Positions 1 through 36,608 of a stretch of DNA of 36,608 nucleotides are shown here, in pieces. Location: positions 1-36,608 of IMG/VR virus record IMGVR_UViG_3300009285_001672. One strand, written 5' to 3'. The position numbers and the translations under genes are program-made. Positions within the stretch are counted from its first letter, which is position 1; each line of letters starts with the position of its first letter. Under the pieces are notes generated by a model that ran no database searches, was not told the DNA's origin, and was given only the letters and a program-made list of their open reading frames with translations. The DNA comes from a virus.

Positions 1-2
1 CC

Positions 3-18
3 ATGAAACCTCTCCTCC
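3..18 (+). repeat. 16-bp direct repeat, copy 1
   Basis: ATGAAACCTCTCCTCC recurs exactly at 430-445, where it starts the lipoprotein gene. The copy at 3 starts an 18-codon frame ending at TAG 57-59 and overlapping the gene at 41. It may be the start of a degenerated gene or a shared leader. Confidence 0.5.
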
Positions 19-40
19 CACTTCTTTCCAATCCCCCATC

Positions 41-433
41 ATGTCCAAGCCTATCGTAGATCGAGTAGACAGCATCCTCTCCATGCTGGAGTCTTCCCTA
101 AAGCAGGCAGGTACGTTTTCTGTGAAGCAAGCTCCCGATGTTATCCAACAGCTTCTAAAGTGGACGGTTGTGCAGAGCATCATAGGGATAGTCTTCTCGC
201 CACTGATTCTCATTCCTACTTGTATTATATGGAATATCCATCGTGTCTATATGCAACAGTGTGGTGCATATGATTATTGCGGTGAGGCTTTCGCGATCAC
301 TCACCTTCTCTACATACCGTTGGTAATTGGCACTGGACTATGGTTCATCCAGTCACTTTCAGAACTCATCAAAGTGACGATTGCCCCAAAGCTATTCCTT
401 CTTGAACACATTGCTTCTCAAGCCAAGAAATGA
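41..433 (+). CDS. Two-TM membrane protein, unknown function
   Basis: 130 residues. A soluble amphipathic N-terminus (about 1-45) is followed by two hydrophobic segments (about 48-70 and 90-110) and a basic C-terminus ending AKK, so an inner-membrane protein is likely. The stop overlaps the next start (ATGA at 430). A C/T-rich tract ending in CCCCCATC precedes the ATG and there is no Shine-Dalgarno site. I do not recognise a family; a phage membrane or host-interaction protein is inferred only from position in a train of small accessory genes. Confidence 0.7.
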   Translation: MSKPIVDRVDSILSMLESSLKQAGTFSVKQAPDVIQQLLKWTVVQSIIGIVFSPLILIPTCIIWNIHRVYMQQCGAYDYCGEAFAITHLLYIPLVIGTGLWFIQSLSELIKVTIAPKLFLLEHIASQAKK

Positions 434-445
434 AACCTCTCCTCC
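430..445 (+). repeat. 16-bp direct repeat, copy 2
   Basis: Identical to 3-18; used here as start and first codons of the lipoprotein gene. Confidence 0.5.
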
Positions 446-681
446 TCCTATCGGCTCTGCTCCTTGTAGGGTGCTCCTCTGCGAAGGACAACCGTGTTGC
501 TATCCTCCTACAATATGCGCACTGCCAACATGTTCTCTTTGAGGAAACAAACAACTTCAATCACGCGACATGGCTCTGCGATGACATCTTCTGGGCTGAC
601 TTCTGTGTTATCTATCCTCGTAATCCTCGGTGTTATGGGAAACACAAGATCGGTTGTGCTCCCTCCTCTCCTCTCCCATGA
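430..681 (+). CDS. Small lipoprotein with lipobox
   Basis: 83 residues. Short K-containing n-region, Leu-rich core (residues 3-12) and lipobox LVGC with the acceptor Cys at about residue 15, followed by Ser-Ser, so a signal-peptidase II lipoprotein is predicted. The mature part has five more Cys, suggesting disulfides outside the cytoplasm. It overlaps both neighbours by ATGA. The C-terminus APSSPLP is encoded by the C/T-rich leader of the next gene. Superinfection exclusion or an outer spanin are possible roles; neither is shown. Confidence 0.7.
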   Translation: MKPLLLLSALLLVGCSSAKDNRVAILLQYAHCQHVLFEETNNFNHATWLCDDIFWADFCVIYPRNPRCYGKHKIGCAPSSPLP

Positions 682-845
682 TCAACAGCATCTTCTCTCC
701 AACGAAAGCACTCTACTTCACTCTCGGCTTCATTCTCGCCTCCTTTCTAGCTACTCAAGAGACAATCCACGCAGATCAGGAGCAGTCATACTACACCGGC
801 TTCGTAGACGGTAAGGCACACTGCAATTCCCCTGCGTTTCCATAA
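678..845 (+). CDS. Small exported or membrane-anchored protein
   Basis: 55 residues from the ATG that overlaps the previous stop. Hydrophobic segment at about residues 10-25 (LYFTLGFILASFLA) followed by a polar tail with YYTGFVDGKAHC. It looks like an uncleaved signal anchor or a signal peptide with a short mature peptide. The leader is a long C/T tract ending CTCTCCC. A longer in-frame start at 630 exists but runs out of frame through the lipoprotein gene and is rejected. Function unknown. Confidence 0.6.
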   Translation: MINSIFSPTKALYFTLGFILASFLATQETIHADQEQSYYTGFVDGKAHCNSPAFP

Positions 846-871
846 CATCACTATTTCTTTCCCCCTTACTC

Positions 872-1270
872 ATGGCAAACGACACCGATGAATCCTCCCG
901 TTTCAAAGATAACGGTGACGGCACTATTCTCGATACGCAGACGAATCTCCTCTGGCAGAAGGACTTCGGCCCCGAGCTTCCATGGCAGGGGGCAATGGAC
1001 TACGCAAAAGAGAATAGGGGCAACCTCCATGGCAAAGGTTGGAGACTTCCCACAGTAAAGGAACTTCAATCTCTTGTGGATTATGAGAATGGATCAGCAG
1101 AGCTAAAGAGATTCTTCTCGGGCGTCAGTCGCAGTTACTGGTCCGCCACGACGCTATCGGACAGTACGACCACCGCGTGGCTCGTGTATCTCTCCTATGG
1201 CTTCACGGCCACCAATGGGAAGACGGATGCGAACGTCGTGCGTTGCGTCCGTTCCCCCCTCCCCCAATGA
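872..1270 (+). CDS. DUF1566 / Lcl C-terminal-domain protein (C-type-lectin-like fold)
   Basis: 132 residues. Nearly the whole protein matches the DUF1566/Lcl pattern: F-KDNGDGTILDTQTNLLWQK near residues 11-29, GWRLPTVKEL near 52-61, SYWSAT near 90-95 and a closing VVRCVR near the end. This fold is used by surface adhesins and by many variable proteins of diversity-generating retroelements. No signal peptide is seen. The start has a C/T leader (TTTCCCCCTTACTC) and no SD. It sits in an accessory train with membrane and lipoprotein genes, so a cell-surface or virion-tip binding role is inferred. The family call is from remembered motifs. Confidence 0.8.
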   Translation: MANDTDESSRFKDNGDGTILDTQTNLLWQKDFGPELPWQGAMDYAKENRGNLHGKGWRLPTVKELQSLVDYENGSAELKRFFSGVSRSYWSATTLSDSTTTAWLVYLSYGFTATNGKTDANVVRCVRSPLPQ

Positions 1271-1491
1271 CACACTCTGAGACACCATCGGCCTCCACAG
1301 GAGCGGGAGAGAAGATAAAAAAGCTCGAAGATACTTTGGCTATGGAGCAGGAGCAGTATCGTGTTGCCTTAGAGTATCCCACAAATACCCCGCAGTATTA
1401 CAGAGCACTGTCGGCTCATGGAGAACGAATAGCGAAGATGCAAAAGGAACTTGAAACGCTGAAAGCCCTCTCCCCCCTCCTCCCAGAATGA
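1267..1491 (+). CDS. Small coiled-coil protein
   Basis: 74 residues starting at the ATG overlapping the DUF1566 stop. Polar N-terminus, then EKIKKLEDTLAMEQEQYRVALE and a C-terminal helix rich in Lys/Glu (KMQKELETLKAL), typical of a short two-helix coiled coil. The tail SPLLPE is encoded by the next gene's C/T leader. The octamer CCATCGGC lies at codons 7-9. Longer in-frame start at 1177 lies inside the DUF1566 gene and is rejected. Function unknown. Confidence 0.6.
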   Translation: MTHSETPSASTGAGEKIKKLEDTLAMEQEQYRVALEYPTNTPQYYRALSAHGERIAKMQKELETLKALSPLLPE

Positions 1492-1622
1492 CCACCCCTC
1501 AGTCTCCCATCGGCCATTACAAGGATGAAGATTACGGCATAGAACTTCTTGTCCGTTTCATTGTGTGGATTGTGCCACTCTACTATCGGTTCTATCTCTT
1601 CTGTAAAAGGCATGACTTCTGA
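1488..1622 (+). CDS. Very small hydrophobic protein (44 aa)
   Basis: ATGA overlap with the previous gene and a C/T-rich upstream tract. 44 residues: polar start with TTPQSPIGHY, then one hydrophobic aromatic segment LLVRFIVWIVPLYYRFYLF and a basic end KRHDF, so a single-TM micro-protein. The octamer CCATCGGC lies in codons 7-9. It overlaps the next gene by 11 nt. Coding status is inferred from overlap architecture and the TM pattern; function unknown. Confidence 0.5.
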   Translation: MTTPQSPIGHYKDEDYGIELLVRFIVWIVPLYYRFYLFCKRHDF

Positions 1623-2310
1623 CCCCTCTCCCATCGGCCTTAGTTCTTGTTGCGGTGCCCCTGTCACCACGCAATGCGGGGAAGACTTCGGGCATAGTGA
1701 TGATGCTGTGACCTGCTGGCATGAATGCAGCGCGTGTCATAATCCATGCGATGTGCGAGAATCTGCATCTGCGGGTTCATTGAAAGGTCACGTTGGCGAA
1801 AGCCAGCCCCTTGATCTGGCCAGCTTCCCGAAAGGGAGTGGAGTCGAAGACAGTGCGCCCGCAGATTCAGGTGCTCCATCGGCTCTCTCAGAACTCAGCA
1901 AGCAACCAAAGACGAAAGAGTTTCCCCCTATTAAAGAAGACAAGAACTTCCCCAAGTTGTTACAGGCATTGGCGAAAGAGGATTCATGTTCTCCCATCGG
2001 CTTGAAGGCGAAGGAAGGAGAATCCTTTTTACGAAACATCCTTGAGGAGTTCGCAGAATCCATAGACTGCCAAGGGGCTGGCGATGGCGACTATGATCGT
2101 GCTATGTCCAAACTCCTTCCTATCGTAGACAAATGTCAGGAGCTAGAGGAGAGACTACGGAAGGCAGAAGAGAAGTTGAGGATAGCGGTGGAGGCGTTGG
2201 AGTTCATCGTGAATCTTGAACGCATGACTTTCGCAGAATGCACAGATGCAGAAAACATAATGAGTAAAGCCAAGGACGCTCTTTCTCGCATTTCCCCTCC
2301 TGCATTATGA
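1612..2310 (+). CDS. Zinc-ribbon plus coiled-coil phage protein
   Basis: 232 residues from the ATG at 1612 (the frame is open to 1549 but that part overlaps the 44-aa gene). The N-terminus holds a zinc-ribbon pattern often seen in small phage proteins: CCGAPV at 13-18, then CWHECSACHNPCD at about 35-47. The middle (50-125) is Pro/Ser/Lys-rich and disordered-looking. A C-terminal helix at about 175-210 (ELEERLRKAEEKLRIAVEALE) is a coiled coil. SPIGL occurs twice (near residues 6 and 127), each encoded by the CCATCGGC octamer. A DNA/RNA-binding or scaffold-like early protein is inferred. Confidence 0.75.
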   Translation: MTSDPSPIGLSSCCGAPVTTQCGEDFGHSDDAVTCWHECSACHNPCDVRESASAGSLKGHVGESQPLDLASFPKGSGVEDSAPADSGAPSALSELSKQPKTKEFPPIKEDKNFPKLLQALAKEDSCSPIGLKAKEGESFLRNILEEFAESIDCQGAGDGDYDRAMSKLLPIVDKCQELEERLRKAEEKLRIAVEALEFIVNLERMTFAECTDAENIMSKAKDALSRISPPAL

Positions 2311-2591
2311 CCACTCTTGAATCTGTTACGGCGAAGATTGAGAAAGCAGTCCCAGATGCAGGGTTTTGGATGAAGGAGCGCCCGATTGATTTCACCCTTG
2401 AGGATGTTCTGTTGGCACTCAGAAACCGAAAAGGAGGATGTGCCACTGTCACGGAAGGCGGTCTGTTTTCCTACGAGAATTATGCGACCTTTGAAACAAA
2501 TGAATCATGCTGGATTATCGGGAAACCCCTATCCGAGCAGAGCGAAGAAACCCTCTCCTTCTTGGATTCTCTTCTCCCTCCTATCGAATGA
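2307..2591 (+). CDS. Conserved phage protein, unknown function
   Basis: 94 residues, acidic, predicted alpha/beta. The pattern FTLEDVLLALRNR (about 29-41) plus IIGKPLSEQSEETLSFLDSLL at the C-terminus resembles small hypothetical proteins found in early regions of many phages (the KPLSEQSEETI-F pattern is familiar to me, with no function attached). ATGA overlaps on both sides; upstream C/T leader TTTCCCCTCCTGCATT. Confidence 0.7.
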   Translation: MTTLESVTAKIEKAVPDAGFWMKERPIDFTLEDVLLALRNRKGGCATVTEGGLFSYENYATFETNESCWIIGKPLSEQSEETLSFLDSLLPPIE

Positions 2592-2920
2592 CTTCACCCA
2601 CAGCTCGCTCACTGGCCTTGCTCCGCAAGAGAGGCATGATCGCGGAAGTGGTCGAGCGTTGGATTCCTCGGGCCTTCGTTCGCAAGGATTTCATAGGCTG
2701 TATCGACATCCTTGCTTTTGCCAAAAACGGGGCTGAGAGCGGCGTAATCGGTATCCAGGCTACCTCCCTAGCCAACGTGTCTCATCGCGTGGCTAAAGCG
2801 AAAGCTAGCCCATTGCTGCCCCACTGGCTTCAGGCGGGGAACCGCTTTGCCGTCCACGGGTGGGGAAAGAAGAAGAACCGTTGGACTTGTAAGGAAGTAT
2901 CTTTTCCTCTATCAGCATGA
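2588..2920 (+). CDS. PD-(D/E)XK-like putative nuclease
   Basis: 110 residues from the ATG at 2588 (a longer frame to 2507 overlaps the previous gene). The arrangement is R-K-DFIGCIDILAFAKNG followed by GVIGIQATS, a helix (HRVAKAKASPLLPHWLQAG) and FAVHGWGKKKNRWTCKEVSF. This matches a widespread small phage family with a PD-(D/E)XK/VRR-NUC-like core, in which D of CIDILAF and the Q-A-T position occupy the usual (D/E)-X-K slots; here the motif reads QAT rather than EXK. It lies directly before a NinB-like gene, so a role in recombination or DNA repair is likely. Confidence 0.65.
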   Translation: MTSPTARSLALLRKRGMIAEVVERWIPRAFVRKDFIGCIDILAFAKNGAESGVIGIQATSLANVSHRVAKAKASPLLPHWLQAGNRFAVHGWGKKKNRWTCKEVSFPLSA

Positions 2921-3303
2921 CCGTTCTCGTCTGCCCCGTCACGGCTGGTGTTATCCAACTAAGCACGCACGACCGCCACTACGTCGCCACTTGGCATTGC
3001 GACGAGGTGAAGATCGAGCCGTACAAGGACAAGCGGGATCGCACCCTCCGGCAAAACTCCTATCTGTGGGGCGTCGTCTATACGATCATCGCCGCCGAAA
3101 CCGGCCACACCACCGAGGAGATCCACGAGTGGTGCAAGTGGCACTTTCTCCCGCGTCGCTACGTCACGGTCGGATCGAAGACGTGCGAGGCAGCCAAGAG
3201 CACCACGACGCTCTCCACCGATGAGTTTTCAAAGTACGTTGAGCAGGTGAGAGCGTTCGCAGGGGCAGAGCTTTCAATTTCCATCCCAGACCCGCAGCCA
3301 TGA
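2917..3303 (+). CDS. NinB-like recombination protein
   Basis: 128 residues. The core KRDRTLRQNSYLWGVVYTII, the following GHTTEEIHEWCKWHFLPRR and the late STTTLSTDEFSKYVEQVRAFA plus SISIPDP closely follow the NinB/ORF-family architecture, a single-stranded-DNA-binding recombination mediator of lambda-like phages. No signal sequence, so cytoplasmic. ATGA overlaps with both neighbours place it in one translational unit with the putative nuclease and the HNH protein. Family call from motif memory. Confidence 0.75.
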   Translation: MTVLVCPVTAGVIQLSTHDRHYVATWHCDEVKIEPYKDKRDRTLRQNSYLWGVVYTIIAAETGHTTEEIHEWCKWHFLPRRYVTVGSKTCEAAKSTTTLSTDEFSKYVEQVRAFAGAELSISIPDPQP

Positions 3304-3776
3304 CTCGCATCCCTATCGCCTCAGATCGGCAGAACTTCTCCCAGTATCATTTACAAGATCATGTTCCTTTCTCAATATGGCTCTCCCTATTCCTAAGCCT
3401 ACCAAACACGATAGACCGAATGAGCGAAGAAAAAGAATTATCAGAAGGAAAGACAAGGCTTTTCAGATGGAGCGAAAGGGAAGGTGTGTGGCTTGCGGTT
3501 CCACAGGAGCAACAGTCAAGCACCACCGCAAACGCCGAAGGTTTATTGCTACAAGATGGACAGAAGGAAACGTATGGGAACTCTGCTTGCCCTGCCATAC
3601 CGAAGTCCACGCGAATGGGGAGAAAGCCTTTGTGGAAAGACATCCCATGCTCAAGATGCAACGCAAGGATGGCGTATGCACAGGGGCTGTGTAAGGCGTG
3701 TTACAACTCAGACCATCGTTATGATAATCTTACCGTTCAACAATACACTGCCAAGCATTTCCCCCGCATGGCATGA
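3300..3776 (+). CDS. Frame with C-terminal zinc ribbon, overlapping the HNH gene
   Basis: 158-residue frame starting at an ATGA overlap with the NinB-like gene. Only its ends look coding: the last ~50 residues contain CSRCNARMAYAQGLCKACY, a good CxxC-x(11)-CxxC zinc ribbon, while residues ~26-105 lie over the HNH gene in another frame and are low-complexity. A shorter gene starting at ATG 3615 or TTG 3630 would explain the zinc ribbon. Start therefore uncertain; the CCTATCGCC motif near the 3300 start resembles those of neighbouring genes. Confidence 0.45.
   Translation: MTRIPIASDRQNFSQYHLQDHVPFSIWLSLFLSLPNTIDRMSEEKELSEGKTRLFRWSEREGVWLAVPQEQQSSTTANAEGLLLQDGQKETYGNSACPAIPKSTRMGRKPLWKDIPCSRCNARMAYAQGLCKACYNSDHRYDNLTVQQYTAKHFPRMA
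3377..3694 (+). CDS. HNH endonuclease
   Basis: 105 residues. Very basic N-terminus, then a zinc-binding/HNH layout: C37-x2-C40, H49-H50 with RKRR, C70-x2-C73-H74 and H78, followed by NGEKAFVERHP. This fits the treble-clef HNH nuclease fold used by phage homing endonucleases and packaging-associated nicking enzymes. Preceded by a C/T stretch (TTCCTTTCTCAAT), no SD. It lies inside a longer frame on the same strand (3300-3776), whose zinc-ribbon end overlaps its last 80 nt. Confidence 0.7.
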   Translation: MALPIPKPTKHDRPNERRKRIIRRKDKAFQMERKGRCVACGSTGATVKHHRKRRRFIATRWTEGNVWELCLPCHTEVHANGEKAFVERHPMLKMQRKDGVCTGAV

Positions 3777-4111
3777 CCGACCAACTATCCATCTTCCCGT
3801 CCTTCAGTTCAGTTGTTGCAAAAAATGCACGAACTGATTTCACAGCCAAGGAACTGACCGACGAGGCCATAGAGAGAGCAGGAGAACACGCCAACAAGGA
3901 GTGGCGAAAGGCCGCAAGGGATGCCGTCGTGGAAGTCGCTACAAAGAACCGAGATCTTCTCTTTCGTCTCCTACTGCTCGTCGGGCGTTTGCTTTGGCGT
4001 ACCGTAAAAGGGTTTCTAAGGATGCTATCGTGTCGTAGACCTTCCTCCGCTCGTCCTCACTCCAACGGGTCATTGACTCCGAAACCACCTCACTCCCCCG
4101 TTCGGAACTGA
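3773..4111 (+). CDS. Small phage protein, C-terminus doubtful
   Basis: 112 residues, ATGA overlap with the upstream frame. Residues ~1-62 look like a real helical domain (FTAKELTDEAIERAGEHANKEWRKAARDAVVEVATKNRD, split over two helices), a pattern seen in small early phage proteins. From ~residue 63 the sequence becomes Leu/Arg-rich and then Ser/Pro-rich (SSARPHSNGS), and here it overlaps the convergent gene 3939-4253 by 173 nt. A frameshift or erosion of the original C-terminus is possible. Confidence 0.55.
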   Translation: MTDQLSIFPSFSSVVAKNARTDFTAKELTDEAIERAGEHANKEWRKAARDAVVEVATKNRDLLFRLLLLVGRLLWRTVKGFLRMLSCRRPSSARPHSNGSLTPKPPHSPVRN

Positions 4112-4253
4112 CGTGGGGATTTGAAGAGCAAACGTATTCCACCCAATGGGGAAACATATTCTGGCAGTTGTTCAACTTCTCTTGAAACTTGAGCTGTAAC
4201 GCGGCCACGATACGGTGGTGCATCCGTTCCATCGTTTCGTAGATGTCATCCAA
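3939..4253 (-). CDS. Helical protein at the end of the lysis cassette; start unclear
   Basis: 104 residues from a TTG codon. Amphipathic helices throughout (LLDDIYETMERMHHRIV, FQEKLNN, SEDERRKVYDTIASLETLLRYAK). The frame stays open and coding-like for about 16 codons upstream (reading ISNSELWSSIHTEASRSL) without an ATG or GTG, ending against the stop of the 45-aa TM gene. A +1 frameshift from that TM frame would give one TM-plus-coiled-coil protein of inner-spanin type. Alternatives: TTG start at 4253, or ATG at 4232. Confidence 0.5.
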   Translation of the reverse strand: MDDIYETMERMHHRIVAALQLKFQEKLNNCQNMFPHWVEYVCSSNPHVSSERGSEVVSESMTRWSEDERRKVYDTIASLETLLRYAKANARRAVGDEREDLGSL

Positions 4254-4323
4254 AAGCGAGCGTGATGCTTCCGTATGAATGGAAGACCACAGCTCGCTGT
4301 TGGAGATATTCCTTTCCGTGCCA

Positions 4324-4461
4324 TCAGCATAGCACCCCCGTCAAGCACCTCGGTTGCGTGAAGAGGAGCACCACGCAGAAGATCGCAAGCATGGCGACAT
4401 GGAGCCATATGTGCATGGCGACCCATTTACCCTGCCAGTCCCACGGAAAGAAGGGACGCAA
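4324..4461 (-). CDS. 45-aa single-TM protein (lysis cassette)
   Basis: Too short for usual ORF cut-offs. It starts with TTG just after the stop of the 57-aa gene (4 nt inside the gap). It reads FFPWDWQGKWVAM, then a TM segment WLHVAMLAIFCVVLLF and a Cys-containing tail QPRCLTGVLC. Position between the holin-like gene and the helical gene suggests a holin, antiholin or spanin anchor. Its stop is interlocked with ATG codons of another frame (ATGCTGATG). Confidence 0.45.
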   Translation of the reverse strand: MRPFFPWDWQGKWVAMHIWLHVAMLAIFCVVLLFTQPRCLTGVLC

Positions 4462-4464
4462 GAG

Positions 4465-4638
4465 TTAGATTGCGAGGCCGTCCTTCGTCACGAGACGAAG
4501 AACCACGTTCACCGCGATCAGGGCGTATGCCTGAAGTTCCGGCGAAATCGCATACCCGTATTGATTCTCCACGAACAAGCAGACGGCGGCGACCAAGTTC
4601 ACCCAGAGAGTTTTTGACTGATACCACTTTTTGCCCAT
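4465..4638 (-). CDS. Small membrane protein, putative holin-like
   Basis: 57 residues, too short for usual ORF cut-offs. ATG at 4638 is preceded by a strong C/T leader (TTTTCCCTCCAATTTCTT). Sequence: basic N-terminus KKWYQSKTLW, TM segment VNLVAAVCLFV, a short loop with ISPELQA, second hydrophobic stretch YALIAVNVVL and end RLVTKDGLAI. The SKTLW...PELQA...NVVLRLVTK pattern is typical of a small protein found next to phage endolysins. Directly downstream of the amidase gene, hence lysis-cassette membership. Confidence 0.7.
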   Translation of the reverse strand: MGKKWYQSKTLWVNLVAAVCLFVENQYGYAISPELQAYALIAVNVVLRLVTKDGLAI

Positions 4639-4670
4639 AAGAAATTGGAGGGAAAAGTGCTCTCACTCTA

Positions 4671-5201
4671 TCACAAACCGATCAGCTTTCTCAACCTCTC
4701 AGCCAGTCTCGTCAAGGTGTTCTTCCTCAGTGTGGTCAATTTCCTCTTTTTCTTTGCCTCCTCAGCGGCGTTCAACTGCTCCTTGCGTATATTTACCCTC
4801 TCGACAACGAACGCCTCTGTAAACGCATAGCAGGGGCAAGACGTGGCCTTCACGGAGCTATGCGGAACGATATTCTCGTCAGGAATGCCGTATCTGGCCT
4901 GAAGATTCATGAGAAGCACCGAAAGAGAGTGTATCTGTGCGCCCGTCGGCGTTTCTACCGTGAAGTCCCCCGCCACGCAGACCCCTAAGCTCTTGACGTT
5001 CATTGCTGCATTCCCGCAGTGGTAGCCCACTTTCTCTTCGGGCATCCCGTTCCTCACCTCTGCGTTCTTGTCCACGAAGAAGTGGTACTCCATTCCCCGC
5101 CCCCATTTCTTTTTGTGATACGCCTTCACGCCTTCGTACTGATTCCCCTCTCCGCTGACCGCCGAGTGGTGCAGCACGATGTTGGAAATAGTCCTAGCCA
5201 C
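4671..5201 (-). CDS. N-acetylmuramoyl-L-alanine amidase endolysin (Amidase_2)
   Basis: 176 residues from a GTG overlapping the previous stop (GTGGCTAG); an in-frame TTG at 5237 is the longer alternative. Amidase_2/PGRP fold: IVLHHSAVSG at residues 8-17 (zinc His), EYHFFVD with Tyr39 in the catalytic position, GYHCGNAA at 59-66, GVCVAGDF at 73-80, and PHSSVKATSCPC at 113-124, supplying His and Cys zinc ligands as in T7 lysozyme. It cleaves the MurNAc-L-Ala bond. The C-terminus (about 140-176) is very basic and amphipathic, which may help membrane or wall contact. No signal peptide, so holin-dependent release is expected. Confidence 0.92.
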   Translation of the reverse strand: MARTISNIVLHHSAVSGEGNQYEGVKAYHKKKWGRGMEYHFFVDKNAEVRNGMPEEKVGYHCGNAAMNVKSLGVCVAGDFTVETPTGAQIHSLSVLLMNLQARYGIPDENIVPHSSVKATSCPCYAFTEAFVVERVNIRKEQLNAAEEAKKKRKLTTLRKNTLTRLAERLRKLIGL

Positions 5202-5385
5202 AGCACCCAGAGAGAACGCAATCCAGCACCGACTCAATCCTGTCGTGTTCCTCCTTCGACAATCCCTCTACCTCCAGCTCCGCTCCTATCTGATGCCGGA
5301 CCCATTCGGCCATCGACTGACTTCTGGCCGATACAGCCTCTTGAGCCTTCCCGAGCCAGAACTGGCAGTTTTCGGATTCGATCAT
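5194..5385 (-). CDS. 63-aa acidic helical protein
   Basis: Starts at the ATG overlapping the previous stop (ATGA) and ends overlapping the endolysin start. Residues FWLGKAQEAVSARSQSMAEWVRHQIGAEL then EVEGLSKEEHDRIESVLDCVL form two acidic helices, with CC near the C-terminus. A longer in-frame start at 5472 would run through the upstream gene and is rejected. Unknown function; location in the lysis cassette only. Confidence 0.6.
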   Translation of the reverse strand: MIESENCQFWLGKAQEAVSARSQSMAEWVRHQIGAELEVEGLSKEEHDRIESVLDCVLSGCCG

Positions 5386-5624
5386 CCTATATGGAGTTGA
5401 ATCATGTAGATCATGAATGGAACAACGAAGATCATCATGCACGCCGCAAATCCATACGACCACGCCTTCCACACCTCCAGAGTTTTCACCCTCCCGTTCG
5501 TTAGGGTCACCTTCGTCTCCACCCTCTGCAAGATTTCTTTCAGCACAGCCGTGTCACTTTTCAGGCCATCGACCGCCTCTGAGAAGTAGCTTGCCAGCTT
5601 GTCGAATCCTGATTGCTTGGGCAT
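5382..5624 (-). CDS. Coiled-coil plus C-terminal TM protein (XhlA-like)
   Basis: 80 residues. A soluble N-terminal helix (FDKLASYFSEAVDGLKSDTAVLKEILQRVETKV) is followed by TLTNGRVKTLEVW and one strong TM segment (YGFAACMMIFVVPFMIYMI). This N-in coiled coil with C-terminal TM is the layout of haemolysin XhlA-type proteins encoded before phage holin/endolysin genes. A TACACT box lies 8 nt upstream of the ATG. Confidence 0.7.
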   Translation of the reverse strand: MPKQSGFDKLASYFSEAVDGLKSDTAVLKEILQRVETKVTLTNGRVKTLEVWKAWSYGFAACMMIFVVPFMIYMIQLHIG

Positions 5625-5632
5625 TACCGAAT

Positions 5633-5638
5633 AGTGTA
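5633..5638 (-). promoter_or_regulatory. -10-like box TACACT
   Basis: 8 nt before ATG 5624 of the XhlA-like gene. Confidence 0.4.
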
Positions 5639-5643
5639 GCAGA

Positions 5644-7014
5644 TTACGGAGTCCAGCCGGTCGTGGATTTTCTCGTCAGTGTAAGATAATTCAGCTTCGC
5701 CTTATGTCCTGCATCACTCGTTCCGAAGAGAGCACCGATGGAGAACACCTTTTCCGCGTTCGTCGCCACGTTCGCCGTCCCCGTTCCCGCTACCGTTCTT
5801 CCAGCCACGTCCGTTATCAGCGAGGCCGCGTACGCAACGGCAACCGATGCCCCAGCCGCCGCCGTCCCCATGAGGAACCCGTGAAAATGCCACGAGGTTC
5901 CCGTCGTTCCCGCCGGAAGAGTAATGTCCGCAACGGGAGTGCTCCCCAGCACCCCCTCTATGTGCATCGTGCTTGAGGCATTGATCGTACAAGTCCCTCC
6001 GCATTCAAACTCGTACACTACCCCAGCCACAATATCATTCGCGGCGATTGTGTAGGTTCCTGTATCGAATGAAGTGAGCGTGGTCGGGTTTGTGAGCTCT
6101 GTGGATGGGGTATACTCCGTCTTCACTGTCTCCACCGTCACCGTCATCGTCGGAGGAGTCGGATTCAAGATATTGAAGTACGTCCCGGCGTACTGCACGC
6201 AGTAGGTCTGTCCACTCTTAATATCATTCGCCACCACGGCTGTAGCACCGTTGTCCTTTTTGATGCCCTTTGCCCCCCAGCTATTCACGTTCAGCGTCGC
6301 CGCATCCGTATTGTCGTGATTCGCCGTGAAGAAGAACACCTGCCCCGTGGCGTAGGCCGTCGCGTTCGTCGTCACCGTCAGCGTGTAGGCATTGCCAGAT
6401 CCGGCACCCGCAGCCGAAAGCGGAGCGGCATTGTGCAGTGCCGTGATCTTCGACTCCCGTGCGAGGTCTTGCAGGACGGATGCGCCAACCTGAATGTAAC
6501 TCCGGTCGTCCGTAATCTGGCCGTCCGTAATGGAAGTGTCGCTCGCAGGAACGGCAATGGTCGCAAGCGAGATCGCGTTTGCGGGGGTCGCAGGTGCGGA
6601 AGGTGCAGGGTCCGGCGTTCCTGCAAGGACTTCGATGATGGCGATATTCGAGGCAGTCCCGTTGGGATCTACCGACACGTCGATCCGAAGAACTACCCTG
6701 TCAACTCTTGGGTTCGTGTCATCCGCTGCGGTCACTATTTCGTTCGAGACTGCCGTGCTCTCAAACCACGTCTTGTACGTGGCCCCATGCGTCAGGTTCG
6801 TGTTCGTGATTTCGATGAGTGCGATACCGGCGGCCACATCCACGCTCATGTTCGCGCCCGCTGCCTTCTGTGTCACAGCGAAGGCAGTCCCCACTCCCTG
6901 CACAACCCCTTCCGTAAGCAGGTTCGTCTCAATCCGCAGAAGATCGTAGTCGTTGACTCCGGGGAGGGTTGTTGCCGCAGAGGAACTGCCGACGGGATAC
7001 GCTCGCAAAGCCAT
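5644..7014 (-). CDS. Tail fibre / baseplate fibre protein
   Basis: 456 residues. N-terminal region MALRAYPVGSSSAATTLPGV and LLRIETNLLTEGVV are followed by QKAAGANMSVDVAAGIALI and a VDRVVLRID segment; this is the pattern of siphophage upper-fibre or receptor-binding proteins in which a short beta-structured attachment domain precedes Thr/Ala-rich beta repeats. The remainder is Thr/Ala/Gly-rich with almost no Cys or Trp, as expected of trimeric fibre shafts. The -10-like TATACT is 8 nt from the ATG. Confidence 0.75.
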   Translation of the reverse strand: MALRAYPVGSSSAATTLPGVNDYDLLRIETNLLTEGVVQGVGTAFAVTQKAAGANMSVDVAAGIALIEITNTNLTHGATYKTWFESTAVSNEIVTAADDTNPRVDRVVLRIDVSVDPNGTASNIAIIEVLAGTPDPAPSAPATPANAISLATIAVPASDTSITDGQITDDRSYIQVGASVLQDLARESKITALHNAAPLSAAGAGSGNAYTLTVTTNATAYATGQVFFFTANHDNTDAATLNVNSWGAKGIKKDNGATAVVANDIKSGQTYCVQYAGTYFNILNPTPPTMTVTVETVKTEYTPSTELTNPTTLTSFDTGTYTIAANDIVAGVVYEFECGGTCTINASSTMHIEGVLGSTPVADITLPAGTTGTSWHFHGFLMGTAAAGASVAVAYAASLITDVAGRTVAGTGTANVATNAEKVFSIGALFGTSDAGHKAKLNYLTLTRKSTTGWTP

Positions 7015-7022
7015 TCACGGAC

Positions 7023-7028
7023 AGTATA
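7023..7028 (-). promoter_or_regulatory. -10-like box TATACT
   Basis: 8 nt upstream of the fibre gene ATG at 7014, in the 17-nt gap after the 121-aa gene. Preceded by GC, in keeping with GNTANANT boxes elsewhere in the window. Confidence 0.45.
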
Positions 7029-7031
7029 GCA

Positions 7032-7397
7032 CTACTTGGCTTTTTCCTTCACCACCTCGGCCTTCCCCAGCATGTCGAGCAATTGTTCGGAGACGACCAG
7101 CCCGTACATGGGCACCTCCTGCCCGCCGCCTCGCACCTTGTTGTGCTCTACGAGTTTCTTCAGGAGGTCGATTTGATAGTCCGTGAGTTCGATCTTTCTG
7201 TCCCCTTGCCCGATCTTCTGCCCGGCGGCGTACACATGGGCGTTCTCTTCCTTCCCCTTGAGCACGTTCATGTTGTGGGCGATCATGATGTAGACCAAAA
7301 GCACGGTCTTGAGCGTGAGGTCTTGGCCGCTCTCTTTGATAGGTTCCCCTCTGAAATCGGTTAGCACTTGGGAAATGTCCAGAGACTTCTTCTGCAT
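7032..7397 (-). CDS. Tail-region protein, unknown function
   Basis: 121 residues from the ATG at 7397, chosen because it is preceded by the C/T leader CACTTTCCCCATTCATTC; the open frame reaches 7439 but would start inside a promoter-like box. Begins KSLDISQVLTDFRGEP and contains LTDYQIDLLKKLVEH, a pattern familiar from small siphophage proteins encoded near tail genes. Predominantly alpha-helical, charged, no TM. Confidence 0.65.
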   Translation of the reverse strand: MQKKSLDISQVLTDFRGEPIKESGQDLTLKTVLLVYIMIAHNMNVLKGKEENAHVYAAGQKIGQGDRKIELTDYQIDLLKKLVEHNKVRGGGQEVPMYGLVVSEQLLDMLGKAEVVKEKAK

Positions 7398-7439
7398 GAA
7401 TGAATGGGGAAAGTGCCCTGAGTCTACCACCCCTGTCAA

Positions 7440-8222
7440 CTATGCCAGGCCATCCCATGTTTTCATGTTGGCAATCGCCAACCCATCCACCGTCTTCACA
7501 GATGCCTGAGCCAGACCAAGCGTGGTTTTGATGGCAGATCCAGCCGAACCCGCAAAAGGAACAGTCGTTGAGAACACCGCCGATCCGTTGTTCGTCAGGT
7601 CGTTATTGTTCGCAGTCATGTCCAGCAGGTCGTTGTCGAGCTGCCAGTACGCGACGAGGTTTGCTTCGTCTCCTACCAGCTCAACGCTCCTGTTGTCTGA
7701 AATCTCCGTACTTGTGCGTATGTCGCTCCACACGCGCACCTCGTCGATCAACCCGTCAAACGTTTCTCCGAGGAAGTACCCTATCTGAAAAGCCGCAGTG
7801 CCGTTGTAAATGCTCGTTGCAAGGCTACTGATCGTTCCCACGCTGGAGTCGTCTACAAACACCTCCATAGTCCCCGCACTCGCATCGTAGGTGAAAGCAA
7901 GGTGATAATACGTCCCTGCATTCAGCGTGTAGGCGACAGTCCCGCTTGTTGCAGCCGTTCCGTTTGTCGAGATGTTCCCGTAGAGATACATCGTGTCCGA
8001 AAGATTGATGTATCCGACCGCGTAGCTCCGCTGGTTGCCCGTATTGAGCCACTTGCTCACGAACGGACGGTACGTATCCGTCGCAGGAGCACTTTCGAGC
8101 TTCACCCAGAGTTCAATCGTGAAATCACCCGTGATGTCCAGCCCCGTCTGACTGCCGTCCGTGATGGACAGGTATTGAGTGGAATCCCGCTCAAGGTCGA
8201 TGGAGTGGGTGTTGAGCGACAT
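7440..8222 (-). CDS. LamG / concanavalin A-like lectin tail protein
   Basis: 260 residues. One LamG (Laminin_G_3) domain over about 5-185: SIDLERDSTQYLSI, FTIELWVKLES, YHLAFTYDASAGTMEVFVDD and GLIDEVRVWSDIRT are characteristic strands. It should bind carbohydrate on the host surface. The last ~30 residues contain three approximate 11-residue repeats (IKTTLGLAQAS, VKTVDGLAIAN, MKTWDGLA), a C-terminal signature of phage tail-tip proteins. TGATG coupling with the upstream 61-aa gene. Confidence 0.85.
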   Translation of the reverse strand: MSLNTHSIDLERDSTQYLSITDGSQTGLDITGDFTIELWVKLESAPATDTYRPFVSKWLNTGNQRSYAVGYINLSDTMYLYGNISTNGTAATSGTVAYTLNAGTYYHLAFTYDASAGTMEVFVDDSSVGTISSLATSIYNGTAAFQIGYFLGETFDGLIDEVRVWSDIRTSTEISDNRSVELVGDEANLVAYWQLDNDLLDMTANNNDLTNNGSAVFSTTVPFAGSAGSAIKTTLGLAQASVKTVDGLAIANMKTWDGLA

Positions 8223-8407
8223 CAGGCGAGAGCAGAAAGCAGCTTCGCGGCAGTAGAGCCGGAGATTTCAAAGCTCTTGCTCGGAAGAATGATTTTCGCC
8301 TTCCAGTCTCCATCCTTCCATATCTGCATACTGATCGTCTTGTTCCCCGCGTATCGCTTTCCGATCGCGTGCATGATCTGCTCAATGGAGGTCGTGAACG
8401 TGGGCAT
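8222..8407 (-). CDS. 61-aa tail-region protein
   Basis: Small protein starting at TGATG with the large tail gene and ending at TGATG with the LamG gene, so translationally coupled on both sides. Predicted helix (TTSIEQIMHAIGKRYA) followed by beta strands (TISMQIWKDGDWKAKIIL) and a C-terminal helix. Unknown function; possibly an adaptor or chaperone for the fibre proteins. Confidence 0.7.
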   Translation of the reverse strand: MPTFTTSIEQIMHAIGKRYAGNKTISMQIWKDGDWKAKIILPSKSFEISGSTAAKLLSALA

Positions 8408-11370
8408 CAGACATGCGTGATGTAATTCGGGCTTACGTTAAAGAAAAGATCCTCCGCCGTGAGCGCTGTTCCCACAACACGGATCGCCACATCCGTCGTC
8501 GTCGGTTGCGTGTGCGTTACATCCCCTGCCGTCTCCGAGACATAGACTTTCTCGTTTACCGTGAATGCAGGAAACGCAGCAGCCCGCACCTTGCCCCACA
8601 CCAGCATCTTCGTCGGCTCTGTATCATTACCCGCAAGCACGCAGATCCCCAGCATCCCCCGGCAATCTCCATCCGCTGCCGTAATGACGTTCGCGTCTGC
8701 CAGAAGCCACTTGCCCGCAGTCGCATCGAGACAGCACAAATCCCCGAACGCCAGCGTAGCGCCCGCCGTTCCGTTCTCCACGATGCCGGAGTATTTCCCG
8801 TCGTCACTGAGAAGCGTGTCCAGCACAAGCCCCGCATTCTCTCCAAGGTCTAACGCGCCCGTCAGCGTCCCGCCCGCGACGGTCAGAATCGTAACGCCTT
8901 CGATGGCCGCTACCCCTGCCGAGACGCGGGTAAACGTCGTATCGGAAGCATGACCCAGATTGATTTCAGCGAACTGAGGGGTGGAAGCCGTGCCGAGCCC
9001 AACCTGTGTGGCAGTAAGACCTGTCAGCGCGGAGCCGTCCACGGCGGGCAGATGCGCCGACCCGTCCAGTTGAACAAGGTTGCTCGCTCCCGTCCCTACT
9101 GCGAGCCCGTCTTTCAGCGTCTTGCTGTCGGCTCCGTCCCACTGCGGGACGTAGTTGGCGGTATTGCTCGCAGGGCCTAGCACGTCTCCTCCTCCGGCAG
9201 GGCTGCCCCAGCTACTGTTGGTCCCATCAGTGGTGAGGTATTTCCCATTGTTCCCCGTCTGTGAGGGAAGCAGGGCATCAATAGCAGCCTGAGCAGTCGT
9301 CTCTCCCGTTCCCCCCTTCGAGATGCCAATCGCCGTGGCATCCCACGTCCCCGTCCCGACCGTCCCGACCGTTGTGATATTCGCGGAACCAGCCCACGTC
9401 GAGAGTGCCGTGTTCTCAACGCTCCCGAGTCCAACGTCGGCGCTCGTCAGGCTCAGAATCGTTTTCACGTTCGCGGCGGTCAGCTCCTCTATGTCTCCGG
9501 CACCCGCAGTGATTCGTCCCAAAATCCGTGATGTTGCCGAAACGTCCTGAATCATCGCGTAGGTGATGGAGCCTGCCGCAGGGGAGAATCCTGTGACGCT
9601 TACCGTTCCCTGTACCGACCAGTCAATCGCCGCCGTGGTTCCATCGGGGAAGTACAGAATGCGAGCCGAGGGGTCAATCGTCTTCTTCGGCGTGGCCGCC
9701 ATGTCGAGAATCGGCGTCGTGTACGTGAACGGGCCGCCAGTTGTATTCTCATCCTTGAATCCGAACTGCACGCCATCCGCTGAAATGGTCATTTGAACAT
9801 CCGATCCCGCCGACCCTCCGGCGAACAGCATGAGTTCCTTCGTCGCCGAAGTCACCCCCACGGCTAGGTTCCCGCCCGCGTCAAGATCCTCCGATTGCAC
9901 ATAGAGGTATCCATCGTACGGCAGCGTGTACCCCCACCCCATGTCATTTCCATCGTATGCCGAACAGTTGATTCCAGCGTCGATGTACCGTAATGAGGTT
10001 TCGTTGAGATATTCCGTATCGGGTTCCGCTACCAAGTCCGATGTGCCGGTCGTTGCGAGGTTCTGCACGATTATCTCTACCCACGGCGTAGCCGAACTCG
10101 AATCAAAGTTCCCTTGAAAAATCCCCGCGTTCCCCTCCGTCTTCGCCCATGCGTAGAAGTTCGTCGTCTTCACTCCTGAAATATCGCCGCCAACCGACAT
10201 TGCGGGAGGATGCGTGAGGTCGTGCTCCAACTCCTTCACCGTCCGCTTCAGATCCTTAATTTCCTTCGAGTCCAGATAGGAGGCGGTGACGTAGACCCCG
10301 GACTCCGCAATCGTAAACCGCATCCGCTCCTGCCCGTTCTCGTCCACGTCCACAGTGATTTCGGCTATGCGCTTCGCCCCGGAAATTGTCCGGTTCGGCG
10401 TCACGATATTCACCGTCACCGTGTCTCCCACCACCACGTCCCCATACTGAAGACCGCTTACCACGCGGGTCCCCGTGACCGCGTTGAACTTCTTGGTCGC
10501 AAGCGTCGGTTCCATTCGCAAGTCCGTGATCGGATTGGCCCGTTGCGAAACTTCGGCTTGCGTCATGGCGTCGAGTGTTGTCTGATCGTTCGCCTCGTTG
10601 AACACCTTCCGGGCGATGAGGACTCCGTAGAGGGTCTGGCTGGCAGCGTCCTCTTTCGTGCTCGTCAGCCCTCCCAAAGCCGAGGATATGCCGATGAGCC
10701 GGTTCGCCATGTCCTGTCCGTCTTCCCCCAGATCCAGCTCATTCACGTTTGATCCCGGCTGGCCGTCCTGCCGGAAGCTCAAGGTGATCGTCGCGCTCTT
10801 ATCCGTCCCGAGGGCCGACACGAAGTTGAAAGCCCCGGCATCGTCAATCTCAAACTCCGCATCGTGGGCTTTCGCAAGCTCCTCCCACGCCTTCGAGATT
10901 TCCCTTTGATCCAGCGTCAAATCCCTTGTGGAAGTCACCCCGCCCGTGCCTGTCGTGATACCCGTCGCCCCGTCCGTCGCGTTCGTAGCCGTGAGGAGCC
11001 CGAAAGCCTCCGTTGACCCCTGCCCGTTGAATTGCTCCCTTACACCCGTTTCACGCTTCGCAAAGAGCTGGAGCATCCCGACACAGACGACTTCGATTTC
11101 ATCCCCTATCTGTTTCGTGCCTTCGATGTACCCGTACCACACTGCTTCGTAGGTATTCGTATTGTCCCGTTTCCTGCGGTAGAGCCGTGCCCGCCTGTAC
11201 TGCCGGAGGTTCGTCGCCGTGGCCTTGAGGTTGGCCTTGTGCATGGAGAAGGTCATCTTCCCCGGAGCATTGACCCGCTTGCTCCAGCCCTTCACGGTCA
11301 TATCCCCCGTGGAGAGGACGGTCGTTGTCGATGAATCGCCCGTCGTGGTGTACAAAGCTATGCGATACAT
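8407..11370 (-). CDS. Large tail-tip protein: baseplate-hub-like N-terminus with fibre C-terminus
   Basis: 987 residues. N-terminus (~1-380) resembles tail-associated hub proteins: YRIALYTTTGD, GWSKRVNAPGKMTFSMHK, RARLYRRKRD, YGYIEGTKQIGDEIEVVCVG. Beyond this come beta-rich regions, then a fibre module with GLGSVENTALSTWAG, TTVGTVGTGTWDATAIGISK and GGTGETTAQAAIDALLP, typical of phage fibre shafts. The last ~150 residues (GTAGATLAFGDLCCLDATAGKWLLADAN...) look like a compact beta domain of the tail-tip/head-fibre class. One gene combines hub and fibre. Confidence 0.8.
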   Translation of the reverse strand: MYRIALYTTTGDSSTTTVLSTGDMTVKGWSKRVNAPGKMTFSMHKANLKATATNLRQYRRARLYRRKRDNTNTYEAVWYGYIEGTKQIGDEIEVVCVGMLQLFAKRETGVREQFNGQGSTEAFGLLTATNATDGATGITTGTGGVTSTRDLTLDQREISKAWEELAKAHDAEFEIDDAGAFNFVSALGTDKSATITLSFRQDGQPGSNVNELDLGEDGQDMANRLIGISSALGGLTSTKEDAASQTLYGVLIARKVFNEANDQTTLDAMTQAEVSQRANPITDLRMEPTLATKKFNAVTGTRVVSGLQYGDVVVGDTVTVNIVTPNRTISGAKRIAEITVDVDENGQERMRFTIAESGVYVTASYLDSKEIKDLKRTVKELEHDLTHPPAMSVGGDISGVKTTNFYAWAKTEGNAGIFQGNFDSSSATPWVEIIVQNLATTGTSDLVAEPDTEYLNETSLRYIDAGINCSAYDGNDMGWGYTLPYDGYLYVQSEDLDAGGNLAVGVTSATKELMLFAGGSAGSDVQMTISADGVQFGFKDENTTGGPFTYTTPILDMAATPKKTIDPSARILYFPDGTTAAIDWSVQGTVSVTGFSPAAGSITYAMIQDVSATSRILGRITAGAGDIEELTAANVKTILSLTSADVGLGSVENTALSTWAGSANITTVGTVGTGTWDATAIGISKGGTGETTAQAAIDALLPSQTGNNGKYLTTDGTNSSWGSPAGGGDVLGPASNTANYVPQWDGADSKTLKDGLAVGTGASNLVQLDGSAHLPAVDGSALTGLTATQVGLGTASTPQFAEINLGHASDTTFTRVSAGVAAIEGVTILTVAGGTLTGALDLGENAGLVLDTLLSDDGKYSGIVENGTAGATLAFGDLCCLDATAGKWLLADANVITAADGDCRGMLGICVLAGNDTEPTKMLVWGKVRAAAFPAFTVNEKVYVSETAGDVTHTQPTTTDVAIRVVGTALTAEDLFFNVSPNYITHV

Positions 11371-11371
11371 A

Positions 11372-12304
11372 TCAGATCCACGTACTGCGGAAGCTCACGG
11401 ACATTTGCCCCGTCAGGTCATCCGGCGTTTCGTCGAAGATCGTCAGGATGTTCGCCCCCGGCTCAATGAAGATCCATTCAGAGGTGGTCGTAAGGTTCCC
11501 CGTCACGTCCGTTTCCGTCACTCCGCTTGTCTTGGTCGCTGTCTTTGCCGCAACGTCGATTTCCAACGTATCCCCTGCCGCAAGAGAAACACCCGCCCCG
11601 CCGCTGAAGTCCATTGATTTCCCTGTCGTCGAATTGCCGACAACGGGATTCTCCAGCGGGCCGGTCAGAGTAATCACGGGGGCCGTCCCCCAGTTCCCGC
11701 TGTTCGTTCCCGTCATTTCGGCACCCGTATCGTCCTGAAGCTCCGGCAATGCCCCGTCCTTCAGCTCCGGCAAAGCATCATCCTGAAGGGTCATCGTCGT
11801 GAAGGTATAGGACTCCGGGCCCGTCACCGTCGTGAGGGTTTGCGAGTACAGGGCGGGGTCTTTCGCGTAGAGAACGAACGAGAACTTCCGGGCCTCTACC
11901 AATGCCGTATCCATCAGTTCGATCTTCGGAGGCTCAAGAACCTTGGCGTAGAGCTGCTTTGAAAGCCCGTCCTCGTCCGTAATCAGCACGAGGAGATACC
12001 CGTCCGCGTCGTCATACGCCTGAGCTACGGGCAGGGCCAGCTCCTCCTTAAGGGCTTTCTCCATCGTCACCCTCGCAGATTGCGACGTAGACCACATTTC
12101 GCCCTCGAAAGGGAGAATGCGAGCCCCGTAGTATGAGAGGCTGTCTTCCGTCCCGTGATCGGCCTGCTTTGCGGAATCCGTCTTTCGAGTAGAGAGCGTG
12201 GAGAGGATTTCAGGCGTGTTCTTCAGGACGTAGAAGCTCGTCGTCGTGAGATTCTGATTGAGAAGGAGACTGCCGATGGTCACTTCCAGTTCATTGGCGG
12301 GCAC
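11372..12304 (-). CDS. Distal tail protein (Dit-like)
   Basis: 310 residues from GTG 12304, which lies exactly 6 nt from a TAGAAT box; another in-frame GTG lies at 12310. Located between tape measure and hub as expected for Dit. Contents: short N-terminal beta domain, SYYGARILPFEGEMWSTSQ, helix VTMEKALKEELALP, LYAKVLEPPKIELMD and RKFSFVLYAKDPALYS, the Dit/phage_tail belt pattern; the rest is a beta-sandwich that may be a carbohydrate-binding extension. Builds the hexameric ring at the tail end. Confidence 0.75.
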   Translation of the reverse strand: MPANELEVTIGSLLLNQNLTTTSFYVLKNTPEILSTLSTRKTDSAKQADHGTEDSLSYYGARILPFEGEMWSTSQSARVTMEKALKEELALPVAQAYDDADGYLLVLITDEDGLSKQLYAKVLEPPKIELMDTALVEARKFSFVLYAKDPALYSQTLTTVTGPESYTFTTMTLQDDALPELKDGALPELQDDTGAEMTGTNSGNWGTAPVITLTGPLENPVVGNSTTGKSMDFSGGAGVSLAAGDTLEIDVAAKTATKTSGVTETDVTGNLTTTSEWIFIEPGANILTIFDETPDDLTGQMSVSFRSTWI

Positions 12305-12310
12305 ATGCAC

Positions 12311-12316
12311 ATTCTA
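12311..12316 (-). promoter_or_regulatory. -10-like box TAGAAT
   Basis: Exactly 6 nt before GTG 12304 of the Dit gene; this favours GTG 12304 over GTG 12310 as the start. Confidence 0.5.
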
Positions 12317-12318
12317 CC

Positions 12319-14586
12319 CTATATTGCCCTCCTTGCGTTCCATCGGATCATGGAAGGATCGGCAGCTACTCTGGCGGCTTCGCCGTAGTAGTTAAAGTGC
12401 ATGGTCTGGTTCTTCCGTTGATCGTAACTCACAGGGCCGCCTTGGGCGAACCTCGGGAGTCGCAAACTATTGATCGCGTCCATGAAGGACTTGCCGTAAT
12501 ACTGCACCGCCGCGGTCTTGTGGACGTACTCCCCATTCGAGAGCAGGGCTGGCACACGATCGTCTGTCGGGCCGCCCGGCCCCACGATCATCCCACCCGA
12601 AGCCTTCTGTACCGCCGCCACAGCCGCACCGCCCCCGGACCTGCTCGCCCGCGCGTAGGCGTTCGCCACCGCGTTGAGCTGGGCTTGGAGCTTCTGATAC
12701 TGTGCGATTTCGGCAGCGACGTGATCCTGAGTCGCCTTTTCGATGAGGGGGTAGTTTGTTTCAATGGTTGCCTTGTAGGCGTCCATCGCTGCCACGAGAT
12801 CGCTTCGTAGTTGCCCCTCCGTCGCCACCGCCGAATTGAGTTGCTTCTGCTTGTCGAATAATTCAGCCTGTGTTTCGGCCAGCTTCTCGTTTGCCTCCTT
12901 TGCTATTTCCTTCTTCTCCGCTGTCGCTTCCGCGTCAATCGTCCCGAACGCATCCCCGGAAATCTGCGCCGCCGCCATTTGTTCGCCTTCCTTGTAGTAT
13001 CCCTCCCCTTTGATCCGTTGCAGAATCTCATTGATCTGCCTTCTCCGGTCGATCTGCTCGGGCGACAACCCCTCTCCGTAAACCACCCGCTTCTCCAGCT
13101 CGTCCCGCTCCTTCAGGAGATCGGCCACCGCCTCCGCTTTCTTCTTCTTCGTATTCTCGTCGATCTTGTCCAAGTCCTTCTCAAGTTCCTCGCTTTGCTT
13201 CAGGATGTCCCGCTCAAGATCCCCTATTTCTTTCCGCAGATCCTTCACCTTCTCCGATTGCTTCTCCCATGCGTCCGTCGCTTCGCTGATCTTGTCCGGC
13301 ATCATCGCCAGACGGGAGTTTATTCTGCCGAGCTCGTAGGCTTCATCCTTCGTCAGAATCCCCAGCTTCTTCCGCAGATCGAGGTCTTCCTTGCGGATCT
13401 TCAGGTTCGCCAGATTCGCGTCCGCTTCTTCCTTGAGGGCGTCGAGCAGATCCTTCTCCGCTTTCGCCAGCTTATCGGTCAGAGTCTCCCCGCCTGCCCC
13501 GCCCATCCCTTGGCTGACATGCCCTGAGATGTAGTCGGCCAGCGATTCCCCGCCTCCTGTTTCCGTGGCTGATCCGACATTCTTTGCCCCCTTCATCCTC
13601 GGCCCGTTATAGTTCACCGTCCCGTCCGGGTTAAGCGTTGTTCCGGGGGTTGCCAGTCCCTTGGACGCTCCCGAGTATTTCCCGATCCAGTAGACGAACT
13701 CCCTAAGCGGATTGAGCGCCGCGTTGATGTTGTTCGTCAGGATGGAGAAGAAATTGAGCACAGCCGTTCCCCCACCTTCGAGGAAGTCTTTCCATACCGC
13801 TTTCGCCGTCGCCACCTGATCCGCCATTTGCCCCGTGCTTTTCGCAGCCGCATCCTGAAGCGTCTTCGTCTGCGTCAGGAGGTAGTTGATCCGCACCATC
13901 ATCCTCTCTTCCGAGTCCATATCTTTGAGCTTTTTCGTGATCCCCTCTCCCTTCAGGTAGCTCTGAAGCAGGTTATCGTTGACCGTGATACTCAGCGCCT
14001 TGAGCGCCTTGTTGTTTCCCATGATCCCCGACTCAAGTTTCTGGTAGATGTCGAACTCATCCATTGCGGGGAACGCCTTCCCGATGGTGAGGGCCAGCCC
14101 GGCAAGCTCCTTGCTCGACCTCTGAATCATCCCCGGAGACGCCCCCACTGAGTCCATGAGAAGAGCGAAGCCTGTCTCAAACTCCAGAATGTCCGACGCG
14201 GATCGCTTGAACTGATCCCCGAGTTGCTGCGCCGACTTCACCATTTGCGGGAACGCATCCCCGAAGACCGCCCGTGCTCTGTTCTCCACGGCCTGAAGGT
14301 TCATCGCCAGTTGAAGCGACTGCCTTCCTAAGTCCATGATCTTCCAGATGACCTGATTGATCGAGCTGGCCCCCAGATACCCGAGCCCGGCGGCGAGAGC
14401 CTGAGAAGCTATAGAAGCCCGTTGTGCGGATGACTCCACCCCTCCCAAGCCCTTCTCCACCTTCTTCATGGATGGATCGAGCTTCTTGAGTATCCCTTCC
14501 AACTTGTTTACGCTGGATTCAAGTCTGCCAAAATCAATATCGGCCTCACCTTGAAGTTTGCCGATGTTCTGAGCGTCCTTTGCCAA
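12319..14586 (-). CDS. Tail tape measure protein
   Basis: 755 residues from a TTG start 7 nt downstream of a TACAAT box. Order: N-terminal helix, GLGYLGASSINQVIWKIMDLGRQ, RARAVFGDAFPQMVKSAQQL, then LKALSITVNDNLLQSYLKG and MVRINYLLTQTKTLQDAAAKSTGQMADQ, which are the hallmarks of siphophage tape-measure proteins; a long Lys/Glu coiled coil follows (~360-600), and a Gly-rich C-terminus GGMIVGPGGPTDDRVPALLSNGEYV seen in many tape-measure ends. By the usual rule of about 0.15 nm per residue the tail would be about 110 nm. Confidence 0.92.
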   Translation of the reverse strand: MAKDAQNIGKLQGEADIDFGRLESSVNKLEGILKKLDPSMKKVEKGLGGVESSAQRASIASQALAAGLGYLGASSINQVIWKIMDLGRQSLQLAMNLQAVENRARAVFGDAFPQMVKSAQQLGDQFKRSASDILEFETGFALLMDSVGASPGMIQRSSKELAGLALTIGKAFPAMDEFDIYQKLESGIMGNNKALKALSITVNDNLLQSYLKGEGITKKLKDMDSEERMMVRINYLLTQTKTLQDAAAKSTGQMADQVATAKAVWKDFLEGGGTAVLNFFSILTNNINAALNPLREFVYWIGKYSGASKGLATPGTTLNPDGTVNYNGPRMKGAKNVGSATETGGGESLADYISGHVSQGMGGAGGETLTDKLAKAEKDLLDALKEEADANLANLKIRKEDLDLRKKLGILTKDEAYELGRINSRLAMMPDKISEATDAWEKQSEKVKDLRKEIGDLERDILKQSEELEKDLDKIDENTKKKKAEAVADLLKERDELEKRVVYGEGLSPEQIDRRRQINEILQRIKGEGYYKEGEQMAAAQISGDAFGTIDAEATAEKKEIAKEANEKLAETQAELFDKQKQLNSAVATEGQLRSDLVAAMDAYKATIETNYPLIEKATQDHVAAEIAQYQKLQAQLNAVANAYARASRSGGGAAVAAVQKASGGMIVGPGGPTDDRVPALLSNGEYVHKTAAVQYYGKSFMDAINSLRLPRFAQGGPVSYDQRKNQTMHFNYYGEAARVAADPSMIRWNARRAI

Positions 14587-14591
14587 CAGCC

Positions 14592-15307
14592 CTATTGTAC
14601 CAGCTTTCGCTCCTTTGTTTTCCTTCCGTGGAGAGCCCGCTGCTTATGCACCTTCATCTTCTCTTGGATGTCCTCCAGCTCCGTCTTCTTCTGTTCTTTG
14701 ACGGCTTCGTCCCCCTTCATGGCAATGAGGTCAGCCTCCTTGTTTTTCTCCTTTGCTTCGTCATCCCCTTCCTCGCGGAGAATCCACGTAAAGGCGTCAA
14801 GGTAGACCCCGAACTGCCGCCAAGTCATGCCCATCAATTCCCCGTGAGTGAGCCCCCCTTTGCTCGCACGCATCAGGAAAGCGAACTGCCGGGAGATCCA
14901 CATGACCCCCGATTCTTTGATCTTCTTCTCTACTTCTTCTCCCCAAGGTCTTTTTTTTTATGCCGTTGCTGGATTTGCAGATACAGACCAAGTATGTCCA
15001 AACTCTCGCGGGAGCTGGAGTAGGGGACGGAATCTAAATCCTTGTAAAGCTGCTCAGGATCGCCCTTCGTCAGGTGCCTTGAGAAGAAGGATTCTACAGC
15101 CGCCCGCCGTTTCTGCATTTGCTCTTCGAGCGTTTCCGCCTGCGTTGCCTCAATCAGCATCGGCAGGACTTCATCCACCTTCGCCTCCCCGTAGGCCACC
15201 TCGTACTCCCTACCACCAACAGAGAAGCGGATCGTGTATTCTTCAGGAACAAAGTCCCCGGCGTCCATGATGATTTGATTCGGCGTCTCGCCTTTTGCTT
15301 CCTTCAT
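14592..15307 (-). CDS. Tail assembly chaperone GT fusion via -1 frameshift
   Basis: About 238 residues if the ribosome slips -1 on the A9 run (14951-14959). The zero-frame protein is read to the third AAA codon; the -1 frame then continues RPWGEEVEKKIKESGV and joins exactly the frame of the downstream 14592-14903 ORF, which has no other plausible initiation. The T part contains FAFLMRASKGGLTHGELMG and MTWRQFGVYLDAFTW, the usual T-domain signature. It works with G to load the tape measure during tail assembly. Joined frames: 15307-14951 then 14951-14592. Confidence 0.8.
14594..14599 (-). promoter_or_regulatory. -10-like box TACAAT
   Basis: 7 nt before the TTG start of the tape measure gene; the box ends inside the stop region of the GT gene. 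Confidence 0.45.
14903..14959 (-). other. Programmed -1 frameshift site (A9 run) and overlap
   Basis: On the minus strand the G frame reads CAT AAA AAA AAA GAC and nine consecutive A at 14951-14959 fit a slippery X XXY YYZ run. Slipping -1 gives AGA CCT TGG, which is in frame with the T ORF. The frames match exactly by arithmetic (116 codons from the start to the first AAA). Confidence 0.8.
14930..15307 (-). CDS. Tail assembly chaperone G-like protein
   Basis: 125 residues from the ATG at 15307 (6 nt after TATGCT); a TTG at 15325 would extend it inside the terminator. Mostly alpha/beta with YTIRFSVGGREYEVAYGEAKVDEV, LPMLIEATQAETLEEQM and a C-terminal KDLDSVPYSSSRESLDILGL. Ends KKKDLGEKK at a stop 21 nt after the slippery A9. 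It immediately follows the major tail protein gene and precedes the tape measure gene, the classical G position. Confidence 0.8.
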   Translation of the reverse strand: MKEAKGETPNQIIMDAGDFVPEEYTIRFSVGGREYEVAYGEAKVDEVLPMLIEATQAETLEEQMQKRRAAVESFFSRHLTKGDPEQLYKDLDSVPYSSSRESLDILGLYLQIQQRHKKKDLGEKK

Positions 15308-15313
15308 GCCGGA

Positions 15314-15319
15314 AGCATA
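15314..15319 (-). promoter_or_regulatory. -10-like box TATGCT
   Basis: Exactly 6 nt before the G gene ATG at 15307, immediately after the terminator at 15323-15350. Supports a new transcription start here. Confidence 0.55.
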
Positions 15320-15322
15320 GCG

Positions 15323-15350
15323 CAAAGAAAAGAGGGCGCAATGCCCTCTT
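15323..15350 (-). terminator. Rho-independent terminator after major tail gene
   Basis: On the minus strand a perfect 8-bp stem AAGAGGGC / GCCCTCTT with a 5-nt loop is followed by TTTCTTT. It lies between the major tail gene (stop 15406) and the G-like gene (start 15307). A TATGCT box follows at once. Confidence 0.8.
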
Positions 15351-15405
15351 ATCTCGTCTACTTGTTACCCCGCTTCACTCTAGCGATGATGGTAGTCGCG
15401 TGCAA

Positions 15406-16191
15406 CTACGAGGGGTTTATTTCGTCTGTAAAGGTCCACGTCGTCGCCTTGTTCGATTCGATCCTCACCGGCATGACTCCCACGTCATTGGCATCCTCCA
15501 CATTCACGAACGGAATGAGCATATCGGAAGTGACCACCGCTTCGGCAAGCACGATTTCCCGTGTCGTTCCCGCAGCATCCTCCGAAGGCCCGATGATCTT
15601 GACATATCTGTTCGTTGCCGTCTGGTTCGTTCCACCCGTCAGGATCAGATTCGTCGCCGGAGTGTAGTCAAACTGGATGACGACGTTCTGGCTCTCCGTC
15701 GTCACGGTCGCGGAATCCAAGATGATGATTCCCCACCGTCCGTCGTCATGCTGCACCACGATGTAGTCCACGTTCACCGTGAGAGTGCTGTCCGTGCCAC
15801 CCGTCACCGAGTCGATGTTCGGAGCTGTTGCGTCCGCATCCTGATAGGTGAATGCAATGAACTCGTTCAATGACCAGCTCCCGGAATTGACCGTCTGGAC
15901 GTAGTTGTTCACCAGATCCCCGGCAGTAGCTGTCTTCGTTACCATCCCCGCGAACATCACGTCTAACTTGGTCAAGTCTCCGGGCTCCAGCCAGTCGAAC
16001 TCGATTACGCCTGAGAGACGGACTTTGTTGACAATCGTTCCACGGTTGTCCGAGTCCACCTTGGTACGGTTCTGCACCGCCGTGAACTTCACGTTGCGGA
16101 CAGCGCCGAGATCAACGACATCGCCTGCCTCAGAACCTACCCAGACGTTGCCATACTCCATCAGGAGCGAACTTGAATCGAGAGCACCCAT
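15406..16191 (-). CDS. Major tail protein (tail tube)
   Basis: 261 residues. Located just before the G/GT genes, as in all siphophage tail clusters. Beta-rich: EYGNVWVGSEAGDVVDLGAV, RNVKFTAVQNRTKVDSDN, VRLSGVIEFDWLEPGDLTKL, then long Thr/Val strands and a C-terminal LIPFVNVEDANDVGVMPVRI. The tube-domain pattern (strand, D-N-R-G loop, then GVIEFDW) is that of HK97 gpV-like tube proteins. The leader is a C/T tract (TTTCTTTCTCTTCTCTCTT). Terminator follows at 15323-15350. Confidence 0.85.
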   Translation of the reverse strand: MGALDSSSLLMEYGNVWVGSEAGDVVDLGAVRNVKFTAVQNRTKVDSDNRGTIVNKVRLSGVIEFDWLEPGDLTKLDVMFAGMVTKTATAGDLVNNYVQTVNSGSWSLNEFIAFTYQDADATAPNIDSVTGGTDSTLTVNVDYIVVQHDDGRWGIIILDSATVTTESQNVVIQFDYTPATNLILTGGTNQTATNRYVKIIGPSEDAAGTTREIVLAEAVVTSDMLIPFVNVEDANDVGVMPVRIESNKATTWTFTDEINPS

Positions 16192-16212
16192 AAGAGAGAA
16201 GAGAAAGAAATA

Positions 16213-16407
16213 CTAGACGAATGTCCACTTGGCTTCCTTTGTGATTCGATCCTTGGCCTCCGCCTCCGAGAACTCAAACACCGTCCCCGCCTTGGCGAAC
16301 TCCCCATGCACAAAATCGTTCTGCTTGAGACGCAGCTTCACTGTCCCAGAAGGCGGGCTCTCCACGATGGGAGTCTCTACGGCCTGTGCTCGGGAGCGCT
16401 TTGCCAT
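16213..16407 (-). CDS. 64-aa tail-region protein
   Basis: Highly charged N-terminus (AKRSRAQ), then VKLRLKQNDFVHGEFAKAGTVFEFSEAEAKDRI, resembling short phage proteins of the kind KVKAL-F-HG-YRAGD-FEL-E-EA. Its ATG begins immediately after the U-tract of a rho-independent terminator (16410-16441), so its transcription may be limited or depend on read-through. Function unknown. Confidence 0.65.
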   Translation of the reverse strand: MAKRSRAQAVETPIVESPPSGTVKLRLKQNDFVHGEFAKAGTVFEFSEAEAKDRITKEAKWTFV

Positions 16408-16409
16408 AC

Positions 16410-16441
16410 AAAAAGACCCGCGCCCGTGGGCGCTCTGGGTC
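16410..16441 (-). terminator. Rho-independent terminator abutting a start codon
   Basis: Minus-strand stem GACCC(AGA)GCGCCC / GGGCGC GGGTC followed by TTTTT; the next gene's ATG is 3 nt after the T run (16407). Confidence 0.75.
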
Positions 16442-16463
16442 GATCACCGACAGAATACTCCTC

Positions 16464-16913
16464 CTAGCGCAGGTAGGCAAATCGGAACGTCAGCGTGTGA
16501 ACCTTTTCATCCAGAGCCTCATCGAATGCCTCCGCACCCTCCAAGAATGCCCCACGCATCTTGAGTCCCCCTGTCGGGTCCGCAACTCCGGCAGACGTGT
16601 ACTTGCCCCACGTCTTGCAGTGCCCGCCGAACTCAGCGATCAGCAGGTCTTTGATCGTCTCCAGCAAGTCATCGTTCTTCGTCGCCCCCGACATCTTGCC
16701 GATCAGCATGAACTCAACCGTTGCTTTGGCAAGTCCGATCGCTTCATCATATTCCTCACCCACCACCGAGAAGATCAGCCAAGGATAGTCGCTTTCGGGT
16801 TGGGCAGAGTCAGGCTCCAGACGCACGTCCATTTTGATATGGCTTGCAGCGACATTCCCGCCGAGGACGGAACCGTAGCGAAGCTCGCGCCAGAGACAGT
16901 CTTTCAGCGTCAC
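16464..16913 (-). CDS. Tail terminator / tail completion-like protein
   Basis: 149 residues from GTG 16913, exactly 6 nt from TATACT. Position between gp10-like and major tail genes is that of the tail terminator. Sequence shows LKDCLWRELRYGSVL, SDYPWLIFSVVGEEY, and LLETIKDLLIAEFGGH, then HTLTFRFAYLR at the end, consistent with the alpha/beta tail-completion fold. Ends with the terminator 16410-16441. Confidence 0.65.
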   Translation of the reverse strand: MTLKDCLWRELRYGSVLGGNVAASHIKMDVRLEPDSAQPESDYPWLIFSVVGEEYDEAIGLAKATVEFMLIGKMSGATKNDDLLETIKDLLIAEFGGHCKTWGKYTSAGVADPTGGLKMRGAFLEGAEAFDEALDEKVHTLTFRFAYLR

Positions 16914-16919
16914 GCCGAG

Positions 16920-16925
16920 AGTATA
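16920..16925 (-). promoter_or_regulatory. -10-like box TATACT
   Basis: Exactly 6 nt before GTG 16913, in the gap after the gp10-like gene. Confidence 0.5.
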
Positions 16926-17552
16926 TCACAGCGCCTTCATGAACTTCGCTATGTCCGCTGAGAAGGTCTTTGCCCGTCGCTTGAAAGCATTCGTCATCGG
17001 ATACCTTCCCTTCGTCCCCTTCTTTCTGATTGCATCCTGAATCGCCAAGAGGATGAGGAAGTCCCTTACTTGAGGATCGAGGGGCTTCTGCTTTGCCTTC
17101 TTCCCTCCACCCGTCTTCTTCCGGGCGTTCTTCCGTATCGCGTAGGCGGAAAACAATTTCTTCTTCAGAGGTCCATCGAAAGAAAGGTTTACGGGAAGGG
17201 AACGCACCAGCCCTTTCCTCCGGGCCCAGCCGCAGATCGCGGACAAAGGCGGAGCTTTCCCCCCCGGTCTTCGCCCGAACTCCACGATCACCGCATACTC
17301 AAGAGGAGTGAAGACGACCACCCGCACCTTCGAGTTGCCGACGATGAACGGAGCGGAGCGGGTCACGCTCCCCATGAGCATTCCGGTATCGAAGGCTTTG
17401 ACCCGTAACAACTCAGCTTTGATTTCCCCCACGGTGTCGTCGGCCCATGTTGCGAGGGCGTACACGGCCTTCCGCTGGAGAAGTTCGGTCGCGGCTTTCA
17501 GTTTTCTCTGGACGTTCCCTACGCTCTGTGGTGTAAATCGAAACTTAGCCAC
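16926..17552 (-). CDS. HK97 gp10-like head-tail protein
   Basis: 208 residues from GTG 17552, exactly 6 nt after TACAAT. Contains helix (LQRKAVYALATWADDTVGEIK), FDTGMLMGSVTRS, VVVFTPLEYAVIVEFGRRPG and PLSAICGWARRKG, all typical of the HK97_gp10/minor-tail Z-like family. It has an unusually Lys/Arg-rich C-terminal half, longer than the usual ~130 residues. Part of the head-tail interface. Confidence 0.85.
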   Translation of the reverse strand: MAKFRFTPQSVGNVQRKLKAATELLQRKAVYALATWADDTVGEIKAELLRVKAFDTGMLMGSVTRSAPFIVGNSKVRVVVFTPLEYAVIVEFGRRPGGKAPPLSAICGWARRKGLVRSLPVNLSFDGPLKKKLFSAYAIRKNARKKTGGGKKAKQKPLDPQVRDFLILLAIQDAIRKKGTKGRYPMTNAFKRRAKTFSADIAKFMKAL

Positions 17553-17558
17553 ATCCCC

Positions 17559-17564
17559 ATTGTA
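17559..17564 (-). promoter_or_regulatory. -10-like box TACAAT
   Basis: Exactly 6 nt before GTG 17552 of the gp10-like gene; a 57-nt gap separates it from the stopper gene. Confidence 0.55.
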
Positions 17565-17609
17565 GCAAACTTCGCGTAGGACGCGCGTTCTTCCTTTCAG
17601 GCTCTCCGA

Positions 17610-17939
17610 CTACACCCCGCCTGCTATCGCCTCTGTAATCGCAACTATGTGGTGGATTTCGGCACTGTCCATCGGCTTCACCACCTCTATCACCTCGTAG
17701 ATCCTGCTTTCGTGGGAAATCCGGTCCCGAATCGCAATGTCCGTCCCCTTCGGCAGGGCGAAAACGGTGGAGAGAGAAGTCGCATGTTGCGTCTTCTCAA
17801 GGTTCCTATTGCTTGCTCGTCTCATCACCCGGCACTTTGAGGAAGTCCCTGTTGACCATGTTTCCTTGCTCGTCTTGCCCGTCGAATCCACCGTTCGCTT
17901 CTGAATCGTGCAGGTGTCGATCAATAAGTCTTCGATCAT
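17610..17939 (-). CDS. Head-tail stopper (phage_H_T_join-like)
   Basis: 109 residues from the ATG overlapping the adaptor stop (ATGA); a start 15 nt further up is less likely. IEDLLIDTCTIQKRTVDSTG, then a WSTG strand, CRVMRRASN and a C-terminal IYEVIEVVKPMDSAEIHHIVAI match the small beta-barrel stopper that closes the filled head (SPP1 gp16/lambda FII type). Confidence 0.75.
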   Translation of the reverse strand: MIEDLLIDTCTIQKRTVDSTGKTSKETWSTGTSSKCRVMRRASNRNLEKTQHATSLSTVFALPKGTDIAIRDRISHESRIYEVIEVVKPMDSAEIHHIVAITEAIAGGV

Positions 17940-18469
17940 GTTGGAGAAGTGCAAAGGTCAGGGTCAGTTACGTCGATCCCGCATGTTCGGGAGACGAAAC
18001 CCTTGAGGAGCTTCCGTGCTGCCTCGCACAACTCTTCTTCCCCGTCCTGCGTCCCGCCCCGTGCCCGCGTTGCACTGTAGCTCCCGTCCCCGCCGATGCT
18101 GACCGAAGAAAGCTCCCGCTTTATCGGCAAGAGTGAGGAAGTCCGGTTATCCCAGTAGTTCGTATACAGGTACTCGACTTGTCTCAGACACGCCCGGCTC
18201 ACCTGGTAGGGAATCTCCGGGGTATCGGGGTACTCCTCAATCCCGTCCCCCGTCCCTACCCGGTAGAAGTCTTCGCTCCGAGGAAACACCCGGTCGATGT
18301 TCGTATCCGCGTAGTGGTGAGGTTGAGGCCCGACATAGGAATCAATCTGATCCTCCGCAATCGCAATTAGTATCTCTCTGTTCGGTTCGCTAAGAGCCGC
18401 CAATCCCGTCAGCAATGTGTTGGCTGTCACCTCTTCCCCCGTGATGTAGCTGACATCGGGAACCGTCAT
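17936..18469 (-). CDS. Head-tail adaptor (gp6-like connector)
   Basis: 177 residues. Helical core NREILIAIAEDQIDSYVGP, then DRVFPRSED, a PEIPYQVSRACLRQVEYLYTNY helix and a C-terminal EELCEAARKLLKGF, which is the gp6/gp15 adaptor layout. The ATG is exactly 6 nt after a TAGACT box that coincides with the stop codon of the upstream gene. Confidence 0.75.
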   Translation of the reverse strand: MTVPDVSYITGEEVTANTLLTGLAALSEPNREILIAIAEDQIDSYVGPQPHHYADTNIDRVFPRSEDFYRVGTGDGIEEYPDTPEIPYQVSRACLRQVEYLYTNYWDNRTSSLLPIKRELSSVSIGGDGSYSATRARGGTQDGEEELCEAARKLLKGFVSRTCGIDVTDPDLCTSPT

Positions 18470-18475
18470 GGAAAC

Positions 18476-18481
18476 AGTCTA
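18476..18481 (-). promoter_or_regulatory. -10-like box TAGACT
   Basis: Exactly 6 nt before ATG 18469; the TAG is also the stop of the upstream gene. Confidence 0.45.
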
Positions 18482-18787
18482 CACCGTCCAACACCGCACC
18501 TCCACGTACTTCGTGCTTGAGTCACACGCGACGTAGAGCGTCGGTTCATTCAAGTACAGATGATCCTTGTAGTAGGTGCCGTTCGCCAAGAGCGTTTTGT
18601 AATCTCCAGCCGCAGCACCGGCAGCGACTCCTCCGGTGGTGAAGGAATGCCTGATCGCTGTCCCGTCCCTGCACATAATCTCCAGAGCCACGATGTTCTC
18701 CGGCAACGCTTGTGAGTATTCCGTGTCGGCATCCGTCACGGTAATCACATAATCATAGACGGTCGTGGCAAAGTCGGCGGCAGCCAT
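18479..18787 (-). CDS. Small beta-rich virion protein
   Basis: 102 residues. DYVITVTDADTEYSQALPENIVALEIMCRDGTAIRHSFTTGG and a C-terminal YLNEPTLYVACDSSTKYVEVRCW form a beta-sandwich-like pattern that resembles small capsid-associated phage proteins. Start codon overlaps the previous stop (TAATG). Unknown precise role, possibly a decoration protein. Confidence 0.65.
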   Translation of the reverse strand: MAAADFATTVYDYVITVTDADTEYSQALPENIVALEIMCRDGTAIRHSFTTGGVAAGAAAGDYKTLLANGTYYKDHLYLNEPTLYVACDSSTKYVEVRCWTV

Positions 18788-19179
18788 TATAGAGAGTCGA
18801 AGTAAGCAATGATCTTCTCAAGGTGCGTTCCCAAAAGGGCCTTCACTTCCTCCTTCTTCAGCCCTTCCTTGAGCTGCGTCTGCGTCGTGATCCCCGCCTC
18901 CGTCAGCTTACCAAGGAGCCTCTTGCCGATTCCGGGTACCACGGCAAGGTCCTCTTCGGGCTTCGGCTCTTCCTTCACAACCTCAGGAGCCGCAACGGGA
19001 GCCTTATCAGGAGGCGGTAGGGATACCTTCTCTTCGCACGAGCCACGGGAAGCGAACTGAAGCAACTCCGCAATCTCCGCTTCATCTTCAGTTACGTAGT
19101 ATTCCCCGATCATCATGGATCGGGCAGTAGGCTTGTGGCTTTGCAGGAGGAACCCTGCTTTGATAACGAAACGTCTCAT
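18787..19179 (-). CDS. Helix-hairpin-helix-containing small virion-region protein
   Basis: 130 residues. N-terminal beta part FVIKAGFLLQSHKPTARSMM, acidic stretch EDEAEIAELLQ, a Pro/Glu linker (PPPDKAPVAAPEVVKEEPKP), then a helix-hairpin-helix DLAVVPGIGKRLLGKLTEAGI and a C-terminal helix EEVKALLGTHLEKIIAYFD. The HhH would bind DNA non-specifically, which fits a protein touching packaged DNA or the connector. ATGA overlap with its neighbour. Confidence 0.75.
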   Translation of the reverse strand: MRRFVIKAGFLLQSHKPTARSMMIGEYYVTEDEAEIAELLQFASRGSCEEKVSLPPPDKAPVAAPEVVKEEPKPEEDLAVVPGIGKRLLGKLTEAGITTQTQLKEGLKKEEVKALLGTHLEKIIAYFDSL

Positions 19180-19565
19180 GATGCGTGGGTGGGAAGAACT
19201 TCGACGGTCAGGAAGAGAATGCCTTTGCCACCGGCGGTGGACTTGGCGGTCGTGATGGAGATTTGCTCGTCCGTCTCAAAGGCGGTATCTGTGACGGTGG
19301 GCGCAGAATCCTCGTCCCCGATGGAAGACGACAATGCAATCGTCACTGTTGCGTAGGTCGTGGAGGATTTCTTAATGACCACGGTACCAGCTTCACCCGC
19401 TGCGGCGGCCTTGTAGAGCACCGTTTCCACGGAGATCAGGCGGCAGCGGTAGGGGAGTGTCGGGAGCTTATACGTCCCCACCTCGTTCGTTTCAAACGAG
19501 AATGGAACAGCAATGAGCTGGTAGGTGCCGATGAGTCCGACTGGATAGTTTTCAGTGAGAGCCAT
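19176..19565 (-). CDS. Putative capsid decoration / structural protein
   Basis: 129 residues, beta-rich and Thr/Ala-rich: YPVGLIGTYQLIAVPFSF, LPYRCRLISVETVLYKA, GEAGTVVIKKSSTTY, GKGILFLTVEVLP. The pattern and location directly after the capsid and anchored-fibre genes suggest a decoration or vertex protein. C/T leader (TTTTCTTCCTTCCTCTCATC). Confidence 0.65.
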   Translation of the reverse strand: MALTENYPVGLIGTYQLIAVPFSFETNEVGTYKLPTLPYRCRLISVETVLYKAAAAGEAGTVVIKKSSTTYATVTIALSSSIGDEDSAPTVTDTAFETDEQISITTAKSTAGGKGILFLTVEVLPTHAS

Positions 19566-19589
19566 GATGAGAGGAAGGAAGAAAATGAC

Positions 19590-20468
19590 TTATTCACAAA
19601 TGCACACTCCAGCACCGTAGACGGCTGCGCTACACTTTCCGATACTTCCGTCCGTCTTCCCACAGAGGATGGTACCCGATCCGAACCCATTGAGACGCAA
19701 TGACGCTCCAGACATCGCCCCGCCTACTCTAAGGTTATTCGTGACGGTCGCACCAGAAGCCGTGAGAAGATCATTCAGATAGGCGTCTCCATCAATCGAA
19801 AGCGTTCCGCTTGCAGACAATGCCCCCGTCGAAAGAACGCCCGAACCCGTCAGTGTCCCTTCTTGCAGGACGAGCCCGCCCGTCATCGTGTCGCCGGCGA
19901 CATTGACATAGCGCGCGTCGGATTGTGCAAGGGAAAGCGTAGTCAAGCTATCCCATGTCAGATTTCCTGCCCCATCGTTCGTAAGAACGGTTCCTGCGCT
20001 GTCCGTAGCAGGCATCGAGTAAGCCAATCCATTGAAGGTGGCAGAGGTCCCAATGACCAGCGATGTACCGGACATGACCTTCTTTACGGTCAAGTTGTTG
20101 TTCACCAGCGACCCGGATTCCGTGACCAGATCATTGAGGTACACGTTACCATCAATCGAGAGCGTCCCCGAAGCGGCGGTGTTCCCCGTCGTATTCAGAT
20201 TCCCGGTAACGGTAGCTCCTCCATTCAAATAGGCGAGGCCATCTACTGACAGCACACCGCTCGCGGACAGACTATCTTCCGTCTTCATACTTCCCGTTGC
20301 CGTGATGTTGTATCCGGTGACATCCCCGTGAGCATTAAAGTCACCACGCCCCGTAATGGCTCCATACACGATGAGTGCTGCCACGCCCGCACCGGCAGTA
20401 CCGATGTACACTTTCTTGGCAACGCTCATGTTCCTGACATCCAGCCAGCCTCCGGGTTGTGCGACCAT
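19590..20468 (-). CDS. N-terminally anchored beta-helix repeat protein
   Basis: 292 residues. N-terminal segment PGGWLDVRN then KVYIGTAGAGVAALIVYGAI, a single TM-like segment. From ~50 on the protein consists of imperfect repeats of the SGTLSIDGNVYLNDL type, predicted as left-handed beta-helix/fibre shaft, with a GLAYS...NLTWDS insert. It ends in a Cys pair (GVCICE). It shares the KVYIG anchor and PGG with the next upstream gene. Likely head-fibre or vertex spike. Confidence 0.7.
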   Translation of the reverse strand: MVAQPGGWLDVRNMSVAKKVYIGTAGAGVAALIVYGAITGRGDFNAHGDVTGYNITATGSMKTEDSLSASGVLSVDGLAYLNGGATVTGNLNTTGNTAASGTLSIDGNVYLNDLVTESGSLVNNNLTVKKVMSGTSLVIGTSATFNGLAYSMPATDSAGTVLTNDGAGNLTWDSLTTLSLAQSDARYVNVAGDTMTGGLVLQEGTLTGSGVLSTGALSASGTLSIDGDAYLNDLLTASGATVTNNLRVGGAMSGASLRLNGFGSGTILCGKTDGSIGKCSAAVYGAGVCICE

Positions 20469-20488
20469 AGTGAAGAGGAGAAAAGAGA

Positions 20489-21043
20489 TTAGTCACAGGT
20501 GAACGTCTTCGTGCCACAGGGTTCCACTTTAATACGCGCGATACCGGAGGCATCACCGCTCACGGTTGCCCCCGATCCGTTGTACCAAGAGAACGTCAGG
20601 TACTTCCCCGGCCCAACAATAATCCTGTTCGGCAGCTTCACGCTCCCGGACCCGCGAAGGGTCTGCCAGGTATCTGCAACCGGCGTCAACTCTGCAACTT
20701 TCGTTGCAATCGTCGCCCCAGTGCTACCGGTCGCACCGACGCCGATAATCAATCTTGAAGCGGGAGCGGGAACAGAATCGAAGAAGGCATAGGAGAGATC
20801 ATCAGCGAGAATCACGCCTGAATCCGAGCGAGGCCACGCCCATTCTCCGATCTGGGCTCCAGACCTTGTAACAGGGTCAAGATCCACCTCAGCGTACAGG
20901 GATGCCTCCCTACCTTGAAACGTCCCGTAGAGAAGAATGGCTCCGAGAGCGGTCGCCGCAAGGCCGATGTAGACCTTCCGCGAGATGGTCGCGCTCTGCA
21001 TGGTCGCAGTACCCCCCGGAGATGTGACAGTGGTGACATCCAT
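20489..21043 (-). CDS. Anchored structural protein paralogous in its N-terminus to its neighbour
   Basis: 184 residues. N-terminus TSPGGTATMQ then SRKVYIGLAATALGAILLYG, a TM-like anchor very similar to that of 19590-20468, followed by a short linker GREASLYAEV and a beta-rich globular part (DDLSYAFFDSVPAPASRLIIG, ITVGPGKYLTF-like strands) ending CGTKTFTCD, again with a terminal Cys pair. Located directly after the capsid gene, so a virion surface protein is likely. C/T leader. Confidence 0.7.
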   Translation of the reverse strand: MDVTTVTSPGGTATMQSATISRKVYIGLAATALGAILLYGTFQGREASLYAEVDLDPVTRSGAQIGEWAWPRSDSGVILADDLSYAFFDSVPAPASRLIIGVGATGSTGATIATKVAELTPVADTWQTLRGSGSVKLPNRIIVGPGKYLTFSWYNGSGATVSGDASGIARIKVEPCGTKTFTCD

Positions 21044-21076
21044 AGTTTCAGATGGAAGAGAAATACGAACCTATGT

Positions 21077-22258
21077 TCACAGACTCACAGTCGTGGCGAC
21101 GATGTGATCCACACCAACCCCCAGCACTTGCAGGAACCAGCTCCCGTACATGGAGTAGCGAAGCTCCAGCGTGGAGTCACGCGGCTCCTCAACCGGGCCA
21201 CGGAGCACGTCACCTGCCCTCCAGCCCTTCGTGATTTGCGGGAGAGTGACGATGGCGATACTCGTTGTCGGCATGTCCTTATCGGAGATGAACGTCAGCT
21301 CGGAACCTTCGTAGAAGAACGAGGTCGCGTTATCCGTTCCGACCACTCCCGACTTCTGAGCTACGCCGTTCTTGAACTGCTCCATGAGCGGGTTGAACTT
21401 TCTGAGGTTCGCAGGAGCCAACAGAATGTGCGTCGGGTTTCCACCGGCCGCCCAGCAGGTCTTCAGCGACTCTTGCACAACGGTGATCGGAGAGGTGACG
21501 CTCGTTGCATCATACGTCAGCGCCGTCCGCTTCCGTCCCGTAGAGTTCGTAAGCTGCTCCAGCACTCCAGCCGTGGTGTAGGGACTGGTCTTCGTCTTTG
21601 CGGACTTCACGCCCTTAATGGACGTGCTGTAAAGTCCCTTGGCGATCCGGTTCATGGCTTCCATGATGAGCTGAGGCTTCTGCTCGAATGTCTTGCGTGC
21701 CTGAAGCTGATCGTCGAACTCTTGGTCAATCGTAGCGACGAATCTCTGGCAGTAGTTCGTCCACTTGCCCGTGTTCTCAGCGAACGATTCCACGTTCTTG
21801 AGGTCGGTCGGGTTGATAGCCGAACCGATCACGGTGAAGGCGGTCGTGTCCACATGGGCAGCTCCAGAAGTGGAACCATGCCCACGGGCCACAACGTCAA
21901 TCGTGTACGCAGAGCGGTCAACGTCGCTCACGATTACCTGCTCGCTCTCCACCTCCATAATGTCGCCAATCGTGAGGACTCCGATAGCGGCAGACGCCAT
22001 CGGAAGGTCTGTCGTGGTCGTCCCATCGGCCCATCCGGTCCCGACACCGTCTCCAACAACACCCGTCTTGGAGTTCACCGAACGGTCGAAGATGTCGAAC
22101 TCAAAGTTATCGACCGCTGACGGATGAGCGGGGATCATGTTATAGAACGTACCCTCGTTTTTCCCCACGGGGATCTTGAGGGCCATTCCGATGATGAGCG
22201 GATCTATAAGCGTATTCGTGTCATCCAGACTCCAGTGCATACCGAGATCGAAGGCCAT
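21077..22258 (-). CDS. Major capsid protein (HK97 fold, SU10/DUF5309-like)
   Basis: 393 residues. Located between scaffold and decoration/connector genes. Features include GTFYNMIPAHPSAVDNFEFDI, VVARGHGSTSGAAHVDTTAF, RFVATIDQEFDDQLQARKTF, the long E-loop-like region with MNRIAKGLYS, and C-terminal SELTFISDKDMPTTSIAIV and ELRYSMYGSWFLQVLGVGVD, the P-domain/A-domain pattern of SU10-type capsid proteins. No cleavage site or protease domain is obvious. The leader is a C/T tract with a poly-T. Confidence 0.85.
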   Translation of the reverse strand: MAFDLGMHWSLDDTNTLIDPLIIGMALKIPVGKNEGTFYNMIPAHPSAVDNFEFDIFDRSVNSKTGVVGDGVGTGWADGTTTTDLPMASAAIGVLTIGDIMEVESEQVIVSDVDRSAYTIDVVARGHGSTSGAAHVDTTAFTVIGSAINPTDLKNVESFAENTGKWTNYCQRFVATIDQEFDDQLQARKTFEQKPQLIMEAMNRIAKGLYSTSIKGVKSAKTKTSPYTTAGVLEQLTNSTGRKRTALTYDATSVTSPITVVQESLKTCWAAGGNPTHILLAPANLRKFNPLMEQFKNGVAQKSGVVGTDNATSFFYEGSELTFISDKDMPTTSIAIVTLPQITKGWRAGDVLRGPVEEPRDSTLELRYSMYGSWFLQVLGVGVDHIVATTVSL

Positions 22259-22286
22259 AACGGTGGGGAGAAAAAAATGGAAAGTT

Positions 22287-22997
22287 TTACGACTTAGGGA
22301 TGAAGGCGCTCAGCTCCATGCTGAGCTTCATGTACTCTCTCTCCTCCTGCGGCGTGAGCTTCTCGCCTTTCATTTGGCGGTTCGTCATTTCATCGAACCG
22401 CGCTCGCTTCTGTTCGTCGGACGTGTTCGCGTTCTCCTTTCCTTTCGGAGTGTTTCCGCCGAACCCGCCAGCAGGTTGACCCAAGAGTTTCAGGACTTCG
22501 GGCAGCTTGCGTATCTGCTCGATAGAGTCGAGTCCTTCGAGGAGAGCCTTCGCAGATTTCCGCTTCTCTTCGTCCGTGATGGACTTCAGAGCCGCGTCAA
22601 CCTGCGCCTTGGCAATCTCTTCGTAGGCTTTGACTTTCTCTTCATAGGAGGTGGCCTTGGCAAGCGACTCGTCGCGTTCCTTCTCCATTTTCTCCGCGAG
22701 TTCCTTGTGCTTGCCCTTGCCCTTGGCCTCTTCTTCTTCGCGTTTCTTGTCAGCTTCCTCTTTGGCCTTGAGCTTGTCTTCCAAGTCCTTGGTCTTCTTC
22801 ACGAGTTCGCTGATCCGGCCTTCGGTGTCTTCAGGCTTCGGAGGATCTTTTGCAGGATCTTTGGGCGGGTCCTTCGGAGGATCTTTGGGCGGATCAGCCG
22901 GAGGATCGCCACCAGCCATGTTGTACAGCCGTGGGCCACGGTATTGCGAGAAGAGAATACCTGAATCGTTTGAAAGAGCAGAGATGGCGTGTGCCAT
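22287..22997 (-). CDS. Capsid scaffolding protein
   Basis: 236 residues. Starts MAHAISALSNDSG; a low-complexity Pro/Lys/Asp stretch of DPPKDPPKDP repeats (about 33-55), then a long Lys/Glu coiled coil (EELVKKTKDLEDKLKAKEE and following) to ~150 and a C-terminal helical domain with MTNRQMKGEKLTPQEEREYMK. No protease motif, so it is a non-cleaved scaffold. It is located just before the capsid gene, as usual. C/T leader CCACCACTACT. Confidence 0.85.
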   Translation of the reverse strand: MAHAISALSNDSGILFSQYRGPRLYNMAGGDPPADPPKDPPKDPPKDPAKDPPKPEDTEGRISELVKKTKDLEDKLKAKEEADKKREEEEAKGKGKHKELAEKMEKERDESLAKATSYEEKVKAYEEIAKAQVDAALKSITDEEKRKSAKALLEGLDSIEQIRKLPEVLKLLGQPAGGFGGNTPKGKENANTSDEQKRARFDEMTNRQMKGEKLTPQEEREYMKLSMELSAFIPKS

Positions 22998-23094
22998 AGT
23001 AGTGGTGGGTAGTTATACGGATTGCGCCGGGACGGTCGTTGCGCTCGACCGTGGGAGCGGGCCGACGTTTAGCGACTGTCGGGAGGTCGGATAC

Positions 23095-23123
23095 AAAAAA
23101 GAGCCCGGCCCGAGGGCCGTCTC
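23095..23123 (-). terminator. Rho-independent terminator after MuF gene
   Basis: Minus-strand stem GAG-CGGCC / GGCCG-CTC with a small bulge and a 4-nt loop, followed by six T. It separates MuF (stop 23168) from the scaffold/capsid genes. Confidence 0.7.
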
Positions 23124-23167
23124 ATTCGATCACCGCTATGCTACACCCACCACGCAAGAGGCGCAAA

Positions 23168-24025
23168 TCATTCTGCAAACGTGTCCCGCCAGTATCGAAT
23201 GGCACTCTCATAGAGGTCTGGTCTTTCCTTTTGCAGTTGCTCAAAACTCACAGGCTGCGGAGTGTGCCCACAATTCGGATGATACGGCGGAAGTGGATCG
23301 TTCATCAGATCGACGTACTTTCTCCTCTCCCACTCGTTGCAAATATCCTCACCGTCAATATCCCGCAGCGTTGGGATTATCATATATCTGCGTCCAGCGC
23401 CAAGTGATTGTGCCTTCGCCCCGAGGCTGTAAGCTGTTACATTTTGCGTGCGAACCAGCATGTTCGTGTAGCTCTCAAGGCTCCATTTTCTCCCGAAACC
23501 GTTTCGCCCCTTGAGCACCGTGAACCCTTCCTTGCGGAGATCGTTCATGATTTCCTGCTGAGTCCGTGTTGCGGAAGTCCCCTGTACGAATCCCTTGAAG
23601 ATCCTCTCTTGAATCTTTCGCTTGTCCAAGGCGGCATTCTTCGCTGACTTCTTCAGCCCGATCATCGTTGTCCCGAAGTCTCCCCATGCTTGTTCAAGGA
23701 AGACGTTGACCATTTCCCGCGAGACACCGGAAAAGGACACGCCGAACTCCTTTTCCTTTATCTTCTTCATCTTCTCATACGTTTCCTCTGCCCCAGCGTC
23801 CATGATCGGCGGCAGGGCTTCCTTCGCCCACTGCTTCGCTTCCCTGTCCATTGCCGCCACGATACGGTCAATCACGAGCAGGTGCTTTCTACGGAAGGTC
23901 GCAAAGGAACTTCCCTTGCCCATCTTCTCAATCACGGCAATCAATTCCCGCTGTGCCTCTTTGAACATACGCAGGATGTCGTCGTTGCTCACGCCGTCCT
24001 TTTTCAGTTGTTGTTCGACGGTCAT
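23168..24025 (-). CDS. MuF-like minor head protein
   Basis: 285 residues. Helical N-terminal half, then KGFVQGTSATRTQQEIMNDLRKEG, and the F-domain motif near the C-terminus: RDIDGEDICNEW, followed by PPYHPNCGHTPQP, which is the classical Mu F/SPP1 gp7 signature (D-G-x-x-C ... P-P-x-H-P-x-C-x-H). TGATG coupling with the upstream TM gene. A terminator at 23095-23123 follows. Minor capsid protein involved in DNA ejection/head morphogenesis. Confidence 0.9.
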   Translation of the reverse strand: MTVEQQLKKDGVSNDDILRMFKEAQRELIAVIEKMGKGSSFATFRRKHLLVIDRIVAAMDREAKQWAKEALPPIMDAGAEETYEKMKKIKEKEFGVSFSGVSREMVNVFLEQAWGDFGTTMIGLKKSAKNAALDKRKIQERIFKGFVQGTSATRTQQEIMNDLRKEGFTVLKGRNGFGRKWSLESYTNMLVRTQNVTAYSLGAKAQSLGAGRRYMIIPTLRDIDGEDICNEWERRKYVDLMNDPLPPYHPNCGHTPQPVSFEQLQKERPDLYESAIRYWRDTFAE

Positions 24026-24219
24026 CAGAAGAGCGGGAACGTCATCGCCGCACGCACCGTAGCAAGCAGAGTGAACGTCATCAGGAGGAAGGTGATCCAG
24101 ACCATGCCGAACATCAGGAGGACTTCGCCCATTCGATAACTCAGCAGGGTATCAATCGCCCGCTTCACCCGCTCTTCATCGAGCTGCCCGGCGGTGTCAA
24201 CGGTGTGCCAGTTGCTCAC
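24025..24219 (-). CDS. 64-aa TM protein between portal and MuF
   Basis: Soluble helix DEERVKRAIDTLLSYRMGEV followed by one strong TM segment LLMFGMVWITFLLMTFTLLATV. Overlaps both the portal stop (ATGA) and MuF start (TGATG). A membrane protein coupled to portal/MuF is unusual; unknown function. Confidence 0.7.
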   Translation of the reverse strand: MSNWHTVDTAGQLDEERVKRAIDTLLSYRMGEVLLMFGMVWITFLLMTFTLLATVRAAMTFPLF

Positions 24220-25739
24220 TTCTTAGGAGGGAAAACGTCAGGAGGAATCTGATCTTGTCCGCCCGAAAGGTCAAACTGCGGAGCCGCCTTCTCGTCTTCT
24301 TTGATCCGCTCTATTTCCGCGTCCAGCTCCTCCCCTTCTATCCCTTGGAACATCGAGACAGCGGTTTCCTGAGAGGCCAGCCCATTGCCCAAGGCGTTCC
24401 CCCACACATTCCCGTCATACTCCCAATCCTTCGGCAGCCCGGCGTCGAAGGTGATAACGAGAGGCGCATCCTTCACCCCTTCGATCTTCAGGGCGATCCG
24501 TATGATGGCTTTGATCGCTTCGTCATACTTCCGCTGGTAGAGCTTGATCCTCTTGAGGAACAACATCAGGCGGGTCTTGAGAGCTTCGGCTTTCTCCACG
24601 CCGCCCTTCTCATCTTCCGTCAGGAAAGAGTCTGGAGTCTGGGTGAGCTTTGCACAGAGCCGGATGATCTTGTCTATGTGCGTGAACGCCTCTTCGATCA
24701 TCGGGTTGGAGTTCGTCACGTACTTCGCTTCTGCATCGCCCTGCTTTGCGAGGATCACTTCGAGGTTGACCCGCTGGACTCTCCCCGTCTTCGGGTCACG
24801 AACAATGGCGTTCTCCGGCAGTTGCAGAAGCGGATCGAAGTGCTTGAGGAATTGCAGCGAGACTTGCGTGATCCGGTCGTTCAACTCTTCGAGGAGCGGG
24901 AGAATCCGCTTAAAAATGGACTCTCCGTAGCGTTCCTTCACGGTCTTCCTCAAGTGGATGGAAACGATAGGCAGCTCGTCCAGTAGAGTGTCCTGCCGGG
25001 CGGTCAGAAGCTTCTCACCCCCAACCATTTCCACCGTCCCCGTGGGCATGAGTCCCAGAGTTTCAAGACCCACTTGGTTCCCGAGTTGCCCGGCGGAATC
25101 CTCCCACAGAGAATATTCGATGAACGCCTTCTTGTTTTCGAGGATGTAGTCTTCGATGTAGATGTACTTCGTCTCCACGCCCTTTTCGTCCGTCTTTGCC
25201 AGCCTCACCGCGATGCGGGGGTTCTTCGTATCCTGCCCCAGCGGAGCCCCGTCCCAGTTCGGATACCAGTAGTTGTACGGGACTTCCTCGACAAAGGCTT
25301 CCCGCTGTTCGTTGGCGTAGAGCTTGAAGTGGGTATGCCCTATTCGTTGCAAGAGTGTGGAAGACTCTTCGAGCTTTGTCAGGAACGAGTTGCGTTCCTT
25401 GAAGGCGTCGATCTTCTTTTGTGGATTGCTCTCTTTTCCATCCTTCACGCCTTCGCCATCATCCTTCTCCTCTACGCTGTCATCCGCCTCAATCCGCACC
25501 GGTTCCCCGAAGAGGAAGTCCGTGCCCGCGTCCGTAATCAGCGGGGCGATGTTCAAGGCGATGGCAAGGATCTGACTCTTCTTCTTGTCGTTCGCAAAGA
25601 ACTCCTTCAGGCGGAACGCCCCACGATCCGTTTTCCCGTCATGGTCAAACACGTCGCAGTTGCCCAGCTTGTAACACTGATCTTCATCGGCGACACGGTT
25701 CAAGTCTTCAGTGCTCGGGAACTTTGTCGAGAACGGCAT
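24216..25739 (-). CDS. Portal protein (SPP1 gp6-like)
   Basis: 507 residues. FRLKEFFANDKKKSQILAIALNIAPLITDAGTDFLFGEPVRI, then a HIRKTV wing, SIFKRILPLLEELNDRITQVSLQFLKHFDPLLQ, KLTQTPDSFLTEDEKGGVEKAEALKTRLMLF and LKRIKLYQRKYDEAIKAIIR, the gp6/DUF1483-type portal pattern. Located between terminase and MuF. ATG is exactly 6 nt after a TAGACT box that coincides with the large-terminase stop codon. Confidence 0.88.
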   Translation of the reverse strand: MPFSTKFPSTEDLNRVADEDQCYKLGNCDVFDHDGKTDRGAFRLKEFFANDKKKSQILAIALNIAPLITDAGTDFLFGEPVRIEADDSVEEKDDGEGVKDGKESNPQKKIDAFKERNSFLTKLEESSTLLQRIGHTHFKLYANEQREAFVEEVPYNYWYPNWDGAPLGQDTKNPRIAVRLAKTDEKGVETKYIYIEDYILENKKAFIEYSLWEDSAGQLGNQVGLETLGLMPTGTVEMVGGEKLLTARQDTLLDELPIVSIHLRKTVKERYGESIFKRILPLLEELNDRITQVSLQFLKHFDPLLQLPENAIVRDPKTGRVQRVNLEVILAKQGDAEAKYVTNSNPMIEEAFTHIDKIIRLCAKLTQTPDSFLTEDEKGGVEKAEALKTRLMLFLKRIKLYQRKYDEAIKAIIRIALKIEGVKDAPLVITFDAGLPKDWEYDGNVWGNALGNGLASQETAVSMFQGIEGEELDAEIERIKEDEKAAPQFDLSGGQDQIPPDVFPPKK

Positions 25740-25745
25740 GGGTAC

Positions 25746-25751
25746 AGTCTA
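25746..25751 (-). promoter_or_regulatory. -10-like box TAGACT
   Basis: Exactly 6 nt before the portal ATG at 25739; the TAG is also the large-terminase stop. Confidence 0.45.
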
Positions 25752-27323
25752 GCGCATTTCCAAACCGAGGTCTGCCTTTGTTGCCGTCATCCTCCCGGAC
25801 TTGAGGGCATTCGGGATCAGGTACAGCCCTATAGCCGCGGCCATGACCGTATCATCGTGGTATCCCTCCATCGCTTCATACTGCCCTTTGTCGTTGATCG
25901 TGTACCGCAGGAACTCGCTCTGTGCCTTGCGGGAATAACAACGGATCAGCTCGTCGTCGATCAGCCCCGCCAGGTGGTCGATGATAAGCGGTTTCGTCTT
26001 GAGGTTCGTGTACCACCCCCATTTCTGGACGGTCTTCTTTGACTTGAGATCCAGTTGTTCCGTGGTGTGGATCAATTCGTGGGGGTAGTTCGTCTCCGTC
26101 AGCTTGGTCAACACAGTGAGCCCGTGGTCGGTCGCTTCTATGGCGATGTAGGCGTCGTTGTACTCTCGGCCCAGCAGCAGCACGATTTCATGCAGCCGCA
26201 CGTAGGGCCACTTCGCCCGGAACATGCTTACCAGCTCAAGGGTCTGGCAATCCCACACCTGAATCACGGAATAGTCTGTCCCGCTCTCCACACCATCTTC
26301 CGTCTCCTGCAATCGCTCCTCCCCCCGCCCGGAAGCACAGTCCACGCCGATGATGTAGCGGTGGTCTTTCTGGGGTTTGATCCAGTACAGGAGCCGCCCC
26401 TCCATCTTGCTCTCGACCGGCTCGCGGATGATCCAGTCCTCGACCTTCTCCCTGTCGAAGGGGGACTTGCCCGTGGATAGGAACGCCTCTTCAGCCGTGG
26501 CAGGGAACTCCTGCTTGAAGTACGCCCGCATCCCCGGCTCCTTCAGTTTCGCCCTTCGCCACGCCAGAGCTTCCAAGGACACGCCGATTGCGAGGTAGGT
26601 ACTCTCCTTCTCGTCCAGCGTCTTCTTGAATGCCACAGGATCGTCTACAGCGAGCCTGTAGTCAGGGTGTTCGTGGAAGCCGAAGAACAGGGGGATGTAC
26701 TCGTTCTGCCCGTCTACGGAGGCTTGCCAGAGGTCGTAGAACGTCCCTCCCATGCCGTTGGCTGTTGTCTCCATCGAAACCACGCCGCCGGGGACAACGG
26801 CACTCAGGGTCGCCGCCAGCACATCCTCAGCGTTTTCGATGAAGTGGGCTTCGGAAACGTGGCAGCGGTGGACGGTATCGGAGCGGACTTCGAGGGCAAC
26901 GTAGATCGTCGAGTCGATTTCCTTGAAGTATATCTCGTTGGCGTTGTCGTAGCTGGCCGTCGGTTTCTTCCACACCGTTCCATCGGCCTTCTGAATCGCA
27001 TCGGGGCACTCCCTGTAGGCCATTTTGATAATACGGAACAGGTACTTCAGGGAATCACGGCGGTGGGCGATGATTGCCGTGGTCGTGTTCGGCGTGAACA
27101 TCGTGGCGTCGAGATGCCACAGGAGAAAGAGCGTGGACACGCCCATTTGCCGGGCTTTGAGGATCAGGAAACGATGCCAGTGGGGCAGGTACTTGGCGAT
27201 CCTCGCCTGAATCGGATTGAAGGCAAAGGCGATCTTCTTCGATTCCTTCGTCCTGATCTTGTAGAGGTGCTGGAGCCTCCACTGCCAGTTGTAGATACGC
27301 TTGGCGTCGTCTGGGTGAATCAC
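25749..27323 (-). CDS. terL: Terminase large subunit
   Basis: 524 residues from a GTG overlapping the previous stop; ATG at 27392 would add 23 residues and overlap the upstream gene more. ATPase: Walker A-like KARQMGVST (near 56-64), then ATASYDNANEIYFKE and a Walker B region TVHRCHVSEAHFIEN; nuclease: GVDCASGRGEE (catalytic Asp), IAIEATDHG, and YHDDTVMAAAIG near the C-terminus. The ATPase-nuclease order is that of headful packaging terminases. Drives DNA translocation through the portal. Confidence 0.92.
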   Translation of the reverse strand: MIHPDDAKRIYNWQWRLQHLYKIRTKESKKIAFAFNPIQARIAKYLPHWHRFLILKARQMGVSTLFLLWHLDATMFTPNTTTAIIAHRRDSLKYLFRIIKMAYRECPDAIQKADGTVWKKPTASYDNANEIYFKEIDSTIYVALEVRSDTVHRCHVSEAHFIENAEDVLAATLSAVVPGGVVSMETTANGMGGTFYDLWQASVDGQNEYIPLFFGFHEHPDYRLAVDDPVAFKKTLDEKESTYLAIGVSLEALAWRRAKLKEPGMRAYFKQEFPATAEEAFLSTGKSPFDREKVEDWIIREPVESKMEGRLLYWIKPQKDHRYIIGVDCASGRGEERLQETEDGVESGTDYSVIQVWDCQTLELVSMFRAKWPYVRLHEIVLLLGREYNDAYIAIEATDHGLTVLTKLTETNYPHELIHTTEQLDLKSKKTVQKWGWYTNLKTKPLIIDHLAGLIDDELIRCYSRKAQSEFLRYTINDKGQYEAMEGYHDDTVMAAAIGLYLIPNALKSGRMTATKADLGLEMR

Positions 27324-27547
27324 GCAATGAGCATACCAGTCTCCTTCGATCTTTTCTTCAGCCCCAGCCAGAACCCTATCGCCGCGAACCATCCAAGCCC
27401 GAAGATACTCAGGGCAGCCGTCACGAACAGCCCCTTCACGACGCTCCTATTCTTCTCCTTGCAGATCGCATAGGAGAGGATCAGCGGCAAGATCCAGATG
27501 AGGAAGATGAAGAGAAAGCCAACGAGAGGATTGCCAGAGGATTCCAT
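27320..27547 (-). CDS. 75-aa two-TM protein
   Basis: Two hydrophobic segments (FLFIFLIWILPLILSYAI and LFVTAALSIFGLGWFAAIGFWL) separated by KEKNRSVVKG, basic C-terminus. Leader CCCCACTCTCCC after the upstream TAA. GTGA overlap with the large terminase. Unknown function. Confidence 0.65.
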   Translation of the reverse strand: MESSGNPLVGFLFIFLIWILPLILSYAICKEKNRSVVKGLFVTAALSIFGLGWFAAIGFWLGLKKRSKETGMLIA

Positions 27548-27559
27548 GGGAGAGTGGGG

Positions 27560-28576
27560 TTAGGAGAGGAAACGGGAACGGTAGGATTTTAGATCATCGT
27601 ACCAACCTGCGAGATCACCTGGAGTACCCGGCACCGACAAAAGATCAACGACCCCTCGCACCCGCTCATCCACTTCCTCCTTCGTGTAGTAGTCGCGTCC
27701 GATATTCTTCAGCCTCACCGCATCACCCGTTTCCTTGTCATAGAACACCGCTTCGTCATCGGGCATCTTCGGACAGACTTCGATATGAATGTTCCTGATT
27801 GGCCCGACTTCCTTCAAATGCTCCTCGTCCTGCCCGACATAGAGCGTTCCCTTCTTGCACAGTTCCTTCACTACGTCATGGGACGTGCCAAGATCGTCTT
27901 CAAGTGTGTGCGGTTCCACTTGGTTGTAAACTGGAAATACGTCGTGGGACGGGGGCTCTCCAAAGTAGGATCGTGGAACGCCGTGTTTCCTAGCGGCTTC
28001 CTTCAGAAGATCATCCACCCTCTCCTCCTCGGCTCGATGCGCCGCACAAGTCAGGCACACACTGCCTTTTGGAGCATCACATGAACTCGGCAACCACTCA
28101 ACGCCTTGCTCCTCACAGACAGCCTTGAGGAACTCGGATCGCTTCAATACTCTTGTGCTCTCGTTCGCACGCATGTAATCCATATAATCCCAATGGATCG
28201 TGTATTTCGATGAATGCGTGTGATAGTCTATACCATCAGCCGCAGTTCGCCGCTTTATGTACGATGTTACATTTAACCAAGCCTCTAAAACGTATCCAAC
28301 TGGATCTTCCCATGAAATGATCAGATGTGCACACACCTTTTTAAGCTTCTCCCTCTCGAAGTCGGTGTAAAACACCCAATCGCAGTTGTCGGTCGTGTGC
28401 AGGATTCGGTGATATGTCGCCCAGCTCAGCCCACATTCGTCGCAAAGCCTGCGAGCATCGACATTGACCTTCATCCATTCTATTCCCTGAGCTTTCATGC
28501 AACCGTGCAGGTATCCGAACCATTCTATTTGTCCGGCTCTTTCGCCTTTGATGCAGATGTACGGCTCAGCAATCAT
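27560..28576 (-). CDS. Hypothetical protein with Cys-rich centre
   Basis: 338 residues. N-terminus with WFGYLHGCMKAQG, RRLCDECGL, then an FEREKLKKVCAHLI and HTHSSKYTIHWDYMDY; central CDAPKGSVCLTCAAH; C-terminal YYTKEEVDERVRGVVDLL. No recognised domain; Cys/His richness suggests a metal-binding fold. Parts of the gene are AT-richer than the flanking genes. C/T leader CCTTCTCCCCCCTCCC. Confidence 0.6.
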   Translation of the reverse strand: MIAEPYICIKGERAGQIEWFGYLHGCMKAQGIEWMKVNVDARRLCDECGLSWATYHRILHTTDNCDWVFYTDFEREKLKKVCAHLIISWEDPVGYVLEAWLNVTSYIKRRTAADGIDYHTHSSKYTIHWDYMDYMRANESTRVLKRSEFLKAVCEEQGVEWLPSSCDAPKGSVCLTCAAHRAEEERVDDLLKEAARKHGVPRSYFGEPPSHDVFPVYNQVEPHTLEDDLGTSHDVVKELCKKGTLYVGQDEEHLKEVGPIRNIHIEVCPKMPDDEAVFYDKETGDAVRLKNIGRDYYTKEEVDERVRGVVDLLSVPGTPGDLAGWYDDLKSYRSRFLS

Positions 28577-28594
28577 GGGAGGGGGGAGAAGGAA

Positions 28595-28978
28595 TTAGGC
28601 GACGCCTTGGAAGAGGAGCTTGAGGTGTGCCCGAAGCTCCTCGATTTCATCCCGGACCTGATAGTCGGGGTACCAGTACACCCGCCCGGCCTCCGTGACT
28701 CGGCCCTCAGCATCCCTACCAATTTCATCAGAGAGGATCGGAGCCGAGGTTAGAGCCCCGAGGTCTTCGGGCGGCACCATTTCCCAGCCGTTGTACAGGT
28801 GATCCTCCAGCAAGGCACAGAGGGCAGCGTGGATACCATAGAGATCCCGCTGTTCTTGGATCGTGGCGAACTCAGTCTGGCCATTCTCGGTGAGTACGAT
28901 CTGCAAGTCACCGCCCTCAGTCTTCTGAAGGTCAACGTAGAAGCCGTGGCCGACTGCTTGTTCATCGGTGAGCATCAT
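28595..28978 (-). CDS. Conserved small phage protein
   Basis: 127 residues from the ATG overlapping the upstream stop (ATGATG). HGFYVDLQKTEGGDLQIVLTENGQTEF is a pattern I recall from phage hypothetical proteins; then HAALCALLEDHLYNGWEMVPPEDLGALTSAP and WYPDYQVRDEIEELRAHLKLLFQG. Alpha/beta, acidic, function unknown. Confidence 0.6.
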   Translation of the reverse strand: MMLTDEQAVGHGFYVDLQKTEGGDLQIVLTENGQTEFATIQEQRDLYGIHAALCALLEDHLYNGWEMVPPEDLGALTSAPILSDEIGRDAEGRVTEAGRVYWYPDYQVRDEIEELRAHLKLLFQGVA

Positions 28979-29205
28979 CCTTTGAGGAACATGACCGTCC
29001 ATAGCCCGTTCGGGATCTTCACCCACATCTTATCGCCTATCACGATGACAGCATGTTCACTTTCGCGTATGGCGTCCGCAACCTCTTTTGGGAAAGGGTC
29101 GATGATGTCAGGCAACTCCTCGCCGCGAATCTCCCTGACGTCATCGAAACCTTTGCGTATGTTGGCGAGTTCACCTTCGGGCCGGTGCATGAGACAGCGG
29201 GGCAT
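28975..29205 (-). CDS. Small acidic phage protein
   Basis: 76 residues from the ATG at 29205, selected because of the C/T leader CTTCCTCCCCTCTAAC; a TTG upstream adds 8 residues. Contains a helix ELANIRKGFDDVREIRGEELP and strands AVIVIGDKMWVKIPN. Overlaps the next gene's ATG. Unknown. Confidence 0.6.
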   Translation of the reverse strand: MPRCLMHRPEGELANIRKGFDDVREIRGEELPDIIDPFPKEVADAIRESEHAVIVIGDKMWVKIPNGLWTVMFLKG

Positions 29206-29225
29206 GTTAGAGGGGAGGAAGGAGA

Positions 29226-29585
29226 TCAATACCAGTCACTGCCGGCACATTTCCGTAATCTGCTTGTTGTCGGAAGATAGAATAGCTTTTCTTCTAGCTC
29301 TCCTGCTCCATCCTCGAATGCCATGAAGCCCCTCGCGGAAATGTCGAGCCAAATAGTCTTGTCGTCCATGACACAGGCATCATCCTTGGGTTGATTCTCA
29401 GCGGTGCGGACGCGAAACGCGCAACCAGCTTTCAGTAATGCCCATGCTTCGCCAAGTTGCATGTGCGCGTCATAGCTGTCTCGGTTTGACCACTTCGATT
29501 CTGGCGTGACCGCTCGCTCACAGATCGCAACTAGCTTGCTGCGTGTGTAAGTACGTGCCTTTGCTCTGAATCGAATGGGTGCCAT
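29226..29585 (-). CDS. Hypothetical phage protein
   Basis: 119 residues starting at the ATG after TTTCCCGCTGAT. Basic N-terminus RFRAKARTYTRSKLVAICER followed by HMQLGEAWALLKAGCAFRVR and WLDISARGFMAFEDGAGELEEKLFYLP; alpha/beta. Unknown function. Confidence 0.6.
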   Translation of the reverse strand: MAPIRFRAKARTYTRSKLVAICERAVTPESKWSNRDSYDAHMQLGEAWALLKAGCAFRVRTAENQPKDDACVMDDKTIWLDISARGFMAFEDGAGELEEKLFYLPTTSRLRKCAGSDWY

Positions 29586-29586
29586 A

Positions 29587-29733
29587 TCAGCGGGAAAGAA
29601 GGGCAAGGAAAATCAGCAACACTGAATAGAAAGCGTATTCCGCCCCCTTCGCTCTCCTCTTTCCCAAGAATGAATCAAATGAAGCAAGAAAGAAGAATCC
29701 ACTGAACCAGCCGAGAATGAAGATGGCGAGCAT
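29587..29733 (-). CDS. 48-aa two-TM protein
   Basis: The open frame reaches 29835, but the stretch above 29733 overlaps the upstream gene; ATG 29733 is locked to the upstream stop by TGATG. Two hydrophobic segments (LAIFILGWFSGFFFLASF and FYSVLLIFLALL) with GKRRAKGA between. Unknown; holin-like size. Confidence 0.55.
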   Translation of the reverse strand: MLAIFILGWFSGFFFLASFDSFLGKRRAKGAEYAFYSVLLIFLALLSR

Positions 29734-29999
29734 CAGCGTTTGGAGAAGAGAATTGTTCGCTTCCTGCCATCGGGAAGCTCGACAACTAAGCGGTCTTTCG
29801 CTTTCAGAAGCAAAGGAAGTAGTTTCACCGTCCACGTCTTATCCGTTCCCCATTCAAAGCATGCTACTGTATTCTCAGTTGGCGGCCCATAGTGCTCACG
29901 TAGTTCCTTGTCCAGTTCCTTCTTGAACTTATTGGATACAAGCATCCAGTAGAACATCAGACATGAGAGGCCGATGCAATAGAGAAGGAGTGCTATCAT
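29733..29999 (-). CDS. N-terminally anchored small protein
   Basis: 88 residues. One TM segment at 2-21 (LLLYCIGLSCLMFYWMLV) followed by a soluble basic part with KKELDKELREHYGPP and DRLVVELPDGRKRTILF. Possibly a membrane-associated regulator; unknown function. Confidence 0.6.
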   Translation of the reverse strand: MIALLLYCIGLSCLMFYWMLVSNKFKKELDKELREHYGPPTENTVACFEWGTDKTWTVKLLPLLLKAKDRLVVELPDGRKRTILFSKR

Positions 30000-30190
30000 C
30001 GCTTTCGGAAGAGATCAAAATGCGCCTCAGCGTAGGCGAAGAGAAGATCGAGGAGCTTCCACCGCTCGCCACGTTTCTGGTAGCCGAGCTTACGGGACCG
30101 TTCCATGAAGCGGGTGTAGCTCTCGCCGGGGAATGACACTTTCACAGTAACCACGGCAGGGACACTACCCCTCCACAAATGCCGTGTCAA
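29996..30190 (-). CDS. Ribbon-helix-helix-like DNA-binding protein
   Basis: 64 residues if it starts at the TTG 4 nt after the small-terminase stop; the frame is open to 30253 inside that gene. Strand TVKVSFPGE, helix SYTRFMERSRKLGYQ, then helix RWKLLDLLFAYAEAHFDLF, which is the RHH (Arc/CopG) arrangement. No N-terminal extension of the usual repressor length. Could regulate the terminase cluster; start codon and fold are both inferred. Confidence 0.5.
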   Translation of the reverse strand: MTRHLWRGSVPAVVTVKVSFPGESYTRFMERSRKLGYQKRGERWKLLDLLFAYAEAHFDLFRKR

Positions 30191-30194
30191 TGGA

Positions 30195-30605
30195 TCATTC
30201 GGCTTCCGCGAGGGCCCTGGCTTCAGCCGGAGTCTTGGCCTTCTGCTCGACATCGGTGTAGGTCATCGGCTGCGTAACCTCGACCTGGTGCTTCTGAGAG
30301 GGCACCACATCGAGAAGCTCTGCCCCCGCCTGAATGTATCCGAGCTTCGGGCGGCCCGCCCTGAGAGTATTGACACCCTCCATGAGCGACTCAGCTATCA
30401 GCTCTTCGGTGAAGCCCGCTTTCCGCAAGGCGGCCTGCATAGCGGTGTTAGTCCTAAGCGATCCGAGTACGCTCGACTGTTGGTGTGCCGTCTCCGGCGT
30501 ATACCCTGCTTTCAGCATGGCTTCCTGCTTTGAGATCGTTCCCAAAGCGATTGCCGGAGCCATTTTCGCCAGCTTGGCCTGCCGTGGTGTCAGTCCCCTT
30601 TTCAT
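30195..30605 (-). CDS. terS: Terminase small subunit
   Basis: 136 residues. N-terminal helix-turn-helix LTPRQAKLAKMAPAIALGTISKQEAMLKAG and TPETAHQQSSVLGSLRTNTAMQAALRKAGF, followed by LIAESLMEGVNTL, the typical TerS DNA-recognition and oligomerisation layout; the C-terminus is low-complexity (AKTPAEARALAEAE). The ATG lies 6 nt after a TAGGCT box. Separated from TerL by seven small genes, which is unusual. Confidence 0.75.
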   Translation of the reverse strand: MKRGLTPRQAKLAKMAPAIALGTISKQEAMLKAGYTPETAHQQSSVLGSLRTNTAMQAALRKAGFTEELIAESLMEGVNTLRAGRPKLGYIQAGAELLDVVPSQKHQVEVTQPMTYTDVEQKAKTPAEARALAEAE

Positions 30606-30611
30606 GCCCTA

Positions 30612-30617
30612 AGCCTA
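30612..30617 (-). promoter_or_regulatory. -10-like box TAGGCT
   Basis: Exactly 6 nt before the terS ATG at 30605, in the divergent intergenic region of 63 nt. Confidence 0.5.
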
Positions 30618-30668
30618 CCACCCCCGACGCTTGCTGTCTCCCCCGCCTCGCGTGTCTTGGTTCCCCGC

Positions 30669-30845
30669 ATGACCACGGAGCGGTGTACGGTCAATTCCGC
30701 ATCACCGTCGATTGTGGAGCGTCGAAGGGAGACATACAGAGCGATCCTTGCCGCCGGAGGGTACGCGACAGCCACTCATCCAAGGTGGCTGAAGTCGAAC
30801 CGGACAGGAAGCAGAGATGGAAAACATTCTGCGGGTGGTAGCTAG
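30669..30845 (+). CDS. 58-aa basic protein, divergent from terS
   Basis: MTTERCTVNSASPSIVERRRE then a helical RAILAAGGYATATHPRWLK and a Lys/Arg/Gly tail. Preceded by TTGGTTCCCCGC, a mild C/T leader. Its end overlaps the convergent gene 30842-31078 by 4 nt. Not recognised; coding status moderate, but the frame is cleanly open and divergent from the terminase genes. Confidence 0.45.
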   Translation: MTTERCTVNSASPSIVERRRETYRAILAAGGYATATHPRWLKSNRTGSRDGKHSAGGS

Positions 30846-31078
30846 GATGGGCGAAAGCAATCCCCGATCGTCTTGAGCGGGGAGAGTTTCGAGCGTTCGG
30901 AAGCGCCGACGAGCTTGAAGCGGTCGTCAATAGTGAGCCAGTAGAAGAACCTCCCGGCAAGTTTCCGTTCAATGAAGACTACCCCATCCCTACAGGCGTA
31001 CTTGAAGTGCATTCCTTGGAACATGGCTGACTCAGGAAACTCCCTTTTGATCTTTCCGAAAGCCTCATCGATCGTCAT
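30842..31078 (-). CDS. 78-aa hypothetical protein
   Basis: Starts at ATG 31078 (preceded by GAGTTCTCCTCC). The frame is open upstream to 31441 but that part is low-complexity shadow of the gene on the opposite frame. Content: FGKIKREFPESAMFQGMHFKYACRDG, VFIERKLAGRFFYWLTID, KLSPLKTIGDCF, alpha/beta. Unknown. Confidence 0.6.
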   Translation of the reverse strand: MTIDEAFGKIKREFPESAMFQGMHFKYACRDGVVFIERKLAGRFFYWLTIDDRFKLVGASERSKLSPLKTIGDCFRPS

Positions 31079-31089
31079 GGAGGAGAACT

Positions 31090-31242
31090 CTACCAGCGTG
31101 AGGAGGAGCGGCGCAATGACTCGACCAATCTCCCCCCGATCCACGCCATCCATTCCACGACGAAGACGTACAGCTTGGCGAAGTTCACGATGAAGAAGAT
31201 CCAGAGACGGACCAAGCCGTAGTGGATCAGGCAGAGGAGCAC
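31090..31242 (-). CDS. 50-aa membrane protein
   Basis: Too short for usual cut-offs. GTG 31242 is exactly 6 nt after TAGACT. LLCLIHYGLVRLWIFFIV then FAKLYVFVVEWMAWIGG, two closely spaced hydrophobic helices, basic tail RRSSSRW. Two palindromes lie just upstream (31260-31289). Ends 11 nt before the 78-aa gene. Function unknown. Confidence 0.55.
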   Translation of the reverse strand: MLLCLIHYGLVRLWIFFIVNFAKLYVFVVEWMAWIGGRLVESLRRSSSRW

Positions 31243-31248
31243 GGAGAC

Positions 31249-31254
31249 AGTCTA
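31249..31254 (-). promoter_or_regulatory. -10-like box TAGACT
   Basis: Exactly 6 nt before GTG 31242 of the 50-aa membrane gene; palindrome 5 bp upstream. Confidence 0.55.
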
Positions 31255-31259
31255 CCGCC

Positions 31260-31289
31260 TCTCTATAGAGATTTCTAAGAGGCCCTCTT
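31260..31289. repeat. Two adjacent palindromes upstream of the 50-aa gene
   Basis: TCTCTATAGAGA (31260-31271, perfect 12-bp) and AAGAGGCCCTCTT (31277-31289, 6-bp arms around C). They lie directly upstream of the -10 box 31249-31254 and between divergent gene units, which fits operator sites. Confidence 0.45.
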
Positions 31290-31441
31290 GGCGCGGCCCC
31301 CTCAAGTGGGGACAATGGCGAGATCGTCCGTTCCTGATCGAGTCGATCTGGGGAGATTCCCTCGGTCAGGAGCACTGGCAACGCACCAATGGCTCCGGCA
31401 CGATCCCGCCACGCACAGCGTAGCACGGGTCGTTCCATCAT

Positions 31442-31447
31442 GGGAGG
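31442..31447 (+). promoter_or_regulatory. Strong Shine-Dalgarno site of the endonuclease
   Basis: GGGAGG, 6 nt before GTG 31454; nearly all other genes in the window lack such a site. Confidence 0.75.
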
Positions 31448-31453
31448 ACACCC

Positions 31454-32083
31454 GTGAAAGACCTCGAATGCGCGGCATGTACACCGCTTATCCTCAATCC
31501 TAACGGCTTCAACAAACGAGTAGTCATTCCCTGCGGACTAACCGTAGAGCACATCAGGAAGGCCATGCAGGACTTCCTCGATTTTCTTGGATTCATCAAC
31601 GCACAACTCAACACCAAGGAGATCCCACGGCTTGAAGCCTTCCTCATGCCAGCGAACTTTTCCAGCATGGTCGGAGAGTTTATGGGGGCGACCATCCCGA
31701 AATACTGCAAGACCGTCGTGAAGAACGCCTACCACAACGGGCACCCAGACATGCTTCCGGCAGGCCAGTTTCCAGACAATCGTTGCCAGCACGGAGAGGA
31801 GGGCATCGAGATTAAAGGCTCCCGTCACGAGAGCGGGTGGCAGGGCCACAATGCCGAGGATACTTGGCTCATGGTGTTCGTCTTCGATTCAAACACCGCC
31901 AGAGACGCAAGTCAGGGAACAGCACCGAAGCCGTTCCGATTCGTGAAGGTGGTTGGAGCGGAGCTGAAGAAGTCGGACTGGAACTTCTCCGGCCGGTCAG
32001 AAACGAGCAGACGGACCATCACCGCCAGCGTCACACGGAGCGGATTCGACAAGATGGAGGCGAACTGGATTTACCGGGCCTAG
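31454..32083 (+). CDS. Putative type II restriction endonuclease (PD-(D/E)XK)
   Basis: 209 residues from GTG 31454 with the ribosome site GGGAGG 6 nt upstream. The catalytic motif is P98-D99 (in NGHPDMLP) and E119-I120-K121 (in EGIEIKGS), followed by GWQGHNAEDTWLMVFVFD. This matches the PD-X(~19)-EXK spacing of type II enzymes. Convergent with the DNA methyltransferase; the two stop codons share CTAG (32080-32083). It should cut unmethylated DNA if the methyltransferase protects the same site. Confidence 0.7.
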   Translation: MKDLECAACTPLILNPNGFNKRVVIPCGLTVEHIRKAMQDFLDFLGFINAQLNTKEIPRLEAFLMPANFSSMVGEFMGATIPKYCKTVVKNAYHNGHPDMLPAGQFPDNRCQHGEEGIEIKGSRHESGWQGHNAEDTWLMVFVFDSNTARDASQGTAPKPFRFVKVVGAELKKSDWNFSGRSETSRRTITASVTRSGFDKMEANWIYRA

Positions 32084-33006
32084 AACAGCGAAAGCTGCCC
32101 AGCCGAGACAGCCAATTTCGGCGTCTTCACCGCCTTTAGAAGTGGAACCGCCTTGGTCGCCATAGCGAAGTAGTCCGCAAAGCGCTCAACCCCTACCCCG
32201 ATAACACCAACAGCTTCACACGCTGCAATAGTCGATCCTGACCCCATGAACGGGTCAACCACGATTCCTTCCCCAAGCGGCAAAGCAGCATAGACGAGCT
32301 TCCGCAGGAAGGACTGAGGCTTGAGACTGGGGTGATCCGCAATTTTCCGCTCTGCTTTCGGGGTCCGTTCGCTTGGGATCAGGTCTTCAAACGGCAATTC
32401 TTCTCCCCTTCGCAGCCCTCCGGTTTGATATTGGCGTAGGCAGTCGCTCACCTTCATCCCGCTAGGCATCGGCTTTCGGAAGATCCCCCACGGCTCGTAG
32501 CATCCACGGGGCATTGAGCACACGCCCGGATATTCCTCTTCCGCGTTCTTCGGCCTGTCGCCGCCCCTGAGAGTGCGTACCAAGCGGATGATTTGACCAC
32601 GGAACTCCAAGCCGCCTTCCACAATTGCCGAGTACAGCAGTTGGGCGACAAAGGCATTCGTGGCGATGAAGACATGCCCGCCGGGGCGGAGAGCGTGTAG
32701 GGCCAGCTTCGACCACTCCATAAAAAAACGCTCCAGATGCTCCCGCTCCTGCTTGTTCAGAGCTGTAAACCTTGGAAGGGGAGCCCGGACATGCCCATCG
32801 AAAGACGGAGGGATTCTCCAGATCCCGCCCTTCCCGTTCTGCCTCTTCTCCAGTTGGTCGAAATCGTATTCTTTCACTCCATACGGGGGGTCCGTCACGA
32901 TGGCATGGATCGTGTTCTCAGACACGCGCGAAAGCCATTCAAAGCAATCTGCGTGGACTAGGTAAGATTTCCCGACCCGGACGGACTTGTAATCGAACGT
33001 CAGCAA
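32080..33006 (-). CDS. DNA methyltransferase (beta class, N4/N6)
   Basis: 308 residues from a TTG start with a strong GGAGGAGGG ribosome site 7 nt upstream (33014-33022). Catalytic motif IV TDPPYGV at 38-44, motif HPSLKP at 225-230 and AdoMet motif DPFMGSGST at 251-259; this motif order is beta class, an amino-methyltransferase acting on adenine or cytosine N4. The extreme C-terminus is QLSLF, the canonical beta-clamp-binding pentapeptide. Its convergent restriction partner overlaps at the stop. Confidence 0.9.
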   Translation of the reverse strand: MLTFDYKSVRVGKSYLVHADCFEWLSRVSENTIHAIVTDPPYGVKEYDFDQLEKRQNGKGGIWRIPPSFDGHVRAPLPRFTALNKQEREHLERFFMEWSKLALHALRPGGHVFIATNAFVAQLLYSAIVEGGLEFRGQIIRLVRTLRGGDRPKNAEEEYPGVCSMPRGCYEPWGIFRKPMPSGMKVSDCLRQYQTGGLRRGEELPFEDLIPSERTPKAERKIADHPSLKPQSFLRKLVYAALPLGEGIVVDPFMGSGSTIAACEAVGVIGVGVERFADYFAMATKAVPLLKAVKTPKLAVSAGQLSLF

Positions 33007-33013
33007 CTTGCGA

Positions 33014-33022
33014 CCCTCCTCC
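33014..33022 (-). promoter_or_regulatory. Strong Shine-Dalgarno site of the methyltransferase
   Basis: GGAGGAGGG, 7 nt before TTG 33006 on the minus strand. It decides the choice of TTG as start. Confidence 0.75.
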
Positions 33023-33059
33023 GGGTATTGTATCGCATTCGATCATCCACGCCAGCCGC

Positions 33060-33221
33060 CTACGGCCTCTGCATCGCCTGTAGTTTGATCTTCCTCTTCA
33101 GCCAGTTCTCGCCTTGGTGGGCTCTGGCCTCTGCTCTGGCCTTCCTGCGGAGCCTCACCCGGATGCGGCTACGAGGCACCCCCTTCCTTGCCAGCCTCTT
33201 CCCTTCAGAGCGAATGCTCAT
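33060..33221 (-). CDS. 53-aa very basic protein
   Basis: ATG exactly 6 nt after TAGAAT. GKRLARKGVPRSRIRVRLRRKARAEARAH then GENWLKRKIKLQAM; about one residue in three is Arg or Lys, suggesting nucleic-acid binding. Lies between the terminator at 33238-33271 and the methyltransferase start. Not found in the usual ORF size range. Coding status is inferred from the promoter-like box and the biased composition. Confidence 0.5.
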   Translation of the reverse strand: MSIRSEGKRLARKGVPRSRIRVRLRRKARAEARAHQGENWLKRKIKLQAMQRP

Positions 33222-33227
33222 GGGGAG

Positions 33228-33233
33228 ATTCTA
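33228..33233 (-). promoter_or_regulatory. -10-like box TAGAAT
   Basis: Exactly 6 nt before ATG 33221 of the basic protein, directly after the terminator at 33238-33271. Confidence 0.5.
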
Positions 33234-33237
33234 CCAG

Positions 33238-33271
33238 AAAAAAGCCCCTTGCGGTGTAACCGCGACGGGGC
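33238..33271 (-). terminator. Rho-independent terminator upstream of the basic gene and methyltransferase
   Basis: Minus-strand stem GCCCC / GGGGC with inner GCGGT / ACCGC and a 3-nt loop, followed by six T. It would end transcripts coming from the 33.9 kb zinc-finger gene before the 53-aa gene. Confidence 0.75.
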
Positions 33272-33546
33272 GTACAGTGCTTCTGTTAGGAAAGCGGGAT
33301 AACAATAGCACCACCCGCCTCTGAACACAAGCAGTCTCCTTCCAAGTACTTGAGGGATAGGAAGGGCTACAGACTGACGCTGCAAAGCGGGGGCTTCCCT
33401 CTCCTCGTTCACGACTCACCCGACGAAATGAACGCGGTTCCCCTCACTACCTCCTAAGTGAAATGTTGGCCGGAGTGCGCCGCCTGCTAAAACAGGTATG
33501 GGGGGTAGGGGGGGCTGTACCTCCTCATTACGATCTACCCTCAGAA
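33272..33546. other. Gene-poor stretch
   Basis: Between the minus-strand terminator and the small zinc-finger frame. It contains an A-rich GATAACAATAGC piece, a CTACCTCCTAAGTG piece and a G/T-rich run (GGTATGGGGGGTAGG). Six-frame shadows here are Arg/Pro-rich. I see no convincing gene, tRNA or repeat. Confidence 0.45.
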
Positions 33547-33735
33547 ATGATGACAGAGCTTACCACGGTAAATCACAGGGAACCTCAACCGAATCTCTCT
33601 CGCTTAAGGCAACATGTACCCGCTGTTTATGCCTATTTTGTGCGCGGCGCGTTGCAACCGGAAAATCGCAAATGCAGACAATGTGGGAAGATATTTGCGG
33701 CCAAGGAGGAAGGTGGTCAGTTTAAGCTGCTGTAG
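33547..33735 (+). CDS. Possible small zinc-finger protein
   Basis: 62 residues. The C-terminal NRKCRQCGKIFAAKEEGG is a plausible zinc knuckle, while the rest (SRLRQHVPAVYAYFV) is helical. A TACCCT box lies 5 nt before the first ATG of an ATGATG pair. The upstream frame to 33463 reads Trp/Gly-rich and looks non-coding. Low confidence; may be a remnant. Confidence 0.35.
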   Translation: MMTELTTVNHREPQPNLSRLRQHVPAVYAYFVRGALQPENRKCRQCGKIFAAKEEGGQFKLL

Positions 33736-33753
33736 TTTTCTCTTTATCAGCCG

Positions 33754-33894
33754 TCACATTTCCTCCCCCTCAGCTTCATCATCTTCGAGCACACGCTGGA
33801 TTGCGACTTCTTCGAGCCGTCCGGTTCCACCGCAATAGTCGCAGACTTCCTTGCCGATCTTGCCGGTTCCGTCGCATCCGATACATTCTTCCAT
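33754..33894 (-). CDS. 46-aa DnaJ-type zinc-finger protein
   Basis: Residues 4-25 contain two CxxCxGxG-like repeats (ECIGCDGTG and VCDYCGGTG), the DnaJ cysteine-rich motif, followed by an acidic tail. ATG 33894 is 7 nt from a TACTAT box and overlaps, as CATG, the divergent start at 33893. A longer frame to 33999 is out of place. Could be a small regulatory zinc protein. Confidence 0.65.
   Translation of the reverse strand: MEECIGCDGTGKIGKEVCDYCGGTGRLEEVAIQRVLEDDEAEGEEM
33882..33887 (+). promoter_or_regulatory. -10-like box TACATT
   Basis: 5 nt before ATG 33893; lies inside the minus-strand zinc-finger gene. Confidence 0.4.
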
Positions 33895-34243
33895 GACAAC
33901 TATAGTAGAACACGCTGTAAGCGAAGCGCAACCACAAATGTTGTTCAACATTCTTGTTTGTGGCACAGTATATCCTTTAGTGGATGATCTTCTCATCACG
34001 AGGCAGGAGATCGTGCAGTATGCGATTGAGCATGAGGAGGAAGTGAAGCAGCGTCTTCGTCAGAAGTTGGAGGAGTGGCTTGCGAAACCAATTCCTGTTG
34101 CCGGTCATCAGAAGTATCTCTCGGGAGACGACAAGTTCGGTCCGCTCGACCTTTCGCAGAACTGGGGAGAGTTTCAGGAGGATGAGTTTCTGGACGCTTT
34201 CTTCTATCAGGCGACGGACGATTTCAAACTCCTCCACACATGA
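33893..34243 (+). CDS. Hypothetical protein divergent from the zinc-finger gene
   Basis: 116 residues from ATG 33893, which is 5 nt after a TACATT box; ATG 33938 is a shorter alternative. IVEHAVSEAQPQMLFNILVCGTVYPLVDDLLITRQEIV, then an acidic helix HEEEVKQRLRQKLEEWLAK and a C-terminal SQNWGEFQEDEFLDAFFYQA. Overlaps the phosphoesterase by ATGA. A strong palindrome lies near its start (33937-33952). Function unknown. Confidence 0.6.
   Translation: MTTIVEHAVSEAQPQMLFNILVCGTVYPLVDDLLITRQEIVQYAIEHEEEVKQRLRQKLEEWLAKPIPVAGHQKYLSGDDKFGPLDLSQNWGEFQEDEFLDAFFYQATDDFKLLHT
33902..33907 (-). promoter_or_regulatory. -10-like box TACTAT
   Basis: 7 nt before ATG 33894. A TTGCGC hexamer 18 nt upstream could be a -35 element; this is the best complete promoter in the window. 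Confidence 0.55.
33937..33952. repeat. Inverted repeat near divergent start
   Basis: AATGTTG TT CAACATT, 7-bp arms with a 2-bp spacer. Lies upstream of the minus-strand -10 box and near the start of the plus gene; likely operator. Confidence 0.45.
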
Positions 34244-35058
34244 GCAAGGTCCTCGTCCTGTTGGCAGACCTCCACGTCGGAGCTACGTCAGCCCTGTTGC
34301 CGCCCGACTTTGAAACGCACGAGGGCTACAGGGTTTCGCTCAACCCCGTGCAGAAATGGTTGTGGAAAGCGTGGGGGGATTGTTGGCAGTGGGCGCGAAA
34401 GGTGATCGGCAAGGATGAGTGGGCGGCCATCGTGAACGGAGACGCAGTGGAAGGGATACATCACAATACCAAAGAGGTGTGGAGTCCGGACGAGGGAGAT
34501 CATGTTAGTGCGGCTACCGACCTCCTGCATGACGTGTTAGAAAAAGCGTCTGCCGTTTACATGACCGAAGGAACGAACTGCCATGCCAAGAATCTTGAAC
34601 ACGGCATCGCCGCCGCCCTATCGCGGAAGGGGATCGCGGTGAAGAAACCCGCAGGGAAAATGTACGCATGGCCCGAACTCAGGTTGAACGTGGCCGGGAC
34701 CCCTTGTGAGATCGACCACCACATGCCAACCACTATGCGGAGCTACCTTGAGTCCTCCCAATTCGCTATCACGCTGGGGGATATCCGAAATCAACGGGCA
34801 AGGGCAGGGTGGGAAGTGCCGAAGGTGATTATCCGTTCTCACCGGCACAGGTTCGGCCTCTACGAGGACGGGTACGGGATGATGCTCTCTCTCCCGAGCT
34901 GGCAAGCCTCAAATAGGTTCACCCACCGAGTCGTTCCGGGGATGGTTCCTCAAGTCGGCCTGGTTGTGATGGACTTCAGAAATGTAGAGGCAGGGGGAAC
35001 GCCCGTCATTCACAAACGGCTGCACACCATTCAAGCCCCTTCCTCCGAAGTCCTATGA
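34240..35058 (+). CDS. Calcineurin-like metallophosphoesterase
   Basis: 272 residues. Metal-binding motifs: D10-L-H12 in LLADLHVG, NGDAVEG at 66-72 (D68), GTNCH at 111-115 (N113, H115) in place of the usual GNH, IDHHMP at 159-163 and SHRHRF at 200-205 (H201, H203). These are the ligands of a di-metal MPP/Ser-Thr phosphatase-like fold with phosphomonoesterase, diesterase or nuclease activity. Common in phage early regions; the substrate is unknown. ATGA overlap with both neighbours. Confidence 0.85.
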   Translation: MSKVLVLLADLHVGATSALLPPDFETHEGYRVSLNPVQKWLWKAWGDCWQWARKVIGKDEWAAIVNGDAVEGIHHNTKEVWSPDEGDHVSAATDLLHDVLEKASAVYMTEGTNCHAKNLEHGIAAALSRKGIAVKKPAGKMYAWPELRLNVAGTPCEIDHHMPTTMRSYLESSQFAITLGDIRNQRARAGWEVPKVIIRSHRHRFGLYEDGYGMMLSLPSWQASNRFTHRVVPGMVPQVGLVVMDFRNVEAGGTPVIHKRLHTIQAPSSEVL

Positions 35059-35288
35059 TCGAATCCGGCTCTGCAAAGCTCCTTCGGCTCCTCCGAGAAC
35101 CCGTCGTTACGGAGATCCCGAAGGGGTGGAAGACGACGAAACAACTCTGCGCCGAAACAGGGATGAGTTCCCCGATGATTCTCAAGTTGTTGCGCGATGC
35201 GAAAGTCCCGGTACGGAAGTTCAAGATCCCCGTATCGGATGGCATCTTGAAACCAGTCCCGCATTACTTCATCAAACGCGCAACCTAA
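35055..35288 (+). CDS. Winged-helix-like DNA-binding protein
   Basis: 77 residues. SAKLLRLLREPV helix, then PKGWKTTKQLCAETGMSSPMILKLLRDAKV (helix-turn-helix with a recognition-like SSPMILKLL) and a C-terminal wing VRKFKIPVSDG...HYFIKRA. Translationally coupled to the phosphoesterase (ATGA). Ends inside the CAACCTAA arm of the stem-loop at 35281-35324. Likely a regulator. Confidence 0.7.
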   Translation: MIESGSAKLLRLLREPVVTEIPKGWKTTKQLCAETGMSSPMILKLLRDAKVPVRKFKIPVSDGILKPVPHYFIKRAT

Positions 35289-35324
35289 ACCCGCTTGCTC
35301 CAGAAAAACAAGCAGATTAGGTTG
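35281..35324 (+). repeat. Stem-loop with long arms, no U tract
   Basis: Outer arms CAACCTAA (35281-35288) and TTAGGTTG (35317-35324), inner arms GCTTG (35293-35297) and CAAGC (35309-35313) around a CTCCAGAAAAA loop. The left arm contains the stop codon of the winged-helix gene. No T run follows, so a simple terminator is doubtful. Confidence 0.55.
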
Positions 35325-35331
35325 TCGTCGG

Positions 35332-35640
35332 ATGTACGACGCGGAGACTCTACCACAGGCACGCTGCGAAAGCAGGACCGTCGAAGAGTTTCATCAGCTC
35401 GTCGGGTTCATCGTGCGAACATTCCCCGGAGACTGGCCGCAGGAATGCGTCTTCGCGGCAGACCTCTGGAGAATCCGTGCCGCTTTCGCCTATAGGGTCA
35501 AAAGAATCGCTTGCGCTCAGAGTTGCACAGGAGTACCATTATGTCATAAACCAATTCCACTTCCTTCCCCCCTCTCTCTATGCGAAGCGTTCTCGCCTTC
35601 GTCTTCGGGGCAATCATCGTCGGGATGCTCGGCTTCGTAG
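35332..35640 (+). CDS. Hypothetical protein, C-terminus doubtful
   Basis: 102 residues. N-terminal half (EEFHQLVGFIVRTFPGDWPQECVFAADLWRIRAAFAYRVKRIA) looks coding; from ~70 onwards it becomes Pro/Ser-rich and overlaps the 40-aa membrane gene. A TAGGTT box lies 8 nt before the ATG, inside the stem-loop at 35281-35324. A frameshift may have shortened the gene. Not recognised. Confidence 0.45.
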   Translation: MYDAETLPQARCESRTVEEFHQLVGFIVRTFPGDWPQECVFAADLWRIRAAFAYRVKRIACAQSCTGVPLCHKPIPLPSPLSLCEAFSPSSSGQSSSGCSAS

Positions 35641-35702
35641 GGTTCTCCTACGGTCGCTCCATCCATGACCTGCCCTACACGACCTACACCGGACAGGTGT
35701 AG
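35580..35702 (+). CDS. 40-aa membrane protein
   Basis: Too short for usual cut-offs. ATG 35580 is preceded by the C/T leader CCTTCCCCCCTCTCTCT. Sequence RSVLAFVFGAIIVGMLGFVGFSYG (one TM, Gly-zipper like) then a polar tail RSIHDLPYTTYTGQV. Coding status supported by leader and composition. Unknown. Confidence 0.6.
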   Translation: MRSVLAFVFGAIIVGMLGFVGFSYGRSIHDLPYTTYTGQV

Positions 35703-35727
35703 CCCTACTTTTTTCCACTTCTACCCC

Positions 35728-35937
35728 ATGCCCACAAATCCAGCATCGGCACGACCCCCGTTGTTTGTAGCCATACTCTTCGCACTGACGATATCGGTAG
35801 CAATTACAACGGTCATCGGGGCTGTGTGTGTCTGGCTATATGAACACATCGGCCCATTCATATTCCTCGTTCCCCTACTCGCTGTCTTCACCTTCTTCTT
35901 CTGCACGGCATTATCAGTCGCCCTGTCAGAAGAGTAA
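35728..35937 (+). CDS. 69-aa two-TM protein
   Basis: From ATG 35728, preceded by TTCCACTTCTACCCC; the frame to 35665 precedes it but lacks a C/T leader. Contains ASARPPLFVAILFALTISVAI and VCVWLYEHIGPFIFLVPLLAVF, two TM helices. Unknown; a CAGCATCGGCA variant of the octamer lies at codons 5-8. Confidence 0.6.
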   Translation: MPTNPASARPPLFVAILFALTISVAITTVIGAVCVWLYEHIGPFIFLVPLLAVFTFFFCTALSVALSEE

Positions 35938-35953
35938 CTTCCCCCCTTACCCC

Positions 35954-36430
35954 ATGAAAAAGGAAATCAAACAATCCATCGGCATCGTCGGCATCGTTCT
36001 GTTCGTTCTGCTTTGTATGGCACTCCCGAACTCTAAGGCGAGACAATGGAGAGCGGAGAACAAGAAGATCGCAGAAGCACAGGAAGATTTTGCGGAGCTG
36101 GAAGAGGAGCGTTCGTCTACCGCCACGGCTTACGCCGAAACGGAGATCGCCTATGCACAGGATGTCGAGAAAGCATGGGAGGCCGACCAAGTGCTCATCC
36201 ATGCACAACTGTGTATCCAGTGCCTTGCCCTCCACTCCCGCTACAAGCTCTGCGATCTGACGGGAGACGGGACGGCCTGTGAGGAGGCCGTGGCCGCCGA
36301 GCAGGATCTTGAGCACGCTTTCTTCGGCTCCCCCCGTACCCTCTGCTATTCCCCCGTGGACTCGTTTCAGACGAAGCCTTGCGTCAGCGAGCCTTTCCCG
36401 TTCCCCGACAAGGACGGCATTGTTGAGTAG
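35954..36430 (+). CDS. N-terminally anchored coiled-coil protein
   Basis: 158 residues. TM segment GIVGIVLFVLLCMALP (about 10-25), then a coiled coil RQWRAENKKIAEAQEDFAEL through TAYAETEIAYAQDVEKAWEA, then a Cys-rich end with CIQCLALHSRYKLC and CSEPF. The anchored coil resembles an inner spanin or membrane adaptor. Preceded by TTCCCCCCTTACCCC and containing the octamer CCATCGGC at codons 8-10. Followed by the terminator at 36454-36488. Confidence 0.65.
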   Translation: MKKEIKQSIGIVGIVLFVLLCMALPNSKARQWRAENKKIAEAQEDFAELEEERSSTATAYAETEIAYAQDVEKAWEADQVLIHAQLCIQCLALHSRYKLCDLTGDGTACEEAVAAEQDLEHAFFGSPRTLCYSPVDSFQTKPCVSEPFPFPDKDGIVE

Positions 36431-36453
36431 TCTTTTTTGTGTTTGCGAACGTG

Positions 36454-36488
36454 CCCCCTTGCGCCGAAAAACGGAAGGGGGTATTTTC
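36454..36488 (+). terminator. Rho-independent terminator after 35954 gene
   Basis: Plus-strand stem CCCCCTT / AAGGGGG with inner CCG / CGG around an A5 loop, then TATTTTC. Located just after the anchored coiled-coil gene stop. Confidence 0.75.
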
Positions 36489-36510
36489 GAGGTACTTTTC
36501 CCAATCCTCT

Positions 36511-36608
36511 ATGACCGTCAGCAAAGCCGACGAAATCCGCAGCGCCCGTCAGAAGCCCCAAGTGGTGAAGAAGCTCCGTCAGGCGGTAACGAATCTCGCC
36601 AAGTACGG
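36511..36608 (+). CDS. Truncated gene at right edge, unknown
   Basis: Open frame from ATG 36511 to the window end: TVSKADEIRSARQKPQ and VVKKLRQAVTNLAKYG, helical and basic. Leader TTTTCCCAATCCTCT, and TACTTT 12 nt upstream after the terminator. 32 residues are visible. Confidence 0.5.
   Translation, partial: MTVSKADEIRSARQKPQVVKKLRQAVTNLAKY

Follow-up and report, generated by a model that had tools for sequence, protein, structure and literature searches.

The window analysed here is an entire IMG/VR virus record of 36,608 bases. Its late genes lie on the minus strand, in the order large terminase, SPP1-type portal protein, a 64-amino-acid membrane-type protein, minor head protein, a scaffold-like protein, an SU10-type major capsid protein, P2, P1, a 129-amino-acid protein, small genes and Dit. 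P1 and P2 had been singled out in an earlier note made from the sequence alone, and both ORFs are indeed present on the minus strand at the positions it gave (P2 at 20489-21043, P1 at 19590-20468). The relevant features are as follows.

21077-22258, minus strand: major capsid protein, a conserved neighbour (Pfam SU10_MCP, E 3e-13)
21044-21063, minus strand: P2 leader, CU-rich, without a Shine-Dalgarno sequence
20489-21043, minus strand: P2, 184 aa, first gene behind the major capsid gene; N-terminal module followed by an ectodomain that its relatives keep
20906-21043, minus strand: shared N-terminal module of P2, residues 1-46, with SPGG, RK and VYIGLAATALGAILLYGTFQG
20495-20518, minus strand: C-terminal Cys pair of P2, C176 and C183
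20469-20488, minus strand: P1 leader, CU-rich, without a Shine-Dalgarno sequence
19590-20468, minus strand: P1, 292 aa, carrying the module a second time in front of another, repeat-built ectodomain
20343-20468, minus strand: shared N-terminal module of P1, residues 1-42, with PGGW, KK and VYIGTAGAGVAALIVYGAITGR
19590-20342, minus strand: P1 ectodomain, residues 43-292, akin to the repeats in giant patescibacterial proteins
19596-19664, minus strand: Cys-rich end of P1, with C269, C279, C289 and C291
19176-19565, minus strand: 129-aa head-module protein, next after P1 in the window

The P1 and P2 genes are not in the tail module: they come directly after the capsid gene, and the Dit gene is more than 7 kb further on. 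The 64-aa protein encoded between the portal and minor head genes (24025-24219, minus strand) has a strong membrane segment and is found at the same place in all four related loci described below (L003, L006, L021 and L063); no convincing match was seen in Pfam or NCBIfam for the copies scanned.

The leaders of the capsid, tail-tube, P1, P2 and 129-aa genes are pyrimidine-rich and have no Shine-Dalgarno sequence, the tail-tube gene being identified by its place rather than by a family match; those of the portal, tape-measure and Dit genes are not pyrimidine-rich. The summed pyrimidine fraction of the P1 and P2 leaders is 4.15, against 2.94 expected (permutation p = 0.0003 over all genes, p = 0.005 among those with a gap of at least 9 bases), for a gene list that is small and hand-chosen and omits some genes, such as the scaffold gene of L021. 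With the capsid and tail-tube genes excluded from the ranking, P1 shares first place with the 129-aa gene and P2 is fourth among 23 genes of the window, while P2 ranks 3rd of 16 in L003, 1st of 12 in L021 and 1st of 5 in L063. Because these CU-rich leaders are like those of the capsid and tail-tube genes, P1 and P2 are read as being expressed in the class of abundant structural proteins, as far as leaders can indicate it. No promoter-like site was found before P1 or P2 on their strand. Across the five related phages, CU-rich leaders lacking a Shine-Dalgarno sequence are seen on the major structural genes, with several presumably low-copy genes differing.

Searches with the capsid, portal and terminase proteins brought out three further virus records (L003, L006 and L063) and a provirus (L021) with the same head module; capsid identity to the window is 51% for L003, 55% for L006 and 56% for L021. 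A member of the P2 family lies directly behind the capsid gene in four of the five loci (the window, L003, L021 and L063, the last of these truncated where its contig stops). In L006 the capsid gene directly adjoins a 128-aa gene, the head module being otherwise collinear, and a P2-family profile has no match in the whole L006 record. The window thus holds two copies of the shared module, L003, L021 and L063 one visible copy each, and L006 none. P1 is seen only in the window; it was not found in the L003 and L006 records, and L063 ends before its place. The 129-aa-type gene comes next after P1 in the window, after P2 in L003 and L021, and after the capsid gene in L006. Window P2 is 33-35% identical to its homologs in L003 and L021 and 50-52% to that in L063, compared with 51-61% toward L003 and L006 for the capsid, portal, terminase and 129-aa proteins, so that by these sequence identities P2 changes faster than its neighbors. 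Among the head-completion genes of L021 there is another small gene (17279-17620, plus strand) whose product has a strong hydrophobic segment at its N-terminus.

Neither P2 nor P1 gave a match when scanned singly against IMG/VR, and nothing was found for either among 50,697 phage records at E limits of 0.01 and 1; at E up to 10 there were short tail-fibre-like matches, with a best E of 0.3 among the best 10 of 497 records. Nor did P2 score convincingly against Pfam, PHROG, NCBIfam or PDB, and when its profile was run on the order of the provirus host (170 genomes) and on the phylum (392), it matched only in the provirus genome. Distant SU10-type capsid homologs occur in 31 Planctomycetota genomes besides G004, about 8% of those sampled, most of them in a neighborhood of their own; behind the capsid gene at such loci (for example L033-L051) are genes of about 220 and of 140-160 aa. 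The SPGG module was seen by eye at none of the 19 loci L033-L051, 18 of which have ORFs behind the capsid gene. Two other origins for P2 were tried and set aside: duplication of the 129-aa neighbor (profile comparison probability 0.1) and a type IV pilin-like protein (PilX_N at 12.4 vs 25.5 bits for P2 in Pfam, with N_methyl listed for neither P1 nor P2).

About 45 N-terminal residues are common to P1 and P2, consisting of V..PGG, a basic pair, KVYIG, an uncharged Gly/Ala-rich stretch, YG and GR. Over the first 50 residues the two give a local score of 90, against a maximum of 55 in 2000 hydropathy-preserving shuffles, and a BLASTP alignment of the two anchors covers 40 aa at 37.5% identity (E 4.6e-6 in a small set); their common start is therefore a homologous module, as had been proposed. 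The description of the anchors as nearly identical was overstated, protein identity being 38-40% over 40 residues, with 40 of 81 bases alike in the core. When the homologs from L003 and L021 are included, all six pairwise 50-residue comparisons score above every one of 2000 hydropathy-preserving shuffles. Past residue 50 no signal remains between P1 and P2 (score 39 against a shuffle mean of 35.8, and reached by 129 of 500 shuffles), which bears out the claim that they diverge completely behind the anchor; P1 scores 67 with the L021 homolog over the same part (reached by 3 of 500 shuffles), probably reflecting a common Thr/Ser/Gly-rich make-up. The same anchor, which the earlier note had suggested looking for in other phages, does occur together with the P2 ectodomain at the same place in L003, L021 and L063. 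This is a real and recurring modular gene family behind the capsid gene, with one striking exchange of the ectodomain. The proposal of a modular surface-attachment system stands in so far as one module carries two unrelated ectodomains, attachment to a surface being plausible.

PGG is present in all five copies and the SPGGW before the hydrophobic arm is largely kept, the W being absent from P2 and the S from P1; P1, L003, L021 and L063 have PGGW where P2 has PGGT, and KVYIG is found only in P1 and P2. From the retention of PGGW in P1, the PGGT of P2 and the restriction of KVYIG to these two sequences, we infer that the module was duplicated in the window's lineage, before P2 lost its tryptophan.

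Searched without the module in 379 Patescibacteria genomes (the phylum of L022, a Falkowbacteria MAG) and 392 Planctomycetota genomes, the ectodomain of P1 matches 11 of the former at E <= 1e-5 and none of the latter. The best match has an E of 1.3e-24 and 46% identity over 194 aa, with single units reaching up to 73%. These relatives lie within ORFs that can reach several thousand residues, for example a 3672-aa ORF in L076. In the four whose starts were read (L076, L077, L079 and L080), the protein opens with a cytoplasmic-looking domain of about 100 residues, has a hydrophobic segment near residue 105-120 and continues in repeats that show the elements of P1, a layout from which they are read as surface proteins. 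The combination of a cytoplasmic domain, a membrane-type segment and beta-type repeats is an odd design; the giant ORF of L076 lies at 1127-12145 on the minus strand, and the N-terminal domain of L079 has weak HTH matches. P1 has 19 residues before its hydrophobic segment where the giant proteins have a domain of about 100, and it looks, by these sequence relationships, like a fusion between a phage module and a patescibacterial-type ectodomain. Nothing related to the P1 ectodomain was found among 72,556 plasmids. An origin by copying from the phage's own tail fibres was rejected, as the ectodomain matched no ORF in the window, in the records of L003 and L006, in the L021 region, in L063 or in five other loci, and so was a bactofilin assignment (PF04519, E 1.1e-5, 26.0 bits against a curated cut-off of 27.9). 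The weak phage-family matches of P1 include tail-fibre profiles (E about 0.02), and it carries a ARYVNVAGDTMTG motif, which we take to be fibre-typical.

The cysteines of the two proteins follow different patterns. The C-terminal pair of P2 (C176, C183) is kept in L003 and L021, L063 ending before it. The L003 and L021 ectodomains have four Cys each, two near the start and two C-terminal, and the first two are also present in L063 before the contig end; window P2 has lost both upstream Cys while retaining the C-terminal pair. This joint loss suggests, on the strength of four sequences, that the upstream Cys of the relatives form a disulfide pair, which would call for an oxidizing environment such as the periplasm, the cell surface or the released virion. 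That both proteins end in a Cys pair holds for P2; P1 has four Cys (269, 279, 289 and 291), the first two resembling a Cys loop of its patescibacterial relatives, so that the C-termini of P1 and P2 are probably not homologous.

An uncharged segment of 17-24 residues follows the basic residues in all five copies, with hydropathy above 1.6 over 17 residues in P1, P2 and L021. Its hydrophobicity is borderline: on the biological scale the five copies run from +0.23 to +3.16, compared with -2.87 for the 64-aa neighbor, and the L021 copy has five consecutive Gly. Just behind the segment, L003 and L021 have AQA-A, resembling a signal-peptidase site; the AxA is not kept in P2 or L063 (RxA). AlphaFold2 models of P2 (three sequences, mean pLDDT 44.8) and P1 (single sequence, mean pLDDT 45.8) have no helix in the segment, which is uninformative at such confidence, and they bear as little on the beta helix (P1) and globular beta fold (P2) proposed in the earlier note; in the P2 model, likewise of low confidence, the ectodomain is beta-rich rather than helical. 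No convincing PDB sequence match linked either protein to a known decoration-protein fold.

L021, the nearest provirus carrying the P2 family, is part of a 169-kb contig from a Schlesneria (Planctomycetota) MAG; an integrase gene is found about 25 kb beyond the capsid gene. The provirus flanks carry a DUF1559 gene near 9 kb, a DUF7133/cytochrome c gene near 60 kb and a PQQ protein gene near 144 kb, which we take to be planctomycete-like, though the contig may be chimeric or misbinned. The tetranucleotide comparison is ambiguous for the window (0.48 with the planctomycete flanks; 0.20, 0.57 and 0.09 with three patescibacterial stretches). A lake enrichment has been described that contains planctomycetes together with phages predicted to infect them and a Candidatus Peribacter genome (PMC9040852), and this co-occurrence makes contact between planctomycetes and Patescibacteria plausible.

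The reading favored here, to which a probability of roughly 45% is given, is that P1 and P2 are late, abundant decoration or fibre proteins displayed on the head through a shared docking module. The SPGGW tail, basic pair and Gly/Ala-rich hydrophobic arm would dock them to the capsid lattice or to another head component, with the C-terminal part pointing outward. P2 would be the older member, P1 having arisen in the window's lineage when the module was copied and joined to a beta-repeat ectodomain like those of giant patescibacterial proteins, so that the head would bear a second payload, perhaps an adhesive one. Presence in the virion, docking through the module and a purpose in adhesion are what we infer. 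Head display is favored by the position directly behind the capsid gene in four of five loci, the common start with a swapped C-terminal part, the capsid- and tail-tube-like leaders and the lack of a promoter-like site of their own. Also consistent with head display are the absence from L006, variable presence being usual for decoration and head-fibre genes, the tail-fibre matches and ARYVNVAGDTMTG motif of P1, the borderline hydrophobicity of the segment, and a conservation of SPGGW beyond the needs of a plain membrane anchor. Against this, P2 has no convincing family match and the leader test hangs on a small, hand-chosen gene list. A hydrophobic arm is also unusual for a head protein: the words "transmembrane" and "disulfide" are never used in the available text of a review of decoration proteins (PMC7602432). 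In a search of largely open-access literature, no paper brought phage head fibres, decoration proteins and transmembrane segments together, and none treated a transmembrane helix along with the decoration and major capsid proteins of a siphovirus. The joint loss of the two upstream Cys fits a disulfide pair and hence export, and the cellular relatives of P1 carry their repeats behind a membrane-type segment.

A possible alternative, somewhat less favored than head display, is that P1 and P2 are single-pass (signal-anchor) membrane proteins, or secreted ones, synthesized late in infection or during lysogeny, with a short cytoplasmic tail, a membrane segment and a disulfide-bonded ectodomain outside the cytoplasm. 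They would then alter the surface of the infected cell, for example blocking superinfection or changing cell-cell adhesion. Such a layout agrees with the uncharged segment behind basic residues in all five copies, its hydropathy in P1, P2 and L021, the two Cys of L003, L021 and L063 that are both missing from window P2, the order of N-domain, hydrophobic segment and repeats in the patescibacterial relatives, the AQA-A of L003 and L021, and the accessory distribution among loci. It sits poorly with the borderline insertion energy and the five consecutive Gly of L021, the absence of AxA from P2 and L063, the capsid/tail-tube-type leaders and the fixed place within the head operon, and it leaves the conserved SPGGW tail unexplained. 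The head-operon position and hydrophobic N-terminus would also suit a head-assembly or ejection factor: P2 would be a prohead membrane tether, or an internal pilot protein entering the host membrane at infection, with P1 as its diverged duplicate; a second small membrane-segment protein does lie between the portal and minor head genes in all five loci. This is judged unlikely, as L006 lacks both genes in an otherwise collinear head module, the P2 ectodomain looks beta-rich rather than helical (at low confidence) and P1 is intact with its own leader. Gly/Ala-rich hydrophobic segments are alike in composition, and the N-terminal likeness might be put down to convergence, but this is very improbable: not one of 2000 hydropathy-preserving shuffles comes up to the score of any of the six pairs, and the copies agree in PGG and in its distance from the segment.

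If head display is correct, phages of a poorly known host group would show differing ectodomains by way of an exchangeable head docking module, one of them drawn from the repertoire of giant patescibacterial proteins; this would provide a possible short docking tag for capsid display, and a concrete gene for testing phage-mediated contact between planctomycetes and episymbiotic bacteria. A far more speculative and rather doubtful extension of these sequence relationships is that a planctomycete-type phage shows an imitation of a patescibacterial surface protein on this module, on the head or on the infected cell, in which case it could bind the partner of such proteins, or link phage, planctomycete and episymbiont.

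Among known systems, the head fibres and decoration proteins phi29 gp8.5, SPP1 gp12 and T4 Hoc are among those closest to what is proposed for P1 and P2, being head-associated and accessory, with one end that docks and another that projects; according to the review, phi29 fibres and Hoc are dispensable and may help attachment to cells (PMC7602432). P1 and P2 differ from gp8.5, gp12 and Hoc in having no sequence match to them, in their hydrophobic Gly/Ala-rich arm and Cys pairs, and in that their place in the virion is putative. Klebsiella phage receptor-binding proteins reportedly likewise combine a conserved N-terminal module with unrelated C-terminal parts and horizontal exchange, but they attach to the tail, where the P1 and P2 genes instead follow the capsid gene. 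The giant Patescibacteria proteins share with P1 the repeat unit SGTLSVDGLAYLNGGATVTGNL, TFP..G.VL..DGAG.L.W, RYV..GDTMTGGL and Cys loops; they are much longer, cellular, and begin with an N-terminal domain of about 100 residues in place of a short SPGGW tail. Bactofilin resembles P1 in the weak match below its curated cut-off. New here are the P2 family at a fixed place with a second, swapped copy in the window only, the patescibacterial relatives of the P1 ectodomain, the CU-rich leaders and the joint loss of the upstream Cys of P2. A shared docking end with an exchanged display end is of a known kind, while its place, its hydrophobic arm and its patescibacterial-type payload are unusual.
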